NCBI GenBank assembly: GCA_007571305.1 | Contig: RKRR01000123.1 | Coordinates: 1 to 64,000 of the forward strand | Origin: Candidatus Poribacteria bacterium | Lineage (GTDB): Bacteria; Poribacteria; WGA-4E; WGA-3G | Reading direction: 5' to 3' | DNA length: 64,000 nucleotides | In this document: in pieces, positions 1-64,000 of the stretch | Layout: every line of letters begins with the position of its first letter | Position numbering within the stretch: position 1 is the first letter of the stretch | Notes under the pieces: generated by a model | Databases searched by the model: none | What the model was told of the DNA's origin: nothing | The model's input: the letters and a program-made list of their open reading frames with translations, nothing else | Translations under genes and position numbers: made by a program

Positions 1-115
1 TAAAGAGTTGTGTTGTTTCTTAGGGAAGGATACCCGTTTTCATCTGCAATTTCAACAAATATATCTCTTAATACCTGATGACAAAATATTTACACACCCA
101 GAGTCATGCATTTGC

Positions 116-144
116 TTGACTTTTTGCTTCATATTTGCTATACT
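116..144 (+). promoter_or_regulatory. sigma70-type promoter for the first small membrane protein
   Basis: TTGACT at 116-121 and TATACT at 139-144 are separated by 17 bases, close to the sigma70 consensus. The predicted transcription start near 150 places the palindrome at 191-216 in the 5' untranslated region of the gene at 237. Seen in sequence; promoter activity is inferred. Confidence 0.7.
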
Positions 145-190
145 TAAAATATGTTAATTTTCCAGAAAAGAAAATCTATTAACCTTCAGC

Positions 191-216
191 AAAATGTTAC
201 ACTGGTGTAACATTTT
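191..216. promoter_or_regulatory. 26-bp perfect palindrome, probable operator
   Basis: AAAATGTTACAC at 191-202 and its exact reverse complement GTGTAACATTTT at 205-216 flank a 2-base TG spacer. It lies between the promoter (116-144) and the Shine-Dalgarno (about 218-223, AAGGAG) of the gene at 237. The perfect 12-bp symmetry suggests a binding site for a dimeric repressor acting as a roadblock. The cognate regulator is not identifiable here. It could instead form an RNA hairpin beside the ribosome binding site. Confidence 0.6.
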
Positions 217-236
217 TAAGGAGCATTCTCCCGAAG

Positions 237-593
237 ATGGGAACTGCCTTTAAGAAAGCCTTCATCGTTTTCATCGGACATATTGTCGTTTTGGGAGGCA
301 TTTTGGTCGGTGTCATTCAACACTTCTCTCGACACGGATCGCTTCCAGAAACGATACAAATGGTAGACTTCTCAGGGATGTTGGTAGCGGTTTTAGGGGC
401 GTGCATCCTGAGTTTAGTCAGCGTTGTGTTGATATTTTGGTTAGCGCGGGCATGGATAAATGAGCAGCCAGAGCTTGGTGAACGAATTATCCGTCTAGCA
501 CTTGCAATCAGCGTCAGTTTTATAGTCGTTTTCGGTGGATTGGCAGGTGGGTTGATTGTTTTGCGGACTTTATGGACGATAGGCTTTTTTTAA
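237..593 (+). CDS. small integral membrane protein, unknown function
   Basis: 118 residues with three hydrophobic stretches, roughly residues 9-26, 45-70 and 85-115, so a three-helix inner-membrane protein is likely. The loop after the first helix carries charged and polar residues (SRHGSLPE). No known family is recognised. The ATG at 237 follows an AAGGAG ribosome binding site at good spacing. It is a single-gene unit with its own promoter and a 26-bp palindrome in the leader, so it is probably regulated by a dedicated repressor. The infC promoter begins immediately after its stop. Function unknown. Confidence 0.7.
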   Translation: MGTAFKKAFIVFIGHIVVLGGILVGVIQHFSRHGSLPETIQMVDFSGMLVAVLGACILSLVSVVLIFWLARAWINEQPELGERIIRLALAISVSFIVVFGGLAGGLIVLRTLWTIGFF

Positions 594-594
594 C

Positions 595-623
595 TTGCAT
601 TTTTCTTCCCGATATGATATAAT
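595..623 (+). promoter_or_regulatory. sigma70-type promoter of the infC-rpmI-rplT operon
   Basis: TTGCAT at 595-600 and TATAAT at 618-623 with a 17-base spacer. The -35 box starts two bases after the stop of the preceding gene. The predicted start near 630 gives a leader of about 300 nt before infC. Confidence 0.75.
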
Positions 624-629
624 TAGTTA

Positions 630-928
630 ATTCACTCGGACAAACATTGTGGATCACGCCTGTAGCGTGCTTTGCAACGTCCGAGTTGGTAGGTATTTAG
701 TTCTCCTATAGGGAGGCTCTCTGAATCTCGACGTATCCTGCGGAATCGACAGAAAATCAGAACTGAGTGTACCTACAAATGGATATAGAACGTTTTGTAG
801 ACAAAGTTATTTTGTATATCGGAGCGTAACAAATCAATTGTTCGTTTTCGTTTTTATAGGGGCTTGTAAGTGATGCCTATGGGTTTCCTAGCGGCGCGCT
901 GCAGTGCCTTGACTTGGGGGTGTGAAAA
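630..928 (+). promoter_or_regulatory. long structured 5' leader of infC
   Basis: About 300 nt without a convincing gene. Visible helices: ACTCGGAC (634-641) with GTCCGAGT (679-686), enclosing CACGC (655-659) with GCGTG (665-669); then GTAGGTA (689-695) with TACCTAC (770-776), enclosing AGTTCT (699-704) with AGAACT (759-764) and smaller hairpins. The nested, perfectly complementary stems imply selected RNA structure. In other bacteria infC-rpmI-rplT leaders mediate L20 or IF3 feedback. That this leader does the same is inference; no known Rfam motif was recognised by eye. Confidence 0.55.
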
Positions 929-1474
929 ATACACTACAGAGGCAGACGTACTCAGAGGACGAAGGAAAGACAAAGTCGTTCCAATTATCAGATTCGAGCC
1001 AAAGAAATTTTGCTGATAGATCACGAGAATAAGCAAATGGGGGTCATGGCACCTCGCGACGCAATGAAACTTGCGGAAGAAGTTGGATTGGATTTAGTAG
1101 AAGTTTCACCGAATGCCTCTCCTCCCGTTTGTAAAATCATGGACTACGGGAAGTATCAGTATGAGAAGAATAAGCGCGCACGCGAGGCTCGAAAAAAGCA
1201 GACGAAGGTTGTTCTGAAGGGAATGCAATTCCGCCCAGATACCGCCGAACACGACTACCAGTTCAAAAAGCGACATGTTGAGGATTTCCTGAAAAATGGA
1301 TGGAAAGTCCGTGCAACTGTCCGGTTCCGGGGACGTGAGATGCTCCATACCCAACTTGGTAAAAGTTTGCTTTCGCGGCTCAAAGACGACTTAGAAGAAA
1401 TTGCTGAAGTGGAACAACCTCCACGGATGGAAACCCGTATCATGTCGATGATCCTCTCACCAAAATCTGTGTGA
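929..1474 (+). CDS. infC: translation initiation factor IF-3 (AUA start)
   Basis: IF-3 binds the 30S subunit, prevents premature subunit joining and checks start-codon pairing. The protein matches IF-3 throughout, with YQIRAKEI, EVSPNASPPVCKIMDYGKY in the N-domain, FRGREM and a C-domain ending in MILSP. No ATG or GTG exists in frame upstream of the conserved N-terminus. A TTG at 1010 would delete the conserved first segment. The frame opens at 926, and an ATA at 929 preceded by GGGGGTG (916-922) gives 181 residues, almost the same as E. coli IF-3 (180), whose gene starts with AUU. A non-canonical start is typical of infC and allows IF-3 to repress its own translation. First gene of infC-rpmI-rplT. 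Confidence 0.93.
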   Translation: MHYRGRRTQRTKERQSRSNYQIRAKEILLIDHENKQMGVMAPRDAMKLAEEVGLDLVEVSPNASPPVCKIMDYGKYQYEKNKRAREARKKQTKVVLKGMQFRPDTAEHDYQFKKRHVEDFLKNGWKVRATVRFRGREMLHTQLGKSLLSRLKDDLEEIAEVEQPPRMETRIMSMILSPKSV

Positions 1475-1598
1475 TGTTTTTGTCGTCGTGCACGTGTTTC
1501 CTCTTCTAATTTTTTGTGGAGTGCTCCCCCAGTCACGATATTTTTTTTTTTTACGTAGGCGCGGCTTTTTCGTCGCGATACTTTTCGGGGATATTTTA

Positions 1599-1793
1599 AT
1601 GCCAAAAATTAAAACACATAAGGGTGCGGCAAAGCGTTTTAAGTTCACATCGAAAGGTAGAATTCGCCGTAATCGGGCGTACGCCGGACACTTGTTCATC
1701 TCTAAGTCTTCGAAGCGAAAACGGAGATTGCGGCAGGCAACCCTCGTTGATTCGAGCAATGAGAAACGTTTAAAACGCCTCATTCATCGATAA
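1599..1793 (+). CDS. rpmI: 50S ribosomal protein L35
   Basis: 64 residues, the usual L35 length, starting MPKIKTHKGAAKRF, the family hallmark, and strongly basic throughout (SSKRKRRLRQ near the middle, KRLKRLI at the end). The frame is open further upstream, but the L35 signature fixes the start at the ATG at 1599, behind a CGGGGAT ribosome binding site. It lies between infC and rplT, the conserved gene order, and is probably co-transcribed from the promoter at 595-623. L35 is a late-assembling protein of the large subunit. Confidence 0.97.
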   Translation: MPKIKTHKGAAKRFKFTSKGRIRRNRAYAGHLFISKSSKRKRRLRQATLVDSSNEKRLKRLIHR

Positions 1794-1898
1794 GAACGTA
1801 AGAGTAAATCCTCAGTACATAGGATGATAACAACATATTCCGGGTGAAATAGTGGACGCGGTCGCGGATAGAACTGTTGATCGCAATAGGAGTTTTAA

Positions 1899-2246
1899 AT
1901 GGCACGAGTAAAAACAGGGAGTGTGCGGCGCAAACGCCGTAGCCGGATACTTAAGCATTCTAAAGGTTACCGTGGCGGGCGGAACAACCTCAAACGCACC
2001 GCTAAAGAAGCAGTGGAGAAGGGATGGAATCACGCCTACGCACATAGACGCGCACGGAAACGAGATTTTCGGAGACTTTGGATCGCAAGAATTAACGCCG
2101 CCGCGAGATTACACGGACTTACCTACAGTCGATTCATACATGGACTCAAAGCTGCTGGTATTGAACTCGATCGGAAAGTTCTCGCCGACATTGCAGTGAA
2201 TGACGAAGCAGGCTTTGGACAACTTGCCACCCTCGTAAAAGGTTAG
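1899..2246 (+). CDS. rplT: 50S ribosomal protein L20
   Basis: 115 residues, typical for L20, starting [19 protein letters not shown], with the conserved GYRGGRNN and [18 protein letters not shown] segments and a C-terminal globular part ([20 protein letters not shown]). L20 binds 23S rRNA early in 50S assembly and in several bacteria represses its own operon through the infC leader. The start follows AATAGGAG at good spacing. Third gene of the infC operon; the T-box leader of pheS follows. Confidence 0.97.
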
Positions 2247-2368
2247 TTGTAGATTCGCCTCCCTTTTCCTGTAGAAGCGATCTCTGATCACGATAGGTAT
2301 TGGTAGAGGCTATACTACTCTCGCAGGAGAGTATATGGGAGCAATCAAGAAGGATACTTAATAGTAAC

Positions 2369-2680
2369 AAGGCGATGAAGGGACACACGTAAGCAGTTGG
2401 GACCTCTCAATCAGAAAGGCAGCGTCATCGGCTGGAAGCGCGGCTTTGAGAGCAGCTGCCGAATTTCATCCTGGAGCCAGAAACCCTACCTGGGGTTCCC
2501 ACTCGTTACTGAGAAGGGATACTGGGTCGGGCAAAAAAAAAATGAAGCGGGCAGATTTTAGGAGCGACCTCTCGGTTGCAGTAATCTGCCAAGCGGGGTG
2601 GTACCGCGGAAGTTGATGCCTGTCGCTTTCGTCCCCAGAAGGAGATAACCTTTATGGAGGCGGAGTGATAGGCGTTTTTT
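2369..2680 (+). promoter_or_regulatory. T-box riboswitch (tRNA-Phe specifier) upstream of pheS
   Basis: The T-box hallmark AAGCGGGGTGGTACCGCG is at 2591-2608; GGGG-UGGUACC-GCG can pair with CGUCCCC (2630-2636) to form the antiterminator with the bulge that binds the tRNA acceptor end. Stem I elements are visible: GGCGATGAAGGGA at the base (2371-2383) and a specifier segment GAATTTCATCC with UUC (Phe) at 2465-2467 followed by the usual purine. The competing terminator pairs GCCTGTCGCTTTC (2618-2630) with GGAGTGATAGGC (2662-2673), followed by six T (2675-2680). Uncharged tRNA-Phe should stabilise antitermination and induce pheS. No clear promoter was found; the rest of the 2247-2808 spacer holds a 2311-2335 hairpin and an AT-rich stretch before pheS. 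Confidence 0.92.
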
Positions 2681-2808
2681 GTCGGCAGACATAGCGGTAG
2701 ATGTTATCTTTCTGTAGGTTCTACCCCCGGGTCGCGATTCCTTTATATAAAAACTATATAAAAACGCTCCGACTCGGAAAAATAAACCTATAAATATACG
2801 GGACTGTC

Positions 2809-3825
2809 ATGAAAGAAGAATTACAAGCGATTCAAGCGGAGGCACTTGAGGCTTTAAAAGTCGTGAAAACCCCAGACGCGCTTGAGTCGCTCCGAATCAC
2901 ATATTTTGGACGCAAGGGAAAACTAACCGATGTCATGAAAGGTATGGGGAAACTTTCCAAACAGGAACGTCCGGTAATAGGCAAACTTGCAAATGAGGTG
3001 CGTGCCACACTTACAGAGGCTTTTGAAGCCGCGACGCAGGTACTACGTCATCAACAACAGGAACAACAACTTGAAGCAGAAGCCGTTGACATCACGCTTC
3101 CCGGACGAAAGCCTGCCTACGGGAAAGCACACCCCATAATGCAAACGTTAGAGCGAATTGAAGCTATTTTCGGTCAAATGGGGTTTGAAGTGGTGACAGG
3201 GCCCGACGTTGAGACCGAGTATTACAACTTTGATGCCCTGAATACGCCTGCTGATCATCCGGCTCGCGACTTGCACGATACCTTTTACCTCACCGATGGA
3301 CACCTTTTACGAACCCATACTTCGCCCGTTCAGATCCGCGCCATGGAGGCCCAAAAACCACCGATCCGAATTATTGTGCCGGGGAAGTGCTATCGGGTGG
3401 ACTATGATGTCTCACACACGCCGATGTTCCATCAGGTAGAGGGCTTGTTGGTTGACACGCACGCCACTTTCAGCGAACTCAAGGGCGTTTTGACCTCCTT
3501 TGCCCGACAAATGTTCGGTGACCAGACACAGATGCGTTTCCGTCCTCACTTCTTCCCTTTTACGGAACCCAGTGCGGAGATGGATATCTCCTGTGCCGTT
3601 TGTCGAGGAAAAGGGTGTCGGAGTTGTGGCGGCACAGGCTGGGTCGAGATCATGGGAGCTGGTGCTGTGGATCCAGCGGTATTTGAAGCCGTGAACTACG
3701 ACCCAGATGAAGTTACGGGTTTCGCTTTCGGTATGGGAGTGGAAAGGATTGCGAATCTCCAGTTCCGCATCCCGGACATCCGCACCCTCTACGAGAACGA
3801 TCTCCGTTTCCTACGCCAATTCTAA
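2809..3825 (+). CDS. pheS: phenylalanine--tRNA ligase alpha subunit
   Basis: Charges tRNA-Phe as part of the alpha2-beta2 synthetase in the cytoplasm. The 338 residues match PheS: an N-terminal coiled-coil tRNA-binding arm (about residues 1-90), class II motif 2 around residue 194 (CYRVDYDVSHTPMFHQVEGL), the CAVCRGKGCRSCGGTGW insertion, and motif 3 GFAFGMGVERIA near residue 304. It lies behind a T-box leader, so expression should follow tRNA-Phe charging. pheT, which usually follows directly, is absent here and must be elsewhere; the next gene is unrelated. Confidence 0.97.
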   Translation: MKEELQAIQAEALEALKVVKTPDALESLRITYFGRKGKLTDVMKGMGKLSKQERPVIGKLANEVRATLTEAFEAATQVLRHQQQEQQLEAEAVDITLPGRKPAYGKAHPIMQTLERIEAIFGQMGFEVVTGPDVETEYYNFDALNTPADHPARDLHDTFYLTDGHLLRTHTSPVQIRAMEAQKPPIRIIVPGKCYRVDYDVSHTPMFHQVEGLLVDTHATFSELKGVLTSFARQMFGDQTQMRFRPHFFPFTEPSAEMDISCAVCRGKGCRSCGGTGWVEIMGAGAVDPAVFEAVNYDPDEVTGFAFGMGVERIANLQFRIPDIRTLYENDLRFLRQF

Positions 3826-4013
3826 AAATAGTAGGCACTCTTGTCGGTAATTGCCCTCTCCGCTGAACTTAGTAGGTGCGATTCCCTAACCGCATCGGCT
3901 CTTAGACATAAACCGTGCATGCTCCGAATCTTCTGTTGAGTCCTGTGGGATTTTTGTTCTGGTATTTCTTTGGCATGTCCACAAGATTGTTATGATAGAA
4001 AAGAAGAAAATAG

Positions 4014-4895
4014 ATGAAACGCGCCTGTTTTACAATTCTCGTACTCATCCTTACTCACCACAACAATTTCGCTGTTTCCGAAGTTAGCAGTGCCGCCCAG
4101 CAGGTTCTCGCTACTATAGAATGGGTCTCGATTCCCGAAGGCACCTTTCTTATGGGCTCAACTCCGGAAGAAGTGAAAGCCGCCTACGAGGACGCGAAAT
4201 TGCGAAGTTCTATGCTGGAACAGCACACCTTTGATGCTGAACTGCCACGACACCCAGTCTACTTAAGCACTTATGAATTATCGCGGTATGAAATCACCAA
4301 CGCGCAATATCGAGTCTTCATTGAGGCAACAAACCGTCCTGCACCCCGGGGACACGACGGCGAGGAGACCTGGACAGATGAGACCCTCAGTGGCGACACG
4401 CAACCCGTTGTCGGTGTGACATGGTTTGATGCGCAGGCGTTTGCAGAGTGGATCGGTGGGAGTCTACCGACCGAAGCACAGTGGGAACGCGCAGCACGGG
4501 GGGCAGAGGGCTGGATATATCCATGGGGTAACGTCCCACCCAAAGCGCGCCAACACGCCAACTTCGCACGCCGCTACAATCGTCCGATGCCGGTAGGTCA
4601 CTTCCCGAAAGGTGAATCCGCAAACGGTGTCGCAGACCTTGCCGGGAATGTATGGGAATGGTGTCTCGATGAATACAGTCCGACTTTCTATCAACAACAC
4701 AACGATGCCGTCTCCCAAAATCCACTCAATCTTCGCTTCAGAGATGTCTTGCGCGCAAGAGTTATTCGGGGAGGCGCGTGGGACGTGGGGCGAGCGTTTC
4801 TCCGTTCAGGTCTACGGTTTAAATTTTATCCGTTGGATTCAACACATACAATTGGATTTCGGGTCGTTCGTCCGCGTCCAAAAATAAAAGAATAG
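4014..4895 (+). CDS. SUMF1/formylglycine-generating-enzyme-like secreted protein
   Basis: 293 residues with an N-terminal hydrophobic signal segment (about 1-24), so probably exported. The SUMF1 fold signature is clear: IPEGTFLMGS near residue 40, YEITNAQYRVFI, PVVGVTWFDAQAFAEW, LPTEAQWERAARG, YPWGN, DLAGNVWEWC, RVIRGGAWD and IGFRVVR at the end. In true formylglycine-generating enzymes two cysteines follow the RGG[AS]W motif; here that stretch (DVGRAFLRSGLRF) has none, so sulfatase activation is unlikely. It may be a structural, EgtB-like or PvdO-like relative. The next gene starts 13 bases downstream, suggesting co-transcription with the FG-GAP protein. Confidence 0.85.
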   Translation: MKRACFTILVLILTHHNNFAVSEVSSAAQQVLATIEWVSIPEGTFLMGSTPEEVKAAYEDAKLRSSMLEQHTFDAELPRHPVYLSTYELSRYEITNAQYRVFIEATNRPAPRGHDGEETWTDETLSGDTQPVVGVTWFDAQAFAEWIGGSLPTEAQWERAARGAEGWIYPWGNVPPKARQHANFARRYNRPMPVGHFPKGESANGVADLAGNVWEWCLDEYSPTFYQQHNDAVSQNPLNLRFRDVLRARVIRGGAWDVGRAFLRSGLRFKFYPLDSTHTIGFRVVRPRPKIKE

Positions 4896-4908
4896 CCTCT
4901 CCATAGCT

Positions 4909-6585
4909 ATGTTCCAACGCAAACACGTTCTGTTTCGCCTTCTGTCCTTCCTACTACAGTCTTTTCTCCTTCTCATGCTTCCGCCGTTCGGGAGTACTGC
5001 CGCTTACTTTCGAGACGTGACCGACGTGATGCAACTCGACTTTAGGCACATCAACGGGTTTTCCGCGGAACGCCGACTCGTTGAAACCATGGGTAGCGGT
5101 GGTGCTCTCTTTGACTTCGACAACGATGGCGACTTGGATCTCTATCTCGTTCAGGGCAATTCGCTCTCGCCATCAGCAGAGTCATCTCCCCCAAACCGCC
5201 TCTATAGAAACGAAAACGATGCTGGTGTTTTCGTTGACATCACAGCATCGGCAAACGTTGGCGATACCGGCTATGGTCTCGGTGCTGTCGCCGCGGATTA
5301 TGATTCTGATGGGTATCGCGATCTGTACGTGACAAACTTGGGCAAAAACGTCCTCTATCGAAACAACGGAGATGGCACCTTTACCGATGTAACCGAAGAC
5401 GCACAGGTAGGTTGTCCGCTGTTGAGTGCAAGTGCCGCATTCGCCGACATTGACCAGGATGGCGACTTGGATCTCTACGTGTGCAACTACGTCGAATACG
5501 CCTTGGAGACCGATATTCCGTGTTATTACAAAAATTCCCTGCGTATCTACTGCGGTCCGAATGAATATCATGGCATTGCTGATGTGCTTTACCGAAACAA
5601 CGGAGACGGCACGTTCACAGATGTCACGAAAGCCGCAGGTGTCTATGAACCGACAACGCGCGGCCTCGGTGTTGTCTTCACGGATGTCAACAATGACAGT
5701 TGGGTGGATATCTACGTCGCAAACGATATGTCTCCCAATACACTTTTCATCAATCGAGGTGACGGCACTTTTCAAGAGGAGGGTGTGCTTCGCGGCGTTG
5801 CCTACAACGGCGACGGCATAGCAAACGGCTCAATGGGCATAGATGCTGGTGACTATGACAACGATGGCGATATCGATCTCTGGGTATCCAACTTTTCGTT
5901 AGAGGCAAACTGCCTCATGCAAAATGATGGTGATGGCTATTTCGAGGATGTGACGTTTGACGCAGAGCTTGCCGACCCTTCTTTCTACGCGCTCGGTTTC
6001 GGCACCCGTTTCATCGACTATGATAACGACGGTTGGTTAGATCTGCTCGTCGGGAATGGGCATATTTGGGACAATGTGAAGCAGATTGACGCGAAAATGA
6101 GTTATGCACAACCTGTGCAACTGTTTCGCAATCAGGGTAGTACCCTACGAAACCACACGAACTTTACCGAGATTACCGCTGAAGCGGGATTGGATAAAAC
6201 ACCTTACGTCGTCCGTGGGATGCTTTTTGGAGATATAGATACCGATGGCGACGTGGACGTTGTGCTTTGTCAATCGAACCGTCCGGCGATCATTCTCAGC
6301 AATGAAGTCGGTAGTGAGAACGCGTGGCTGACAGTGAAATTAGTGGGGACAGACGGGAATACGGATGCGATCGGCGCGCAGGTTCAGTTGGAAGCAAACG
6401 GAACAACGCTCTTAAGGGAGGTTATCTGCGGCGCAAGTTACCTGTCGGGCAACGATCTGCGTCTCACCTTCGGATTGGGAAATGCCTCACAGATCAATAA
6501 TTTTCAGGTCCGATGGCACAACGGAGACGTTCAGCAACTCAGTAAAGTACCACTCCGTCAAATTGTCACATTCTCGCAGGATTGA
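4909..6585 (+). CDS. secreted FG-GAP/VCBS repeat protein with ASPIC/UnbV domain (CRTAC1-like)
   Basis: 558 residues with an N-terminal signal peptide (hydrophobic residues about 8-30). Seven DxDxDGxxD-type calcium-binding repeats are visible, such as DFDNDGDLDLYLVQGN, DYDSDGYRDLYV, DIDQDGDLDLYV, DVNNDSWVDIYV, DYDNDGDIDLWV, DYDNDGWLDLLV and DIDTDGDVDVVL, consistent with a seven-bladed integrin-like propeller. The last 100 residues (AWLTVKLVGTDGNTDAIGA to the end) match the ASPIC/UnbV domain. Probably extracytoplasmic and perhaps involved in adhesion or surface interaction; the substrate is unknown. It follows the SUMF1-like gene by 13 bases. Confidence 0.88.
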   Translation: MFQRKHVLFRLLSFLLQSFLLLMLPPFGSTAAYFRDVTDVMQLDFRHINGFSAERRLVETMGSGGALFDFDNDGDLDLYLVQGNSLSPSAESSPPNRLYRNENDAGVFVDITASANVGDTGYGLGAVAADYDSDGYRDLYVTNLGKNVLYRNNGDGTFTDVTEDAQVGCPLLSASAAFADIDQDGDLDLYVCNYVEYALETDIPCYYKNSLRIYCGPNEYHGIADVLYRNNGDGTFTDVTKAAGVYEPTTRGLGVVFTDVNNDSWVDIYVANDMSPNTLFINRGDGTFQEEGVLRGVAYNGDGIANGSMGIDAGDYDNDGDIDLWVSNFSLEANCLMQNDGDGYFEDVTFDAELADPSFYALGFGTRFIDYDNDGWLDLLVGNGHIWDNVKQIDAKMSYAQPVQLFRNQGSTLRNHTNFTEITAEAGLDKTPYVVRGMLFGDIDTDGDVDVVLCQSNRPAIILSNEVGSENAWLTVKLVGTDGNTDAIGAQVQLEANGTTLLREVICGASYLSGNDLRLTFGLGNASQINNFQVRWHNGDVQQLSKVPLRQIVTFSQD

Positions 6586-6627
6586 CACTTTTCGCTGTTG
6601 ATACTACAATGGATGATGAGGTAGAAT

Positions 6628-6752
6628 TATAGTAAAATCCGGAAATAAGTTCACACTTGTAGCATAGCCTGTTAGGCTGTGCCAGTCAGAACACATAACT
6701 TTATAGTTCGCACGACGATATGTGTGTATAAGTAATTACGGAATCTACTATA
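6628..6752 (+). repeat. 125-bp MITE-like element, TTATAG family, copy A
   Basis: Left end TTATAGTAAAATCCGGAAAT, right end ATTACGGAATCTACTATAA: imperfect terminal inverted repeats. The interior carries TGTAGCATAGCCTGTTAGG plus CTGTGC. The same element occurs reversed at 24677-24801 (also 125 bp) and in part at 27869-27983. With the repeat at 6784 it fills the 6586-6890 spacer. Confidence 0.8.
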
Positions 6753-6783
6753 AGAGATCGCTATTTTTTTAAGATCCAAGGTG

Positions 6784-6890
6784 TGTAGCCCGTAGCAGAG
6801 TGATAGATGCTTGGGTGTTTCTTGAAGTATACGGAAAGGAACCTAAAACTCTTACCCCATCTGACTGAACCGTAAGGTAAAAGTAAAAAT
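6784..6890 (+). repeat. start-site repeat (GTAGCCCGTA...AAGGTAAAAGTAAAAA), copy 1
   Basis: Left end TGTAGCCCGTAGCAGAGTGA and right end ACCGTAAGGTAAAAGTAAAA abut the ATG at 6891, so the repeat itself supplies the ribosome binding site and spacer. It shares both ends with the copies at 7311, 8882, 18662, 27828, 47577, 49232 and 53772. Confidence 0.75.
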
Positions 6891-7244
6891 ATGAAAATTG
6901 TTGAAGAAAGAGAAGCGTGGATTCACACACATTTCATCCTTGATAGTTTTTTTCTCACCGAGCAGGAACGGCGGCAGATCTCTATCAGCGTTGAACCGGA
7001 ACTGATGCATCTCGGACTCCAGTACGGGTTGACGTATGACATCTCGCCATCAAAACATCGTGCCATCATTGTCCTTGAATGCATACCCTTCGACCCGATC
7101 AAGGCGGAAATTAAAAAATTGATTAACGACGTAATTGAAGATTTCCCTGTCCGACTCCCTGAACAGCGAAACGTTGTTACCAACATTACTGTCGCGGACC
7201 AAGAAGGCCAAGAAACAGAGGCTTGGAGTGCTTCATCACGATGA
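6891..7244 (+). CDS. hypothetical protein
   Basis: 117 residues, no signal peptide or membrane segment, family not recognised. Predicted alternating strands and helices (HFILDSFFLTEQERRQI, HRAIIVLECIPFDPIKAEIKKLINDVIEDF) suggest a compact alpha/beta cytoplasmic domain; the tail (QEGQETEAWSASSR) is polar. The ATG directly follows the right end of a dispersed repeat that provides an AAGGT-type ribosome binding site. It stands alone, convergent with the enolase-family gene. Confidence 0.6.
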   Translation: MKIVEEREAWIHTHFILDSFFLTEQERRQISISVEPELMHLGLQYGLTYDISPSKHRAIIVLECIPFDPIKAEIKKLINDVIEDFPVRLPEQRNVVTNITVADQEGQETEAWSASSR

Positions 7245-7310
7245 TCTCTAGCATTGTACCGGTCAAGAATAAAGAAATCAGTATCTTCGTGGCGGAACCT
7301 GCGTAACTCG

Positions 7311-7394
7311 TGATGAAATGGAGAGCGGCTTTAAGTAAAGGAACGTGAAATCCGAGGCACACGTTGTTTGTTCGCAAGGAATCATGAAAAAAAA
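7311..7394 (+). repeat. start-site repeat, copy overlapping the 3' end of the enolase-family gene
   Basis: Left end GCGTAACTCGTGATGAAATG, right end TTCGCAAGGAATCATGAAAA. The right end overlaps the final codons of the minus-strand gene at 7382-8743: its complement encodes the last residues and the TGA stop. Confidence 0.7.
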
Positions 7395-8743
7395 TGTCCA
7401 AGCCCCGGTGCAGTAAGGACATGCGTTCCGACAGTACCATCGGTGATGTTGAAAATTGAGGGAAACTCGTCCCGCCAACTGTCATTGGCGTTCGGACAAA
7501 ATTGGCGAGCATTGCCTTCAATAGCCGTTACACCGGGAATCCGTGCGGCAAGCCCAGCGGAGTGTAAAAACGATGCCCCTGGACACGTCAGATCTTGTAC
7601 AGCGAGAAACATATCGTATCCTGCGGCGGCGGCACCCATGAGCAACGCCTGAGACTGCCCTTTACACGCCTTAAGTGCAACACCGGAATATCCTTGCTCA
7701 CGCGCTAAAAGAAAGGTCTCAAAATCGGTAAGTGACTCGTCGATGACCACAGGTTTTATCTCGGCGGCTTTGTGCATCTTATTTTCTGGATGCGCCTTCA
7801 GATCCCGATCCGTGGGTTGCTCAATATAGGCGAGACGTTGGAAGGCATTACGATCGGCTTCTTGGATTTGGCTGAGAAATGCTAACAGGTATTCTACATC
7901 TTGACAGGTTTCGTTGAAATCAGCCGAGTAGTGCCAAAGGTCAACACCGCGTTTTGCTTGTGTTTCGGCGGTGACTTTGTCGATTGCGAGGACGCGTGCG
8001 ACATCCCATGCCAGGTCGTCTCCGTTCAGTTTAATTTTCAGATGCGTCAGCCCATCGGCAACAATCCATTCAGAGAGCGTTTCTGGAAGACCGTCATTGA
8101 GACGTTCTGGGATATCCGCGTCGGTGAGCGGATCCAGGGCACCAACGAGATGATAAAGCGGCATATTCGCCTTCGGTTGACGCGCGGTATATTGGTCGAG
8201 ATATTTGCCGGTAAACCGTTCGTTCAAAAAATGGGACAGATCCACTTCAATAAAGTCTGAGCCTAATCCATCGTAACTATTGATCCCGTTCGCTTTGCCG
8301 AAGGCATCGTGGATTGCGGCATCAATCGGACTTGTCGTGACCACGGTGCAGAGTTTCGGCATCGGCGACGCGAGTGACATATTATGAGACAAATCATCGG
8401 CGATTTTTAAAAATTCTGGCTCCAGTACTTCAGAAAGTTCAAGCGGGTGTGCACAGAGTGTGCAATGCCGTGTTATCGCTACCGCCAATTCGGCAAGTTT
8501 TTTCATTGCGGCAAGACTCTGGTCAAAAGGCGCGTAGCGTGGTGGAAACGCCCAAACATTACCGAGCGGCATAGAGCCTTTTCCTTCTGCCTCTTTGCCA
8601 TCGCGCGTTTGGACCTGCACTCGTACGTTAAAGAGGACGCAGTGATCCGTCGGCACGCCGCCGAACTTGAGCGGCGTGCGGTATTGGTGCTCTTCAAAGT
8701 CGTAATGAACGTCAAGGATACGGATGTCTGTCGGTTTTGACAT
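7382..8743 (-). CDS. enolase-superfamily (mandelate racemase/MLE-like) enzyme
   Basis: 453 residues. The C-terminal barrel shows the enolase-superfamily pattern: a LKIKLNG strand with paired lysines, YIEQPT with the metal-binding Glu, VVIDESLTDFE, and the ALKACKGQSQA strand. An N-terminal capping domain precedes it. Enzymes of this type abstract a proton alpha to a carboxylate in sugar-acid or amino-acid derivatives; the substrate cannot be predicted here. Longer than the usual 360-400 residues because of an N-terminal extension with a WAFPPRYAPFDQS region. The last codons and stop come from a dispersed repeat (7311-7394), so the original C-terminus may have been altered. Monocistronic, minus strand. 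Confidence 0.85.
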   Translation of the reverse strand: MSKPTDIRILDVHYDFEEHQYRTPLKFGGVPTDHCVLFNVRVQVQTRDGKEAEGKGSMPLGNVWAFPPRYAPFDQSLAAMKKLAELAVAITRHCTLCAHPLELSEVLEPEFLKIADDLSHNMSLASPMPKLCTVVTTSPIDAAIHDAFGKANGINSYDGLGSDFIEVDLSHFLNERFTGKYLDQYTARQPKANMPLYHLVGALDPLTDADIPERLNDGLPETLSEWIVADGLTHLKIKLNGDDLAWDVARVLAIDKVTAETQAKRGVDLWHYSADFNETCQDVEYLLAFLSQIQEADRNAFQRLAYIEQPTDRDLKAHPENKMHKAAEIKPVVIDESLTDFETFLLAREQGYSGVALKACKGQSQALLMGAAAAGYDMFLAVQDLTCPGASFLHSAGLAARIPGVTAIEGNARQFCPNANDSWRDEFPSIFNITDGTVGTHVLTAPGLGHFFS

Positions 8744-8881
8744 GGTTTCCTCTTTTTAATTGTTCCTTGTTTTTAATTCTACCTCGCGGAGTCGTCAGTT
8801 GAACTTCGAGATTGACGGATTTCCTTTTCATTGATCCGTTTGTGCGGTTGTTGCAGGCTATTGTCTTAGTAAAGATAACAC

Positions 8882-8994
8882 AAAACCCGTAGCCCGTAAT
8901 GGAATAGAGGAGTTTTGCGTGGGCGTTTCTTCGGATTTAAGGGATGCCCGTCCAAGATTCAAATTCCCGTCGTTTTTCCGCAAGGAATAATTAA
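8882..8994 (+). repeat. start-site repeat, full-length copy in the spacer before the SHMT-like gene
   Basis: ACCCGTAGCCCGTAATGGAA at the left and CCGCAAGGAATAATTAAG at the right. Here the right end is not adjacent to a start codon; the next gene (9076) has its own TGGAGG site. Nothing else was recognised in the 8744-9075 spacer. Confidence 0.7.
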
Positions 8995-9075
8995 GAATCA
9001 TAGTAACCGATTTCCTATGGCCCGTCAAGCAATTTCTCTGCTCCTTACACTGAAACCAAATGGAGGTTTTTGTAA

Positions 9076-10314
9076 ATGACACAGAACACAAAAGTCCAAA
9101 AACTCACTTCACTTCTCGATAAACATCAAGCATATCGGGATACCTGTCTCAATCTTATCGCTTCGGAGAACACGCCTTCACCATTGGTAGAGGGACTTTT
9201 TGACGAACGGTTAGCACGGCGGTATGGGAATTATTCTGGCGTTGACATCTATCAAAGGAATTACAAAGGCAATCGCTACATCGCCGAGATAGAAGGATAC
9301 ACACAGGAGTTAGCAAAAGAGTTGTTCGACGCGGGGCATGTAGATTTCCGTCCATTATCAGGGAACATCGCAGGGATTGCGACGACATTTGCATTAGCAA
9401 AGCCGGGTGATACAGCATTAGAGGTTCATAACGGACACCACTATGCCCAAAAATTGCTGTCCTCACCACTGAAGATAGAACTACAATCAATTCCGATTCC
9501 GTGGGATGGACACCGTTCAAATATCGACCTCGAAGCAACGCTTGAACTGATTGCAAAACACGAACCCAGAATCGTCAACATCGGTTCCGGTGTGTTTCTC
9601 TTTCCGCAACCCGTACGGGAGTTGAAAAATGCGATGCGTCAAGCGAATCCAGACTCTTACCTCATCTACGATGCCTCACATGTCATCGGGCTTATCGCTG
9701 GCGGACGGTTTCAATCGCCCTTTGATGAAGGGGCGGATGTCATCATTTCCAGCACACATAAGACACTTGCGGGACCGCAAGGCGGAATGGTTCTAACGAA
9801 CGATGCATCCATTGCCGATCGAGTCGCGAAAGGTGTCTATCCCTTGCTGATGAGCAATCACCACCTCAATCGGCTTCCAGCATTGGCAGGGACGTTTATG
9901 GAGTGGATGGAATGCGGTGCGGCACAAGCAGATGCGATTGTTACGAATGCGAAAGCACTCGGACAGGCGTTAGCGGAACGCGGTGTTCCGATCCTCGGTG
10001 CCGAACTCGGCTTCACAGAATCGCATACCTTGATACTGATTGTGGATGCGTATGGGGAAGGTGGAACGCTCGCAAATCATCTGGAAGCGTGTCATATTAT
10101 CGTGGGTGCTGCGGGATTGTCGCCTGAAGTCGGCACATCTGGATTGCGTATGGGCGTTCAAGAGGTTACAAGGTGGGGCATGACCCCGACGGATGCTCCA
10201 GACATCGCCGAGTGTATTGTCTCAGCTCTCTCTGGTGGGACACCTGAAGTACTCAAGCCGCAGGTCGCAAAGGTGGCGCGTCGGTTTAATAATATCCAGT
10301 TCACCGTCGAGTAA
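9076..10314 (+). CDS. serine hydroxymethyltransferase-like PLP enzyme
   Basis: 412 residues of the SHMT fold (aspartate aminotransferase type I). N-terminal LNLIASENTPSP matches the SHMT start motif, followed by RYGNYSGVDIYQRNYKGNRYIAEIE, a PLP loop region RPLSGNIAGIATTFAL, the YDASHVIGLIAG Asp/His segment and the Schiff-base lysine in SSTHKTLAGPQGG (about residue 230). SHMT transfers the serine hydroxymethyl group to tetrahydrofolate. The sequence diverges from canonical GlyA in several stretches, so a related activity such as aldol cleavage of beta-hydroxy amino acids is possible. The start follows TGGAGG. Monocistronic. Confidence 0.85.
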   Translation: MTQNTKVQKLTSLLDKHQAYRDTCLNLIASENTPSPLVEGLFDERLARRYGNYSGVDIYQRNYKGNRYIAEIEGYTQELAKELFDAGHVDFRPLSGNIAGIATTFALAKPGDTALEVHNGHHYAQKLLSSPLKIELQSIPIPWDGHRSNIDLEATLELIAKHEPRIVNIGSGVFLFPQPVRELKNAMRQANPDSYLIYDASHVIGLIAGGRFQSPFDEGADVIISSTHKTLAGPQGGMVLTNDASIADRVAKGVYPLLMSNHHLNRLPALAGTFMEWMECGAAQADAIVTNAKALGQALAERGVPILGAELGFTESHTLILIVDAYGEGGTLANHLEACHIIVGAAGLSPEVGTSGLRMGVQEVTRWGMTPTDAPDIAECIVSALSGGTPEVLKPQVAKVARRFNNIQFTVE

Positions 10315-10330
10315 AAAGAGAAGCATATAG

Positions 10331-10452
10331 ATAGGACTTACACCTGCTGCTCTTTTGTAGCATAACCTGTTAGGGTGTGCAACGAGAACGCTTATGTCTT
10401 TTGGGTTCTTCCTCTCACAAAGCGTCAGATGGTCAAAATTGCCTAAGTCCTG
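10331..10452 (+). repeat. MITE-like element with AGGACTTA terminal inverted repeats
   Basis: AGGACTTA at about 10331-10338 and TAAGTCCT at about 10445-10452 are inverted repeats flanking about 105 bp that contain CTGCTCTTTTGTAGCATAACC and TGTTAGGGTGTGC. A reversed partial copy with the same TAAGTCCT end lies at 39985-40042. Confidence 0.7.
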
Positions 10453-10500
10453 ATAGGCAAAGTAGAACTTGCCCCTACTTCACCTTGCCAATATATTATA

Positions 10501-10652
10501 ATCCAACTTGCTACCTATATGATTTCAGATACATGAACACCCTTTTTCACCAAGACTTCTTCATCTTTGCGAAAAATTGGGCGTGTCCGTGTGATTTTCG
10601 GCGCGAAGATGCACAACCTAACAGGTTATGCTACAACGTAGCAACTTAGGTC
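10501..10652 (+). repeat. MITE-like element, CCAAGTTGCTAC family, copy 1
   Basis: ATCCAACTTGCTAC at the left, GTAGCAACTTAGGT at the right (inverted). The interior carries CCTTTTTCACCAAGACTTC, GCGAAAAATTGGGCGTG and GCACAACCTAACAGGTTATG. A close full copy is at 22342-22500. With the preceding element it fills the 10315-10777 spacer up to the promoter. Confidence 0.75.
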
Positions 10653-10700
10653 ATTATACCGAGGTGTGCGTCCTTTGGTATAAATGTTTTATTTTTTTAC

Positions 10701-10730
10701 TTTACACTTAATAACTTTATATGATATAAT
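10701..10730 (+). promoter_or_regulatory. sigma70-type promoter of the ankyrin gene
   Basis: TTTACA at 10701-10706 and TATAAT at 10725-10730, spacer 18. It lies about 50 bases upstream of the ATG at 10778 and just after two MITE-like repeats. Confidence 0.6.
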
Positions 10731-10777
10731 ATTCAAATCATAATTAAGCAAAACACGTGCAGAAAAAGGATATACGC

Positions 10778-12055
10778 ATGAATAACAAACAACTATTTAT
10801 CACAGCGGTACAGGAGGGCGACATAGATACAGTCCAGCATCTATTGAGGACTGATGAAACACTCGTCGCACACATTGACGCGCCGTGGTTCAGTTTCGAT
10901 GCCCCTGCGATTGTGTTTGCCGCTGCGTCCGGTAACCTCGAACTCATTAAGGTTCTGCTTGATGCTGGCGCGGATATTGATGTCAAGAGCAGTTGGTGGG
11001 CAGGTGGAACCTCGGCGTTGCACCATGCTGCTGGTTCCATGCTGAACTATGACAAGGAACTCGCTGAGTATCTGATTGAACGAGGCGCGACCATCGACGC
11101 TCACGCCGCCGCGGGGCTGGACATGTTTGAAAAACTTGATGAATTGATTCGCGATGCCCCGGAAGTCGTCACCACATTGGGGAGTGATGGCATGTCTCCA
11201 CTCCATTTCGCTGCGACACCCCGAATTGCTGAGCTCTTGCTCACACACGGCGCGGATATAAATCTACGAGACCGAGATCATAACGGTACGCCAGCACAAT
11301 GGACGATGGGAAGACGACCTGAGGTGTGTCGTTATCTCCTTGAACGGGGTGCAGAGGCGGATGTTGTCCTCTATTGTGTGATGGGTGACGTTGAGCGGGC
11401 AAAGGCGGAATTCCAAAAGAATCCAGAACTCCTTAAGCTCCGAATTAATGTGAAATCCCCTAAAGGCTATGTTGTACCAACGTTGAAATCACCGGATTTT
11501 AACGACCAACAAACGGATGAGGTCCCCGGTGGACATGTCTATGCCTATCAGGTCGGACCTACTATGCCACTGCTTGAGGTGGCACTTCAATCCCAACAAC
11601 CAGCAATTGTCGATCTGCTCATTGACGCAGGTTATGAAATTAACTTTCGAGATTGGTATGTGCTTGTTGGGCAGGGACCTCAGCGGTTTGATGCATTGCT
11701 GAAAAATTTTCTTGCCAAAGGACTGGACATCAATGCCCGTCTGAAGCATCGACACGGAATGTGGACACCTCTACATTGGGTGGCTCAACGCGGACTAACC
11801 CAGGGTGTTCTATATCTGTTAGAGAATGGTGCGGAGCCGAATATAACCGATGACAAAGGACGGACCCCGATGCATATCATCGCGCAAAAAGGAGTCGGGA
11901 AAAATCAGGTGCGGTTGCTCATAGACCACGGCGGCGATGTTAACATCCGCGATGTGGACGGCAAAACGCCGCTCGACTACGCGCAAAAAGCCAAGAGAAA
12001 ATCTGTTAAAAATTTCCTCGCGGAATATACAAGCCAGAGACCGAAAAGTGTTTAA
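10778..12055 (+). CDS. ankyrin-repeat protein
   Basis: 425 residues with no signal peptide. Ankyrin repeats run along nearly the whole chain, for example NLELIKVLLDAGADIDVKS, KELAEYLIERGATIDAHA, GMSPLHFAATPRIAELLLTH, QQPAIVDLLIDAGYEINFRD, WTPLHWVAQRGLTQGVLYLL, GRTPMHIIAQKG and QVRLLIDHGGDVNIRDVDG. It probably mediates protein-protein contacts; the partner is unknown. The chosen ATG at 10778 follows AAAAAGGA; a GTG at 10757 in the same frame lacks a good ribosome binding site. It has its own promoter and is followed by an AT-rich spacer. Confidence 0.88.
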   Translation: MNNKQLFITAVQEGDIDTVQHLLRTDETLVAHIDAPWFSFDAPAIVFAAASGNLELIKVLLDAGADIDVKSSWWAGGTSALHHAAGSMLNYDKELAEYLIERGATIDAHAAAGLDMFEKLDELIRDAPEVVTTLGSDGMSPLHFAATPRIAELLLTHGADINLRDRDHNGTPAQWTMGRRPEVCRYLLERGAEADVVLYCVMGDVERAKAEFQKNPELLKLRINVKSPKGYVVPTLKSPDFNDQQTDEVPGGHVYAYQVGPTMPLLEVALQSQQPAIVDLLIDAGYEINFRDWYVLVGQGPQRFDALLKNFLAKGLDINARLKHRHGMWTPLHWVAQRGLTQGVLYLLENGAEPNITDDKGRTPMHIIAQKGVGKNQVRLLIDHGGDVNIRDVDGKTPLDYAQKAKRKSVKNFLAEYTSQRPKSV

Positions 12056-12221
12056 TTTCGCCAAAATATTTTGTAACACTTGTCCATTTTTTAGCGTGTA
12101 TTTCATTGAAAATATCTCCTAAAAATCTGCTTTTTAGACAACAAAAATTGGGAATCGGAACTCAGTAAGTTGGCATTGTAGATTTTACTCTCATTTATTT
12201 CTGCATATTTTGATTTCCCCA

Positions 12222-12250
12222 TTGACATTTTACAGTTATTATGGTATAAT
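12222..12250 (+). promoter_or_regulatory. consensus sigma70-type promoter of the Rieske gene pair
   Basis: TTGACA at 12222-12227, TATAAT at 12245-12250, spacer 17: a perfect consensus match. The leader to the ATG at 12335 is about 80 nt. The rest of the 12056-12334 spacer is AT-rich with no gene. Confidence 0.8.
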
Positions 12251-12334
12251 AATTAATATTTGTTAAGATATAATTGGCATTGGTGTCAGTTTTGATTATA
12301 GTGTGCAAAACGCAATTAGGAGGAGCATAAAATC

Positions 12335-14071
12335 ATGGAGCATCAAACGCAACACTGGGTGAAAGTCGCCGAATTGAGTGAGGTACCTGAAGGAAAATCG
12401 AAAGCGGTTCAGATGGAAGAGGGACGTAGCATTGCCCTCTTCAATGTTGATGGCCGGATTTACGCAACGGATAACCAGTGTCCGCACATGGGCTATCCAC
12501 TCACACGAGGAACAGTCCGCAATGGCATCTTAACATGTGATTGGCACCGTCGCAGTTTTGATTTGGAAGGCGGCGGGTGTTTCCATGTTGAGTGCGATGA
12601 CTTGCGCACCTTTCCGGTTGATGTCCGCGGTAGCGAGATTTGGATAGAACCAGGAGATTTGACGTATCGGCGCGGCGAAGAACATAAACAATTGCTCAGA
12701 GAAGGACTTTTGAGCGAAGATCGCTGGACGATGTCCAAGGCGATTTCACTTCTGTTGAAAGGTGGTGTGCCAGAAGAAGAGGTAATGGGAACAATTCTGG
12801 AACACGTCAGTCGCCACATCGCCAGTTCCCACGGGGCAGAAGGCGGTAGTGATGTCTCTCGACTTATCAACGGACTCAGGGTTGGACGCAGATATACAGA
12901 TGCCGATAGACTTATCGCAGTTACGACTTCGGCTTGCTCCGCCGCGGGACCCGCATCGGAACGTCTTGAAGTTGTCCCGTTGCCAGAACCGGTCACGTGG
13001 GAGAAAATAAGTCAATGGGTCCGCAATTTCTCTTATGAAGGGCAATCTGGACGGATCGAACGATGCTTATTTACGGCATATCATAAGGGTGACGCAGAAA
13101 AGTTGCGTCCATTGCTTTTTGAGTGTGCTGTTGAACCCCATTTTATTGATCTGTCTCATATTCCGCTCTATGTGAGTTATCTCTCGGAAGTTATCGATGA
13201 ATTCGGGTGGGAACGTGCTTCGGAACTCGTATTCTATCTCGGTGCCCAACTCATTGGACATCGACCTGAAGAGCCGGAACGCTACCGTAGAGACGCAATT
13301 CAACTGATGCGTCAGATACTTCCTACCCTTGAAAGTGCTGACTTAGAACAAACCGATGAATTTGACGAAGATGCTTTCGTTGAAGCACTCACAAGCGTCA
13401 ATCTTCAGCGATCGTTTGAGGCAGTGCAAACAGTCTTGACTGATGGTATAAAGTTAGAAAGGCTCATTACAACGCTTGTCCTCCTCGCTGCGGATAGGAT
13501 GGCGCACACACCCGTGAATGTAGATGCCGGTTGGGAGAACTTAACAACGGAGCTCAACCTCGCCGCATCTTTACGGAGTGCGCAACAGGTTGGTGGAAAC
13601 AAGGTTGCCGCAAAGGGGATTTTCCACGTTGCATGGCAAATCTTCGCCGATCGCTGGATAAACATTCCCTCACGCCCTCTCAGTCAATCGCTGAGTAAAG
13701 AAAAATTGGATGTCGCAAATGAGGCAGAGGGAATCAAGCATATTGTTGATGCTATCGAGACACTCAATGTCCAAGAGGTCGGAACACGAGTCCTTGGTTA
13801 TCTAAACGCTGGTTACTGTCCGGAGCGATTGATTGAACAGATCGGACACACAGCACTTTGGGATGATACGGGGAATCAAGTCCTCCCGACACTGCGTACT
13901 GTGTTCGAAGAATGGAAGCGCGCAGAAGGGCATCCCGCACAGCCCCAATTGTTGGTCGGATTGGCTCGTTACGTCACAGACATACGATCAAACACGGACA
14001 ACAAATCTGCTGCTACCACTGCAATGCGGTTTGCAGAAGGTAGAACAACAATCGAGGTCTTTGAAGAGTAA
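12335..14071 (+). CDS. Rieske [2Fe-2S] domain protein with large C-terminal helical domain (paralog 1)
   Basis: 578 residues. Residues about 8-110 form a Rieske domain: CPHMG and CDWH give the Cys-x-His ... Cys-x-x-His cluster ligands (NQCPHMGYPLTRG and ILTCDWHRRSF), typical of small ferredoxin-like Rieske proteins. The remaining 460 residues are predicted helical and match no family I recognise; conserved stretches shared with the next gene include DRMAHTPVN and KVAAKGIFHVAWQIF. The ATG follows AGGAGGAG. It is transcribed from a consensus promoter and followed by a close paralog 410 bases downstream. Probably an electron-transfer module fused to a catalytic or scaffold domain; function unknown. 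Confidence 0.85.
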   Translation: MEHQTQHWVKVAELSEVPEGKSKAVQMEEGRSIALFNVDGRIYATDNQCPHMGYPLTRGTVRNGILTCDWHRRSFDLEGGGCFHVECDDLRTFPVDVRGSEIWIEPGDLTYRRGEEHKQLLREGLLSEDRWTMSKAISLLLKGGVPEEEVMGTILEHVSRHIASSHGAEGGSDVSRLINGLRVGRRYTDADRLIAVTTSACSAAGPASERLEVVPLPEPVTWEKISQWVRNFSYEGQSGRIERCLFTAYHKGDAEKLRPLLFECAVEPHFIDLSHIPLYVSYLSEVIDEFGWERASELVFYLGAQLIGHRPEEPERYRRDAIQLMRQILPTLESADLEQTDEFDEDAFVEALTSVNLQRSFEAVQTVLTDGIKLERLITTLVLLAADRMAHTPVNVDAGWENLTTELNLAASLRSAQQVGGNKVAAKGIFHVAWQIFADRWINIPSRPLSQSLSKEKLDVANEAEGIKHIVDAIETLNVQEVGTRVLGYLNAGYCPERLIEQIGHTALWDDTGNQVLPTLRTVFEEWKRAEGHPAQPQLLVGLARYVTDIRSNTDNKSAATTAMRFAEGRTTIEVFEE

Positions 14072-14176
14072 TCTCTTATGAATTCAAGGAAGTGTCGTGG
14101 ATGAGGGAAGATCGGCATTCAATAGATGCCGCATTCATACACTTCTTTGCTAATCGAGTGTTAAGGGTATTTGAGC

Positions 14177-14344
14177 ATGCAATATGATGACAATTCACCA
14201 TTCTATAAATTGCTTGCTACGAAGTATAAAAAAGAAGATGAAACTCTTGGTATTGCTATTGTCGAGACGCATCCAGAAGTCGCGAAACTGGAGAGGCAAG
14301 GTCCTGATGAACAAGAACAGCCATTTGTCAAGAGGTGCGATTGA
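14177..14344 (+). CDS. small ORF between the Rieske genes, possibly frameshifted
   Basis: 55 residues (MQYDDNSPFYKLLATKYKKE start) with a plausible acidic, helical composition. A second frame continues from about 14330 to 14378 with RGAIDYLRGIGAAEV, which looks like a natural tail of the same protein, so a one-base frameshift near 14330 may have split a gene of about 67 codons. No strong ribosome binding site. It could be chance. The rest of the 14072-14481 spacer holds nothing recognised. Confidence 0.3.
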   Translation: MQYDDNSPFYKLLATKYKKEDETLGIAIVETHPEVAKLERQGPDEQEQPFVKRCD

Positions 14345-14481
14345 CTATTTGCGCGGAATTGGTGCCGCTGAAGTATAGAATCCGCCTGTGCACTTGACAG
14401 TAGAGCTTCGTCCGATAAGGACAATTGCAGTGATAATCGGGGGCGTGATCGCAGAATCGCGTTCCAGAGGAGAAGTTGACA

Positions 14482-16230
14482 ATGTTAAAAGAGAATTCCA
14501 ATTTCGTCAAAGTTGCTCCGCTCAGTGATGTAGCGGAAGGGAAACCGAGGGCAGTCAGAGTTGAAGGACATAGCATTGCTCTCTTTCAGCACGAAGGTGC
14601 TGTCTACGCGACGGATAACCAATGTCCACACATGGGCTACCCGCTCGTGAGAGGACGCGTCAGGAAGGGCGTTTTATCCTGCGATTGGCACGGCTGGAGT
14701 TACGACATGGAAGGCGGCGGATGCTTCACGGGCGGTTGTGATGACCTCGCCACGTTTCCCGTCGAAGTTCGGAACGGTGATATTTATATAGATGTCGCCA
14801 GCGGCGGAAAGAAACGCGATGATGCCCATTTCCTTCTGTTGAAAGAGGGGTTGCTCTCTACAGACAACTGGACGCTTTCTAAAGCGATTGCCATTATGTT
14901 AGCCAAAGGCGTTTCGGAAGAGGAAACGTTGAAGTTAATGGTGAAGCACATGGGACGACATATCTCTACAGATAGGAACGCGTTCGAGGGTGGTAGAAAA
15001 TTGGCGAGGATGATGAACGGCGTAACGGTCGCGCACATGTACCAACCCGAAGATAGACTCATCCCGTTGATGATGGCTGCGGATGGTGCATCAGGTAGAC
15101 TCGGTGACCGACCTGATCGCCAACCACTCCCACCTCCAGTTGACTGGCAGAAACTGGAAGACTGGATTCGAGTGTTCACTGCCGATAAAGAGTGGGAGGG
15201 TATCGAAAAATGCCTGATTACTGCACGGCGATTAGGAGGGCATGATGAAAAAATCATTCCACTTTTCTTTCAGTGTGCCGTTGAGCCCTTCTTCCTCAAT
15301 CATTACAGAAACCTGATTGATCTCACACACTTGGCTGAATTATTAGAACAATTTGGTTGGGAGTTGGCCGGGGAGTTGGTCTGCAACCTTGGTGCAAAGA
15401 TACTTGGGCAGGGACGAGGTAGACCCGGAGAACTTCACCGTGAAGCTATTGAGAAATTAGAGGAGATTGATCATATCTTTGATGAACTTCCACAGGATGC
15501 ATCAACCGAGAATTCTGTTGCTTACGACGAGGATAAGTTCTCAGCGGCTCTCGTGAGTGGTGATCTCGACGAGGTTTTTGATGCTGTAACGGAAATGCTT
15601 ACGGCGGGGGTTCCAATTAACACACTGGCGACGACTATGGTCATGATGGCAGGAGATAGGATGGCCCGCACACCTGTGAACATGAGTCCCGGTTGGTGGG
15701 ATCTTCAAGATGAGATGGAAATCGCGTCGACGGTGAGAAAGGTACTTCGGTACGGTGGAACCAAGGTTGCTGCCAAGGCACTCTACCACGCTGCATGGCG
15801 ATTCTTCAACAACCGATGGCTTAACATTCGCCACCAATCGCTTACAGCGTCAAGGACATCTACTACACCGGTAGATATTGATGAAAATACGTCACTCTCC
15901 GAAATTTTAGATGGGATTGAATCCGTCCGTATCCAGGAAATTGGACGGCGGACCCGCGAGTATCTCAACTCAGGATGTTCCGCAGAGCGTTTAATGTCCG
16001 AAATAGGATTATGTATCCTCAAAGACGACAACGGAGACGATCTCCTCAGTTCGATTCGCATGGTGTCCGAGGAATGGAAAACATGTGAAGCACATCCTGC
16101 CAGAAATCAGTTGATAGTCGGTTTGGCACGGTGGGCGACGGATATTCGTAGAAATGCTGGAAACGATTCTGCAGTCCAAACTGCACATCGTTTCGCGCGG
16201 GGTGAAACCGCGACGGAGCTCTATGAATAG
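14482..16230 (+). CDS. Rieske [2Fe-2S] domain protein with large C-terminal helical domain (paralog 2)
   Basis: 582 residues, paralog of the gene at 12335. The Rieske ligands are intact (NQCPHMGYPLVRG, LSCDWHGWSYDMEGGGCF). The C-terminal 460 residues align with the neighbour along their length, sharing LLKEGLLS, WTLSKAI, ECAVEP/QCAVEP, DRMARTPVNMSPGW, KVAAKALYHAAW and a common ending (LVGLARWATDIR...TAHRFARGET). The ATG at 14482 has GAGGAG at 14467-14472; a TTG at 14476 lies too close to it. The conserved unassigned domain in both copies suggests a real but undescribed domain. Confidence 0.85.
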   Translation: MLKENSNFVKVAPLSDVAEGKPRAVRVEGHSIALFQHEGAVYATDNQCPHMGYPLVRGRVRKGVLSCDWHGWSYDMEGGGCFTGGCDDLATFPVEVRNGDIYIDVASGGKKRDDAHFLLLKEGLLSTDNWTLSKAIAIMLAKGVSEEETLKLMVKHMGRHISTDRNAFEGGRKLARMMNGVTVAHMYQPEDRLIPLMMAADGASGRLGDRPDRQPLPPPVDWQKLEDWIRVFTADKEWEGIEKCLITARRLGGHDEKIIPLFFQCAVEPFFLNHYRNLIDLTHLAELLEQFGWELAGELVCNLGAKILGQGRGRPGELHREAIEKLEEIDHIFDELPQDASTENSVAYDEDKFSAALVSGDLDEVFDAVTEMLTAGVPINTLATTMVMMAGDRMARTPVNMSPGWWDLQDEMEIASTVRKVLRYGGTKVAAKALYHAAWRFFNNRWLNIRHQSLTASRTSTTPVDIDENTSLSEILDGIESVRIQEIGRRTREYLNSGCSAERLMSEIGLCILKDDNGDDLLSSIRMVSEEWKTCEAHPARNQLIVGLARWATDIRRNAGNDSAVQTAHRFARGETATELYE

Positions 16231-16264
16231 TACCAATTGATTGGTATAATGGGGTGAGGTTTCT

Positions 16265-17302
16265 GTGCCTCATCCTACTTATTTTTATCTTATGAAAAAT
16301 TTGCTTATCATTTTTCTCTTCAACTTCTTATGCTTGTCTGTTCAAGGAGCGACGTTGGATTTCGCTTTTCAACTCGGCCGGCAGCAGGAGCCGCGACTTG
16401 ACAAACTGCTTCCTGATGTCGCGCGACAAATAGCTTTCAGTAATGATAGCACAAAGTTAATAGCAAAGGGAATGGACGGCACCGTGGTGGAGTGGGATCT
16501 CCAGAGCCGACAAAAACGAGAGATAAACCGTATCCACGCCAAACGGTGGTTCGCCTATTCTATGGATGCGAATCAACTGTTAGTCCGAAAGGCAAATGAC
16601 AACATTACAATCCTATCGTTAGGAAGCAGTGATGAAACACTACTGACGAATGGGCAGTATGAGAGCGGGAGCCTGTCTGCAGAGGGCACCCTTGCTGTTT
16701 TGTCAAAGGGCAATAGCGAAGTTGAGGTCTGGCAACTCGTGAAGCAAGGGCCAAAGGTTGTGAAAACGCTTCGGACACGTTTTCCCGTCAGAAACGGTCT
16801 CACGCTTTCTGATAATGGGCGGTTCATCGCCACAGCGGAAGGAACTTACCAAGATGGCGAGGGACATCGGACGGCTATTGAAATTTGGAATATGACTGAT
16901 GAACATCCGATAAGAGTTTTCAACACAGGCGAGATTTTAGGGGTCTGGAACGTGCTGTTTTCACCGGATGCGAAGATGTTAGCGGTTGATACACAAAAGA
17001 ACGCGCACTCCGGAATTCGGATTTGGGAAATTGAAACAGGCAGACAACTCCTTATAAAATCCGAATTTGAAGCATATTGGACCCGTGCCCTTGCCTTCTC
17101 ACCGACTTCAGACTATCTCGCGTCGGGTGGTGAAGGCGGTAATCTTCGGGTGTGGGACATTTCCGAAGGCGAATCAGTAATTTGGGAAACCTATCCGACC
17201 GGTATCCAAGCGTTAGCCTTCTCGCCAAATAATGCGTATTTGGCAGTTGCACTCTGGGATACTACCATCCAAATTCTACACTGGAGGCAGGGTAATGAAT
17301 AA
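16265..17302 (+). CDS. exported WD40-repeat protein
   Basis: 345 residues. An N-terminal hydrophobic segment (LLIIFLFNFLCLSVQG) is a likely signal peptide. Seven WD-like blades follow, for example FSNDSTKLIAKGMDGTVVEW, SGIRIWEIETGRQ, FSPTSDYLASGGEGGNLRVW and FSPNNAYLAVALWDTTIQI, enough for a closed propeller. Either the GTG at 16265, which has GGTGAGGT in front, or the ATG at 16292, which has no ribosome binding site, may be the start; I prefer the GTG. It overlaps the next gene by 8 bases, so the two are probably translationally coupled. Confidence 0.85.
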   Translation: MPHPTYFYLMKNLLIIFLFNFLCLSVQGATLDFAFQLGRQQEPRLDKLLPDVARQIAFSNDSTKLIAKGMDGTVVEWDLQSRQKREINRIHAKRWFAYSMDANQLLVRKANDNITILSLGSSDETLLTNGQYESGSLSAEGTLAVLSKGNSEVEVWQLVKQGPKVVKTLRTRFPVRNGLTLSDNGRFIATAEGTYQDGEGHRTAIEIWNMTDEHPIRVFNTGEILGVWNVLFSPDAKMLAVDTQKNAHSGIRIWEIETGRQLLIKSEFEAYWTRALAFSPTSDYLASGGEGGNLRVWDISEGESVIWETYPTGIQALAFSPNNAYLAVALWDTTIQILHWRQGNE

Positions 17303-18422
17303 GAAAGTGCTTAATGAAAATTTAATTGAAGCAGCGAAAAATGGCGATCTGGAACAAGTCCGTGCGCTTGTGGAGCAAGGTGCCGACCCGAACTTCGGCG
17401 AGATTCCATCGTTTCTATGGGCTTATTTCAAACCTCCCGAACCCCACAAAGCGATTATCAAATACCTGCTTAATCATGGTGGAGATGTGAACCACGATTC
17501 CTTTACCGAAGGCATGTTGTTAGGTCTCGCCGCTAGCAGCGATGATCTTGAATTCACCGAGTACTTGATAGATATCGGCGCGGATGTCAATCACGCGATG
17601 CCTCTCGGAGGCGAAACACCTTTACACAATGCAGCTGAGGCGAATCAAGTTAATTCTGTTAAACTCCTCGTAGAACAGGGTGCCGATATAAATCGTCGTG
17701 CCAAGACGGGCCCCTCCGATATGGGATTTGGTGACTATTCTGGGGAAACACCACTTCACGTCGCCGCCGCTGGATCTAACCCGGAAATGATTTCGACATT
17801 GATCGCCTGTGGCGCAGACAAAACGATTACAAACTTTTCAGGGATGACCCCTTATGATTTGGCTGTTAAAAATGAAAGGCCTGAAAATATCTGTCGACTG
17901 CTTCAGATGGAAGAGGAACCGCTTGAAGCAGGATCTTACATCGATGCAAAAGGACGTACACGTTGGCATCAAAACGATGAGATCGCGCGAAAGTTCTTAG
18001 AACTTCACACTTTTCTGATGATTGCCGACTATCCAGAAGACCACGCCTCGCGATATCCATGGTTGGCGAATTATATCTCTCGGTTCCCGGAGCCAGTATC
18101 GGATCTCATCGCCCAAGGAAGGTTAATAGAGGAAATTCCCGGAGCTGGCGAAGTAGTGGAGAATATTGTTAAGGAATTTCTGGAAACAGGAACGAGTGCG
18201 AAATTGGAGGAGTTTGCCGGCGATACACCACGAACCGTTGTGGAACTTGTGCCTATCCCCGGATTGGGTGCCAAAACGATAAAACGACTTTATGAAGAGG
18301 TAGGTGTAGATAGCCTTATTTCGCTCCGAACAGCAATCGATGAAGGCAGATTAAAGGGTTTCAAAGGCATCGGCAAAAAGACATTGGAAAAAATAGAGGC
18401 ATACCTTGATGAAGTGTTATGA
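17295..18422 (+). CDS. ankyrin repeats fused to a PolX-type N-terminal (8-kDa/HhH) domain
   Basis: 375 residues. Residues about 1-210 carry ankyrin repeats (LIEAAKNGDLEQVRALVEQG, GETPLHNAAEANQVNSVKLL, GETPLHVAAAGSNPEMISTL). From about residue 225 the chain resembles the start of family X DNA polymerases: NDEIARKFLELHTFLMIA, DLIAQGRLIEEIPGAGEVV, VKEFLETGTSAKLEEF, VPIPGLGAKTIKRLYEEVGV and GFKGIGKKTLEKIEAYL, i.e. the 8-kDa domain and helix-hairpin-helix motifs. The polymerase palm and PHP domains are absent. It may bind DNA or DNA ends without synthesis. The start follows GGAGG and overlaps the WD40 gene. Confidence 0.82.
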   Translation: MNKKVLNENLIEAAKNGDLEQVRALVEQGADPNFGEIPSFLWAYFKPPEPHKAIIKYLLNHGGDVNHDSFTEGMLLGLAASSDDLEFTEYLIDIGADVNHAMPLGGETPLHNAAEANQVNSVKLLVEQGADINRRAKTGPSDMGFGDYSGETPLHVAAAGSNPEMISTLIACGADKTITNFSGMTPYDLAVKNERPENICRLLQMEEEPLEAGSYIDAKGRTRWHQNDEIARKFLELHTFLMIADYPEDHASRYPWLANYISRFPEPVSDLIAQGRLIEEIPGAGEVVENIVKEFLETGTSAKLEEFAGDTPRTVVELVPIPGLGAKTIKRLYEEVGVDSLISLRTAIDEGRLKGFKGIGKKTLEKIEAYLDEVL

Positions 18423-18661
18423 GTTTATTGGAGTCTGTAGGAGGGATCTCCAAACCCGACTTTTGAAGTCCCTCTAATACCGCGGACGATATCTTCCTTC
18501 CTACCTCAATATTCGTCCACGCCTTTCCAAAACTGTATCCGCACCGTATAGAGAAATGGGATTGTGGGTTTATCCTCACCAGCGATATCTAACAAGAAAT
18601 AAACCAATAGGAGGAACTTGGACGAGACATCGAGGTTTGGTGGAAAAACGTAAACTCAAGT

Positions 18662-18739
18662 GCGTAGCTCGTAGTGGAATGGAGAACGGAACGTCAAAGT
18701 TCAAATCCACGTTGTTTAACCGCAAGGAAAATTAGAAAA
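18662..18739 (+). repeat. start-site repeat, copy directly before the MORN gene
   Basis: Left end GCGTAGCTCGTAGTGGAATG, right end CCGCAAGGAAAATTAGAAAA, then ATG at 18740. The AAGGA core and spacer of the gene's ribosome binding site lie within the repeat. The 18423-18661 stretch upstream shows no recognisable feature. Confidence 0.8.
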
Positions 18740-19225
18740 ATGGCGAGATCACTCACTGATGGCGAAATGGTTGATGGCAACAAGCATGGGTATTGGGTTA
18801 CCTATTATGCCAACGGATTTAAGCGAAGCGAAGGACAGTATGTCCACGGTAAAAAGGAAGGGCCTTGGATCACTTACCACAAGAATGGCAACAAGGCAGG
18901 CGAAGCCACCTTCCGCAATGGAAAATATGAGGGTCTTTGTGTCACCTATCATGAGAATGGAAACCTCAGAGCCAGCGGGGTCTTTCCTGAACATGTCGGC
19001 AAATCCTACGATGGGAAAAAAGAGGGGCCCTTTTACAGTTACGAAAACGATGGCAAAACGGTGTGGCTAATCGTAACATACAAAAAGGGCGGGAGTCGCG
19101 CGAAACCCGATGAGTATCCGTTGGGTGTCTGCGGTGTATGTGGTGAAGGTAGACGTTTGGCGTGGGGTGGTATTTGCCCAAAGTGCGGCAACGAACTGGA
19201 TACAGAGTTTGAAAAAGGGGATTAA
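18740..19225 (+). CDS. MORN_2/YwqK-type repeat protein with C-terminal zinc ribbon (copy 1)
   Basis: 161 residues. MORN-variant repeats run from residue about 10 to 120 (HGYWVTYYANGFKRSEG, KKEGPWITYHKNGNKAGE, YEGLCVTYHENG, KKEGPFYSYENDG), followed by CGVCGEGRR...CPKCG, a CxxC...CxxC zinc ribbon. Proteins of this YwqK-like group are often labelled toxin-antitoxin components, but no toxin partner is seen here. The start lies behind a dispersed repeat. A second copy begins 2 bases after the stop, so the pair is a tandem duplication in one operon. Confidence 0.8.
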   Translation: MARSLTDGEMVDGNKHGYWVTYYANGFKRSEGQYVHGKKEGPWITYHKNGNKAGEATFRNGKYEGLCVTYHENGNLRASGVFPEHVGKSYDGKKEGPFYSYENDGKTVWLIVTYKKGGSRAKPDEYPLGVCGVCGEGRRLAWGGICPKCGNELDTEFEKGD

Positions 19226-19227
19226 CT

Positions 19228-19695
19228 ATGGCAAAATCGCTTACGGACGGCGAAATGGTTGATGGCAAGAAGCACGGCTATTGGGTTACCTATTACGCGA
19301 ATGGATTCAGGCGGAGCGAAGGTCGTTACATCGCTGGGAAAAAAGAAGGTCTTTGGATCCAGTACCACAAAAACGGAAACAAGGCAAGCGAAGCTTCTTT
19401 TCGTGGTGGCAAGAATGAAGGCGAGTACATGTGCTATTACGAGAATGGGAACCGCAAATGGGGTGGTCCCTATAGAGAACATGATGGTAGATCCGCGGAT
19501 GGGAGAAAAGAAGGTGTCTGGCTCTGCTATGAAGAGGACGGTGAAACGGTGTGGCGTATCATCACCTACAAGAAAGGCGGTGCTCGTGCGAAACCCGATG
19601 AGTATCCGCTGGGTGTCTGTGATGTTTGCGGCGAAGGCAGACGCTCAACGTGGGACGACACCTGTCCACAATGCGGAGCGGAGATTTCTGACTAA
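19228..19695 (+). CDS. MORN_2/YwqK-type repeat protein with C-terminal zinc ribbon (copy 2)
   Basis: 155 residues, strongly similar to the preceding gene from the first residue (MAKSLTDGEMVDGKKHGYW) to the zinc ribbon (CDVCGEGRR...CPQCG). The DNA is similar too, consistent with a fairly recent tandem duplication. The repeats have diverged more than the start and the KPDEYPLGVC segment before the zinc ribbon, so the conserved parts may carry the shared function. Translation is likely coupled to copy 1 (2-base gap). Function unknown. Confidence 0.8.
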   Translation: MAKSLTDGEMVDGKKHGYWVTYYANGFRRSEGRYIAGKKEGLWIQYHKNGNKASEASFRGGKNEGEYMCYYENGNRKWGGPYREHDGRSADGRKEGVWLCYEEDGETVWRIITYKKGGARAKPDEYPLGVCDVCGEGRRSTWDDTCPQCGAEISD

Positions 19696-19863
19696 TTCTC
19701 AAAAATTCTGAAGTTTTTTAGCCAAATTGGGTTTCAATAGGCAAATAAACATCCTATAAAGAAATCGAGCAAAAGACAATTGAAAAATCCTCAAAAAATA
19801 TCGGAGAAATCACATGAATCTTGGAAGCATCACCCTTTTCGGCAAGGATATGAAAAGAGAGTG

Positions 19864-22320
19864 ATGGCAATTGACTCAAACTTTCGGAACGTTTGGACGT
19901 TTCTCATCATTTTTTTCGTTGCCCAACTCTCAAACGCAGCAAAGGCTGAAGTCCAAGAAGAATCACCTCACAGAATTGCGACTGCTGTTCGAATTAAAGA
20001 CGCACCACCCCAATTAGACGGTGTTTTAGATGATGACATCTGGAAGACCGCGCCGCTCCACGAGGGTTTCCGTCAACGCGACCCCGATGAAGGCAAACCT
20101 GCTTCCCAACGCACGACTTTCCAAATCGCGTATGATGACGAGGCAGTCTATTTTGCTGTCATGTGTTATGACAACGAACCGAATAAAATTGTTTCCCGCC
20201 TTGTCAGACGGGACGACTATGTTGAATCCGATAAAGTTCAGATTCTCCTTGATCCGCACTACAACCGACAGCGAGCCTTCTCGTTCACTATCTATCCCTC
20301 CGGCTCTGTGGTAGATGGCATTGCTGGAGGTGGCAGTTGGGACGGCTGGAACAGTGCATGGGACGGCGTGTGGGAAGCAAAGACCCACCTCCATAAAAAT
20401 GGGTGGGCAGTAGAGTGTCGAATCCCGTTTTATATGTTCCGCTTTTCACCGAAAGACAAATACACATGGGGACTACAGGTAGAGCGGGAAATCAGTCGTA
20501 GGAAAGAGCGGGCCCACTGGCGTTTGATTAAGAAGGGTGAACCGGGCTGGCTATCGCACTTCGGGGATCTGATAGGAATTGAGAACATCCATCCCTCTCG
20601 TCATTTGGAATTGATACCCTACGCGATGGGCAGAACGACCTTGAACAGCGAGACGGATTTATGGGGAAATGTTGGCGGCGATGTCCAATATGGAATTTCC
20701 ACAGGGACAACCCTCAACGCCACAATCAACCCTGACTTTGGACAGGTGGAGGCAGATCCTGCCACTTTAAATCTCTCTGCTTATGAGGAGTTTTTCGAGG
20801 AACGGAGACCCTTTTTCGTCAAAGGCTCGTCCATTTTTAACTTTGGAGATTGGGGAAATCAATTTTTTTACTCGCGGCGGATCGGACGGAAGCCGAGACA
20901 TTTTGAGATTCCAGAGGAAGCGACTGCACTGAGTCATCCGGAGGCGACAACTATCTTGGGTGCCGCCAAAATCGTTGGAAGAACGAATAGCAATACCTCT
21001 TTCGGTATTATGGAGGCTGTTACGGCACCGGAATATGTGCAGATTAAGGAAAAAGGTAAGAACCGTGACCATCTGGTTGAGCCGTTGACGAACTACTTTG
21101 TGGGTCGAGTGACACAAGACATTTTGGAAGGTAATTCTCGTGTTGGGCTGATAACAACATCGGTAAATCGACAAGCTTCCAATGCTGCTTATGTCGGTGG
21201 ACTCGACTGGGACTTGAGGTTTGCAAAGGAACGGTACAAGATAAGCGGAATGCTCGCGGCAAGCCAAGCCGGAAAACTTGAGTCGCGTAAATCAGGCTAT
21301 CTTGCACATATTGAATTTGATAAGCAAGGAGGATGGTGGCGACTTGATACCGATTTTAATGTTCGCTCCCCAGATTTAAACATAAATGACATAGGATATA
21401 CGCAGCGCGGCGATATGATGAGGTGGTTCTATGACCTTATGTTCAAGAAAGAGCAACCCTTCAGCATTTTCCGAGAAGTGACTTTAGGTTTTTACGGTTG
21501 GCGAGAATGGAATTATGATGGTATTAGCATTGGTCGTTACTCCGAGATATGGACAGATGGGAAATTGAAGAACTATTGGGAGTATGACCTATGGGTTGGT
21601 CGGAATTTGGAGTCGTTTCGAGATGAGGATGTCCGACGTGGTGGGACACTGATTAAGAATCCTGCAGGTTGGTGGATCTTTAGCCGAATTTCTACAGATA
21701 GCCGTAAGATGGTACAGCTTGAACTGAATCCGATCTTCGCCTGGGATGATGATACCAAGAGCTCTGAAAAAGAGATCAATCTTCGCCTGAACATTCGTCC
21801 GATGTCGAACATTGAGTTAAGCATTGGACCGATGTACCGTTACCGAATTTACGATGCTCAGTGGATCGGGTTGGTTGAAGAAAACGTCAATGGACACATG
21901 AAAAAACACTACGTCTATGGGGAATTGACAGCTCAAACGCTTGACTTTACAACGCGTGCGAATATCAGTTTTACCCCGACGTTGAGTCTTCAATTCTATG
22001 TGCAACCTTTCATTACCATTGGGGACTATACCAATTTCAAGGAATTGATTGAGGCGAAATCTTATCAGTTCAAACCGTATCCACTGAAACGAAACCCCGA
22101 TTTCCACATGCGTTCCCTGAGAGGCAACACTGTCCTTCGCTGGGAATTCCGCCCTGGAAGTACACTGTTTTTAGTCTGGTCGCAGTCACGTGAGATTGCA
22201 TTGGAAGACATCGGAAAGACTGACCTTGAGTTTCGCCCCGTGCATCGCTTAAGAGACAGTTTCACGGATCCTGGGCAGGATATTTTCTTGATAAAATGCC
22301 GATATTGGTTTGGCATATAA
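19864..22320 (+). CDS. outer-membrane protein with CBM9-like and DUF5916 domains
   Basis: About 818 residues with a signal peptide (WTFLIIFFVAQLSNAAKA). An N-terminal CBM9-like beta-sandwich starts near PPQLDGVLDDDIWKTAPLHE and contains AYDDEAVYFAVMCYDNEP. The following region has the DUF5916 hallmarks ERRPFFVKGSSIFNFG and FYSRRIGRKPR and then many amphipathic strands to a C-terminal aromatic end (IKCRYWFGI), typical of an outer-membrane barrel. Probably binds or imports a carbohydrate or similar ligand. An upstream TTG at 19780 would add 28 residues; I chose the ATG at 19864 because it starts directly before the signal peptide. Monocistronic. Confidence 0.82.
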   Translation: MAIDSNFRNVWTFLIIFFVAQLSNAAKAEVQEESPHRIATAVRIKDAPPQLDGVLDDDIWKTAPLHEGFRQRDPDEGKPASQRTTFQIAYDDEAVYFAVMCYDNEPNKIVSRLVRRDDYVESDKVQILLDPHYNRQRAFSFTIYPSGSVVDGIAGGGSWDGWNSAWDGVWEAKTHLHKNGWAVECRIPFYMFRFSPKDKYTWGLQVEREISRRKERAHWRLIKKGEPGWLSHFGDLIGIENIHPSRHLELIPYAMGRTTLNSETDLWGNVGGDVQYGISTGTTLNATINPDFGQVEADPATLNLSAYEEFFEERRPFFVKGSSIFNFGDWGNQFFYSRRIGRKPRHFEIPEEATALSHPEATTILGAAKIVGRTNSNTSFGIMEAVTAPEYVQIKEKGKNRDHLVEPLTNYFVGRVTQDILEGNSRVGLITTSVNRQASNAAYVGGLDWDLRFAKERYKISGMLAASQAGKLESRKSGYLAHIEFDKQGGWWRLDTDFNVRSPDLNINDIGYTQRGDMMRWFYDLMFKKEQPFSIFREVTLGFYGWREWNYDGISIGRYSEIWTDGKLKNYWEYDLWVGRNLESFRDEDVRRGGTLIKNPAGWWIFSRISTDSRKMVQLELNPIFAWDDDTKSSEKEINLRLNIRPMSNIELSIGPMYRYRIYDAQWIGLVEENVNGHMKKHYVYGELTAQTLDFTTRANISFTPTLSLQFYVQPFITIGDYTNFKELIEAKSYQFKPYPLKRNPDFHMRSLRGNTVLRWEFRPGSTLFLVWSQSREIALEDIGKTDLEFRPVHRLRDSFTDPGQDIFLIKCRYWFGI

Positions 22321-22341
22321 TTCTCCACAAGTGCCTATATT

Positions 22342-22500
22342 AACCCAAATTGTCATCTATATAATTGCATATCCGCGAACACCCTTTTCACCGAGATGCC
22401 TTCATTTTTGCGAAAAAGTGGGTGTATTCCGTGTCATTTTCGGTGCGAAGAGGCACAGGAAACCAACGGTCTCCTATGCTACAAGGTAGCAACCTAGGTT
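22342..22500 (+). repeat. MITE-like element, CCAAGTTGCTAC family, copy 2
   Basis: AACCCAAATTGTCATC at the left and GGTAGCAACCTAGGTT at the right. Interior CACCCTTTTCACCGAGATGC and GCGAAAAAGTGGGTGT match the element at 10501-10652; the core here is the GCACAGGAAACCAACGGTCT variant. Downstream, 22501-22771 is AT-rich with no gene. Confidence 0.75.
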
Positions 22501-22771
22501 ATATTCGCGTCTATTTCATAAATAATATTTTGTTGACAACGGTTTGAAATTTGGTCGGCTATACATAGTAACGCTGTGAACGTTTCACCTGACTTCTGAA
22601 CAAGGTTGTTCAAAGATTGGACGATGGAAATTACTTCATCAGATGGAATGATGGAAAATCTTCTTTAGATATGGTTTCACACGCAAATTGCTTTTGGCAT
22701 AGAACTTGCTTTGATATTCATAAGGTTTCTGGGCAAATATGGGAAAATCCTCCTTGTCTCATGATTTTTTC

Positions 22772-22800
22772 TTGACAAATAGCACACAAATTGCTAATAT
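22772..22800 (+). promoter_or_regulatory. sigma70-type promoter of the TonB-like/DUF4159 gene
   Basis: TTGACA at 22772-22777 and TAATAT at 22795-22800, spacer 17. It leaves a leader of about 185 nt before the ATG at 22991; no structure was recognised in it. Confidence 0.65.
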
Positions 22801-22990
22801 AGCTAAAAGTTTGGGATAAACATTTAGAGAAAGCTTCTTTTTTACAAGGACGCGCGAATTGTATCCGATTTTTGGATTAAAATTTCTGATCTCTCTTATA
22901 TCAGGCCAACGTTCGTAAATAGAAACGAGAAAAAAGAGATGTGAAAGAATGTTAGTATCCTAACACTTAAACGCATAGGAGGTGCGTACT

Positions 22991-23773
22991 ATGAAATCGA
23001 GTCGTATACCTCACATCTGGGTGGTATCGCTTCTCTTACACGTCTGCGTGGCGGTCGTCGTAGGGTACATGGCGATTTCATCTAAACAACTGAAGGCGCA
23101 AGATACCATCGATCTGAGTTTCTTCATTGTTACACCCCCACAAGCCGCGAAAAGGGATGTTATTCAAAAGCCAGCAGTTGTAACAACCCCTGTTCCAGAC
23201 TTGAGAGTCGTTCCTCAAACTGAGACGACGCAGCGTCGGACATCAGTCTCACGCGCAGTGAGATCTTCCGCATCTGCGGCACCCGCAGCGTCATTGATGG
23301 CGGACGCACCAGCCGCGCCGAGAGGGCAGCAGGTCAAAGTTCCGAGCACGTCTCCTGTGATTCAACATACTCCCCAACCGTTGTCAACAGCCGCAAAATT
23401 ACCGACAGCATCAGATGGGTTACCTACCGCAGGCTTGCCCAGTAGCGGTGCAGTGACGGATGGCATAGGCGTAGGTATTGGGGACGGCTTAGGTAGCGGT
23501 ACCGGACGTGGAACTTTCGGTTCAGGATCCGGTCTTGGACAAGGACGAACACAAGGCAGTGGCAGTCTCAACTCACTCGTAGTGGGTGCAGGTGCTGCAA
23601 ATATTAGCGCATCACTGTCGGATGTAGAACAGAACATGGTTCTCGGTAATGGGGTCCCAGAACTTCCGAAAGGGAGCCCTGGTGCCATCATTCAAGGTCG
23701 AGGAACAGAGATTATTGGAAGACTCAACCTCGTCCGTCTCGACGACCCATTGCATCCGAACCTCGATATATGA
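22991..23773 (+). CDS. TonB-like membrane-anchored N-terminal part of an interrupted DUF4159 protein
   Basis: 260 residues to an in-frame TGA. A single N-terminal hydrophobic helix (VVSLLLHVCVAVVVGYMAI) is followed by a Pro/Ala/Thr-rich periplasmic linker and a Gly-rich stretch (GIGVGIGDGLGSGTGRGTFG), resembling TonB-type anchors. The last residues (GRLNLVRLDDPLHPNLDI) look like the beginning of a DUF4159 domain. The same reading frame continues after the TGA at 23771-23773 into the DUF4159 sequence, so this is half of a split gene. The ATG at 22991 has AGGAGG at 22977-22982; a GTG at 22982 overlaps that site. Confidence 0.75.
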   Translation: MKSSRIPHIWVVSLLLHVCVAVVVGYMAISSKQLKAQDTIDLSFFIVTPPQAAKRDVIQKPAVVTTPVPDLRVVPQTETTQRRTSVSRAVRSSASAAPAASLMADAPAAPRGQQVKVPSTSPVIQHTPQPLSTAAKLPTASDGLPTAGLPSSGAVTDGIGVGIGDGLGSGTGRGTFGSGSGLGQGRTQGSGSLNSLVVGAGAANISASLSDVEQNMVLGNGVPELPKGSPGAIIQGRGTEIIGRLNLVRLDDPLHPNLDI

Positions 23774-24565
23774 GGCAGCGGCATCGGACATCTCCGATTC
23801 GGGGCAGGTCTGCCCTATTTAGTCCAGTCGCTGAATGCAGAAACAGGTATCAAAACCCAAATGGTTGATGCAGTCCAAATTAACGATGCAGCGTTTTTTG
23901 AGTCACCAATTATCTTCATGGAGCCGGTTCCCAAATCTTCAGTGCAGCTCCAGAACGGACTGATAGGTGGCAATATCTGGAATGCGAAAGGGGATCGCCC
24001 TTCCTTCGGTTATACCGACCGGGAGGCACAGCGGATTCGCGAATATGTTATCAACCGCGGTGGGTTTATCTATATGCCAACGCACGGAAACACGGAAGCG
24101 GCAATGCAGCCTGCGCTGCGGGTCTTACGCCAGATTCTTCCTGAATATCATCTTGCGACTATCCCTCAAGACCACGAGATTTACAACAGTTACTATGGCT
24201 TGAGCGGACCCCTCCGTTTTCCCGTTAGGAAAATTGGTCCTACCATTCTCCATCACGGTCCCTATCGTCAGCTGCAAGGCGTTTTCATTGATGATCGGTT
24301 AGCTGTTCTTGTTGATACAGAAGCAATGATCCACGTGATGGATGGTGCTGTCCAGAAACCTTTCTTCGGTCACTATCAAGATCGGAATAGAATCTTAGAT
24401 GAATTCGCTCCAGCTGCCGCACGGCAACTCATTAACATCGTCGTCTATGCGGTGACACATGGAAGCATCTCGGATTACAGTAACTATATTCCTGCAAATG
24501 CTCTCGCCGATGGCGAGATAGATAGTGCCCCGAAAAATGCACCGAATACTGCGAGTCAGTTGTAG
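23774..24565 (+). CDS. DUF4159 domain, continuation after an in-frame TGA
   Basis: The same frame as the gene at 22991 continues after TGA 23771-23773 with GSGIGHLRFGAGLPYLVQSL and then the DUF4159 core: FFESPIIFMEPV, TDREAQRIREYVINRGGFIY, PEYHLATIPQDHEIYNSYYG and DDRLAVLVDTEAM. The first ATG in frame is at 23861 without a good ribosome binding site, and it would omit the first 29 conserved residues. Possible readings: a nonsense mutation that kills the gene, an assembly error, or read-through. DUF4159 proteins resemble glutamine-amidotransferase-like (GATase1) folds and often neighbour MoxR/BatA genes; none are here. Followed by a strong terminator. Confidence 0.72.
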   Translation, partial: GSGIGHLRFGAGLPYLVQSLNAETGIKTQMVDAVQINDAAFFESPIIFMEPVPKSSVQLQNGLIGGNIWNAKGDRPSFGYTDREAQRIREYVINRGGFIYMPTHGNTEAAMQPALRVLRQILPEYHLATIPQDHEIYNSYYGLSGPLRFPVRKIGPTILHHGPYRQLQGVFIDDRLAVLVDTEAMIHVMDGAVQKPFFGHYQDRNRILDEFAPAAARQLINIVVYAVTHGSISDYSNYIPANALADGEIDSAPKNAPNTASQL

Positions 24566-24645
24566 GGGAGCGTAAAGCGTTAATGCTTCTCCACGATGGT
24601 TAAAACTTGTGTAATCACCTATTATTCCTCAATAAAGTATTACAG

Positions 24646-24675
24646 CTGCCAGTGTTTTCACACTGGCAGTTTTTT
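24646..24675 (+). terminator. intrinsic terminator after the DUF4159 gene
   Basis: CTGCCAGTG (24646-24654) and CACTGGCAG (24661-24669) form a perfect 9-bp stem with a 6-base loop, followed by TTTTTT (24670-24675). Confidence 0.92.
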
Positions 24676-24676
24676 A

Positions 24677-24801
24677 TATAGTAGATTCCGTAATTACTTA
24701 TACACTCATAGCGTCGTGTGAACTCTGAAATTATCTGATGCACAGGAGACCAACGGTTTCCTATGCTACAAGTGTGCATTTATTTTTCGATATCACTATA
24801 A
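24677..24801 (-). repeat. 125-bp MITE-like element, TTATAG family, copy C (reversed)
   Basis: Begins TATAGTAGATTCCGTAATTA and ends TATCACTATAA; reverse complement of the element at 6628-6752 with the same length. The core is the GGAAACCGTTGGTCTCCTGT variant rather than CCTGTTAGG. It abuts the terminator at 24646-24675. Confidence 0.8.
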
Positions 24802-24924
24802 AAACTGAAGATGAGAAACAATAACTCGCTTTTTATCCTTTCACTTTTCATGGCATTTGCTCAGCGAGAAAACTTGGCAAATCCCGCAAAAATAGACAAG
24901 ATGATGGCAAGATAACGTTTCCAT

Positions 24925-24953
24925 TTGACAAATTAGAGCTGAGTATGTATAAT
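24925..24953 (+). promoter_or_regulatory. consensus sigma70-type promoter of the sulfurtransferase gene
   Basis: TTGACA at 24925-24930 and TATAAT at 24948-24953 with a 17-base spacer, a perfect consensus match. The leader to the ATG at 25043 is about 83 nt and ends with GTAGGAGG. Confidence 0.82.
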
Positions 24954-25042
24954 ATAAACAATAAATCGTTCTTTTAGGGTATCCCTTATATGCCCGCACG
25001 AAGAAAACTTAATAAAAGTATAGTAGGAGGCTTAAGATAAAA

Positions 25043-25891
25043 ATGGCTGATTACGCAAATCCCGATGTTTTGGTAAGTACGGAATGGGTCGCTGCACACG
25101 GTGGTGACGCTGGCATTCGACTCCTTGAGGTTGATGTTGATACTTCGGCATACGCTGAGGGACATATCGATGGCGCAGTGGGCCTCGATTGGCAAACCCA
25201 ATTGTGCGATCAAGTTCGACGTGATATCCTCACAAAAGAACAGTTCGAGGCACTCTGCAATGACAGCGGGATCTCTAACGATACCACTGTTATTTTTTAT
25301 GGAGATAACAATAACTGGTTCGCAACGTATGCTTTGTGGCAATTCCGCTATTATGGACACGATGAAAGCCTGTTGAAAGTCATGAACGGCGGTCGTCAGA
25401 AGTGGCTCGATGAAGGCAGAGAGGTTGTCACTGATGTTCCAGATCATTCCAGCACAGGATATCAGGCGAAATTCCCTGATGACAACGTTCGCGCCACAGC
25501 GCGTACGGTGAGCGATACATTAGGGCAAAGCATTGTTAACCTTGTCGATGTCCGTTCGCCTGCCGAATTCACCGGTGAAGTTATCGCGCCTCCCGGTATG
25601 AGCGAGACAGCACAACGAGGTGGACACATCCCCGGCGCAGCGAATATCCCCTGGGCGACAGCAGTGGCTGAAGACGGCACCTTTAAGTCTCACGATGAAC
25701 TGCAAGCCATCTACGGCGGTGCAGGCGTTGATGAGAGCAAGGAAACAATCGCTTATTGCCGTATTGGTGAACGCTCATCGCATACCTGGTTTGTGCTGAA
25801 GTATCTGCTCGGTTATGAGAAGGTACGCAATTACGATGGCAGTTGGACAGAGTGGGGCAATCTGGTCGGAGCCCCTATTGCACGCGATTAA
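25043..25891 (+). CDS. thiosulfate/3-mercaptopyruvate sulfurtransferase (two rhodanese domains)
   Basis: 282 residues, two tandem rhodanese domains, the usual SseA/TST architecture. The N-terminal inactive domain contains EGHIDGAVGLDW; the C-terminal domain holds the active-site loop YCRIGERSSHTWF with the catalytic cysteine (CRxGxR type, typical of thiosulfate sulfurtransferases) and GGHIPGAANIPWA. It transfers sulfane sulfur to thiol or cyanide acceptors in the cytoplasm. The start follows TAGGAGGC; its own consensus promoter lies upstream. A 13-bp perfect hairpin lies just after the stop. Confidence 0.93.
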   Translation: MADYANPDVLVSTEWVAAHGGDAGIRLLEVDVDTSAYAEGHIDGAVGLDWQTQLCDQVRRDILTKEQFEALCNDSGISNDTTVIFYGDNNNWFATYALWQFRYYGHDESLLKVMNGGRQKWLDEGREVVTDVPDHSSTGYQAKFPDDNVRATARTVSDTLGQSIVNLVDVRSPAEFTGEVIAPPGMSETAQRGGHIPGAANIPWATAVAEDGTFKSHDELQAIYGGAGVDESKETIAYCRIGERSSHTWFVLKYLLGYEKVRNYDGSWTEWGNLVGAPIARD

Positions 25892-25916
25892 CGGAATAAC
25901 TGTCGATCACTAGTAA

Positions 25917-25951
25917 CCGTCCTGGCGAGGTTTGTAATCTCGCCAGGACGG
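25917..25951. other. 13-bp perfect inverted repeat
   Basis: CCGTCCTGGCGAG (25917-25929) and CTCGCCAGGACGG (25939-25951) with a 9-base loop, between the sulfurtransferase gene and the next ORF. There is no T-tract, so it is not a standard terminator. It could be a factor-dependent terminator, an RNA-stabilising hairpin or a repeat. Confidence 0.7.
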
Positions 25952-25976
25952 CTGAAAACTGAGGCCGATAAAAGAA

Positions 25977-26270
25977 ATGCCTAAATTTGTTTCTACCCAT
26001 GCTATCGCCTGCATGACGCGCCAAGACATCTCACGGTTACTAAAACGTTTCAAAGAAGAAGGAAATGCCGATGTGATCAATATCCGAGTCTTGTGCGATA
26101 CGCTGTCAGGACGCATGGTCTGTGAATGGGAAGCGCGCGATACTATCACCTTAATCGAGTGGTTGAAAAAGTGCAATATCCAGATACGCGGGACAGGTGA
26201 ATGGCTCATGGCGGTCCAGTATGAGTCAATTGATGATGAACTGGTAGTCCCTCCGCGGCACAGTGCTTAG
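25977..26270 (+). CDS. small conserved-looking cytoplasmic protein
   Basis: 97 residues, no signal. The pattern (MPKFVSTHAIACMTRQDISR start, then CDTLSGRMVCEWEARDTITL and a C-terminal WLMAVQYES strand) is compatible with a ferredoxin-like alpha/beta domain of the DUF4242 or nickel-binding type, but this is a weak guess. Several Cys/His residues (H8, C12, C43 and others) could bind metal. It directly precedes the pterin gene and could be in the same transcript. Confidence 0.55.
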   Translation: MPKFVSTHAIACMTRQDISRLLKRFKEEGNADVINIRVLCDTLSGRMVCEWEARDTITLIEWLKKCNIQIRGTGEWLMAVQYESIDDELVVPPRHSA

Positions 26271-26304
26271 GGCCTTAGGCACACAGCCTAACACCACAAA
26301 ACCG

Positions 26305-27132
26305 ATGTATTACTTAACTCGGCAGACAGCGTTTGAAGCATCACATTACAATCGTATCCCTAAATTGAGCGATGCAGAGAACTTTGAGTTGTTTGGTGCC
26401 GCCGCAAACCCAAATAGCCACGGGCATAATTATGTACTTGAGGTAATGGTGAAAGGCAGTGTGGATGTAGATAAAGGTATGGTCATCAATTTGGTGACCT
26501 TAGACGCGTTGTTGAAAAGCGAAGTGCTTGCCAATTACGATCACAAACATCTAAACTGCCAACATCCCGTATTCGCGAAGAACCCTCATCTACAACCGAC
26601 GTGTGAGAATATCACCATGGAGATTTGGCGACGGCTTGTCCCTTCTTTGCCGGACAGAATGTTGCACAGGGTGCGCCTCTATGAAAATGCGGCAAATTTT
26701 GCAGACTATTATGGGGAAGGACCTATGGTTTATCATACGAAAGTCTACGAATTTAGCGCAGCTCACCGCTTGCACAGTTATTCTCTCAGTGATGAGGAGA
26801 ACCAAGATATTTTCGGAAAGTGCAATAATCCGGCTGGGCATGGACATAACTACGTCCTCGAAGTTACTGTGAAGGGCACTGTGGATGCGAGAACTGGGTT
26901 AGTTGCAGATTTGAATCTTCTTGATGAAGTCGTTCAAAAACAGGTTTATGCGCGTTTTGATTACAAACATTTGAATCTCGACACACCTGAATTTGAGACG
27001 CTCAATCCGACTTCGGAGAACTTCGTCAAAGTGCTTTGGGAGGTGTTAGAGCCGAATGTGCATCCAGTGGTTCTACACCGCCTTCGCTTGCGAGAAACAC
27101 CCAAAAATCACTTCGATTACTACGGCGAGTAA
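26305..27132 (+). CDS. fused double 6-pyruvoyl-tetrahydropterin synthase / QueD-like protein
   Basis: 275 residues forming two tandem PTPS domains (about 1-140 and 142-275) that are similar to each other. PTPS-family enzymes use a zinc bound by three His: H14 and the HGH motif (SHGHNYVLEV) in domain 1, FSAAHRL and GHGHNYVLEV in domain 2. The catalytic Cys is present in domain 2 (FGKCNNPAGHGH) but replaced by Ala in domain 1 (FGAAANPNSHGH). Domain 1 keeps YDHKHLN while domain 2 has FDYKHLN, so the Asp-His pair also differs. Such enzymes act on dihydroneopterin triphosphate, the product of the downstream FolE. The start is uncertain: GTG 26263 is possible. Confidence 0.88.
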   Translation: MYYLTRQTAFEASHYNRIPKLSDAENFELFGAAANPNSHGHNYVLEVMVKGSVDVDKGMVINLVTLDALLKSEVLANYDHKHLNCQHPVFAKNPHLQPTCENITMEIWRRLVPSLPDRMLHRVRLYENAANFADYYGEGPMVYHTKVYEFSAAHRLHSYSLSDEENQDIFGKCNNPAGHGHNYVLEVTVKGTVDARTGLVADLNLLDEVVQKQVYARFDYKHLNLDTPEFETLNPTSENFVKVLWEVLEPNVHPVVLHRLRLRETPKNHFDYYGE

Positions 27133-27193
27133 CCATCTTTCTAACCTGTAAGCATATAAATACACAGCCCATTGGAGGCATATTTTTAATATA

Positions 27194-27772
27194 ATGGAGA
27201 TTAATCAGGCTAACGTTACCCCTGAGTTGGAAGGTCTCTTTACCAAAATCCTTGAAAATTTGGGCGAAGATCCGAGTCGACAAGGTTTGGTGAAAACACC
27301 ACATCGTGCAGCGAAAGCAATGGAATTTTTGACAAGCGGCTATCGTCAAAGCGTTGATGAAATTTTGAATGGAGCCATCTTTGACGAAGATTATGACGAA
27401 ATGGTGATTGTAAAAGAGATTGAATTTTACAGTCTTTGTGAACACCATATCCTACCCTTTTGGGGGAAATGTCACGTTGGGTATCTCCCACGGAAACGAA
27501 TTATTGGTTTGAGTAAAATTCCGCGCATTGTAGATATGTTTTCCCGTCGGTTGCAAGTTCAGGAGCGTCTGACGCGTGAGATTGCCGAGTCACTCGAAAC
27601 CGCCCTTGACCCGCAAGGTGTCGCTGTCGTGATGGAGGGGCGGCACCTGTGCATGATGGCACGTGGTGTCGAAAAGCAAGCACCGGTAATGACAACGAAT
27701 GTGATGCGCGGGACATTCCGTGAAGATAGTTCAACGCGAGCAGAGTTTCTGAGGTGCATTCAAGTATCCTAA
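27194..27772 (+). CDS. folE: GTP cyclohydrolase I
   Basis: Converts GTP to 7,8-dihydroneopterin triphosphate, the first step to folate, biopterin and queuosine-type pterins. 192 residues, full length. Hallmarks: RQGLVKTPHRAAKAMEF, VKEIEFYSLCEHHILPFWGK with the zinc-binding CEHH, GLSKIPRIVDMFSRRLQVQERLT, the second zinc Cys in GRHLCMMARGV and a C-terminal ST-R-EFL tail. It follows the double PTPS gene by 61 bases, so the two form a pterin unit with a direct substrate link. A dispersed-repeat cluster follows. Confidence 0.97.
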   Translation: MEINQANVTPELEGLFTKILENLGEDPSRQGLVKTPHRAAKAMEFLTSGYRQSVDEILNGAIFDEDYDEMVIVKEIEFYSLCEHHILPFWGKCHVGYLPRKRIIGLSKIPRIVDMFSRRLQVQERLTREIAESLETALDPQGVAVVMEGRHLCMMARGVEKQAPVMTTNVMRGTFREDSSTRAEFLRCIQVS

Positions 27773-27815
27773 CCCAAGTTGCCAGTTAGGTAGCATAACC
27801 TGTTAGGTTGTGCCT
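27773..27815 (-). repeat. partial CCAAGTTGC-type repeat arm with core
   Basis: AACCCAAGTTGCC followed by GGTAGCATAACCTGTTAGGT and TGTGCC: one terminal arm of the 31759/42376-type element next to the shared core. The other arm is not visible. Confidence 0.6.
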
Positions 27816-27827
27816 CTTCACACCAAA

Positions 27828-28035
27828 CCCGTAGCCCCTAACGTAGTGGAGGGTTTTTTGCGAGTCAACAAATAAGTTCACACGTGTAGCATCGCCTGTT
27901 AGGCTGTGCCAGTCAGAACAGATAACTTCAGAGTTCACACGACGCTATAAATGTCCAAGTCATTACGGAATCTACTATAAGAAAGGCACACTCAAGTCCA
28001 AACCTACGTCATTTAACCGCAAGGAAAGTTAAAAA
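27828..28035 (+). repeat. start-site repeat interrupted by a TTATAG-family element
   Basis: The left half (ACCCGTAGCCCCTAACGTAG, 27828-27868) and right half (CCGCAAGGAAAGTTAAAAA, ending at 28035) of the start-site repeat are separated by a 115-bp element (27869-27983) matching 6628-6752 (AAGTTCACACGTGTAGCATC ... GGAATCTACTATAAG). The right half supplies the ribosome binding site of the gene at 28036. The element lacks the usual left terminal repeat, so insertion was imperfect or followed by loss. Confidence 0.72.
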
Positions 28036-28764
28036 ATGTCAGAAATGGGAAGGCTCGACGGTAAGGTCGTGGTGGTTACCGGAGCGTCAAAGGGGATTGG
28101 TAAGGCAATCGCTTTCGCTTTCGCAGCGGCAGGCGCGAAGGTTGTGCTCGCTGCCCGAACACGTGGGACACTTGAACAGGTCACAGCGGAACTTAGAGAA
28201 AGTGGTGCTGAAGCACTCGCAGTTCCAACAGACGTTACCAACGTCCATGCTGTGAAGCAACTCATCCAGCGAACATTAGATGTCTACCAACACGTGGATA
28301 TTCTCATCAACAATGCAGGGATCGGTCATTTCGGACCGGTTGTTGATTTCGATCCTGACGACTGGGATGCAGTGCTCAATTCCAATTTAAAGGCTGTTTA
28401 TCTCTGTGCAAAGTATGCGCTTCCGCCCATGTTGGAGCAAGGCAGCGGACAGATTATTAATGTGCTTTCAATCGCCGCGAAAGTCGCCTTTCAAGCTTCA
28501 AGTGCATATTGTGCCGCGAAAGCAGGAGCATTAGCACTGACAAAAGTTTTAGCCAGTGAAGTCCGCCAACAGAATATACGGATTACCGCTGTGTTACCTG
28601 GGTCGGTGCACACTCCATTTTGGGACGATGTACCGGAACACCCAGACTTTGAACAGATGTTGACACCAGAGCATGTTGCTGGTACGATTGTCTCCGTTTG
28701 TCAACAACCATCCGGTATGGTGACTGAGGAAATTGTTGTAATGCCCCCGCTCGGAATTCTCTGA
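28036..28764 (+). CDS. short-chain dehydrogenase/reductase
   Basis: 242 residues, classical SDR: NAD(P)-binding TGASKGIGKAIAFAF near residue 18, NNAG at about 93, catalytic Ser in VLSIAAK, YCAAK with the Tyr-x-x-x-Lys pair, and a PG segment after (VLPGSVHTPF). An Arg in the first crossover (AARTRG) suggests NADPH. It could be an oxoacyl reductase or, given the PTPS-folE genes 260 bases upstream, a sepiapterin-type reductase; this link is inference, and the intervening repeats suggest a separate transcript. The start codon lies right after a dispersed repeat. Confidence 0.88.
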   Translation: MSEMGRLDGKVVVVTGASKGIGKAIAFAFAAAGAKVVLAARTRGTLEQVTAELRESGAEALAVPTDVTNVHAVKQLIQRTLDVYQHVDILINNAGIGHFGPVVDFDPDDWDAVLNSNLKAVYLCAKYALPPMLEQGSGQIINVLSIAAKVAFQASSAYCAAKAGALALTKVLASEVRQQNIRITAVLPGSVHTPFWDDVPEHPDFEQMLTPEHVAGTIVSVCQQPSGMVTEEIVVMPPLGIL

Positions 28765-28948
28765 TTTCTAACTATGGGAATCTGGTCCCTGCTCCTCTAT
28801 GTTTCTTTCCTTCCCCACTAACAGACGGGGCCCGATTTTCGGTCAATGTCGATCCATTCCTTCTTGAACCCGATAAGGAGTTTTACTTGGGTGTTTCCTC
28901 AATTACTGTAGAGGAATTTTGCTTTACATTTGGAACTATGCCCAGGTT

Positions 28949-30286
28949 TTAGGAGTTCAGAAAACGTCCGAGTCGTCGCCGAATGCGAATCTTTCGGATA
29001 GCGCGTGCATCAGCATCTGTAACTGTGATGATAGAATCACCCAGGTCAAGTTCAGTACCAATTTCTGGGATGGTACCAGTCCGATCCAAAATATAGCCAG
29101 CAACCGTCTCATAATCACCTCCAGGAATTGCGAGTCCGTAGCGTTCTTCGAGCAGAGCCACTTCAGTTCTTGCATCACATTCAAGGATCTGTGGCGTGAT
29201 CAAACGAATGAATTCGGGGGCATCACGTTCATCAGCGAATTCGCCAACAATTTCTTCAACAAGGTCTTCGAGGGTGACAAGTCCAACGGTGCCGCCATAT
29301 TCATCAACAGCAAATACCATTGTATGCCGCGTATGCTGGATCTCTTTGAGGAGTGCATTAATGTTTTTAGATTCAGGGACGTGCAGTGCTGTTCGGATAA
29401 AAGGTTCAATCGTGTTAGGTGGGATATCTGATTTTTCGTCGGCATTATAAATAACATCCAGGAGATTAACAATTCCAACGATATTATAGATTTGTTCTTC
29501 ATAGACCGGGATCCTTGAGAAACCGGAGTCAGCTGCGATTTGCAAAAAATCTTCGCATTTTGTATTCTTCTCAATCGCAACCATATCGACAAGCGGGACC
29601 ATGACCTGTGCAACCGTCCGGTTTTGTAGGTTGAGCAGGCTATGAATCATACGCCGTTGATCAGTGTGCAGATTGCCGGAACGTTCCCCCATTGTTGCGA
29701 GAAGTCGTAGTTCTTCACGCTGCGCATCAGGGCTCGGTGTGCTTGCACCCCTATCTGTGATTCTGACGATAAACTGCGTCAGAATTTGCACGAGGTAGAT
29801 AAGCGGAGCCAAAACCATTTCGGAAAGGCGTAAGAGGTAAGCATAGCGGAGTGCCATGACATTTGCCTTGACACGAAAAATAGTTTTCGGTAAAATTTCT
29901 CCAAAGATGAGGAGCAAAGTCGTTATACCAACCGTTGCAATGAGTCCCTGTAGGCTTACTGCAAGGTTTGGGAGCCCTCGGGCAACTAGCCCTTCACCGA
30001 ATTGTGCAATAAGCACATTTGCAAGATTCGTCCCGACCAGTGTAAGTGCCAGCATTCTCTGGGGCGATTCTACTAAACGGTGAACGATGTTCGCTCTGGC
30101 GTTCTCAGATTCAACAAGCTGATTAATTCGGAATTTGTTCACGGAGACCAATGCTGTTTCCGAACCTGAGTAAAAAGCTGACAGGACAAGGCAGACAAGA
30201 ACCGCTAGCACAAGTGAACTTAACGCGGCTATCTGTCCTGTGCTACTCGCACCTATTAAAAAGATTGATAATAGAAGAACTTTCAA
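28949..30286 (-). CDS. CNNM/CorC-type membrane protein with CBS pair (copy 2)
   Basis: 445 residues: an N-terminal DUF21 transmembrane domain (FYSGSETALVSVNKFRINQL and several hydrophobic helices up to about residue 160), then two CBS domains (VPLVDMVAIEKNTKCEDFLQ, GFSRIPVYEEQIYNIVGIVN, VFAVDEYGGTVGLVTLEDLV) and a C-terminal CorC/HlyC domain. Such proteins are linked to Mg/Co efflux; they are often called hemolysin-like without evidence for haemolysis. It lies 27 bases downstream of a paralog (30314-31657) and is probably co-transcribed with it on the minus strand. Confidence 0.92.
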   Translation of the reverse strand: MKVLLLSIFLIGASSTGQIAALSSLVLAVLVCLVLSAFYSGSETALVSVNKFRINQLVESENARANIVHRLVESPQRMLALTLVGTNLANVLIAQFGEGLVARGLPNLAVSLQGLIATVGITTLLLIFGEILPKTIFRVKANVMALRYAYLLRLSEMVLAPLIYLVQILTQFIVRITDRGASTPSPDAQREELRLLATMGERSGNLHTDQRRMIHSLLNLQNRTVAQVMVPLVDMVAIEKNTKCEDFLQIAADSGFSRIPVYEEQIYNIVGIVNLLDVIYNADEKSDIPPNTIEPFIRTALHVPESKNINALLKEIQHTRHTMVFAVDEYGGTVGLVTLEDLVEEIVGEFADERDAPEFIRLITPQILECDARTEVALLEERYGLAIPGGDYETVAGYILDRTGTIPEIGTELDLGDSIITVTDADARAIRKIRIRRRLGRFLNS

Positions 30287-30313
30287 TTGCTGTGCGTTTG
30301 GTGTTCGTTGTTT

Positions 30314-31657
30314 TTACACTTCAGTTTTGCTGTCGATGACCGGCATTTTGATGTATAAACCTGTGATCGCATTGCCTTCTGTGGCGGTAATTTCAAATTC
30401 AATACCGTTCTTATCAATGTAGGATTCGCCGACAGACGGAATACGGCCAAAGAGGCCAAGGACGTAGCCACCGATAGTGTCTACGTCATCTTCGCTGAGT
30501 TTTAGTTCAAATTGTTGGTTGAGTTCGCGGATGCTCATACGCCCGGAAGTTTCAAGTAACAACGGGGTTTCAGAGTGTCTGACAAGATCAGGTGGAGAAT
30601 CGTTTTTATCATGTTCATCGACAATGTCTCCGACGACCTGTTCAAAGATGTCTTCGGTAGTGACAATGCCTGAAACGCCGCCGTACTCATCTTGGAGGAT
30701 CGCCATTTTGGTTTTTTCACGGGTGAGTTGTAGGAGCAATGCCCCAATTTTACGGGTCTCAAGGACGAAGAAAGGTTCACGAATAAGGGAAGAATTCATG
30801 GCGGCATCTGAAATCTGGTCCCGTCTTTCGAGGAAAGCATCAATTGTGAGTGAATTCACAGTGGTGTGTCGCCAGAGTGCTAAATCTTTGACATAGAAGA
30901 TGCCACAGATATTATCAATTTGCTCCTGATAGACCGGAATACGTGAAAACCCATGTTCCTTTGCTTGTTTTAATGTTTCTTGAATAGTGTTTGATGTTGG
31001 GACTGCGATGACTTCGGTCCGCGGCACCATAATCTCTTTTGCCTCGATGTCACGCAATTGGAGGATGTTGCTCACAATTTCCCGTTCATCGGGTGGCAGT
31101 GCTTCTTCGTGGTAGGTATCGACAATATTTCTAAAGTCTGTCGCCGTGAGGTGCTCTGTAGGTGAAGGCTGTCCGCCAAATACTGGAACGAGGAAATCAA
31201 TAATTCTGCGTAGTAAGGCACGTAACGGCGAGATGATAATGGAAAATATCCATAGCGGCGGTGCAGCGATTTTTGAAAAAAATTCCGCATGCTTAATCGC
31301 GTAAGTTTTCGGAGTCATCTCACCGAAAATCAGCATGAGGACGACACTGGCAGCTGTGGCTGTGGCAAACTGGATCACTTCTGTAGACTGCGGAAGTACC
31401 CGTTTGACAAGCCAGAGCATCAGAATCGCGAAGGAGACATTGACAAGGTTGTTACCAAGGAGGACGGTGATAAACAGTCTGCGGGGGTTATCAACAAAGT
31501 TGACAATTGCAGACGTGCTGCCCTTTTCAAGCCGGAGCTTTTCAATTTGGACGCGGGTGAGTGCGCATAAAGCCGTCTCGGAGCCAGAGAAAAAGCCTGA
31601 GAGGACGAGTAACCCTGGTAAACCGATCAGATAGGGGAGTAGTGGAACAACTTCCAT
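30314..31657 (-). CDS. CNNM/CorC-type membrane protein with CBS pair (copy 1)
   Basis: 447 residues with the same architecture as the downstream gene: DUF21 membrane domain (FFSGSETALCALTRVQIEKL, then LLGNNLVNVSFAILMLW), CBS pair (MVPRTEVIAVPTSNTIQETL, GFSRIPVYQEQIDNICGIFY, QDEYGGVSGIVTTEDIFEQV) and CorC/HlyC domain. First gene of a two-gene minus-strand operon; the pair probably forms hetero- or homodimers, as the CNNM family dimerises. Upstream lies a MITE-like element. Confidence 0.92.
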   Translation of the reverse strand: MEVVPLLPYLIGLPGLLVLSGFFSGSETALCALTRVQIEKLRLEKGSTSAIVNFVDNPRRLFITVLLGNNLVNVSFAILMLWLVKRVLPQSTEVIQFATATAASVVLMLIFGEMTPKTYAIKHAEFFSKIAAPPLWIFSIIISPLRALLRRIIDFLVPVFGGQPSPTEHLTATDFRNIVDTYHEEALPPDEREIVSNILQLRDIEAKEIMVPRTEVIAVPTSNTIQETLKQAKEHGFSRIPVYQEQIDNICGIFYVKDLALWRHTTVNSLTIDAFLERRDQISDAAMNSSLIREPFFVLETRKIGALLLQLTREKTKMAILQDEYGGVSGIVTTEDIFEQVVGDIVDEHDKNDSPPDLVRHSETPLLLETSGRMSIRELNQQFELKLSEDDVDTIGGYVLGLFGRIPSVGESYIDKNGIEFEITATEGNAITGLYIKMPVIDSKTEV

Positions 31658-31758
31658 TCTTTTTTTAAGACAATTTTTCGACAGAATTACAAACCGAAAA
31701 TTGCTATTAAGTGCACTGAATCACGGTAATTTGTAATATAGGCTTCCTTACCTATTTT

Positions 31759-31919
31759 AATCCAAGTTGCTACGGACAAGTTTTTAGGCATATAGATGCC
31801 ATTTTTCAGCGAAAAACCTTCAGTCCTTAGATGTTTTTGTAGCATAGGAAACTGTTGGTTTCCTGTGAACATTTATGCACAATCTAACAGGTTATGCTAC
31901 AAACTGGCAACTTGGGTTA
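31759..31919 (+). repeat. MITE-like element, CCAAGTTGCTAC family, copy 3
   Basis: AATCCAAGTTGCTACGGACA at the left, GGCAACTTGGGTT at the right. The interior has GGACAAGTTTTTAGGC, TTTTTCAGCGAAAA and both core variants in opposite orientation (TGTAGCATAGGAAACTGTTG and AACAGGTTATGCTACA). Near-identical to 42376-42534. It fills most of the 31658-32042 spacer. Confidence 0.82.
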
Positions 31920-31934
31920 TTTAAAAATAACATA

Positions 31935-31964
31935 TTGACAAAAAGATCGCAAGAAAAATATTAC
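31935..31964 (+). promoter_or_regulatory. sigma70-type promoter of the KDPG-aldolase gene
   Basis: TTGACA at 31935-31940 and TATTAC at 31959-31964, spacer 18, about 80 bases upstream of the ATG at 32043. Confidence 0.65.
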
Positions 31965-32042
31965 CTTTGTAGATGTTATTTGCAAGCCAATATTAAGAAA
32001 TACCTTTAACCTCAAACAAATAGTGCGGATTTTGAGGGGACC

Positions 32043-32702
32043 ATGACAAAGTTAGAACAGATGCAACAGATCGAAGCATGTGGTATTGTCGCTATCATCC
32101 GTGCCAATAGTGCGGATGAATTGATTGAAACAGCAGCGGCGATTCATGCAGGTGGTGTTAACGTAATTGAAGTGACGATGACAACACCGAATGCGTTACA
32201 AGTAATTAACGACGTTTCGTCGACTTATGGAGATAGAGTTCTCGTAGGTGCCGGATCGGTATTAGATGCAGAAACAGCACGCGCCGTGATATTATCAGGT
32301 GCTAATTTTATCGTAAGCCCTGTTACGAAACCAGATGTGATCGAGATTTGTAACCGCTACGGTAAGGTTGTTATCCCGGGTGCATTTACGCCAACAGAAA
32401 TCTTGATGGCGTGGGAGACAGGGGCGGACTATGTGAAGGTATTCCCATCAAGTGGTGTCGGTGCCGACTATATAAAGGATGTGAAAGCTCCGTTGCCACA
32501 GATCCCGCTGGTTCCAACAGGTGGCATCAATGCAGAAAACGCCGCTGATTTTATCATAGCTGGCGCAACCGCTTTGGGAGTCGGAAGTGCCCTCGTTAAC
32601 AATCAACTCATTGCAACTGGCGAATTCGCAATTCTCACTGAGAGAGCTGAGAGACTGGTCAAGGAGGTACAACGCGCTCGTTCAGGCTCTAATTCAGTTT
32701 AG
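32043..32702 (+). CDS. eda: 2-keto-3-deoxy-6-phosphogluconate (KDPG/KHG-type) aldolase
   Basis: 219 residues of the KDPG aldolase barrel. The catalytic Glu lies in GGVNVIEVTMTTPNAL (E43) and the Schiff-base Lys in GADYVKVFPSSGVG; IVAIIRANSADE, VGAGSVLDAE, FIVSPVTKPDVI, PGAFTPTEILMAWE and PTGGINAEN are family signatures. It cleaves 2-keto-3-deoxy-sugar acids to pyruvate plus an aldehyde. The exact substrate (KDPG, KHG or a galactonate analogue) cannot be decided. The surrounding inositol and sugar-acid genes are consistent with sugar-acid catabolism. Confidence 0.92.
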   Translation: MTKLEQMQQIEACGIVAIIRANSADELIETAAAIHAGGVNVIEVTMTTPNALQVINDVSSTYGDRVLVGAGSVLDAETARAVILSGANFIVSPVTKPDVIEICNRYGKVVIPGAFTPTEILMAWETGADYVKVFPSSGVGADYIKDVKAPLPQIPLVPTGGINAENAADFIIAGATALGVGSALVNNQLIATGEFAILTERAERLVKEVQRARSGSNSV

Positions 32703-32726
32703 AATTGTTAAAAATGTATTTTTATG

Positions 32727-32755
32727 TTGACAATTAATCTTAATTCTGTTAAGTT
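32727..32755 (+). promoter_or_regulatory. promoter of the Ser/Thr kinase gene
   Basis: TTGACA at 32727-32732 and a poorer -10 (TAAGTT, 32750-32755) at 17-base spacing. It lies directly after the aldolase stop. Confidence 0.45.
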
Positions 32756-32796
32756 TGCTATGAAGACCTATACCCTGTCTCCTCTGAGTGCCACTT

Positions 32797-34731
32797 ATGC
32801 AGATTGATCAACTCATCTTAGGGAAATATAGATTGCTTGAGTTTCTCAATTCAGGGGGATTCTCCTCGGTTTTTCGCGCCCGCGAAGAAATGACAAATCG
32901 AATTGTCGCGATTAAAGCCTTAGCGAAAACCGCCTATCCTGCCAGCAGAATAAAGTTTTTGCTGACCGAATTTCAAGCAATGTCAAAGATTTGGGGACAT
33001 CCAAATATTGTCTCCATTCATACCGTCGAACCCGGCGAAGATGACTATGCCGCGTGGATAGTGATGGAATATGTCGAGGGCAAGAGTCTTCACGATCTCA
33101 TGCAGGAAGGGGCACTTAGCCTAACAGATACTCTCAATATTGGTTTAGACATTTGTCGTGGACTAAAAAAAGCGCATGCTCACAAGATCATGCATCGCGA
33201 TATCAAACCGCAAAATATCTTGCTCACAGCCGAAAAAGTGGCAAAAGTCGCAGACTTTAGTATCGCTCGCATATTTGGTGAAACCACCGAGTTTGCTGAA
33301 ACCATGGCTGGCACTCAACGTTACATGGCACCCGAACAACACTACGGTGCTTATGACTATCGTGCAGATCTTTATTCCACAGCACTCATCTTGTATCAGG
33401 CTGTAACCGGGCGATTCCCATTTTCAGGTGAAAACAGAGAAATTAATAAAAAGAAAGCCGCTGGAGCAATAGAAGAGATTCATAGGTGTCCTGAAGCACT
33501 CCGCAATTTCCTACAAAAAGCACTCCATCGACAACTCTCAGAACGCCACCAGAGTGCTGATGAGATGTACGAGGAACTGGATCGGATTTGCCAAGATGAG
33601 TATGTTAAACAGGCTTCCCAACTTATTGATGCGAGCGTTAAGTCCGGTAATCCGGGATTAGCGGAAGCCCTTGAACGATACCGTAAAACGTTCCGCCTCT
33701 CGCTTGCAGACGCTGAACGGATGAATCAAAATCTCTTTTTGCAACGACGGCAGAAAGAGGAAAATAGTAGGCGCGAGAAATTGGTAACTGAAGTCCAAAA
33801 ACACTATACACTCGCCACACGTTACATTGAGAACCAAGATTTTCGAAGCGTCCTATCAGAACTCCACAAGGCAAGTTGTCTCTATATTGACGATCAGGAT
33901 TTAAACAAAACTATAGACAATTTATTTCAAGAACTCAACGCCGCGAACCTGGTCTTTCCAGCAAACCTGACGGTTGAGGAAATTGTTGCACTCATTCAGA
34001 AATTACCTGAGAATGAAGGTGCTGTCCTTCGTACATGGCTTGAGCATCAAATGCAAGCACCAGAAGAAATAACAGATATACCCCCCATACAACCTCGCGT
34101 TCGGGCAACCGGCAGTTATCGACTCGTGATTGAGGAATCTTCACCGGAATTCCTACTCGATCAGATTCACAGCGACATCCAATATCCACATGAAGTAGAA
34201 GCATTCCGTATCTTCCGGCAAATTTATATCTATGAACAACAAGGGCGGACCCAGCAGTGCCACATACTTTATAGGAAACTCGGTAGATTTTATCAAAAAC
34301 AGGCTAACAACTTTGTCAAGAAAGACGATTTAGAACTCGTAGCCAACTGTTATACGCGCGCTCGCTTCGCTTACACAATCGCGGAGAAGCCTCGTCTCGC
34401 CAAGAAAAACGCCCAAAAAGGTGGGACTTATTACACTCGCTTGGCGCGTCAACTCGAACTCCAACGTTCATGGGAAGAAGCCGGAAAATCTTATATCCTC
34501 GCTGCTTACAACTACGGCTACGCAAATTTGCTATCGCTCGTTGAAGAATGCCATAGAATGGCAACCGTCTGTTATTTTAACGTCGCTGAGAGTGCTCATC
34601 TCAATAAGGAATTGCAAACCGCTTATGACTATTACACGTTAATCTTGGCAATTGGTGAAAAAATGTCTACACCGACCAAAATGGTAAGCGAAGCTCAAAA
34701 ATTAATATCGGATATCCCGGTCGAAAGTTAA
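32797..34731 (+). CDS. Ser/Thr protein kinase with C-terminal helical-repeat region
   Basis: 644 residues. The kinase domain (about 5-270) has a Gly-rich loop (LNSGGFSSVFRA), VAIKAL lysine, HRDIKPQNIL catalytic loop, an APEQHYG segment and DLYSTALILYQAVTGRFPF. The usual DFG is DFS here (VADFSIARIFG), with the metal-binding Asp retained. The remaining 370 residues are rich in helices with TPR-like pairs (RFAYTIAEKPRLAKKNAQK, AGKSYILAAYNYGYANLL). No transmembrane segment, so it is likely cytosolic. No phosphatase or obvious target is nearby. The start is ATG 32797; a GTG at 32788 is possible and neither has a clear ribosome binding site. Confidence 0.9.
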   Translation: MQIDQLILGKYRLLEFLNSGGFSSVFRAREEMTNRIVAIKALAKTAYPASRIKFLLTEFQAMSKIWGHPNIVSIHTVEPGEDDYAAWIVMEYVEGKSLHDLMQEGALSLTDTLNIGLDICRGLKKAHAHKIMHRDIKPQNILLTAEKVAKVADFSIARIFGETTEFAETMAGTQRYMAPEQHYGAYDYRADLYSTALILYQAVTGRFPFSGENREINKKKAAGAIEEIHRCPEALRNFLQKALHRQLSERHQSADEMYEELDRICQDEYVKQASQLIDASVKSGNPGLAEALERYRKTFRLSLADAERMNQNLFLQRRQKEENSRREKLVTEVQKHYTLATRYIENQDFRSVLSELHKASCLYIDDQDLNKTIDNLFQELNAANLVFPANLTVEEIVALIQKLPENEGAVLRTWLEHQMQAPEEITDIPPIQPRVRATGSYRLVIEESSPEFLLDQIHSDIQYPHEVEAFRIFRQIYIYEQQGRTQQCHILYRKLGRFYQKQANNFVKKDDLELVANCYTRARFAYTIAEKPRLAKKNAQKGGTYYTRLARQLELQRSWEEAGKSYILAAYNYGYANLLSLVEECHRMATVCYFNVAESAHLNKELQTAYDYYTLILAIGEKMSTPTKMVSEAQKLISDIPVES

Positions 34732-34744
34732 AGGAACTATATCG

Positions 34745-35533
34745 GTGAAAGCAGCTTTGAAGCGCGGAGAAGTGCTTGTCGGAACATTTGTCCTTGAATT
34801 CGCTGGCTCCGCGATTGCAACACTTCTCGCAAGTGCCGGGGCAGACTTTGTTATCGCAGACTTGGAGCACAGCTCCTTCTCCATAGAAACTATTGGACGG
34901 ACAATTCGGAACGCACGTGGTTCCAATCTTCCCTGTATTGTTCGTGTCCCCACGCTTGAACGCCATTTTGTCTCTAGGGTCCTTGACGCTGGTGCCACCG
35001 GTGTCATGATTCCTCGGGTCGAGTCCGGTGAAGACATTGAAAAAATTAAAAAATGGACAAAATACGCGCCCGAAGGCGATCGAGGTGTTGCTTTTGGCAT
35101 TGGACATACCGATTATGGGGACTTCACAAAACTCAATACCGGGGAATATATCCACAACGCAAATCAGGAAATCCTCACTATCGGACAAATTGAAACCATC
35201 CAAGCCGTTGAAAACCTAAATGCAATCCTTGATGCCGGCGAGTTAGATGTTGTGTTTATTGGTCCCTACGACCTATCTACCTCTATGGGTATCTCTGGTG
35301 AATTTAACCATCCACGACTTTTAGAATCCATAAAAAATATTATCAGCGTTACACAGACACATAATATTCCTTTAGGCTGTTATGTCAACGACTTTGAGAG
35401 CGGTGAACAGTGGTTAAATCTCGGTGTTCAACTGATTGCATGCGGAAATGATGCTTTTCTCTTAACTCGTAAATTTGCTGAGGAGCATCAAAAATTCAAA
35501 GATGCGATAAAGGCTTCAAACGCTCATCAGTGA
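34745..35533 (+). CDS. HpcH/HpaI-family aldolase
   Basis: 262 residues, GTG start. Class II aldolase barrel of the HpcH/HpaI (2-dehydro-3-deoxyglucarate aldolase) family: GTFVLEFAGSAIATLLASAG at the N-terminus, ADLEHSSFS, GVMIPRVESGEDIEK with the metal-ligand Glu, GQIETIQAVENL and VFIGPYDLSTSMGI. It cleaves 2-keto-3-deoxy or related hydroxy-oxo acids to pyruvate plus an aldehyde. It precedes iolC by 52 bases and iolD follows, so it may take the place of IolJ (2-deoxy-5-keto-gluconate-6-phosphate aldolase), which is not in the window. That role is inference. Confidence 0.9.
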   Translation: MKAALKRGEVLVGTFVLEFAGSAIATLLASAGADFVIADLEHSSFSIETIGRTIRNARGSNLPCIVRVPTLERHFVSRVLDAGATGVMIPRVESGEDIEKIKKWTKYAPEGDRGVAFGIGHTDYGDFTKLNTGEYIHNANQEILTIGQIETIQAVENLNAILDAGELDVVFIGPYDLSTSMGISGEFNHPRLLESIKNIISVTQTHNIPLGCYVNDFESGEQWLNLGVQLIACGNDAFLLTRKFAEEHQKFKDAIKASNAHQ

Positions 35534-35585
35534 AGAATTACCAATCTTTAATGTTTTTGAATAAGGCACGCGCTGCGAAAAGAAA

Positions 35586-36593
35586 ATGGAAACTTACGAT
35601 ATTCTCTCAATTGGACGAAGTTCTTTAGACCTCTACGCGAACGACATCGGTGCTGAATTTCCAGATATTAAAAGTTTTGGTGCCTTTGTTGGCGGATGTC
35701 CTACGAATATCAGCGTTGGTGTCCAGCGGCTTGGGCTTCAAGCAGCACTCCTCACCGCCGTCGGTGAGGATCCGGTTGGAGAATTTCTACTCAAGTTTTT
35801 GGAGAGTGAGGGCATTGAAACCCAATTTATTCCTCAAAAATCAGGGTATAGAACAAGTGCCGTCGTACTCGGTATTGAACCCCCAGATCGGTTTCCGCTC
35901 ATCTACTACCGCGATAACTGTGCAGATATTGAACTCACTATTGACGATGTTCTCGCCGCGCCGATTGCTGAAAGTCGAGCAGTGCTGATATCTGGGACTG
36001 GGTTGAGTAAAGAGCCGAGTCGCAGCGCAACACTCTACGCTGCAGAACACGCACACGCCCTCGGTAAACATGTCTTTTTGGACCTTGATTTCCGGGCAGA
36101 TCAGTGGCATGATCCAAGAGCATTTGGTGTTGTCATACGATCGGCTTTGCGTTATATTGATGTTGCTATCGGGACAGAGGAAGAGATCAAAGCAGCAACG
36201 CTTACGAGTCTTTCACAAATCACAATTGAACACTCTCAAATCTCGAATCCTACGATTGAAGGCGATATGCCACTTGCCATTGAGACACTTTTAAGTGCCG
36301 GTCCAGATGCTCTGATAGTCAAGCGCGGCATTGAAGGTGCAGAGGTTCACTTAACGGATGGAGAAATCGTTCACGCGAAACCCTTCCCTGTCGAAGTCTA
36401 CAATACGCTCGGTGCTGGTGATGCTTTCGCAAGTGGTTTTATTTACGGTCATCTCAGGGGTTGGGGTTGGGAAAGGTCTGCCTGTCTCGGCAATGCCACG
36501 GGTGCAATTGTTGTAACACGGCATGGTTGTGCTAACTTTATGCCAACAATGCCCGAAGTTGATGAATTTGTCGCGGAACGCGGCGGATGGTGA
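35586..36593 (+). CDS. iolC: 5-dehydro-2-deoxygluconokinase (IolC-like PfkB kinase)
   Basis: 335 residues, PfkB/ribokinase fold. The N-terminus YDILSIGRSSLDLYANDIG is characteristic of IolC; GGCPTNISVGVQRLGLQAAL and the PfkB active-site segment NTLGAGDAFASGFIYG (Asp as base) are present. In the myo-inositol pathway it phosphorylates 2-deoxy-5-keto-D-gluconate. It lies between the HpcH/HpaI aldolase and iolD on the same strand, supporting assignment to inositol catabolism. The start ATG lacks a strong ribosome binding site. Confidence 0.92.
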   Translation: METYDILSIGRSSLDLYANDIGAEFPDIKSFGAFVGGCPTNISVGVQRLGLQAALLTAVGEDPVGEFLLKFLESEGIETQFIPQKSGYRTSAVVLGIEPPDRFPLIYYRDNCADIELTIDDVLAAPIAESRAVLISGTGLSKEPSRSATLYAAEHAHALGKHVFLDLDFRADQWHDPRAFGVVIRSALRYIDVAIGTEEEIKAATLTSLSQITIEHSQISNPTIEGDMPLAIETLLSAGPDALIVKRGIEGAEVHLTDGEIVHAKPFPVEVYNTLGAGDAFASGFIYGHLRGWGWERSACLGNATGAIVVTRHGCANFMPTMPEVDEFVAERGGW

Positions 36594-36655
36594 ACATATT
36601 TTGATGGTCCCGTACCAAGATTATATGCTACTTTACTGAAGGAGGAGTAGTCTTC

Positions 36656-38521
36656 ATGAAAACACAGAAACTCACGATGGGACAAGCCATCGTCCAATTT
36701 CTTCGACAACAGTATGTTGAACGAGATGGGAACGAAACCCAATTCTTTGCCGGTATGTTCGGAATCTTTGGACACGGAAACGTTGCTGGTATCGGACAGG
36801 CGTTGCATCAGTATTCTGATTCCTTTCGTTTCTACCAGACGCGGAACGAACAATCCATGGTGCACACCGCCGCGGCTTTTGCCAAAATGAGCAATCGCCT
36901 ACGAACTTTTGCTTGCACGACATCCATTGGACCGGGGGCAACGAACATGGTTACAGGTGCTGCAGGAGCGACAATTAATCGATTGCCGGTCCTCTTACTA
37001 CCGGGAGACATTTTTTCCACACGCTTAGTCGCCCCAGTTTTACAACAGTTGGAATCCTCCAACTCACAAGATTATTCAGTGAACGATTGTTTCAAGCCGA
37101 TTTCACGTTATTGGGATCGGATTAACCGTCCAGAACAGATAATTACCGCCTTGCCAGAGGCAATGCGGGTGCTGACATCGCAGGCTGATACGGGGACAGT
37201 AACCTTAGCACTTCCACAAGACGTTCAGGCTGAGGCGTATGATTATCCTGCCCAACTTTTTGAGAAACGTGTTTATACCATATCTCGTCCTCGTGCCGAT
37301 GCAAGTCTGCTTAATCGAGCAGCTGCGTGGATTCGTGAGAGTAAATCCCCTTTGATTATTGCCGGTGGTGGTGTTATCTATGGCGAAGCCACAGCACAAC
37401 TCGCTCAATTTGCAGAGCAGACCGGTATTCCTGTCGGTGAAACTTTCGCAGGAAAAGGTTCGCTCCCCTACAATCATCCGCAGAATCTGGGAGCAATAGG
37501 CGCGACTGGAACGCCAGGGGCGAATATCATCGCACGAGAGGCAGATTTGGTGATTGCAATCGGCACACGTTTGAGTGATTTCACGACTGCCTCCAAGACT
37601 GCTTTCCAAAACTCCAACGTTCGTTTTATCAACATTAATGTCGCTGAGTTCGATGCCTTTAAACATGCCGCCTTACCGCTCGTCGCAGATGCGCGCGTTA
37701 CACTTGAAGAACTCGCTACTGCCGTAGGGAATTATCATGTCGATGCCGCCTATGCCACGCAAATCAATAACTATCGCGCCGAATGGGAGGAAGAAGTAGA
37801 TCGGCTTTACCACCTTGGGAACGTTCCTTTACCGAGTCAAAGTGAGGTCATCGGTGTGGTTAACGAATTTTCGCGTCCTGAAGATGTCATGGTCTGTGCG
37901 GCGGGAAGCCTGCCGGGAGACTTGCACAAGTTATGGCGAACCCGGAATCCGAAACAGTACCATTTAGAATACGGATACTCGTGTATGGGCTACGAAATCG
38001 CTGGTGGATTGGGCATCAAAATGGCGGATCCGAACCGTGATGTCTATGTTATGGTAGGTGATGGTTCATACTTAATGCTGGCACAGGAAATCATCACATC
38101 AATTCAGGAGGGTTTTAAACTCATTATCGTGCTTGTGAATAATGAGGGACATAGCAGTATCGGTGGATTGTCTCGGGCAACCGGTGCGCAAGGTTTCGCT
38201 ACCCGCTTTCGTTATCGCGACGAAAAAACGGGTGAACTTGAAGGTGACTTTCTACCGGTGGACCTCGCAGCGAATGCCGCCAGTCTTGGGGCCAAGGTTA
38301 TTGAAGCGACGACCGTGCAAAGCCTAAAAGCCGCCCTGCATGAGGCACGCGAATCTGAGCACACAACCGTTGTAAAGATTGATGTGGACTACTACCAAGG
38401 GGTTCCGCGCTATGAATCGTGGTGGGATGTTCCTATCGCGCAAGTCTCCGAAGTAGACACAGCGCAAGAGGCATACAAAGAATACGAATTAGATAAGCGA
38501 AAGGAACGTTATTTCCTATAG
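36656..38521 (+). CDS. iolD: 3D-trihydroxycyclohexane-1,2-dione acylhydrolase (decyclizing)
   Basis: 621 residues of the thiamine-diphosphate enzyme fold. It opens the inosose-derived ring to 5-deoxyglucuronate in inositol catabolism. N-terminal LTMGQAIVQFLRQQYVERDG and FGIFGHGNVAGIGQAL with the FYQTRNEQSMVHTA segment (catalytic Glu), and the ThDP-binding GDGSYLMLAQEI...NNEGHSSIGGLSR motif are typical of IolD. The start follows GGAGGAG at 62 bases after iolC. IolB, IolE, IolG and IolJ are absent here, so the pathway is either dispersed or rewired. Confidence 0.94.
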   Translation: MKTQKLTMGQAIVQFLRQQYVERDGNETQFFAGMFGIFGHGNVAGIGQALHQYSDSFRFYQTRNEQSMVHTAAAFAKMSNRLRTFACTTSIGPGATNMVTGAAGATINRLPVLLLPGDIFSTRLVAPVLQQLESSNSQDYSVNDCFKPISRYWDRINRPEQIITALPEAMRVLTSQADTGTVTLALPQDVQAEAYDYPAQLFEKRVYTISRPRADASLLNRAAAWIRESKSPLIIAGGGVIYGEATAQLAQFAEQTGIPVGETFAGKGSLPYNHPQNLGAIGATGTPGANIIAREADLVIAIGTRLSDFTTASKTAFQNSNVRFININVAEFDAFKHAALPLVADARVTLEELATAVGNYHVDAAYATQINNYRAEWEEEVDRLYHLGNVPLPSQSEVIGVVNEFSRPEDVMVCAAGSLPGDLHKLWRTRNPKQYHLEYGYSCMGYEIAGGLGIKMADPNRDVYVMVGDGSYLMLAQEIITSIQEGFKLIIVLVNNEGHSSIGGLSRATGAQGFATRFRYRDEKTGELEGDFLPVDLAANAASLGAKVIEATTVQSLKAALHEARESEHTTVVKIDVDYYQGVPRYESWWDVPIAQVSEVDTAQEAYKEYELDKRKERYFL

Positions 38522-38553
38522 TCATCTATATGGATGCGAACGAGAGGAAAGTT

Positions 38554-38793
38554 ATGAAAGCATCAGAACTTTTAGCAAAAGTCAAATCAGGGGAGGCTAT
38601 TCCTTGCTGTTCCTGTGATGAAGAGATTCCAGCCGCTGACATTTTGGGGTTTGTTTTTAAGTTGGGAACACTCGCGCCGCGCATGGAAAACGCAAATGTC
38701 GGTGATATTACCTGCGTTAAATGCCAAACTGCAGACCCAGATATTAATATTGAGCCGCGCGGGCCGGATGTCAAATTCGTTCGTGGCAACTAA
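38554..38793 (+). CDS. small CxxC zinc-ribbon protein
   Basis: 79 residues with PCCSCDEEI near residue 17 and CVKCQ near residue 56, i.e. four or five cysteines in CxxC pairs that could bind one zinc. No similarity is recognised beyond that. The ATG at 38554 has GAGAGG in front; a more distal ATG at 38530 lacks one. It starts about 30 bases after iolD and may be co-transcribed. Function unknown. Confidence 0.65.
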   Translation: MKASELLAKVKSGEAIPCCSCDEEIPAADILGFVFKLGTLAPRMENANVGDITCVKCQTADPDINIEPRGPDVKFVRGN

Positions 38794-39000
38794 CTTACGA
38801 GAATGTAACAGACCTGAGCGAAAGGAAAATTTGTGACTTTCCCTTTTTGTGCTGTACTCCTAAACCAGTTTGGGAGGAGGTGCTGCGAAGTATATTATCT
38901 GGTGTGTTTGCCATTTTCCGTTTGCACAGGGGAATAGGTAGACCAGATTAATAAATTACAATACACTTATGAAAATTTACGCTTCCGATTGGAGGTATTC

Positions 39001-39939
39001 ATGTTAAAAAAAAAGAATAGCTTAGAAAGAATAGATAATACCAAAGAACGAAAGGTTAAAAATCGGAAAGAAAAAGAGGTCACACGTGGGAAGCATTATT
39101 ATGCTAACTCCCATAATTTTAGTAAGAAAACTAACCCATTACCTGCCAAATGGACTGATAAAATTATCTGTGGTGACTCGCAAGTCATTCTTAAGCAGTT
39201 ACCTGACAATTGTATCGATCTTATCTTCACTTCACCTCCCTACAACTTTGGGCTGGATTATGAAGATACCGAAGATGCTTTTGTATGGGACTCTTACTTC
39301 AAGGCTTTGTTTGGTATCTTTGATGAATGCATCAGGATTCTGAAATATGGTGGGCGCATTGTCGTTAATGTTCAACCTCTATTTTCAGATTATATTCCAA
39401 CGCATCACCTTATTTCTCAATACTTTATGCGCAAAAAACTCATCTGGAAAGGCGAGATCTTGTGGGAAAAAAATCACTATAACTGTAAGTATACCGCTTG
39501 GGGAAGTTGGAAAAGTCCATCGAGCCCTTATCTCAAATATACATGGGAATTTTTAGAAGTCTTTTGCAAAGGGGCCTTGAAAAAATCAGGCGATTCAAAA
39601 AATGCTGATATTGACGCGGATTCATTCAAAGAATGGGTTTCGGCAAAATGGACAATCGCGCCGGAACGGAATATGCAGAAATTCAAACATCCTGCGATGT
39701 TTCCAGAAGAATTAGCAAATCGAGTGCTGCAGCTATTCAGTTTCAAAGGGGATATCGTTCTGGATCCTTTTGCGGGGGTTGGAACAACTTGCCTCTCAGC
39801 ACTTAAACTCCAGCGTCCGTACGTGGGTATAGATATTTCGCCCGAATATTGCCAAATCGCCGCGGATAGGTTAAGAATCTTACCTACTTTCCGAGAGACC
39901 CCAATTCTTAATAAGGAAACAGGACTTACACAATTTTGA
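39001..39939 (+). CDS. DNA methyltransferase, SPPY type (amino-MTase, beta-like order)
   Basis: 312 residues. The catalytic motif IV is TSPPYNFGLDY near residue 76 and the AdoMet-binding motif I is LDPFAGVGTTCLSAL near residue 260, so the catalytic motif precedes the cofactor motif, the beta order. SPPY is most common in N4-cytosine methyltransferases but also occurs in some N6-adenine enzymes. A basic, lysine-rich N-terminal 30 residues is unusual. No restriction gene adjoins, so it is an orphan methyltransferase or a solitary part of a system. The start ATG follows GGAGG. It has lower GC than its neighbours. Confidence 0.88.
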   Translation: MLKKKNSLERIDNTKERKVKNRKEKEVTRGKHYYANSHNFSKKTNPLPAKWTDKIICGDSQVILKQLPDNCIDLIFTSPPYNFGLDYEDTEDAFVWDSYFKALFGIFDECIRILKYGGRIVVNVQPLFSDYIPTHHLISQYFMRKKLIWKGEILWEKNHYNCKYTAWGSWKSPSSPYLKYTWEFLEVFCKGALKKSGDSKNADIDADSFKEWVSAKWTIAPERNMQKFKHPAMFPEELANRVLQLFSFKGDIVLDPFAGVGTTCLSALKLQRPYVGIDISPEYCQIAADRLRILPTFRETPILNKETGLTQF

Positions 39940-39984
39940 CAATAACACGGTCTCTGAGAGGGAAACCCACCGACAAAAATACAC

Positions 39985-40042
39985 GGTTCCTTGACACAAC
40001 CTAACAGGTTATGCTACAAAAGAGCAGCCTGCGTAAGTCCTA
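39985..40042 (-). repeat. partial AGGACTTA-type element with CCTGTTAGG core
   Basis: CACAACCTAACAGGTTATGC followed by TACAAAAGAGCAGCCTGCG and TAAGTCCT: the reverse complement of the left part of the element at 10331-10452. Confidence 0.65.
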
Positions 40043-40139
40043 AAGAGAGTTAAATGGCAACTGACACTTCATTAGTTTTACTTCAATCTTTTGTTTAGCA
40101 CAGCCTCAGTGTCACTTCTTCTTTTACTCACATGACAAT

Positions 40140-40880
40140 ATGTCCGAATACATTGTTGGCAGAAATCCAGTTATAGAGCATCTACAGAGCGGAACTCAAA
40201 CCGTGGAAAAAATCTGGATTGCCAAGGGGAATGCCCATTCGCGCCTCCAACATATCGCCACACTGGCAGAAAAAGCGGGGGTCCCCATAAAACGCTGTAC
40301 ACAGCGCGAACTGGATAGGCTTGAGCCATCTGTTCCTCATCAGGGTGTTATTGCCTGTATCAGACCCGCGCGGTACTATGATCTCCCATCAATACTCGCG
40401 AAAATAGAACGCAGCGGGCACAACGCTCTGTTAATTCTATTAGATAACATTCAAGATCCAAGAAACCTTGGGGCGATTTTCCGGACTGCTGAGGCTGTGA
40501 ATGCCGATGCCATTATCATTCCAAAAAATCGTTCTGCCAGCATCACAGCGGCTGTGCACAAAGCATCAGCCGGTACTTCCGCGTATGTGCCTATCGTCAA
40601 AGTGACAAACATTGCACACACCATAGACACGGTTAAAAACGGAGGAATCTGGGTTGCCGGTGCTGCTGAGGATGCGTCTTGTTTGTATACAGATGCTGAC
40701 TTTCGTGTGCCACTGTGTCTCGTCTTAGGAAGTGAAGGTAAGGGGATCCGGCGGCTCGTCAAGCAGAAATGTGATTATCTTGTTCATCTGCCGATGTTAG
40801 GGCAAATCGCCTCTCTCAACGTTTCAGTTGCAGCAGGTGTTCTGTTGTATGAAGTCATTCGACAGCGCGATGTGAAGTGA
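40140..40880 (+). CDS. rlmB: 23S rRNA (guanosine-2'-O)-methyltransferase RlmB-like (SpoU family)
   Basis: 246 residues. N-terminal substrate-binding domain begins YIVGRNPVIEHL; the C-terminal SPOUT knot shows LLDNIQDPRNLGAIFRTAEA (motif 1), LVLGSEGKGIRRLV (motif 2) and LGQIASLNVSVAAGVLLYE (motif 3), all intact. RlmB modifies 23S rRNA G2251 in E. coli. Related TrmH proteins modify tRNA, so the exact nucleotide is inferred. Convergent with radC. Confidence 0.93.
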   Translation: MSEYIVGRNPVIEHLQSGTQTVEKIWIAKGNAHSRLQHIATLAEKAGVPIKRCTQRELDRLEPSVPHQGVIACIRPARYYDLPSILAKIERSGHNALLILLDNIQDPRNLGAIFRTAEAVNADAIIIPKNRSASITAAVHKASAGTSAYVPIVKVTNIAHTIDTVKNGGIWVAGAAEDASCLYTDADFRVPLCLVLGSEGKGIRRLVKQKCDYLVHLPMLGQIASLNVSVAAGVLLYEVIRQRDVK

Positions 40881-40891
40881 ATCGGCACACT

Positions 40892-41638
40892 TCAAATGAA
40901 GTTTTCTTCCTTCAGGCTAACAAAAATTCCATCGCCAATGATAATGTGATCCAACACTTTTATCCCAATTTGATTTCCAGCCTCAATCAGTTGTTTTGTT
41001 GCTCGAATGTCCTCTTGACTCGGCTGAGGATCCCCAGATGGATGATTGTGAACAAGGATAATTGAATTCGCTGATTCCTCAATAGCGAATCGGAAAATTT
41101 CGCGTGGGTGGAAAACGCTGGCGTTTAGTGTGCCTTCAAAGACTGTTCCTTCTGACAATTTTTTGCCCCAGGGCACATCGTCACTGAGATTACCCGTGAT
41201 ACCTTTGGTTGTCACACCACCCTTCGTATCAAGACACAGGACACAAACGATTTCCTTCTGTAGATACCGCATTCTGGACATCATCAGATCGGCGACATCA
41301 GCTGGGGATGTAATTTTATCTCGGTCGGCGTGGAAACGCGCCAATCGTTTTCCAAGTTCAAGTGCCGCAACGATCTGTGCGGCTTTTGCCTCACCAATGC
41401 CTTTAATCTTCTCAAACTGTTTGGACCTATGATCCGCCATTCGCTTCAAATCACCTTCAAACGCCATAAGAATCTGCTCACCAAGCTGGATAGCGGTTGT
41501 TCCTTGGAAACCACTTTTGAGAATGATAGCCAACAGGTCAGAATCTCTGAGGCTCTCCGGTCCATGTTTCCGGAGTCTTTCACGGGGACGTTCATCTTCG
41601 GGGAGATCCTTAATTCGTATACGGTTCGCTTCGTACAT
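40892..41638 (-). CDS. radC: RadC-family JAB-domain protein
   Basis: 248 residues. N-terminal helix-hairpin-helix-like part (RERLRKHGPESLRDSDLLAI, FEKIKGIGEAKAAQIVAALE) followed by a JAB1/MPN-like domain with the metal motif ILVHNHPSGDPQPSQEDIRAT. RadC was once considered a DNA-repair protein, but its real function is unsettled. Convergent with rlmB, with 11 bases between stops, and divergent from the InsA-like gene. Confidence 0.93.
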   Translation of the reverse strand: MYEANRIRIKDLPEDERPRERLRKHGPESLRDSDLLAIILKSGFQGTTAIQLGEQILMAFEGDLKRMADHRSKQFEKIKGIGEAKAAQIVAALELGKRLARFHADRDKITSPADVADLMMSRMRYLQKEIVCVLCLDTKGGVTTKGITGNLSDDVPWGKKLSEGTVFEGTLNASVFHPREIFRFAIEESANSIILVHNHPSGDPQPSQEDIRATKQLIEAGNQIGIKVLDHIIIGDGIFVSLKEENFI

Positions 41639-41775
41639 TGCTTTCCTTTCTGCTAATGAAATCCGTTGACATTATACCGCATTTCAGCGTTAAGAAACAA
41701 ACAAAATCCGCCACCACCAAAATATGGTTTTATGTTATACTTGCCTCTATCTTATCTTTAGGGAGGGACACCGCG

Positions 41776-42192
41776 ATGCACTGTCCGCGCTGCAAGCGAG
41801 AAGACGCTGTCAAAAATGGTAAAGCCAGGGAACGCCAACGCTATAAATGTAAATCTTGTGGGTTTCAGTTTACACGACTTACCTCCCGTGGAAGGCCCCC
41901 ATGGCAGAGAGCCTTGGCAGTATTCCTATACTGTCGTGGGATTTCTATAAGTACAATCGCGCGAATGTTTTCAGTATCGCCGAGTACCATCTTCAAATGG
42001 GTTCGGAAGTTTGGCACACCGCTCGGACCTACCCCTGATTCTGATGCAGATGGCGCGGTTCTTCTTGACGACGTTGAAATATCACAGTACCTGAAAACAC
42101 AGAGCGAAAGCGATAAATCTGGAAAGATTTTTGTCCTTATACCGGAAGATGTGTCGTCTAAGGATGTGGTCGTCGGAATAAAGCGAGATTGA
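41776..42192 (+). CDS. InsA-like protein (zinc ribbon plus helix-turn-helix)
   Basis: 138 residues. An N-terminal zinc ribbon MHCPRCKREDAVKNGK...YKCKSCGFQFT resembles the IS1 InsA domain, followed by a helix-turn-helix (ISISTIARMFSVSPSTIFKWV). There is no DDE transposase part and no IS ends are seen. The C-terminal 45 residues (about 95-138) are unrelated to InsA. It could be a domesticated transposase-derived regulator. The ATG follows GGGAGGGA; a longer frame begins at 41638. A terminator follows at 42294. Confidence 0.75.
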   Translation: MHCPRCKREDAVKNGKARERQRYKCKSCGFQFTRLTSRGRPPWQRALAVFLYCRGISISTIARMFSVSPSTIFKWVRKFGTPLGPTPDSDADGAVLLDDVEISQYLKTQSESDKSGKIFVLIPEDVSSKDVVVGIKRD

Positions 42193-42293
42193 CTCTTGTC
42201 CTAAAATCACCAAAACTGCAAATCGCATTATCCGCTACATTTTAAGTTTAAGGTATCTGTGAAGTGGACTCTTAGCGGTGGTCGTTGTGATTT

Positions 42294-42326
42294 CCTAACC
42301 CTACCCGGTATGGTTAGGGTTTTTTA
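42294..42326 (+). terminator. intrinsic terminator after the InsA-like gene
   Basis: CCTAACC (42294-42300) pairs with GGTTAGG (42312-42318), followed by T-run 42320-42326. Confidence 0.8.
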
Positions 42327-42375
42327 TTTTCAGATGACCCCGTTCATCTTCCTATATATTCGGTCATCGTACCTT

Positions 42376-42534
42376 TAACCCAAGTTGCTACGGACAAGTT
42401 TTTAGGTAGATAGATGTCGTTTTTCAGCGAAAAGCCTTCAATATTGAGATGTTTTTGTAGCATAGATTGTTGGTTTCCTGTGGACATTTATGCACACCCC
42501 AACAGGTTATGCTACAAACTGGCAACTTGGGTTA
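42376..42534 (+). repeat. MITE-like element, CCAAGTTGCTAC family, copy 4
   Basis: TAACCCAAGTTGCTACGGAC at the left and GGCAACTTGGGTTA at the right, perfect 11-bp inverted ends. Interior as in the copy at 31759, with TGTAGCATAGATTGTTGGTT and CCAACAGGTTATGCTACA cores in opposite orientation. It occupies most of the 42193-42616 spacer. Confidence 0.85.
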
Positions 42535-42616
42535 CCTTTATTCTCAACACTCCTCTCACAATCCTATTTGACTTGACAATCTCGACAATCTATTTTAAAA
42601 TTAGGGGTAGGAGGTT

Positions 42617-43540
42617 ATGAAACAGACTCCCAAGACAGAGGTTTTTGCTATGGAAAACATACATTTAAGATGGTGGGGATGCGGCGCGTTCGATGTCCGA
42701 TTTGGAGACATTAATATCGCTTTTGATCCGTATCTGTTCGACCAGAACTTAGCGGATGCTGAACCGATATACGATTACATTTTCATATCCCACGAGCACT
42801 TTGACCACTGCCATCCCGTAACCTTACAGAAATTGTGTTGCGGTGATCGTTTTAAAAAGTTATTTGTCAACGTCGGTTGTATGACCCCCGCACAACCCAT
42901 TGCTGAGAAATACGGAGATGCCGCATTTGAACGCGACCTACCGATTACCAAGCACGTCGCTGCTGATAAGGTCCAGGTTCTCTATCCAAAGCATCTCAAC
43001 GAAAAACAGGGATTGTCGCGCACCTTTCAAGGCTCAGATATCCTTGATCTTCGGGATATTCAGATCGAGACGATTGAAAGCGGCGAGAATCAAACGCCAA
43101 ATCTCCCGACAAACGGTTACCTGATAACACACACTGCGAAAAATGTCTCCATCTTACATACTGGCGATTTGCACGAACCCTATCCAGCGTTAGTGAACCT
43201 ACGGGGCAGAGTAGATTTCCTGATTCACATGAAACTCGGTCTCGGTGAGGGACTTTCATCTCGACTCATAGAACTTGTAGAGTTAATCCAACCACGCTTC
43301 GTGATACCTACGCATTACCGAACCGACCGAAAATCCGATCCGATACCAGCGGGACATTGGCCTCCCAATGTCACCGATGAAATGGCGTTTATTGAATCAA
43401 TCCGTGAAATAGTCGGCAACAGAACGCGTCTACTTCCATTCACCGCGGGCATAGAATATGAGGTAAAGATGCCGATGAAACAGGTCGTCTGGAAATGGGA
43501 TTGGTTCAATACCTGGGATATTCCACCTTGGCGGGCATAG
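42617..43540 (+). CDS. MBL-fold metallo-hydrolase
   Basis: 307 residues. Metallo-beta-lactamase motif SHEHFDHCHP (HxHxDH, residues about 57-66) with a later HTGDLHEP and a C-terminal PTHYR histidine. These residues bind one or two Zn/Mn ions. It resembles UlaG-like or RNase-Z-like hydrolases of carboxylic and phosphoester substrates, but substrate choice is open. Starts after AGGAGG. Followed by a Gfo/Idh oxidoreductase 77 bases on, so possibly a sugar-acid pair. Confidence 0.85.
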   Translation: MKQTPKTEVFAMENIHLRWWGCGAFDVRFGDINIAFDPYLFDQNLADAEPIYDYIFISHEHFDHCHPVTLQKLCCGDRFKKLFVNVGCMTPAQPIAEKYGDAAFERDLPITKHVAADKVQVLYPKHLNEKQGLSRTFQGSDILDLRDIQIETIESGENQTPNLPTNGYLITHTAKNVSILHTGDLHEPYPALVNLRGRVDFLIHMKLGLGEGLSSRLIELVELIQPRFVIPTHYRTDRKSDPIPAGHWPPNVTDEMAFIESIREIVGNRTRLLPFTAGIEYEVKMPMKQVVWKWDWFNTWDIPPWRA

Positions 43541-43617
43541 CATCTCACCAAAAGCTTTCTGGGAACAAGGAGAACCCCATACGTTAAAAAATCGCAAAAG
43601 TTTGGAGAATATATATC

Positions 43618-44628
43618 GTGTCAACAACATCACCCATTCGTGTCGCTTTCTACGGATGTGGAAACTTCGCGAATCGAACTCGAATCCCAAACCTATTACA
43701 GATAAATTCGGTGCGTATTGTCGCTGTGTGCGATAGCAGCTTACAGATCGCGCAAGAGACAGCGGCACGTTTCAATATCCAGCGTGTCTACCAAGACGCA
43801 CACGAAATGCTTGACACCGAAAGAATTGACGTGCTATATTCTATCGTACCGGCATACGTACGAACCAACGTTGAATCAACCGCCGCAGAAAAGGGGATTC
43901 ACATCTTCAGTGAGAAACCACAGGCACTCACGATGCAGGTTGCCCATCGTATCAACAATGCGATTCGGAAAGCAGGCGTTATCAGCACCGTTGGGTTTCG
44001 AGAGCGGTACCGTCCAATCTTTCAAGAAGCACGCCGATATTTGACAGACAAACACATCGTGCATGCTCGATTTCAAAGTTTCGGAGGCTTACCACCGTCG
44101 ACAGCAGGTGGGCCCAAAACATGGTGGGAAGATATGGACAAATCTGGAGGAAGTGCCCTCGATTGGGGGGTTCACGCAACCGACTATACCCGATTCATGA
44201 CTGGATTGAACGTTACTAAATCCCAAGCGTTTTATTGTGAACGTTCGGCTTATGCGACCGCTCTGTCTACCAGTTTCAATTACTGCTTTGAGAACGGGGC
44301 TACGATGACGCTTAGCTTTGTCGCAGCGGGTCCGGGTCCGAAAAATGAACCGCGGTTTACTATCTTCTATGAAGGTGGATGCCTTGAAATCCATGGGTAC
44401 GATAGGATTGTCGTCAATGGCGAGGTCCTTTATCAAGCAGAGGAATTCGATCCTTGGTTGGAGCAGGATAAAACCTTTATTCGCGCCATTCAGACTGCGG
44501 ACGTGAATGTCTTGCAAAGCGATTATCACGACGGACTCTTCTCTTTAGCTCCAATTTTAGCAGGTTGGGAGTCTTCCCGACGCGACGGAGAATGTATTGA
44601 TGTTGCAGCGTTCATGGACGATATATAA
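43618..44628 (+). CDS. Gfo/Idh/MocA-family oxidoreductase
   Basis: 336 residues, GTG start. Rossmann fold with RVAFYGCGNFANRTRIPNLL, the nucleotide-binding CDSSLQIAQETAARF segment, and FSEKPQAL (the EKP motif of the family, catalytic Lys). The family oxidises or reduces sugars and cyclitols with NAD(P). It could act on inositol-derived or sugar-acid substrates given the IolC/IolD genes at 35-38 kb. Followed by a small ORF. Confidence 0.9.
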   Translation: MSTTSPIRVAFYGCGNFANRTRIPNLLQINSVRIVAVCDSSLQIAQETAARFNIQRVYQDAHEMLDTERIDVLYSIVPAYVRTNVESTAAEKGIHIFSEKPQALTMQVAHRINNAIRKAGVISTVGFRERYRPIFQEARRYLTDKHIVHARFQSFGGLPPSTAGGPKTWWEDMDKSGGSALDWGVHATDYTRFMTGLNVTKSQAFYCERSAYATALSTSFNYCFENGATMTLSFVAAGPGPKNEPRFTIFYEGGCLEIHGYDRIVVNGEVLYQAEEFDPWLEQDKTFIRAIQTADVNVLQSDYHDGLFSLAPILAGWESSRRDGECIDVAAFMDDI

Positions 44629-44678
44629 TTTAAATGGCTGACAGCCGACAGCCAAGAACTCATACATAAGGAAAAAAT

Positions 44679-44894
44679 ATGGATGCAAAATTGAGAAAAA
44701 TTCAGATTACACCAATGAAATTCGATAAAGATGGCGAAATACAAAAAGAAGAATTCGCCATGCTTACGATTGAAGTACCAATGGATAGTACAGCACAGCG
44801 CGCCGCAATTATAGAGTTGTGTGAACTCCTCGACCAAGAGTACGTTATTGTGAACGTTGAAGGCAAAAAGGTTGTGGCTGTTAATACTGCCTAA
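44679..44894 (+). CDS. small hypothetical protein
   Basis: 71 residues, acidic and basic mix (KLRKIQITPMKFDKDGEIQK; LCELLDQEYVIVNVEGKKVV), compatible with a small beta-alpha fold. No family recognised. The start follows AAGGAAAAAAT. It lies 50 bases after the oxidoreductase and may be co-transcribed. Confidence 0.55.
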   Translation: MDAKLRKIQITPMKFDKDGEIQKEEFAMLTIEVPMDSTAQRAAIIELCELLDQEYVIVNVEGKKVVAVNTA

Positions 44895-44898
44895 TTTA

Positions 44899-45020
44899 AT
44901 AGTTGCCAATTTTCAGTTATCCGTTAAAGAGGGTCCCTGTAACAATCGACTCCAGTTTGGAATATTCCAGGGCATCGTGAGTTGTTACTGAAAACCGATG
45001 ACCAAGAATCGTTAAAAAAA
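44899..45020 (+). repeat. palindromic repeat (TTTTCAGTTAT / GTTACTGAAAACC), copy 1
   Basis: Outer arms TTTTCAGTTATCCGTTA and TTGTTACTGAAAACCGATG, inner TGTAACAATC and GAGTTGTTAC: nested inverted repeats ending a few bases before the ATG at 45022. A second copy is at 46151-46288. Confidence 0.65.
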
Positions 45021-45021
45021 T

Positions 45022-46149
45022 ATGAAAAAGAAGTGGCTTTTTACACCCGGTCCTACGCCAATTCCACCCGAAGCGTTACTGACGATGGCGCAATCGATAG
45101 ATTATCACCGCAGTGAGGATACTGTCGCCTTAATCAAAGATATTCTCGAAAAACTCAAACACGTGTTCCAAACCGAAAACGATGTCCTCTTTCTCACATC
45201 GTCCGGAACCGGTGCTATGGAAGGGGCAGTTGCCAACCTTTTATCTCACGGAGACAAAGTAATTGTCATTCAGAGTGGTAAATTCGGGGAACGATGGAAG
45301 GACATCTGCACCGCCTATGGCATCGAAGTGATCCTAATCGACGTGACATGGGGCAATTCTGTTGAACCACAAACTGTTGAGGCACTCTTAACGGAACACT
45401 CCGATGTGAAAGCGGTGTTTGCAACGCTCTGCGAAACATCGACGGGTGCTTTGCACGATATTAAAACCTTAGCACGTTTAACGCGAGTTCGTCCAACGCT
45501 CTTAGTTGTTGACGCTGTCAGCGCGCTTGCCGCCGATGATTTACAGATGGATAATTGGGGAGTGGACGTTGTTGTCTCCTGCTCCCAGAAAGGCTTAATG
45601 ACCCCACCCGGTCTGGCGTTCGCTGCGCTTAATCAACGGGCCTGGGATGCCGTTGCAGGTTCTGACCTTCCGAAGTACTATCTCGACTTCCGAAAAGCGC
45701 ACCAAAGCGGTTTGGAGGGATCTGTACCCTACACGCCAGCGGTAACACTGCTTACGGCACTCCAATGCGCCTTAAATCGCATCTGTGCAGAGGGTATTCG
45801 CACGACCATTGCCCGTCATAGTCGCTTGGCAGTCGCAACCCGAAGTGCCGTTAAAGCACTGGGTCTTTCCCTCTTCGCAGCGTCTCCAGCGAATACCTTG
45901 ACCTCTATTCGCTTGCCAGCAGAAATTGATGGGAAAACGTTTGTCAATTTGATGCGCGATACATACGGTATTACCTATGCTGGTGGTCAGAGTCAGTTAA
46001 GCGGCAAAATCGTCCGGATCGCGCATCTCGGTTGGATGAATGAAAGCGATGTTATCGTCGCCATTTCTGCCTTTGAGCGAGGTTTAGTGGAGATCGGATA
46101 TGATGTCCCACTGGGTGCTGGTGTTACTGCTGCACAGGAGATTTTTTAA
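45022..46149 (+). CDS. class V aminotransferase (alanine-glyoxylate / serine-pyruvate type)
   Basis: 375 residues. FTPGPTPIPPEALLTMAQ and TSSGTGAMEGAVANLL mark the N-terminus, VVDAVSALAADDLQMDNWGV the PLP-phosphate and Asp region, and SCSQKGLMTPPGLAF contains the Schiff-base lysine. A family with serine-glyoxylate, alanine-glyoxylate or serine-pyruvate activities. The next gene is a serine-acetyltransferase-like protein, so it may take part in serine or cysteine metabolism; this is inference. Confidence 0.9.
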   Translation: MKKKWLFTPGPTPIPPEALLTMAQSIDYHRSEDTVALIKDILEKLKHVFQTENDVLFLTSSGTGAMEGAVANLLSHGDKVIVIQSGKFGERWKDICTAYGIEVILIDVTWGNSVEPQTVEALLTEHSDVKAVFATLCETSTGALHDIKTLARLTRVRPTLLVVDAVSALAADDLQMDNWGVDVVVSCSQKGLMTPPGLAFAALNQRAWDAVAGSDLPKYYLDFRKAHQSGLEGSVPYTPAVTLLTALQCALNRICAEGIRTTIARHSRLAVATRSAVKALGLSLFAASPANTLTSIRLPAEIDGKTFVNLMRDTYGITYAGGQSQLSGKIVRIAHLGWMNESDVIVAISAFERGLVEIGYDVPLGAGVTAAQEIF

Positions 46150-46150
46150 A

Positions 46151-46288
46151 GTTATCGGTTGCCGGTTTTCAGTTATTATCTAAAAATGGAGTCTGTAACA
46201 ATTCACCGATTTCTGGGCTGCGGTAGGTTTGGCTAAATTGTTGCAATGACTCTTAACCGACGACCAATAACTGACAACTCATAAAAAA
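46151..46288 (+). repeat. palindromic repeat (TTTTCAGTTAT family), copy 2
   Basis: AGTTATCGGTTGCCGGTTTT and AACCGACGACCAATAACTGA form the outer arms; TGTAACAATT and AATTGTTGCA the inner pair. The element fills the spacer and stops just before the ATG at 46290. Confidence 0.65.
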
Positions 46289-46289
46289 C

Positions 46290-47564
46290 ATGGCTGAAAC
46301 TACACTTTTTGATGATTCTTACGAACACCGGAAAAAGCCGCTATTAACCCAAACACTGGAACGTCTGCGTCCCATCTATAGCACATCCGAACTGGATGCC
46401 TTACGTATTGACAGTATGAGTCGGGAGGGTTTAGCACAACGGTCTGGACGCGGATTTGTCAATCGAGATATTCTTGAGACTGTACTCGGTAATTTATTGG
46501 AATGTGTCGCACCGGGGTCACACAACGCACCGCAGTTGCATAACCAAAGCCGTGAACTCTCGGAAGCAATTGAAGAAGTCGCAGACCAGTTATATGCGAT
46601 GGTAGCACAATCGTTTTTGGCTGTTACAGACGAAACACGACTCGGTGCTGCGCTTGAAACTACTTTCTCACTCCTCTGGGAACTGCCAAGGCTCAAACGT
46701 CGAGCCCTCTGGAATCGCTTTGCCTCCCTTAAAGATCCGGCTGTCTGGGATGCCTATCTCCTCCACACCGGTATCTCTCGTGAGAAACTCGCCGCACTTG
46801 ATTTCCGTTCCCAAATTGACACCGCAATTCAGGAGCGAACTTTTGAACCGTACCGAGACTTTCTGGACAGTTTGAACCTTGCATCTGTTTTGGATTATCA
46901 ACTCCAATTAGTAGGGAGTACGTATCCCGGTTGGCGTGTCCTTTTTTATCACGATGTCGCACACGCTTTAACACGGAGCGATGATCTTGAGGAGAGTCCA
47001 AACATCCATAGGATCCCGGTTCCATTGCTGCCTCGTGCCATTTCGGAACTCGGTGGACGCTACTATCAAGCCGATTTACATCCGGAGACGCAAATTGGTG
47101 ATGCCAATTTCTTAGAGCACCCACATCGCGGTGTAACCACCGGACAGACGGGCATTATCGGTTCCGGGTGCGTTATTTACCCGAGCACGTTGGGTGGATT
47201 GAGTGTCAAAGTAAAGCAACGACATCCTGTAATCGGCGATTTTGTTGAAATCGGTACGGACACCAGCCTGCTCGGACCTGTCCAGGTTGCTGACTATTCC
47301 ACTGTCGGGACGAACACCGAAATTTATGGGTTTGTTGAAATTGAACAGCGGTGTCGCATCGGTTCATCGGTTGTCATTGGAACAATCCGTGGCGCGGCGG
47401 AGCATCCGGGAAGAATCTATATCGGAGATGAGGTGCGCATTGGAGACGGCACTGTCATTGAAAATACATCGGAAATGGACCTAATTATACCCAACCGCTC
47501 ACAGATTCCGGCGCGAAGCCACGTCGCAAATGACGGGTTTGGGTTTCCCCGATACGTTTCTTAA
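46290..47564 (+). CDS. serine acetyltransferase-like protein with left-handed beta-helix
   Basis: 424 residues. The last 170 residues carry SAT-type hexapeptide repeats: DANFLEHPHRGVTTGQTGII, VIYPSTLGGLSV, HPVIGDFVEIG and GDEVRIGDGTVIENTSE. The N-terminal 250 residues are longer than in CysE and contain FYHDVAHALTRSDDLEESPN, resembling the helical SAT N-terminus. CysE acetylates L-serine for cysteine synthesis; the catalytic His-Asp pair of SAT appears altered because the first repeat reads HPHRGVTTG instead of the usual DHGTGVVIG. It may acetylate another amine. The aminotransferase upstream is the likely partner. Confidence 0.75.
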   Translation: MAETTLFDDSYEHRKKPLLTQTLERLRPIYSTSELDALRIDSMSREGLAQRSGRGFVNRDILETVLGNLLECVAPGSHNAPQLHNQSRELSEAIEEVADQLYAMVAQSFLAVTDETRLGAALETTFSLLWELPRLKRRALWNRFASLKDPAVWDAYLLHTGISREKLAALDFRSQIDTAIQERTFEPYRDFLDSLNLASVLDYQLQLVGSTYPGWRVLFYHDVAHALTRSDDLEESPNIHRIPVPLLPRAISELGGRYYQADLHPETQIGDANFLEHPHRGVTTGQTGIIGSGCVIYPSTLGGLSVKVKQRHPVIGDFVEIGTDTSLLGPVQVADYSTVGTNTEIYGFVEIEQRCRIGSSVVIGTIRGAAEHPGRIYIGDEVRIGDGTVIENTSEMDLIIPNRSQIPARSHVANDGFGFPRYVS

Positions 47565-47576
47565 GATCGAAGCCCA

Positions 47577-47655
47577 AGCCTAAGTAAAGTGGCAGGTGCC
47601 TTCGCGAAGTAGCATAAACCATTACTCGTCAGTTAACCGCAAGGAAAATTAAAAA
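47577..47655 (+). repeat. start-site repeat before purH
   Basis: The right end AACCGCAAGGAAAATTAAAA abuts the ATG at 47656. The left end is diverged (CCTAAGTAAAGTGGCAGGTG). The repeat supplies the ribosome binding site of an essential purine gene. Confidence 0.75.
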
Positions 47656-49221
47656 ATGAAAAAAATACAACGTGCACTTATCAGTGTCTATGACAAAACG
47701 AACCTTTTAGAAATAGCCAATGCCCTTGCGCAACGTAGTGTCGAAATCCTCTCCACCGGTGGCACTGCTCAGCACCTTCGAGACGCTGGAATCGACATCC
47801 TTGATGTTTCTAACTACACCGGTTTTCCTGAGATGTTGGATGGTAGAGTCAAAACACTCCACCCTAAAATTCATGGAGGGATCCTTGCTGATCAGGATAA
47901 TGTCGAACACAATGCCCAGGCGAAAGCACACGGCATTACTCCCATTGACATGGTGATATGCAATTTGTATCCATTTGAGGCAACAGTCGCCCAGCCCGAC
48001 GTGACGCTTCCCCATGCGATTGAGAATATCGATATCGGAGGGCCAACGATGATTCGCGCCGCAGCGAAGAATTATCGGCACGTCGCTGTTCTCACGGAGT
48101 CAAGCCAATATCCGCAAATTATCTCCGATTTGGATGCCAGCGACGGCTGTCTTTCGGAAGAGAGGCGGTTTGAGTTAGCACAGGCAGCGTTTGCCCATAC
48201 TGCGCACTATGACACCGCAATCGCTTCTTATCTCGCTGATGTAGATTCACAACCGGGCGAATTCGCCACCGATCTGACACTCCATTTCAGGAAGGAGCGC
48301 ACACTCCGTTATGGCGAAAACCCACATCAACGCGCCGCTTTCTATAAAACTGGAGCCAATCCTGGTATGTGTGCTGCGTGGGCAAACCAATTGAGTGGAC
48401 AGCCGCTCTCCTTCAATAACCTCCTCGATTTAGAAGCCGCCTTAGAGATCGTCAAGGACTTCGAGACCGCTGCTTGCGCGATTATCAAGCATAATAACCC
48501 GTGTGGACTCGCAACGGCAGACAATCTGCAAGATGCCTTTACGAACGCATTGGAATGCGATAGAACCTCTGCCTTCGGTTCGATTGTCGGGTTAAATCGG
48601 AAAGTGACAATCCAAACAGCAAACATCATCCGCGAAGCTGCAAATACGGGGGTGAAGATCGACGCAATTATCGCACCGAGTTATACCAAGAAGGCACTAC
48701 GAGCACTGTCTCGGGTCAAACGCCGGCCGATTCTTGAAGCCGGATCGCTTTCGGCTGCGGAACCTGTTTTGCAGATTCGCAATATTACCGGTGGTGTACT
48801 CGTCCAAGATTCGGATGTACACGACTTAGACGCTGACGATTTGAAAGTTGCAACCTCCCGTGCGCCAACAGAAGCGGAGATAGAATCCCTGCTTTTCGCG
48901 TGGAAGGCGTGCAAACATGTTAAATCGAATTGCATCCTGCTTGCCAACGGCACACAGAGCGTCGGTATCGGTGCAGGTCAGATGAGTCGCGTGGATGCCG
49001 CTATCATCGCTATCCGAAAGGCTAGTGAAAAGGCGAAGGGAGCTGTATTAGCCTCAGATGCCTACTTCCCATTCCCTGACGGTGTTGAAATCGCCGGTGA
49101 GGCGGGCATCAGTGCGATTATTCAGCCCGGCGGCTCTGTCAATGACGATCCTGTAATTGAAACAGCGGATGCTTACGGTATAGCGATGGTGTTGACAGGC
49201 GTACGCCATTTCCGACATTAG
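47656..49221 (+). CDS. purH: bifunctional AICAR formyltransferase / IMP cyclohydrolase
   Basis: 521 residues, full length. N-terminal cyclohydrolase (MGS-like) domain with ALISVYDKTNLLEIANAL, ILSTGGTAQHL and GRVKTLHPKIHGGIL; C-terminal AICAR formyltransferase with LRYGENPHQRAAFY, IKHNNPCGLA, DRTSAFGSIVGLN and SDAYFPFPDGVE. It performs the final two steps of purine synthesis. Its start is preceded by a dispersed repeat that provides AAGGA. Monocistronic in appearance. Confidence 0.97.
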   Translation: MKKIQRALISVYDKTNLLEIANALAQRSVEILSTGGTAQHLRDAGIDILDVSNYTGFPEMLDGRVKTLHPKIHGGILADQDNVEHNAQAKAHGITPIDMVICNLYPFEATVAQPDVTLPHAIENIDIGGPTMIRAAAKNYRHVAVLTESSQYPQIISDLDASDGCLSEERRFELAQAAFAHTAHYDTAIASYLADVDSQPGEFATDLTLHFRKERTLRYGENPHQRAAFYKTGANPGMCAAWANQLSGQPLSFNNLLDLEAALEIVKDFETAACAIIKHNNPCGLATADNLQDAFTNALECDRTSAFGSIVGLNRKVTIQTANIIREAANTGVKIDAIIAPSYTKKALRALSRVKRRPILEAGSLSAAEPVLQIRNITGGVLVQDSDVHDLDADDLKVATSRAPTEAEIESLLFAWKACKHVKSNCILLANGTQSVGIGAGQMSRVDAAIIAIRKASEKAKGAVLASDAYFPFPDGVEIAGEAGISAIIQPGGSVNDDPVIETADAYGIAMVLTGVRHFRH

Positions 49222-49231
49222 TGACGCTGAG

Positions 49232-49336
49232 AGGGTCAGAACGAAAACCAAGCCTGAAACGGAGTAGAAAGCACTCCATAGAAAGACCCGTTGGAGGATT
49301 AACCCACGATACTTATCCACAAGGAAAATTAGAGAT
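49232..49336 (+). repeat. start-site repeat before the iron-containing alcohol dehydrogenase
   Basis: Right end ATCCACAAGGAAAATTAGAG directly precedes the TTG start at 49337. Left half GAAACGGAGTAGAAAGCACT is diverged from other copies. Confidence 0.65.
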
Positions 49337-50494
49337 TTGGCTACTACACTAATGCTCCCATCCACAATCATTACAGGCGCAGGCGCGTCCGAGAATGCCG
49401 GCGAGCAGGCGAAACGGCTCGGTGCGACGAGCGCGCTTATCGTCACCGATCCAGGCATTGCCGAAATCGGATACGCCGACAAGATCGCCCAAAATTTAAA
49501 CGATGCCGGGGTAGCATCCTCATGTTTCTCTGATGTCACACCCGACCCCACCCTACAGAATGTGCAAGACGGCTTAAGGCAATATGCTGACGAATCCTGC
49601 GATGTAATTGTGAGCATCGGTGGTGGAAGTGCAATCGACTGCGGAAAAGGCATCGCCATGAAACTAACAAACGACGAGGACTTTGCCGATTACATGGGTG
49701 TAGACAAGATTCCGAATCCGGGGGCTCCATTCATCGCGATACCGACCACAGGCGGAACGGGCAGTGAAGTCTCCAAAGTTACCGTCATCACCGACACCGA
49801 AAGGAACGTCAAGATGATGCTCAGCAGCCCGTGCCTATTGGCTCATGTTGCCCTGGTGGACCCGCTGCTCTCCTTAACAACACCACCGCACCTAACTGCG
49901 GCAGTCGGTGTCGATGCCCTAACGCACGCCATAGAGGCATACATCTCCAAACGTGCCCAGCCGATAACCGACGCGCTCGCGTTGAAGGCGATTGATATGA
50001 TTTCCGGTTCACTTCGGCAGGCATGGGCGGACGGCGAAAACATCTCTGCCCGCACGGATATGATGATCGGTGCCTCTATTGCAGGGATGGCGTTCAGCAA
50101 TTCATCTGTGGCTTTAGTTCATGGGATGTCCCGTCCCATCGGTGCGTATTTCCACATCCATCACGGGTTGTCGAATTCGGTGCTGTTACGTGATGTGATG
50201 GAATTTAGCGTCGTCGGTGCGCCTGCCCGCTTTGCCGATATCGCGTATGCCATGGGCGAGCCGATTGACGGATTGTCTCCAATGGAGCAAGCGGACGCAG
50301 CAATTGATGCGGTGGAACGGCTTGTCACCGATATTCAGATGCCACGACTCGGTGAAATCGGTATTGACGAGCAGAAATTCGAGGATGTCATTGAACAGAT
50401 GGCGAAGGATGCAATCGCAAGCGGGAGTCCAGCCAACAATCCACGACAAGCGACGGCTGAGGAGATCGTTGCGCTGTACCGTCAGTGTTTTTAA
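49337..50494 (+). CDS. iron-containing alcohol dehydrogenase
   Basis: 385 residues, TTG start inside/after a repeat with AAGGAAAATTAGAGAT. SIGGGSAIDCGKGIAM is the NAD-binding motif; metal ligands are in VDALTHAIEAYI, SSVALVHGMSRPIGAYFHIHHGLSNSVLL (two His) and the upstream Asp. The family oxidises primary alcohols or reduces aldehydes with NAD(P). No cognate pathway is evident next to it; purH upstream is unrelated. Confidence 0.92.
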   Translation: MATTLMLPSTIITGAGASENAGEQAKRLGATSALIVTDPGIAEIGYADKIAQNLNDAGVASSCFSDVTPDPTLQNVQDGLRQYADESCDVIVSIGGGSAIDCGKGIAMKLTNDEDFADYMGVDKIPNPGAPFIAIPTTGGTGSEVSKVTVITDTERNVKMMLSSPCLLAHVALVDPLLSLTTPPHLTAAVGVDALTHAIEAYISKRAQPITDALALKAIDMISGSLRQAWADGENISARTDMMIGASIAGMAFSNSSVALVHGMSRPIGAYFHIHHGLSNSVLLRDVMEFSVVGAPARFADIAYAMGEPIDGLSPMEQADAAIDAVERLVTDIQMPRLGEIGIDEQKFEDVIEQMAKDAIASGSPANNPRQATAEEIVALYRQCF

Positions 50495-50595
50495 AAAACG
50501 CAATAAGTAGTTGAATACTTTTCCCTTAACAATTCTGTTCTTTCTTTTCGTTATACTCCGAATTCACAGTTTTCATTGACAAGGAGGTATTAATA

Positions 50596-51132
50596 ATGAG
50601 TATGGCACATTTGCCAAACAATAAGTTGAAAGTTCACGAGTGTTTGTTGGTTTTTACACTTGCATTTTTGTTTATAATTAGTTGTTCAACTGAAAATCCG
50701 CTCTGCACAGATAATTATTGTGTTAAAGGCGAGATATTTGACAGAGCAGATTTAGGCAACGAAGATTTTACTGAGATGCCACGGCATATTGATGAAAAAA
50801 CGCTTTACAACCTACTGAATCCAGATAGACCTATATTGCACGATTTAGATCAAGATGTGTTTTTTATCAATGGTGTAGTAGATTTTGTATTAGATCACCC
50901 CGCATCTATTACTATGTCTGTAGATATAGATAGGAATAGGCCTTTTGACAGTAAGAATGTGTTAGATATATTTGTTACATCTTTTGACAATCCTAAACTA
51001 ATTGAAGGTATTAAAGAAGGTGAGAGATACACAGTTAAAGTAAAACCTTATGAGATAGATGACGAAATTTCATTTCGTGATGGTGTGTTTTTAAACTACA
51101 AGATTTGGTTTTCTTTGATTCAAGTAATGTAA
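50596..51132 (+). CDS. putative lipoprotein
   Basis: 178 residues. Hydrophobic LLVFTLAFLFIISC carries a lipobox-like LFIISC, so the mature N-terminus would be a diacylated cysteine. The remaining 145 residues are AT-rich and show no family (ITMSVDIDRNRPFDSK, VLDIFVTSFDNPKLI). The DNA is clearly lower in GC than its neighbours, consistent with recent acquisition. The start follows AAGGAGG. Function unknown. The 51133-51412 stretch after it contains no clear gene. Confidence 0.65.
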   Translation: MSMAHLPNNKLKVHECLLVFTLAFLFIISCSTENPLCTDNYCVKGEIFDRADLGNEDFTEMPRHIDEKTLYNLLNPDRPILHDLDQDVFFINGVVDFVLDHPASITMSVDIDRNRPFDSKNVLDIFVTSFDNPKLIEGIKEGERYTVKVKPYEIDDEISFRDGVFLNYKIWFSLIQVM

Positions 51133-51412
51133 AAAAAGCAAGCGGGTTAATAGTTAGCTTAACGCCAGTTTGAAAAAAATATGAGAGGTCCAAAGCGGAC
51201 ACAAATTGAGCAAAAAAGCAATATATTCACGCAAAAAGAGGCGATTCTTAGGGAGATACCTCCCTCAATCCCCTTATCAGGCGGACTTTAACCCGAAATG
51301 CGTCTACCCTGAATATTTATCAAACTCACGTTAGGTACGCTCCGCCGTGCCATTCAGGTTTAAAAGGTAGTATGCCTCTGTTATCTCCCACGGCAATTGT
51401 AAAAAAGTAGTT

Positions 51413-51985
51413 TTGGTGTTTCTGTTGTGCTTCGTGTCTACGGGATGTGCCACATCCAATGTGTTGATCCTCAATAACAGGACACCAATCTATTACGGCA
51501 CAATTGATGACATTGACAGTGTCTATGATGGCGACACGATTCGGGATGTGTCTGTCCAGATCTATTCGTTTCGTTCGGAGTTATCTGATGTGAGTCAGGA
51601 ACGGTTGACGCTTTGGCCCGGCATCGAACGTCGTGCCGACGGAATTTATAGCATCGCGGACATCAGAATCGCCGGAATAGATACGCCAGAAAGACACCCA
51701 GCGCGTGCCGGACGCACTGAAGCCTCACTTCAACGGGAAAAAGAACGCGCCGCAGCTGCTACAGACTTTCTCAAAAAACTTCTACTCACAAATAGCAAGG
51801 ATGATGGCACTCTCGGATTTGTAATTCAGAATCCACAACCCGGTAAATATGCTGGTCGAATCGTCGCGGATGTCATTTGTGTCAAAGGGAATGTGTTCAC
51901 CAATGCGGCTGAGGCATTGCTGGAAGCTCGACACGCAGTCGTCTATGATGGTGGCACGAAAACGCACGATTGGGGTGCGGAATAG
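51413..51985 (+). CDS. staphylococcal-nuclease-like (SNase) lipoprotein, uncertain start
   Basis: About 190 residues. A short hydrophobic stretch ending in FVSTGCA is a lipobox, then SNase features: VYDGDTIRDV (calcium Asp), RIAGIDTPERHPA, and GKYAGRIVADVICVKGN, which together keep the catalytic Arg/Glu/Arg set. SNases cleave DNA or RNA. The frame has no ATG before the hydrophobic segment: upstream codons read ...CKK without a start, and only TTG 51413 or GTG 51416 exist, so the true start may have been lost or is a rare codon. It overlaps the next gene by about 16 bases if that gene starts at its first ORF codon, none if at 52003. Confidence 0.78.
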   Translation: MVFLLCFVSTGCATSNVLILNNRTPIYYGTIDDIDSVYDGDTIRDVSVQIYSFRSELSDVSQERLTLWPGIERRADGIYSIADIRIAGIDTPERHPARAGRTEASLQREKERAAAATDFLKKLLLTNSKDDGTLGFVIQNPQPGKYAGRIVADVICVKGNVFTNAAEALLEARHAVVYDGGTKTHDWGAE

Positions 51986-52002
51986 ATAAAAAGGAATGGC
52001 TT

Positions 52003-52962
52003 GTGAACAGACTTAAAATTGTTGTCCCTGGTGATTCTCCACCGCAAATACAAGGCTCGCCGCATCTGGAACGTTTGGAATCCTATGGAGATGTTGTTCT
52101 CTACACCGATCGACCCGAAACCCCCGAAGATCAAATTCGCCGTGCCGAAGATGCAGATATCCTCATCAATTCACGCGGGATCGTTAAGTGGCCCGCGGAA
52201 ATCTTGAGCCAACTCCCTCAGCTCAAATTGATTTCGCTCTGTTCCATCGGCACCGATATGATTGGGCTCGATGAAGCGAAAAAACGTGGAATTACCGTTT
52301 GCAATCAACCCGGGCGTACCGCTCCAGTTGTAGCGGAGCACGGGTTTGGACTGATGTTCGCACTCTCCAAAAGGTCGGCATTCCTGACAGCATCTATGAA
52401 AGCGGGTGAATGGCCACGTATGGATAACATCTACCTTCAGGGGAAAACCTTGGGAGTTATAGGCACGGGGCATATCGGTGCAGAAATGGCCCGCCTTGGA
52501 AGAGCTGTCGGAATGAACGTTGTTGCGTGGACGTATCACCCTTCAGTGGCACGCGCAGAGGCGTTGGGGGTTCAATTCGTTTCGCTGGATGAGCTGCTCC
52601 GTACTGCCGATGTTGTGAGTCTGCACGTCAGGCTGACAGAGGAGAGTCAGCATCTCATTGGGGAACGTGAACTCGGTTTGATGAAGCAGAACGCGCTCCT
52701 CATCAATGTCGCACGTGGGGGTGTAGTTGATACAGATGCATTGGTCGCAGTTTTGAACAGCGGACACCTCGGTGGCGCGGCTATTGATGTCTATGATCAA
52801 GAACCGCCCCCAGCGAACCACCCGCTTTTAGAATGTGAGCAAGTAATTTTAACTCCACATTGTGCGGATATGACCCCTGAAGGCGTTGAACTTCTCAATG
52901 AGGGCGCGGTGGACAATATCATCGCTTTTTTGGAAGGCACACCGCAGAACGTAGTTGTTTGA
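52003..52962 (+). CDS. D-2-hydroxyacid dehydrogenase
   Basis: 319 residues of the D-isomer-specific 2-hydroxyacid dehydrogenase family. The NAD-binding motif GVIGTGHIGAEMARLG, the catalytic Arg in INVARGGVVD, Glu in YDQEPPP and the His in LTPHCADMT are all present. Substrate (glycerate, phosphoglycerate, lactate or similar) not determined. GTG at 52003 has AAGGAA at the right spacing; the frame opens earlier at 51970. The hydantoinase A gene begins 38 bases later and is probably co-transcribed. Confidence 0.92.
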   Translation: MNRLKIVVPGDSPPQIQGSPHLERLESYGDVVLYTDRPETPEDQIRRAEDADILINSRGIVKWPAEILSQLPQLKLISLCSIGTDMIGLDEAKKRGITVCNQPGRTAPVVAEHGFGLMFALSKRSAFLTASMKAGEWPRMDNIYLQGKTLGVIGTGHIGAEMARLGRAVGMNVVAWTYHPSVARAEALGVQFVSLDELLRTADVVSLHVRLTEESQHLIGERELGLMKQNALLINVARGGVVDTDALVAVLNSGHLGGAAIDVYDQEPPPANHPLLECEQVILTPHCADMTPEGVELLNEGAVDNIIAFLEGTPQNVVV

Positions 52963-53000
52963 GGTTTTGTTAGAGAAACCGTCACGGTGAAGGAAAAAAG

Positions 53001-55223
53001 ATGAAATTGATCCCAGATGAGTCTCAATCTCATCAAAAACCGATTTTCGACAACGGAGAAAATCAAGTAACAATTTCCACAGTTAAAAATATCGGCGTTG
53101 ATACGGGTGGCACCTTCACCGACATTGTGATGCGTATTGATGGCGACCTGTTCATACACAAAGTCCTGTCCACGCCGCAGAACCCTGCCCTCGCCGTCAT
53201 CCAAGGTGTCAGTGAAATTTTGCGTATGCACGGCACCGATACCGAACGACTGGACATTGTTCACGGATCTACGGTAGCAACGAATGCACTTCTTGAACGT
53301 AGAGGAGCGCGTATCGCCCTCGTCACGACGAAAGATTTCGAGGATATTTTGGAGATAGGCAGACAGACACGTCCGAACCTCTATGATTTCTTCGTGGAAC
53401 GTCCCGCGCCTCTTGTCCCCGCCGATAGACGTTTCGGTGTATCGGAACGAACACTACACACAGGTGACATCCAGGCTGAGATTGAATCCAGCGATTTAGA
53501 GGCACTCGCGTCCGAGCTCGCTACATTGGAACTTGATGCCATCGCGATTTGTTTCCTCTTTGCCTACGTTAACCCGCAGAACGAACAGATTGTTGCAAAG
53601 TATCTTGCACGACTTGGTCTACCCGTCTCATGCTCCCACGAAGTCTTACCGGAATATCGAGAGTATGCCCGTTTTAGCACTACTGTAGCGAACGCGTATA
53701 TCCGTCCGACTTTGGAGAGGCATCTCTCTACGTTGATAGATTCTGACGTGCTGCACAACTTTAACGAAACCGCAGCCCGTAATGAAATGGAGTGCGACTC
53801 GAACACGAAAAACGTCAAGAAACAAAAGGCCGATACTTACCCGCAAAGTAAAATTAAAAAAGTGTTCCGTTTGATGCTCTCCAACGGAGGGTGCGTTTCT
53901 GCTAAGAACTTTGAATCCGCGGGTATCCGCACAGTCCTTTCCGGTCCCGCTGGTGGTGTTATTGGAGCATCCGAAGTCGCCAAAACCGCTGGCTACGACC
54001 AAATCATCACATTTGATATGGGCGGCACTTCAACAGATGTGAGTCTCTGCAATAGCGGCATCTCGCTCACGACTGAGAGTACGATTAGTGGACTCCCCAT
54101 CAAAGTTCCACTGATTGATATTCACACCGTCGGTGCAGGGGGTGGTTCTATTGCGACTGTGGATACCGGTGGCGCACTCCGTGTCGGACCCGAAAGTGCG
54201 GGAGCAGATCCAGGGCCCATCTGCTACGGAAACGACGGAGCAGATGTCACAGTAACCGATGCAAATCTCTACTTGGGACGTATCGCGGCGACCCAGTTTT
54301 TAGGGGGAGCTATGTCTCTTGACTCCGATAAGACGCGGATACACCTTGAAGAATTTGCACAACGTCTTGGCGTTCCACCACTTCAAGCGGCAGATGGTAT
54401 TCTTAAGGTTGCTAACGCTGCGATGGAACGCGCCATCAAAGTCATCTCTGTAGAACGTGGGTTTGATACGCGCGATTTCACGCTCGTTTCTTTTGGTGGT
54501 GCTGGTGGTCTACATGCCGCATTTATGGCGGAAAATCTAGGTATCCGGACAGTGCTTATTCCACCAAATGGCGGTTTGCTTTCTGCTTACGGGATGCTCT
54601 TTGCAGATGTCGTTAAAGATTATTCGCAGACAGTACTATGGCAGTTTGAAAAGAGCAGCGAAGGTAACGAAAGTCTTGTTAAAGCGTTGAATGAAGGTTT
54701 TGGCACACTCTTGAGCCGCGCAGAAGATGAGATGGAAATTGAGGGATTTGCCTCTCACCAACTTAAAATTGACCGTTCACTTGATATGCGATATGAGGGA
54801 CAGTCTTATGAGTTGAATATCCCATGTTTTACCAAGGAACATGTTCCGTCAAATGAAATAGTGGAAATCCTTGTTGCAAAATTTCACGCTGCGCATGAGT
54901 TGCGGTTTGGTTATGCCCGAACCGATGCCCCAGTGGAGGTGGTGAACCTTCGGCTTACAACTACTGGGGAAACCGACAAGCCCCCCATCCAATCAGTTCC
55001 ACTCGTCGGTGCTGATGCCTCTGAAGCGTTTACTGTCCAAGATCCTGTTATTTTTGAGGGTGAAGCACTCCCAACGGATTTCTACCGCCGTGAGGCGTTG
55101 GGGCCCGGCAACCGAATCGCAGGTCCCGCGATTGTGACAGAATTTAGTGCAACGACTGTTATTCCGCCAAATTTTTCTGCTGTTGTTGATGTCTACCAGA
55201 ATCTTATTTTGAGCAGAAAATAA
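53001..55223 (+). CDS. hydantoinase/oxoprolinase A-type ATPase subunit with an in-frame repeat insertion
   Basis: 740 residues. ASKHA-type ATPase: GVDTGGTFTDIVMRI near residue 30, HGSTVATNALLERRGARIAL, TVLSGPAGGVIGASEV, FDMGGTSTDVSL, and DIHTVGAGGGSIATVD, all typical of HyuA/OplA subunits that open hydantoin or 5-oxoproline rings with ATP. Residues 258-287 are coded by a 90-bp dispersed repeat (53772-53861) inserted in frame between the YIRPTLERHLSTL segment and FRLMLSNGG, where homologs have only a short linker. Usually the B subunit (HyuB) follows; here none does, only a methyltransferase on the opposite strand. Confidence 0.9.
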   Translation: MKLIPDESQSHQKPIFDNGENQVTISTVKNIGVDTGGTFTDIVMRIDGDLFIHKVLSTPQNPALAVIQGVSEILRMHGTDTERLDIVHGSTVATNALLERRGARIALVTTKDFEDILEIGRQTRPNLYDFFVERPAPLVPADRRFGVSERTLHTGDIQAEIESSDLEALASELATLELDAIAICFLFAYVNPQNEQIVAKYLARLGLPVSCSHEVLPEYREYARFSTTVANAYIRPTLERHLSTLIDSDVLHNFNETAARNEMECDSNTKNVKKQKADTYPQSKIKKVFRLMLSNGGCVSAKNFESAGIRTVLSGPAGGVIGASEVAKTAGYDQIITFDMGGTSTDVSLCNSGISLTTESTISGLPIKVPLIDIHTVGAGGGSIATVDTGGALRVGPESAGADPGPICYGNDGADVTVTDANLYLGRIAATQFLGGAMSLDSDKTRIHLEEFAQRLGVPPLQAADGILKVANAAMERAIKVISVERGFDTRDFTLVSFGGAGGLHAAFMAENLGIRTVLIPPNGGLLSAYGMLFADVVKDYSQTVLWQFEKSSEGNESLVKALNEGFGTLLSRAEDEMEIEGFASHQLKIDRSLDMRYEGQSYELNIPCFTKEHVPSNEIVEILVAKFHAAHELRFGYARTDAPVEVVNLRLTTTGETDKPPIQSVPLVGADASEAFTVQDPVIFEGEALPTDFYRREALGPGNRIAGPAIVTEFSATTVIPPNFSAVVDVYQNLILSRK
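53772..53861 (+). repeat. start-site repeat inserted in frame within the hydantoinase A gene
   Basis: Left end GCAGCCCGTAATGAAATGGA and right end CCGCAAAGTAAAATTAAAAA match the intergenic copies (for example 18662-18739). The 90 bp equal 30 codons without a stop. The right end lost the AAGGA core (AAAGTA) and is followed by GTG. Confidence 0.8.
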
Positions 55224-55279
55224 TTGAATGTCTCTGAACAGTAGATTGGATTCGCTTGAGCCGCGTCTGGCATTGGTTT

Positions 55280-56422
55280 TCAAGGTGTGGTATCTGCTGG
55301 ATTGAATTTGACGATTTCCTCCCAAAGCATGTTCCCTTCTGCATCGCAATATTTCCCGATGAATTCAGCAGTAAACTTGTTGACGACTTTAGCATACTCT
55401 TGCCTAAACCGCTCATTCTTTTCCTCCGCTTGGTGTCCTAAAGGTTCAATGATGTCAGTATATAGGTTGTGATCCCCTGAAATGAATTCCCAAAATTTTT
55501 GTCCACACAATTTCAAGTAATCACCTTTATCCGGTTTTCGATCCTTTTCAAACAACTGATATTGTGTTGGCTTTATATTTTCCCGTGCTAGTTGATAATA
55601 CTCCGGCAAAATTTCAATACCGACGGAATTTCTCAATAACTTTTGAGCGACTTGACACGTCGTACCAGACCCAGCAAACGGATCCAGCACCCAATCATTT
55701 TCTTCCGTAAACAACCTTATAAACCATTCAGGCAACGACTTCGGAAAAACGGCACTGTGTTTGCGGTTTCCTGTTTCCGTTGCTAAGTGCAAAACGTTCG
55801 TTGGATATGCCATTTTTCGGTCAACCCAATTGGAAACGTTCTTCCCAAATCCTCTCCCTACTTTCGAGGTGTCCCGATTCTGGTCTGTCTTGCTGAGATT
55901 TTTCAATCTCTTCTCTGCCCAATCACCCATCGGCACCATGACAGCCTCTTGATACATATTGAACCTTCTGGTTTTATTAAACTGCAAACATCTCTCCCAA
56001 GCATCTCTGAATCGGTTCGGCCATTTGCCCGGATAGCAGTTCTTCTTGTGCCAAACAAACTCTTCTGTCCACAACCATCCTTGCTTTTTCATCGCGAGTA
56101 TCAATTCAATAACATAAGTATGTCGTTCTCCATCAATGGCTTGCTCCTTGATGTTTAGAATGAAGGTGCCAGATGGCTTGAGGACCCTTAAAAATTCTTC
56201 AGCGCGAGGCATAAACCAATTGACATATTCATCGGGACTGATTCCGCCATACGTTGTGGATCGGCGGTCCGCATACGGTGGGGAAGTCATAATCAGATCG
56301 AATGAATCGTCACCAAAATCGGCGAGGACTTCTAAGCAGTCCCCAAGATAAAGGTCTGTTTTTATCCGTGTCATCCAATAATCTGCCTTTGTACGAAAGC
56401 ATTTTACAGCATCATACCACAT
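55280..56422 (-). CDS. DNA methyltransferase, SPPY type, with C-terminal extension
   Basis: 380 residues, possibly starting later at 56422 (the frame opens MWYDAVKCF; the ATG before TRIKTDLYLGDCLEVL at about 56374 gives a compact start). Motif IV is MTSPPYADRRS near residue 50, the cofactor motif DPFAGSGTTCQVA near 246, the beta order. After the catalytic core about 100 more residues follow (YLKLCGQKFWEFISGDHNLY through NPADTTP), unlike minimal methyltransferases; they resemble part of a restriction-enzyme-like domain only by eye. No separate restriction gene adjoins. Confidence 0.85.
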   Translation of the reverse strand: MWYDAVKCFRTKADYWMTRIKTDLYLGDCLEVLADFGDDSFDLIMTSPPYADRRSTTYGGISPDEYVNWFMPRAEEFLRVLKPSGTFILNIKEQAIDGERHTYVIELILAMKKQGWLWTEEFVWHKKNCYPGKWPNRFRDAWERCLQFNKTRRFNMYQEAVMVPMGDWAEKRLKNLSKTDQNRDTSKVGRGFGKNVSNWVDRKMAYPTNVLHLATETGNRKHSAVFPKSLPEWFIRLFTEENDWVLDPFAGSGTTCQVAQKLLRNSVGIEILPEYYQLARENIKPTQYQLFEKDRKPDKGDYLKLCGQKFWEFISGDHNLYTDIIEPLGHQAEEKNERFRQEYAKVVNKFTAEFIGKYCDAEGNMLWEEIVKFNPADTTP

Positions 56423-56597
56423 GTGCTAAGGGAAGCCAAACAGAAAGATTGTATAGATCAAAGTCATTCAATTGTCAGTGGGTGTTGGCAAATTGGGAGG
56501 GAAATCTGAGAGGAAAGTGGAAGAACAAGAGTTGGAAGAATGAAAAGATGCGTTTTATGGGAGAATTGAACGTCTCTGATAGCAGCTCGCGAATTCT

Positions 56598-56626
56598 TTG
56601 ACATATAGGACAAGGTTTGGTATACT
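56598..56626 (+). promoter_or_regulatory. sigma70-type promoter of the ManD-like gene
   Basis: TTGACA at 56598-56603 and TATACT at 56621-56626, spacer 17. Transcription would start about 35 bases before the TTG at 56668. Confidence 0.8.
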
Positions 56627-56667
56627 TTGAGCATTGCAAAGGTTGAGAAAACAGGAGAATTATCACC

Positions 56668-57861
56668 TTGAAGATTACAGATGTAAAAACGATTCTGACG
56701 GCACCCAACGGGACTCGGCTTGTTGTTGTTAAAATTGAAACAAGTGAACCCGGTTTATACGGCATCGGCTGTGCTACATTTACACAGCGTCCGCTCGCTG
56801 TAGCGACTGCAGTCGATGAATATCTCAAACCCTTTCTCATTGGGAAAGATCCGGCAAACATAGAGGACATTTTCCAGACCAGTTTCGTCAGCTCCTATTG
56901 GCGGAATGGACCGGTGCTGAACAACGCGCTCAGCGGTGTGGACATTGCCTTGTGGGACATTATGGGCAAACGTGCCAATATGCCTGTCTACCAACTGCTC
57001 GGTGGTAAATGTCGTGACGCGGCAACGCTTTACGCACACGCGGGCGGTGGGACTTTCGAGGAGGTGGAGGAGAGCATCCGCCGTTATATAGAGCAAGGCT
57101 ATCGCTATGTCCGAGCACAGGTGGCGATATCAGGTTATTCGACGTATGGTGCAGGTGGTGGAAGGCGGAGTTCACCTGCTTTTGAACCGACCCCTTATGT
57201 CAATACCGTCATCAAACTCTTCGATCATTTGCGGACACAACTCGGCGATGAGATAGAACTCTTACACGACGTACATGAACGTATCCCGCCGATCCAAGCC
57301 ATTAATCTCGCGAAAGGACTGGAACCGCATAACCTCTTTTTCCTTGAAGACCCGTTTGCTCCCGAAGATGTTGACTATTTTCAACTAATGCGCCAACAGA
57401 CGAGTATCCCAATTGCGATGGGTGAATTATTCAATAACCCGAATGAGTACGTCCACCTTATCAAGGATCGGCTTATAGATTTTATCCGAGTCCATATCTC
57501 GCAAATCGGTGGTATCAGTCCTGCGCGTAAACTCGCCGCGTTCTGTGAATTCTTCGGTGTACGCACCGCATGGCACGGTCCTGGTGATGTCTCGCCAGTC
57601 GGTCATGCCGCTAACGTTGCGTTGGATCTCGCATGCTATAACTTCGGCATCCAGGAACAGCACGTCTTCGGTGAAAACACCAAAGAGGTCTTCCCCGGCT
57701 GTCCCGAAATTAGAGATGGCTGTTTTTGGGTAAATGAGGCACCAGGGCTTGGTATTGATTTAGATGAAGAGCTCGCAGCACGTTTCCCATTTCCAGAGGA
57801 TCCACTCAACGGCAGTTGGGCACCCGTGCGGCGGATGGATGGCACAGTTATCAGACCTTAA
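56668..57861 (+). CDS. D-mannonate dehydratase-like enolase-superfamily enzyme
   Basis: 397 residues, TTG start after CAGGAGA. It shows ManD/RspA features: MKITDVKTILTAPNGTRLVV, an N-terminal capping domain, SYWRNGPVLNNALSGVDIAL, a catalytic region YRYVRAQVAISGYSTYG, LHDVHERIPP, metal-binding Glu in FLEDPFAPEDVD and GELFNNPNEYVHLI, and WHGPGDVSPVG. ManD dehydrates D-mannonate to 2-keto-3-deoxygluconate, which would feed the KDPG aldolase route seen at 32 kb. Some members act on other sugar acids. It has its own promoter. Confidence 0.92.
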   Translation: MKITDVKTILTAPNGTRLVVVKIETSEPGLYGIGCATFTQRPLAVATAVDEYLKPFLIGKDPANIEDIFQTSFVSSYWRNGPVLNNALSGVDIALWDIMGKRANMPVYQLLGGKCRDAATLYAHAGGGTFEEVEESIRRYIEQGYRYVRAQVAISGYSTYGAGGGRRSSPAFEPTPYVNTVIKLFDHLRTQLGDEIELLHDVHERIPPIQAINLAKGLEPHNLFFLEDPFAPEDVDYFQLMRQQTSIPIAMGELFNNPNEYVHLIKDRLIDFIRVHISQIGGISPARKLAAFCEFFGVRTAWHGPGDVSPVGHAANVALDLACYNFGIQEQHVFGENTKEVFPGCPEIRDGCFWVNEAPGLGIDLDEELAARFPFPEDPLNGSWAPVRRMDGTVIRP

Positions 57862-57899
57862 CGTGTGATAGTTCCGTAGGGGCGGGTCTTGCATCTGCC

Positions 57900-58811
57900 T
57901 TAATCCAAGAACCCCAACCGTTTTACCTCTGTTTGTAGGGATATCCCCGTCTTTTCACGGACCTGTTTTTGGATATAGGCAATCAAGTCCAAAACATCAG
58001 CTGCTGTGGCATTGTCGATATTAAGGATAAAATTCCCGTGTACCCTTGATACCTCTGCGCCACCGATACGATGGCCTTTCAAACCACTGATGTCTATCAA
58101 CCGTCCAGCCGAATCACCGGAGGGATTCTTGAACATACATCCCGCGTTCTCTTCGGCGAAGGGTTGTGTTTCAATTTTCTGCTTGTAAAACGTTTGCATC
58201 CGTGCCGTGATTGTATCAACGTCCCCGGGTTCGAGTTTCAACCTCGCGCCTGTAGCACAGAAATAGGCATCCAAACCGCTGTGTCGGTATTCAAACGCTG
58301 CTTCAGCGTGGGTTAGGTTGACAAGTTCACCGGTATCTGTCATGACTGTGACGTTTGTAACGACATCTCCAAAACTACTTCCCCATGCACCGGCGTTCAT
58401 AATCAACGCACCGCCGACAGAACCGGGGATACCGAGTGCAAATTCTACACCGCTCAAACCCTGTCGTGACATATTTTTTGAAAGTCTTGGCAATGAGAGG
58501 CCTGCGCCGACCGAAACCGTATTCCCATCAACATCCAGTTTCGCTAACTCTCCGACTAATCTGACACTGATGCCGTTGAATCCGGTATCGCTCACCAACA
58601 GATTTGAGCCACGACCAATAATTGCGACTGGCACATCCCATTGCCGATGAAAACGAGCCAGTGCTCCCAATTCGTCTACGGTGCTGATTTCAATGTAAGC
58701 AGTGGCTTCACCACCGATACCGAAATAGGTATGCTTTGCGAGGAGTTCCCCAAACCGAATCCGTGAGTCCGAATCCTTCACAATATCCAGCAACGCATCT
58801 TTCCAATTCAT
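57900..58811 (-). CDS. murB: UDP-N-acetylenolpyruvoylglucosamine reductase
   Basis: 303 residues. FAD-binding HTYFGIGGEATAYIEISTVDEL, IGRGSNLLVSDTGFNG and GIPGSVGGALIMNAGAWGSSF, with the catalytic region AGCMFKNPSGDSAGRLID (Cys at the usual Ser/Cys position of the family) near residue 220. MurB makes UDP-MurNAc for peptidoglycan synthesis. ATG at 58811 follows GGGAGTACCTA; the frame opens at 58844. A consensus minus-strand promoter lies at 58833-58861. Confidence 0.95.
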   Translation of the reverse strand: MNWKDALLDIVKDSDSRIRFGELLAKHTYFGIGGEATAYIEISTVDELGALARFHRQWDVPVAIIGRGSNLLVSDTGFNGISVRLVGELAKLDVDGNTVSVGAGLSLPRLSKNMSRQGLSGVEFALGIPGSVGGALIMNAGAWGSSFGDVVTNVTVMTDTGELVNLTHAEAAFEYRHSGLDAYFCATGARLKLEPGDVDTITARMQTFYKQKIETQPFAEENAGCMFKNPSGDSAGRLIDISGLKGHRIGGAEVSRVHGNFILNIDNATAADVLDLIAYIQKQVREKTGISLQTEVKRLGFLD

Positions 58812-58832
58812 TAGGTACTCCCTTCTGCTCCA

Positions 58833-58861
58833 ATTATAGCACATAGGATAGAGGGGGTCAA
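58833..58861 (-). promoter_or_regulatory. sigma70-type promoter of murB
   Basis: Reading the minus strand, TTGACC (58861-58856) and TATAAT (58838-58833) are 17 bases apart, just upstream of the murB start at 58811. Confidence 0.8.
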
Positions 58862-58949
58862 AACTTAAAATGAAAATATCCAGGGCTATTTAGGGTGAAT
58901 GCTAAAAACACATAGACATTATCTGAGATTCATGTGAGCATACGATTTT

Positions 58950-59575
58950 ATGAGATATTCTATGGATTTACGTCAACGCGTCCTGAAATATACCCAAGAG
59001 GAAGGTTTTCGGTCTCCCGCAGTGTGATTTACCAGGGGTTGAAAACTCAAGTCCCGCTGATGTATGAGAAACCGGGTCCCGTGGCCCTCGCCTGCTGGAT
59101 CCGACTGCCTTGAAGCAACATGTCTTGGATTTTCCGGCCCCAGTGATGAGGGAACGTGCGGCTCTTTTTTAGGTGTCGCAGTCTTCTGTGTGGTATGGGC
59201 TTCGGAAACTCGGATATACTCGAAAAAAGAAAGCGATGCGATCAGAAACGACAGAGGTATCTTCAGGCGTTTGCGCTCCTTATTCAAGGCGGATGCAAAG
59301 CAAAAGACTTCAGTAACAGGTTAGATGAACTCTTATGTCCAAGGCTATCTTCAAATCACGTCGTCATCAGGGACAATGCCCGTCTCCACAAGACACCTTA
59401 CACACGAGAACTTACAGAAGCCACAAGGGCGGAACTCATGTTTTTACCCCTTATTCACCCGATTATCATCCGATTGAACATGATTTTGCTAATATCAGAC
59501 GAAAGTAGGAGTATCACCCTGAAAAGTCCGTTGAGGATGTTATTCACCTGTATAAGTGTTTCTAAAATCTACCAT
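58950..59575 (+). pseudogene. decayed IS630-family transposase
   Basis: MRYSMDLRQRVLKYTQEEGF at the start is the IS630 transposase N-terminus; after a stop, RCDQKRQRYLQAFALLIQGG and LLCPRLSSNHVVIRDNARLH with KTPYTRELTEATRAELMFLP, the DDE-domain catalytic segment, follow in other frames. Several stops and frameshifts break it. No intact ends were identified. It occupies most of the 58845-59674 gap. Confidence 0.75.
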
Positions 59576-59674
59576 AAATACCTCTGCGAAACATTTGAAA
59601 CCGCTTGATTTATTTCGAGAAAGATGGTAAATTACTTTCCAATTAGACTAATTTGGACGCTAAGGAGTTTTCTC

Positions 59675-60265
59675 ATGGATTTAACATACACATCAGCGAT
59701 TGCCGAAGTCATCGGAAAGTTAGAAGCGGGTAACCCACTTCCGGCACTCGTGCCACAGAAGGCATGGAATAGTGAACTGACAGACACCCTGGAAGCAGCG
59801 TCTCTTGACGAGCTTTTTCAGGGAGCATCGCTGAAAAATACGACGTTTGCTGAAGCCATTAAGAGCGGTCTACTCCTGTGGAACGATGCGCTGGATGAAT
59901 CACATACCATCTCGCAGGGGTTAGCAGATCAGACAGGTAGCTACTGGCACGGCATCATGCACCGCCGTGAACCGGATTACCCCAATTCCAAGTACTGGTT
60001 CGGTAGAGTTGGGACACACCCAATTTTCCCAGCCTTGCGTCAACGTGCACTCGAACTTTTCAAAGAAACAGCGAGCCCATCGGACGCGCTCACAGAAATC
60101 GGAGAGGCTATCGCGGCGCAAGACAGTTGGGATTCTTACCAGTTTGTTGATTGGTGCCAAACTGCCGCAGGCGACTCCGACTCGGATGTAACCCGTTTCT
60201 TGCAACAGATACAGGCAGAAGAGATTAAGTTGCTATTGGCGTACTCCTACCGAAATGCCGTTTAA
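59675..60265 (+). CDS. hypothetical cytoplasmic protein
   Basis: 196 residues with no signal or membrane segment. The middle part (GSYWHGIMHRREPDYPNSKY, WFGRVGTHPIFPALRQRALE) has a distinctive His/Arg/Trp-rich pattern, and the C-terminal part (QFVDWCQTAAGDSDSDVTRF) is helical. I recall similar unassigned proteins in environmental bacteria but cannot name a family. ATG at 59675 has CTAAGGAG; an upstream ATG at 59624 lacks one. It stands between an IS relic and a decayed gene fragment. Confidence 0.65.
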   Translation: MDLTYTSAIAEVIGKLEAGNPLPALVPQKAWNSELTDTLEAASLDELFQGASLKNTTFAEAIKSGLLLWNDALDESHTISQGLADQTGSYWHGIMHRREPDYPNSKYWFGRVGTHPIFPALRQRALELFKETASPSDALTEIGEAIAAQDSWDSYQFVDWCQTAAGDSDSDVTRFLQQIQAEEIKLLLAYSYRNAV

Positions 60266-60334
60266 CACACCAACTCACCTGCAGGAGACAGACGATGTCT
60301 CCGAGAAACGCGAGGCATCGGGTAGCGGCAATAT

Positions 60335-60484
60335 ATGGACAGCACCGGCAAGATTAGCAGCTTGTACGATGTGCGTGCGATCCTGTCTACGTTTCTGATT
60401 GACAGCACAGGTATTGTCCGCAGAGTGAATCTCCGTGGTCTTACACTTGAGAGTGCAGTTACGGAACTCGTGCGGGAAAATTGA
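60335..60484 (+). pseudogene. decayed C-terminal fragment of a TlpA/thioredoxin-like gene
   Basis: The frame ATG...TGA codes for 49 residues ending AVTELVREN with LYDVRAILSTFLIDSTGIVR, matching the C-terminus of the intact gene downstream (VRGIPSTFLIDGDGVIR). The cis-Pro of GIPSTF is Leu here and the CGPC part is missing. A remnant of a duplicated copy. The remainder of the 60266-60582 spacer is unremarkable. Confidence 0.7.
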
Positions 60485-60582
60485 GCGAATCAAGCACCTT
60501 GACTTCGTTAGATGAGGTGTTTTTCTGGATATCCCGCTAAGATCTTATTTAAATGGATCGGACACATCTAAGGAGGTTGACG

Positions 60583-61635
60583 ATGTTCTTCCGAAATAAA
60601 ATAACCTCACAACAAAACGAAAACAGAAATAGAGCCCTCCGTGTTCATCTTATTTGCGCGCTCACCAGTCTGGTGCTCATAGGTTTTTGTGCGAACCTCG
60701 CCAGTGCCTCCCCGGTGAAGGCAGTCTACAAATACCAGGAAATCAAGACAATTTCTAAAAATCTCAAAAAACAGAAAAAACAGGAAGATTTAGAGAAATT
60801 AGTTGAAAAATCCACGGAATTTGTCGCAGCACATCCGGAATACAGACGGGTGGATGAAGTCTATTATCTGCTGGGCAACGCCTTGGTCCAGTTGGAGCAC
60901 GTTCAAAAAGGCATCACGGTTTTTGAAGAAGCCATCAAGAAGTATCCAGAGGCTCGCTACGTTGAACGTTTTTTGCTGGATTTGGGATTGGCGTATGACA
61001 AACTCGGCAATCACGACGCGGCAGATAGTGCTTATCAGAAATTGATAGACCATCCGAAATACGGTTCGCGATCGCAGGCGAAACTTGCGAAGAAACTTCT
61101 TGAACAGGACAGAACTGAACGAAAGGGTGAATTACCAAGACCCCCTGGGGCGAGTCTGGGCATGAACCCTCGCGAGTGGATAGGCAAGCCGGCACAGGAC
61201 TTTCAGGTGACGGATTTGAAGGGCGAAGAACTCTCCTTGAAAGACCTCCGAGGACAGGTTGTGTTGCTCGATTTCTGGGCAACATGGTGTGGACCTTGCA
61301 TCGCAGAGATACCGAACGTTAAGCAGACTTACGCGAAGTATAAAGATCAGAATTTCCAGATTATCGGTATCAGTCTGGACAGGTCAGCAGAACCCCTTGA
61401 GGCTTATACGAAAAAAGAGGAACTCGGCTGGCTGCACTATTGGGATAAAAGCCGCAAGGTGAGTACTATGTATAAGGTGCGGGGGATTCCATCAACTTTT
61501 TTGATTGACGGTGATGGCGTTATCCGCAAGACGAACCTTCGTGGACACACGCTTGAATATGCCGTCGCGGAAATGGTGAAAGAAAATCTCGCGAAACTGG
61601 CAACCCAAAAAGAGGATGCAGATTTCGAGCAGTAA
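60583..61635 (+). CDS. exported TPR-thioredoxin (TlpA/ResA-like) protein
   Basis: 350 residues. A signal segment (LICALTSLVLIGFCANLASA) implies export; the next 130 residues contain TPR-like helices (VDEVYYLLGNALVQLEHVQK, RFLLDLGLAYDKLGNHDAAD), and the C-terminal 150 form a TlpA-type thioredoxin domain with FWATWCGPCIAEIPNVK (CxxC) and the cis-Pro in VRGIPSTFLIDGDGVIR. It likely reduces or handles periplasmic thiols. ATG 60583 follows AAGGAGG. A truncated decayed copy lies just upstream (60335-60484). Confidence 0.87.
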   Translation: MFFRNKITSQQNENRNRALRVHLICALTSLVLIGFCANLASASPVKAVYKYQEIKTISKNLKKQKKQEDLEKLVEKSTEFVAAHPEYRRVDEVYYLLGNALVQLEHVQKGITVFEEAIKKYPEARYVERFLLDLGLAYDKLGNHDAADSAYQKLIDHPKYGSRSQAKLAKKLLEQDRTERKGELPRPPGASLGMNPREWIGKPAQDFQVTDLKGEELSLKDLRGQVVLLDFWATWCGPCIAEIPNVKQTYAKYKDQNFQIIGISLDRSAEPLEAYTKKEELGWLHYWDKSRKVSTMYKVRGIPSTFLIDGDGVIRKTNLRGHTLEYAVAEMVKENLAKLATQKEDADFEQ

Positions 61636-61712
61636 GACGTTAATAAATCGGAGTGCTTAAAAAACGTATCCACCAGAAGATCAAAATATCAGAGAGATTT
61701 TAAGGAGAGGTG

Positions 61713-62834
61713 ATGGCAGAAGTTACCTTGAAAGATGTCACCAAAATTTATGATGGTGACGTTCTGGCAGTCGAGCAGGCAGGTTTTCAGATTCCCGACG
61801 AGTCGTTTACTGTGCTTGTCGGTCCGTCCGGATGTGGTAAATCCACGATCTTGCGGATGATTGCCGGATTGGAAGAGATAACGGAAGGCGATATTTATAT
61901 TGACGATGAACGGATTAACGATATTCCGCCCAAAGATAGGGATATCGCCATGGTCTTCCAAAACTACGCCCTGTACCCACACATGACGGTGTATAAAAAC
62001 ATGGCGTTTGGATTGAAACTTCGCAAATATCCGAAGGCGGAGATCGAACAGCGCGTCAAAGAGGCGGCGGAGATTCTGAGCATTTCGCACCTCTTGAACC
62101 GAAAACCGAAGCATCTCTCCGGTGGCGAACGCCAACGCGTCGCTGTGGGTAGAGCGATCGTCCGACACCCCAAAGTATTCCTGTTCGACGAACCCTTGAG
62201 CAACCTCGATGCGAAGTTGCGCGTGCAAATGCGGATGGAAATTAGTCGTCTACACAACCGCCTCGACGCTACTATCGTCTACGTCACACACGATCAGGTT
62301 GAAGCGATGACGATGGGGGACCAGATCGTGGTGCTGAATGAAGGGAAAATCCAGCAGATTGCGGATCCGGGTACACTCTACCATAAGCCTGCGAACCAAT
62401 TCGTCGGCGGATTTATTGGCACGCCGCCGATGAACTTCATAGAAACGAACATCGTGAATAATGGCGGTAATCCGATGCTGGGATTTGAAACCTTCAAAGT
62501 AGAACTGAATGACCAACTCCAGTCGGCACTTGCCAAACTTTCAGGTGATTCGGTAACGCTCGGCATTCGCCCAGAGGATATCCACGCCGGTGAAAATGGG
62601 GTTTCTCATAGCAAGTCTCAACTTGCAAGCTACGGTGAAAATCGTGTCGAAACACACGTGGAATTGGTCGAGCCGCTCGGAAACCACGCGCTCTTATACC
62701 TCCGGACAGGAAAGAACAGTTTTGTTGCACAATCTGATCTTGTTAACATGCCGCAACACAACGCTCAAATAACCGTCAACTTCAACATGGATAAAGCCCA
62801 TCTATTTCATCCAGAGACAGGAGAGCGGTTATAA
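61713..62834 (+). CDS. sugar ABC transporter ATPase (UgpC/MsmK/MalK type)
   Basis: 373 residues. Walker A GPSGCGKST near residue 37, Q-loop VFQNYALYPHMTVYKN, signature LSGGERQR, Walker B FLFDEPLSNLDAKLR and the switch His in VYVTHDQVEAMTMGD; a C-terminal TOBE/OB domain follows as in MalK-type proteins. It energises uptake of sugars or glycerol phosphate together with permeases not found in the window. The last codons overlap the next gene's stop on the opposite strand by 6 bases. Confidence 0.93.
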   Translation: MAEVTLKDVTKIYDGDVLAVEQAGFQIPDESFTVLVGPSGCGKSTILRMIAGLEEITEGDIYIDDERINDIPPKDRDIAMVFQNYALYPHMTVYKNMAFGLKLRKYPKAEIEQRVKEAAEILSISHLLNRKPKHLSGGERQRVAVGRAIVRHPKVFLFDEPLSNLDAKLRVQMRMEISRLHNRLDATIVYVTHDQVEAMTMGDQIVVLNEGKIQQIADPGTLYHKPANQFVGGFIGTPPMNFIETNIVNNGGNPMLGFETFKVELNDQLQSALAKLSGDSVTLGIRPEDIHAGENGVSHSKSQLASYGENRVETHVELVEPLGNHALLYLRTGKNSFVAQSDLVNMPQHNAQITVNFNMDKAHLFHPETGERL

Positions 62835-63854
62835 AAGTGCTTGAATGTGTGCCCAGGTCTCGGTGTCTATTGGAATGCCCTCTCGTTCCCGCTTGCGTTG
62901 TTCCTCCCAACTGCGTTCACCTGGCACCCGAATTGTGTCAATCCCAGCGGCGCGTTTTGCCGATTTGAGATACCGAATAAAACGTTCTATCTCAATGCTG
63001 AACCCCGGAAATTCTCTAAAACTAGCAACGTTAATCACCAGCACAAATAACCCGTTCCCGACGCGAGCATCTTCACCCTGACTGCATCCAGCACCCGTAA
63101 GCGCGCCCGACAGGATGTCAACGATGACGCTTAGTCCGAACCCTTTGTGTTCAGAAACCGCCCCCCCGAAGGGTAATAATGCAGCAGGCGGAACACCATA
63201 AAAATCGTCTGCATTCGTCGTTGACTCGCCCTCCGCATCAATGAGCCATCCGTGTGGAAGTGCTTCGTTCCGATGCTGCTTCACCCGAATCCTTCCCGAT
63301 GCCACAACACTCGTGGACATATCCAACACAATCGGATCCTGCCCGGCAACCGGCACCGCACACGCAATCGGATTGGTAGAGAGTCGTCCTTCAATACCGC
63401 CGTGCGGTGCAACGCACGTGCCACCACCATGGTCGTTTGCCATGAGCAACGCGATCATCTCAGCATCTGCTGCGAGGCACGCATATCCTCCCAATCTGCC
63501 TACTTCATTGCACCGCGAAACAGCAATTGAGCTTATATCTGTCCGTTCTGCTTTCTGAATTGCGACTTCAACGGCATGGGTTGCAATTACAGGACCAAAG
63601 CCCCAATTCCCATTTAACATCGCAATTGAAGCGGATTCGTGCAAGGTCTCCACTAAAGCACCAGGCTGAATTACCCCCTCTTCCAATTCCGACACATATT
63701 TCGGAAGGTGAATCACACCGTGTGAATCGTGTCCGACGCGGTTCGCATCCACCATAGATCGGGTTACAATTTCCGCTTCTATTGGTGGGATGTTCCACTT
63801 TTGGAAAACATTTAAACAAATAGTAGTGAGTTCTGCTGCTGTAAAGTTCGGCAC
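62829..63854 (-). CDS. LDH2/malate/L-sulfolactate dehydrogenase-family oxidoreductase
   Basis: 341 residues of the LDH2 family: DSHGVIHLPKYVSELEEG with the conserved Asp-Ser-His, ISSIAVSRCNEVGRLGGYA, GGGTCVAPHGGIEGRLSTN and GKxx-like LPFGGAVSEHKGFGLSV near residue 230. These enzymes oxidise L-malate, L-lactate, ureidoglycolate or sugar alcohol/acid analogues with NAD(P); the exact substrate is not determined. Ends convergent with the ABC ATPase. The first 145 bases after it, to the end of the window, contain no gene. Confidence 0.9.
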   Translation of the reverse strand: MPNFTAAELTTICLNVFQKWNIPPIEAEIVTRSMVDANRVGHDSHGVIHLPKYVSELEEGVIQPGALVETLHESASIAMLNGNWGFGPVIATHAVEVAIQKAERTDISSIAVSRCNEVGRLGGYACLAADAEMIALLMANDHGGGTCVAPHGGIEGRLSTNPIACAVPVAGQDPIVLDMSTSVVASGRIRVKQHRNEALPHGWLIDAEGESTTNADDFYGVPPAALLPFGGAVSEHKGFGLSVIVDILSGALTGAGCSQGEDARVGNGLFVLVINVASFREFPGFSIEIERFIRYLKSAKRAAGIDTIRVPGERSWEEQRKREREGIPIDTETWAHIQALL

Positions 63855-64000
63855 TGTGTGGATCCTTATACGAGATACCGCTATTTTATATGTCTATGCT
63901 GGTGCCGTCAAGAAAATAACGTAAGTTTGTGTTAGATGCTGTCTCGTGCGCAAACCCATAGTTGAGTCCACGGTTTTTTTAAAATTCACGAAAAAAAATA

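Follow-up and report, generated by a model that had tools for sequence, protein, structure and literature searches.

Introduction

T-box riboswitches have been sorted into classes that differ in what lies between Stem I and the discriminator-reading half of the leader. Class I is recognised by the S-turn of Stem II together with the IIA/B pseudoknot. In the available text of PMC10482949, Class II is glycine-specific and carries a single-stranded linker in place of Stem II. The available part of PMC7583486 holds that Stem II can be spared because GGC:GCC pairing is strong, and is essential only for A-U-rich codons; it also describes the RRRxG-Stem III-AA motif that flanks the discriminator. A Stem II deletion variant with a GCU specifier, in front of alaS in C. 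acetobutylicum, is without Stem II and IIA/B and, according to the portion of PMC4695836 at hand, responds to tRNA in vitro. Among the portions of the open-access literature at hand, the published Stem II-less T-boxes that we found are for Gly and in some cases for Ala. The distribution given in the accessible sections of the 2013 survey (PMC3766115) comprises Firmicutes, Actinobacteria, Chloroflexi and Deinococcus-Thermus plus Geobacter. For T-boxes of Poribacteria no publication was found in the open-access literature; TBDB may list some.

Here we describe a leader within a window of 64,000 nucleotides (contig RKRR01000123.1 of assembly GCA_007571305.1, Candidatus Poribacteria bacterium), in which we take the gene order to be infC-rpmI-rplT-T-box-pheS (names recognised from the sequence, pheS also by TIGR00468). 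As judged from its sequence, this Phe T-box departs from the published descriptions of both Class I and Class II.

A T-box between rplT and pheS

A first-pass annotation of the same DNA had put a UUC-specifier T-box ahead of pheS, and direct reading of the letters found its coordinates for the motif, the specifier and the terminator to be right almost to the base. The parts of the leader and the two flanking genes are as follows.

1899-2246, plus strand: rplT (ribosomal protein L20), an open reading frame, the gene upstream of pheS in most relatives
2369-2480, plus strand: Stem I, with K-turn/GA motif at the base, specifier loop, AG bulge and distal loop (Stem I model R2, covariation, RF00230)
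2461-2468, plus strand: specifier loop GAA-U-UUC-A, with the specifier UUC (Phe) at 2465-2467 (read directly)
2478-2543, plus strand: linker replacing Stem II and IIA/B, enlarged by a hairpin insert, without S-turn plus F-box (motif, fold)
2545-2592, plus strand: discriminator flank made of RRRxG (AAGCG, 2545-2549), Stem III (2550-2590) and AA (2591-2592) (read directly)
2591-2636, plus strand: T-box sequence and antiterminator (fold, letters, model R1); antiterminator parts are A1 GGGG (2595-2598), the bulge UGGUACC (2599-2605), A2 and CCCC (2633-2636)
2615-2680, plus strand: intrinsic terminator with U6 tail (fold), its 5' strand sequestering the antiterminator's 3' strand
2809-3825, plus strand: pheS, phenylalanine-tRNA ligase alpha subunit, 338 aa (TIGR00468, over cut-off)

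A default Rfam scan of the window at the gathering threshold was empty. With reporting by E-value over 2240-2810, the RF00230 covariance model matched 2366-2639 (plus strand) over all 219 model positions with 66.4 bits (E 3.1e-14); against the whole 4.8-Mb genome the same match had an E-value of 6e-14 and was the second of two strong matches. The gathering cut-off is 93 bits, so by Rfam's own rule the copy falls outside the family, a shortfall explained by the absence of Stem II and IIA/B. Two models built from relatives without the window copy (Stem I, n=29; core plus terminator, n=31; sequences hand-picked out of 66 for spread over the phylum) recognised it with 121.3 bits (E 5e-29; R2, locus L002 1504-1615) and 95.6 bits (E 4e-20; R1). 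From the Stem I set G058 (start missed by the pattern) and G028 (an insert) were excluded, and the alignment row of G067 was taken from the identical named locus L009. A mir-320 match in 2240-2810 was dismissed as chance (E 1.1), and the other RF00230 matches in the genome, on contigs C102 and C133, are weak (E 0.01-2.7) and lie in other contexts. Together, the RF00230 match and the held-out models bear out the T-box of the first reading, and by every feature testable from the sequence the element is a member of the T-box family with a predicted function.

The anatomy is that of a T-box: the motif AAGCGGGGTGGTACCGCG stands at 2591-2608, and the RRRxG-Stem III-AA flank is present in full. The terminator folds at -38 kcal/mol (z -5.1, with 0 of 200 shuffles as good) and Stem III at -19.8 kcal/mol (z -3.5). 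The antiterminator folds as GGGG, the 7-nt bulge, A2 and CCCC, with an energy that alone is no better than that of shuffles (z -0.6); the same is true of Stem I (z 0.06). Stem I is nevertheless present in the comparative alignment, where 97.9% of cells are paired and 19 of its 26 pairs have changed on both sides among 29 relatives; none of 500 shuffles reached as high, and sliding the alignment by 1-3 columns lowered pairing to 36-47%. Support for Stem I is thus covariation and not folding energy. In the terminator, 96% of cells are paired across 31 relatives and 5 of 16 pairs have changed on both sides, but shuffles pair nearly as often (94%), so that covariation is modest there and conservation does most of the work.

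Gene order and tRNA agree with this anatomy. The genome carries a tRNA-Phe gene with anticodon GAA on contig C108; A73 is its last base and CCA is not encoded, so that after CCA addition the ACCA end would fit the UGGU bulge. Since antiterminator and terminator share 2615-2636 (CCCC at 2633-2636 can serve in one only), the two are mutually exclusive. Very probably, then, the T-box controls pheS transcription by antitermination, and the predicted tRNA binding, charging dependence, read-through and effect on expression would run as follows. The UUC specifier of the nascent leader would pair with the GAA anticodon of tRNA-Phe. If the tRNA is uncharged, its ACCA end would pair with the UGGU bulge and hold the antiterminator, and RNA polymerase would proceed into pheS; if it is charged, the hairpin at 2615-2680 would form and transcription would end between rplT and pheS. 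In the window genus the sensor would be a reduced one, in which the linker joins Stem I to the unit of Stem III and antiterminator, as in glycine T-boxes. Against antitermination one can hold the score under the Rfam cut-off, the unremarkable folding energies of Stem I and the antiterminator, and the promoter search: no sigma-70-like promoter was found in 2200-2830, so that pheS would depend on read-in from the infC-rpmI-rplT operon or on a different type of promoter.

Two other modes of control could be imagined for a leader in this place. A translational T-box would mask a ribosome binding site instead of terminating transcription, and AGAAGGAG in the terminator loop, ahead of a four-codon frame (2654-2668), could be read in this way. 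The U6 run, however, ends 128 nt before the pheS start and is conserved in relatives, the pheS start region lies outside the hairpin, and the four-codon frame and AAGGAG are missing from some relatives, all of which makes translational control highly improbable. Ribosome-mediated attenuation by a Phe-rich leader peptide in the rplT-pheS gap would share place and gene order with E. coli, where the available text of PMC5371410 puts the pheM attenuator next to rplT, pheS and pheT. Here, the frames of the leader hold no more than 3 Phe in 54 codons, small ATG frames hold 0 or 1, and the leader contains all T-box parts, so that we give this mode practically no chance and retain tRNA-dependent antitermination.

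The start of the upstream operon has features of its own. No ATG, GTG or TTG precedes the conserved N-terminus of infC (window 986-1012), the first such start being a TTG at 1010, and the AUU at 992 may be the start codon, as in infC of E. coli, which is autoregulated through a rare start codon. Further upstream, a hairpin CUCGGAC...GUCCGAG in the infC leader (window 634-686; -25 kcal/mol for 620-700, z -3.4) has no Rfam match and may represent a leader element serving the infC-rpmI-rplT operon.

Stem II and IIA/B are missing from the Phe T-boxes of two related genera

The first-pass annotation had called the T-box near-complete. This holds for all other T-box parts tested, but not for Stem II and IIA/B, which are absent, and the absence extends well beyond the window. 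The S-turn plus F-box motif (GAA...TAGG...CGG...CCGTNA, a pattern written after the linkers had been inspected) occurs in none of the 46 pheS T-boxes of the window genus and its sister genus (g1 and g3), compared with 18 of 20 in other genera, where the two misses, G002 and G020, keep the F-box part. The distance between Stem I and Stem III has a median of 22 nt in the two genera (42 of the 46 copies being measurable) and of 76 nt elsewhere. At 72 nt, the window copy departs from its kin because of the hairpin insert in its linker; this hairpin, which is unlike Stem II, is short in the sister species G059 and absent from most relatives. Part of it (window 2492-2518) recurs as a 93% identical 27-nt copy at G000:C49:22695-22721, which suggests a small mobile repeat.

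A model of Stem II (R3), built from 21 ilvB Stem II domains, most of them from the same genera, matched 16 of the 20 pheS T-boxes of other genera exactly behind Stem I, if weakly (E up to 10), and an unfiltered search of some of the loci added G002 and G020. At this position it matched none of the 46 copies of the two genera. Because the matches are weak, the absence of Stem II is argued mainly from length and motif. Stem II is thus kept by the Val T-box ahead of ilvB in these very genomes and is missing from their Phe T-box, and the species of the window is no exception, as its second T-box is canonical, with Stem II and IIA/B:

G000:C132:74248-74528 (L001 1501-1781), minus strand: T-box before ilvB (acetolactate synthase), RF00230 95.7 bits

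In a protein tree of pheS from 21 genomes the two genera form one clade (96/90), and the adjoining genus g2 retains Stem II, from which a single loss follows. Neither the S-turn of Stem II nor the IIA/B pseudoknot of Class I is found in the window copy and the 45 others; a linker stands in for Stem II as in Class II, but glycine specificity is missing, the specifier being UUC and the gene pheS. The UUC:GAA duplex consists of two A-U pairs and one G-C pair.

Such Phe T-boxes might work by other means, or they might be weak or non-working; conservation of the specifier, the Stem I pairs, the bulge and the terminator over 46 species argues against the last. We consider it likely that these leaders make up a class of working T-boxes in which the A-U-rich UUC:GAA duplex is read without Stem II and IIA/B, and that the class became fixed in two genera after one loss at about their common ancestor. 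The specifier loop of the window genus (alignment A1, columns 18-24) has one extra base and a pyrimidine for the first A of AGUA (CGUA/UGUA), unlike that of the sister genus and the other genera. Perhaps this change is a compensation in the Stem II-less form.

T-boxes across Poribacteria and beyond

The first-pass annotation had thought a T-box in this lineage worthy of note. The phylum does lie outside the groups named in the accessible parts of the surveys, but the window copy is no isolated oddity, T-boxes being near-universal in Poribacteria. An RF00230 match (E up to 0.001) was found in 78 of 84 genomes, 60 of them over the cut-off; among 14 named control genomes there were five with a match (B. 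subtilis, Thermus, Deinobacterium, Corynebacterium and Lactococcus). There are usually two T-boxes, for Phe between rplT and pheS and for Val before ilvB. The Stem I model found Stem I at 66 of 83 pheS loci, in the same genomes as RF00230 (the G005 locus starts inside pheS and thus allows no judgement), and all 66 of these T-boxes carry GAA-N-UUC. The Val T-box has the specifier GUC in all 23 loci checked, followed by G; in most T-boxes the base after the specifier is A. The Phe T-box normally stands after rplT in relatives. In G039 the intact copy and the downstream pheS are separated by about 1.9 kb of other sequence (L160, G039:C15:55400-57900).

The nearest named pheS genes are from Candidatus Poribacteria MAGs, at 85 and 88% identity, the next being below 60%. 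In 50 genomes of other lineages, chosen from 78 non-poribacterial pheS relatives, one had a T-box (that of the Pelobacter locus L019); Pelobacter is already known as a case from what is accessible of PMC2494555. The poribacterial Stem I was absent from all 78 non-poribacterial pheS loci.

Departure of pheT and loss of the sensor

As the first-pass annotation had noticed, pheT does not follow pheS in the window; the next gene is a different one, and a single strong TIGR00472 match (889.5 bits) places pheT on contig C48. A T-box of its own for pheT was considered and rejected: RF00230 and the held-out models found none in the 1.5 kb of DNA upstream, and a trivial 12.6-bit match of the terminator model lies inside the pheT locus. 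Since pheT stands outside the operon, the T-box of the window species would adjust the alpha subunit only.

The split belongs to a group of 8 species that form one clade on a DNA tree of pheS (100/99; 36 of 40 loci, G053, G054, G055 and G074 being absent), and in most of these species the relocated pheT is preceded by DNA that they have in common. pheT left the operon once in this clade, and with T-box-pheS-pheT as the arrangement in relatives the split is the derived state. An assembly artefact was rejected as its cause, since eight species share the split and in G082, a single contig, the genes lie near 2.69 Mb (pheS) and 5.11 Mb (pheT).

Of 80 judged genomes, 66 have pheS and pheT side by side (T-box in 61) and 14 have them apart (T-box in 4, namely G000, which is the window species, G059, G007 and G008). 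Left out of this count ahead of the test were G003 and G005 (contig ends), G015 (no pheT), G076 (no pheS) and the second pheS of G026. A Fisher test that treats related genomes as independent gives p 1.4e-6 for linked versus split; a kinship-aware test had 3 independent pairs on supported branches and gave no significance. It is plausible that the split causes loss of the T-box.

Within the split clade the T-box is intact in G000 and G059 only. G052 lacks Stem I but has core and terminator, in G082 the core is damaged and the terminator present, and G051, G060, G065 and G073 retain the terminator alone, as do the linked genomes G031 and G033; in G006 a terminator-like hairpin is barely seen by the model (12.5 bits, E 0.85). 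The sensor-less terminators upstream of pheS are found at loci L204, L187, L176 and L183 (G031, G033, G060, G065) and L185, L177, L175 and L179 (G051, G073, G082, G052). Leftover and intact hairpins are of similar stability (median -28.8 kcal/mol, n=9, versus -30.05 kcal/mol, n=60, intact copies without a T-run by pattern being left out). In G031, G060 and G082 the T-run is separated from the pheS start by 14-44 nt, a gap too small for an ordinary promoter, so pheS in these genomes is probably supplied by leak through the terminator. A bold reading is that in several relatives the riboswitch has been reduced to a fixed attenuator, with the sensor gone and the terminator 14-44 nt before pheS.

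The pheS tree puts G060 beside G000 and G059. A tree of rplT-upstream DNA (without G052) groups it with G051, G065 and G073, in agreement with a shared deletion junction, and constraining these four to group together on the pheS tree was rejected at the borderline (p-AU 0.048). Recombination in the split clade is possible. In view of this conflict over G060, we describe the losses no more precisely than as three or more kinds of lesion.

As six of the other seven split species have lost the sensor, the window copy could itself be heading for decay, selection having gone when pheT moved and pheS being reached by terminator leak or from a promoter within 2680-2809. The three or more kinds of lesion among the 6 of 8 species without Stem I and the contrast between 61 of 66 linked and 4 of 14 split genomes both speak for such decay. 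The window copy, however, retains every invariant part with the pairing of Stem I and terminator intact; its Stem I score and that of G059 (120.1 bits) are inside the range of intact linked relatives; the association between split and loss comes down to the three non-significant pairs; and G007 and G008, which represent an independent split, still carry a T-box. We therefore regard decay as unlikely and keep to a working, tRNA-responsive T-box as the preferred reading.

Discussion

If the Stem II-less Phe T-boxes work, a strong Gly codon-anticodon duplex as the sole excuse for sparing Stem II would be an incomplete explanation; Stem I plus the discriminator would suffice, perhaps with the help of a modified position 37 of tRNA-Phe. 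Stem II and IIA/B seem to have been removed here with the codon UUC and were kept by the adjoining genus g2 before the same gene, which provides a sequence pair for testing the role of Stem II. T-boxes throughout a phylum also widen the distribution given in the accessible sections of the 2013 survey, and the split-operon clade displays stages of riboswitch loss among close relatives, in which the terminator outlasts the sensor.

Set beside the known systems, the window copy shares with Class I (the B. subtilis tyrS type, RF00230) the long Stem I, specifier loop, GA motif, AG bulge and distal loop, Stem III with its RRRxG and AA flanks, the UGGN bulge, antiterminator and terminator. It differs in that the S-turn of Stem II and the IIA/B pseudoknot are absent in its genus and the sister genus, whereas ordinary Class I T-boxes are found in the remaining genera of the phylum and, in the same genome, before ilvB. 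With Class II (B. subtilis glyQS) it has in common a short linker for the Stem II domain, with a median of about 22 nt here, but its specifier is UUC, with two A-U pairs, and the linker in the window also bears a hairpin. The alaS leader of C. acetobutylicum is likewise specific for an amino acid other than glycine and lacks Stem II and IIA/B; that one, however, has a GCU specifier and belongs to Firmicutes, while the form described here is for Phe and appears to have become fixed in two genera following one loss. The order rplT-attenuator-pheS-pheT and the amino acid are the same at E. coli pheM, which works by a leader peptide and the ribosome and has no tRNA-binding RNA.

Follow-up and report, generated by a model that had tools for sequence, protein, structure and literature searches.

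Introduction

Fusions of short repeats to bacterial proteins, in frame with the host gene, have been described for several families, including REPs, ERIC, YPAL, QMITE and others (available text of PMC3733652, PMC2229807 and PMC5896051). The insertion of repeats into conserved bacterial proteins is best known from Rickettsia. According to the portions of PMC2229807 and PMC10969869 that are available, the Rickettsia palindromic elements (RPEs; Ogata et al. 2000) are repeats of about 100–150 bp that are restricted to one genus, keep an open frame, and lie in frame within conserved, unrelated genes. The initial annotation of the locus described here pointed to RPEs as the known analogue. This is a fair comparison, but RPEs are not the sole analogue, given the fusions described for the other families.

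The repeat presented below is an independent case, from the uncultured phylum Poribacteria. A search of the open-access literature on repeats or MITEs in Poribacteria returned nothing on a repeat of about 91 bp. Close species with and without an insert at the same sites, together with genomes of one genus whose copy numbers lie between none detected and about 800, make two questions testable: how a small repeat spreads within coding sequences while the genes survive, and whether translation starts can be rewired genome-wide by a mobile element.

A repeat copy within the hyuA gene

The host genome (G000) is a Candidatus Poribacteria MAG of 200 contigs, and the repeat occurs in some sponge-associated Poribacteria. 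One of the genes in the window, i.e. the whole 64-kb stretch of DNA that was analysed, encodes a HyuA protein of 740 aa, which is a complete member of the hydantoinase A/oxoprolinase family by its Pfam domains; its NCBIfam match to caprolactamase alpha lies below the family cut-off. The named relatives retrieved with this protein were Candidatus Poribacteria MAGs throughout, apart from one distant Ruminococcaceae protein.

It had been noticed that 90 bp at 53772–53861 lie in frame with the ORF at 53001–55223, encode residues 258–287 without a stop, and belong to a dispersed repeat. All of this was borne out. A blastn search of 161 bp around the site against its own genome gave 41 matches (E up to 10), and a profile (R1, 92 positions, built from 17 copies) detected at least 153 copies in the same genome, the hyuA copy being its top match (E 3.5e-20), and 9 convincing copies in the window. 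The coordinates of the main features are collected in Table 1. The in-frame insert stands, with two refinements: the repeat extends slightly more to the left, the profile placing it at 53768–53859, and the net gain over empty-site relatives is 34 residues, not 30. The junction TTTAACGAAACC starts at 53760, to the left of the profile edge at 53768. The linker from HLSTL to FRLMLSNGG measures 129 nt here versus 27 nt in empty-site relatives. That homologs have only a short linker at this place also agrees with solved structures (7hk5 and 6yra), in which 12–13 residues separate the two conserved blocks, as against 43 in this HyuA.

The right end of the copy was also said to have lost its AAGGA core, as if selected not to start translation internally. 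The loss itself is real (CAAAGT instead of the usual CAAGGT or CAAGGA) and corresponds to one substitution confined to this genome. The selective explanation is unsupported, because other filled hyuA alleles keep CAAGG; uvrA copies retain it as well, and selection against an internal start in hyuA was rejected.

Table 1. Position of the hyuA-like gene, its insert and further repeat copies in the window
Feature	Position	Strand	Basis
hyuA-like CDS (hydantoinase A/oxoprolinase/caprolactamase-alpha family), 740 aa	53001..55223	+	Pfam Hydant_A_N, Hydantoinase_A, Hydant_A_C
Segment of codons 248–288, in place of 7 empty-site codons (net +34 codons)	53742..53864	+	Alignment of 30 genus homologs
Dispersed repeat of about 91 bp, single unit, stop-free frame	53768..53859	+	Profile R1, 74.3 bits, E 4.7e-22 (window)
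Left module, 21-nt imperfect palindrome GCCCGTAATGAAATGGAGTGC	53775..53795	+	Covariation over 67 copies
Right end CCGCAAAGTAAAATTAAAAAA, AAGG changed to AAAG here	53841..53861	+	Comparison with other copies
Copy adjoining the start codon of the 521-aa purH-like ORF at 47656	47583..47655	+	Profile R1
Copy shortly before the 385-aa ORF at 49337	49246..49330	+	Profile R1
Right part of a copy, adjoining the 242-aa ORF at 28036	27975..28035	+	Profile R1
Copy ending at the ATG at 18740	18664..18737	+	Profile R1
Right part of a copy, before the 117-aa ORF at 6891	6827..6888	+	Profile R1
Copy ending at the ATG of a very short ORF	7304..7390	+	Profile R1
Copy ahead of the minus-strand ORF of 453 aa, paired in inverted orientation with 8887–8994	8771..8863	-	Profile R1
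Second half of the inverted pair, between ancestral promoter-like sequence and gene start	8887..8994	+	Profile R1

A repeat family expanded within one genus

The repeat is nearly constant in length at about 91 bp (84–93 bp in 66 of 67 copies), with the consensus ACCGTAGCCCGTAATGAAATGGAGGGCGGATCTAAGGAAAGAACCGTCAAAGTTCAAACCCACGTTATTTATCCGCAAGGTAAAATTAAAA. An imperfect hairpin of 21 nt, GCCCGTAATGAAATGGAGGGC, forms its left module and shows covariation: over 67 copies, both members of a pair are changed in 44 cells, versus 13.7 ± 2.5 after shuffling and at most 11 after sliding. The palindrome is preceded by GTAG in 24 of the 67 copies, and by ATAG, CAAG or TTAG in others. The usual right end reads CCGCAAGG(T/A)AAAATTAAAAA and is followed by a start codon. 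Read forward, the consensus has one stop-free frame out of three, and this is the frame used in hyuA; diverged individual copies vary, and other frames can be open there. The unit has no terminal inverted repeats, its consensus ends ACCGTAGCCC and GGTAAAATTAAAA not being complementary. An Rfam scan of the hyuA repeat region gave zero matches. An inverted pair of units was considered as the general form and rejected, since an inverted end lies within 200 nt upstream in only 4 of 53 sampled copies.

Copy numbers differ widely among genomes. Profile R1 finds 56 copies in a 400-kb sample of the closed chromosome of G010, hence about 800 per genome by scaling. Two genomes of the same genus carry 26 (G012) and 5 (G029), and no copy was detected in G022, a closed chromosome of the same genus, which is a natural control genome with relatives having hundreds of copies. 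Fifteen genomes from other genera gave zero profile matches. These counts identify the repeat as a genus-level expansion, very uneven in size.

Two further observations concern repeats in these genomes. Head-to-tail arrays of the 91-bp repeat, their periods being close to 111, 117 and 120 bp, are present in G018:C1 (4577259–4578359, 2978227–2978922 and 4776265–4776720). Other dispersed families of 50–113 bp (D6, D7, D9 and D10) occur in the window at 10494–10653, 31753–31919 and 42371–42534, and at 6643–6755 together with 27870–27982.

Preference for gene starts

Copies are biased towards gene starts and avoid ORF interiors. This was measured on 62 copies, drawn from the window and the 400-kb G010 sample, with ORFs taken from a simple ORF caller. 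Whereas random placement would bring 3.2% of copies to within 0–20 nt before the start codon of a same-strand ORF, 39 of the 62 end there; conversely, only 3 of the 62 lie inside an ORF, where chance would place 81%, and the hyuA copy alone is deep in an ORF interior. Where a start codon follows within 12 nt (38 copies), AAGG most often precedes it by 12 nt (20 copies).

At orthologous gene starts, species that have the repeat can be compared with species that lack it. At the start of the purH-like gene, the repeat is present in G000, G010 and G018 and absent in G022, G012, G025, G029 and G031. For the 453-aa gene, repeat-free species have a common leader, TTGACGTGCCG...GGTTACGATGA...GAGGAAATT-ATG, and this promoter-like sequence is found about 280 nt upstream in G000 and G018, with an inverted repeat pair in the gap. 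In the window, this pair (8771–8994) separates a sigma70-like promoter sequence from the gene start, and relatives poor in the repeat have an uninterrupted leader.

Filled and empty hyuA sites

The alignment of HyuA homologs that had been proposed as a check was carried out on 30 homologs from the genus, 16 of which are filled and 14 empty. The empty site reads HLSTLIDAERFPATFRLMLSNGG (G024), as against HLSTLIDSDLLRSFNETV...PQGKIKKSFRLMLSNGG in filled genes, and the linker measures 27 nt in every empty genome versus 63–156 nt in the filled ones. Homologs having the same residues without the DNA repeat, and a lack of genome-wide copies, were both looked for, and neither spoke against insertion. 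The insert is variable among relatives: its interior has been exchanged for other repeat variants in G008 and G019, and it is enlarged in G017 and G005 and cut down in G010, always in frame. Relatives in which it is reduced to 19 residues retain the gene.

Many relatives have a second in-frame insert, FQRSLQAENLLYRG, about 15 residues downstream. It belongs to a different hairpin repeat, TTTTCAGCGTAGCTTGCAAGCTGAAAACTTGC, which is located at 11–23 sites per genome in the five genus genomes searched. This second family has apparently compensating stem changes, and it is duplicated in hyuA of G012 and enlarged in that of G025 (L278–L297; e.g. L032, L045 and L046). The corresponding linker of a more distant poribacterial HyuA (L106, OY282383.1) is longer and unrelated (HGSAPLISAAQESTGKSRQRALTQEEMEPEQFTTS).

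On the hyuA tree, the filled and empty states require 8 changes, at least 7 of which are forced by well-supported branches, and every one of the 8 genomes in the two clades that lie outside the mixed ones is empty. A single insertion does not account for this pattern. Filled and empty alleles are scattered, and sister species differ while their flanks are unchanged. The junction GATTCTGAYTTGCTG..TTTTAACGAAAC occurs once per filled genome, in hyuA only. The left junction, SDLL.., was rejected as a part of the repeat because it is confined to hyuA; being unique to hyuA and common to 15 filled genomes, it speaks for one origin of the hyuA insertion. No clear target-site duplication was seen at the compared empty sites, and hyuA and one gene start show replacement of small stretches.

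Recombination might be considered in place of transposition: one old hyuA insertion would have been exchanged or lost by short tracts, and the other copies homogenised by gene conversion. The junction unique to hyuA argues for it, as do interiors swapped for other repeat variants between unchanged ends, and the silent divergence, which is 0.21 in the insert and 0.51 in the flanks. However, the flanks of filled G008 and empty G024 are identical over 78 nt on the left and at least 36 nt on the right, which would imply tracts far shorter than in usual homologous exchange, and the first spread to new sites is left unexplained. Short-tract exchange of the insert between species is possible. As an account of the present pattern, recombination deserves serious attention without being the favoured reading, and it is compatible with a mobile repeat.

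Constraint on the inserted peptide

Ten hyuA inserts of standard length have pS 0.21 and pN 0.11 (ratio 0.54), as compared with pS 0.51 and pN 0.09 (ratio 0.18) for the flanks across the genus. Purifying selection acts on the gene, while constraint on the inserted peptide is weak, and the insert is younger, or more homogenised, than the gene around it. Domestication, in which the peptide would be selected for a function such as linker length, interaction or regulation, could be read from the retention of the insert in 16 of 30 genomes with the frame intact in all, and from a pooled pN/pS below 1. We regard it as unlikely, since the interior is exchanged, enlarged or shortened without loss of the gene, and several pairs that include this genome have nearly equal pN and pS. 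An ancestral linker, resembling the repeat by chance or itself the source of the repeat, has nothing more than the open frame in its favour and is very improbable: it is refuted by the empty sites of the two outside clades and of the solved homologs, and is also opposed by a match at E about 1e-20 and by the presence of the repeat at other genes hundreds of times. An assembly or binning artefact, suggested by the fragmented MAG, has a negligible probability and is likewise refuted, because the same insert is present in many independent MAGs and in single-contig chromosomes (e.g. OX639992.1, in a shortened form, and OX639973.1).

Other proteins carrying the repeat

A search for other proteins with in-frame copies, also proposed at the outset, yielded cases in this genome (uvrA) and in related ones (nadK and others). 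The linker of a double-length uvrA of this genome contains the repeat in frame at G000:C130:16645–16740. It is also found in G034 and G025, in shorter forms in G031 and G008, and is lacking in other species. This UvrA (L198, around 16600 of the same contig) has 1967 aa, and its linker also contains short in-frame repeats of the ATCAGC type (RSAVSDQQS). The NAD kinase gene nadK has the repeat in several species and lacks it in most; in G027, it forms an exact 111-nt tandem duplication. The comparison of filled with empty sites covered hyuA, uvrA and nadK. Further in-frame copies are found in G010, in a protein identified by eye as N-acetylmuramoyl-alanine amidase-like, and in three others: a permease-like protein and two proteins of 1250 and 2274 aa. 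The list that gave these three was chosen by translating the hyuA frame and is hence biased towards it.

Candidate mover and phages

The Y1_Tnp (RAYT) transposase was considered as the mover and rejected: its Pfam family (PF01797) had zero matches in G000 and G013, both repeat-rich, and PF01797 counts show no evident relation to copy number. The repeat was found in two contigs of a viral collection (L332 and L333). One of them, IMGVR_UViG_3300012932_000188 (L332), has phage head/neck genes and, at 1292–9773, five copies directly before genes in 12 kb. Phage records searched with the hyuA copy gave zero matches. Since a phage contig carries copies, phages may ferry the repeat between hosts.

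A probable mobile repeat tolerated at gene starts and in loops

We consider it highly probable that a mobile repeat of about 91 bp, belonging to one genus of Poribacteria, was inserted in frame in the HyuA linker, and that such repeats are tolerated at gene starts and in loops. The repeat would have entered the linker between two conserved HyuA blocks, and its copies would survive where they are harmless, i.e. directly upstream of start codons and rarely inside genes. At gene starts, the right end, which resembles a ribosome site, may replace the native one; inside genes, the one stop-free consensus frame would permit read-through in a tolerant loop. The insert is probably neutral in the folded HyuA, and a trans-acting machinery, possibly spread with phages, may move the repeat. 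More tentatively, this genus-specific mobile repeat might act as a portable ribosome-binding site that replaces native starts in hundreds of genes, including on phages, and as a portable in-frame protein linker; we do not hold this broader role to be the likelier case.

Comparison with known repeats

Like RPEs, the repeat is inserted in conserved genes with the frame preserved, as hyuA, uvrA and nadK show by their empty sites. Unlike RPEs, its copies lie mostly at gene starts with a ribosome-site-like end, and they number about 800 per genome versus tens. Moreover, RPEs are palindromic as a whole, with 12-bp terminal inverted repeats, whereas the Poribacteria unit has only the 21-nt internal hairpin. 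Because these defining terminal repeats are absent, the unit is not filed under RPEs; it also belongs to another phylum, and the likeness drawn here is one of described features.

The GTAG/CGTC REPs (PMC3733652) are palindromes of 20–40 bp with a GTAG tag at their foot; in the Poribacteria unit, which is 91 bp long, GTAG precedes the palindrome in 24 of 67 copies and other tetranucleotides do so elsewhere. REPs also occur inside genes, repair genes included. The tyrosine transposase associated with REPs (RAYT) was not found in this genome.

The SAS/ESAS repeats of Cluster K mycobacteriophages, as presented in the available text of PMC3203893, resemble the Poribacteria repeat in lying by start codons and having an upstream inverted repeat, and a phage contig is involved here too. 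By contrast, SAS are 13 bp long (GGGATAGGAGCCC), essentially restricted to phages, and present in 11–19 copies per genome. The start-codon position is thus common to both, but the right end of the Poribacteria repeat does not correspond to the SAS core. Insertion inside proteins is not among the features of SAS described in that text.

Finally, MITEs with in-frame fusions (ERIC, YPAL/RU-2, the 107-bp Correia element and QMITE; available text of PMC2229807 and PMC5896051) are likewise small non-autonomous repeats translated within genes, and the inverted pairs at some Poribacteria loci would have inverted ends. However, the Poribacteria unit lacks terminal inverted repeats, target duplication was not found at the compared empty sites, and a start-codon habit is not described for MITEs in those texts. 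Small repeats read through in proteins are already known; the Poribacteria case is unusual for its start-site habit and for its natural series of empty and filled sites.
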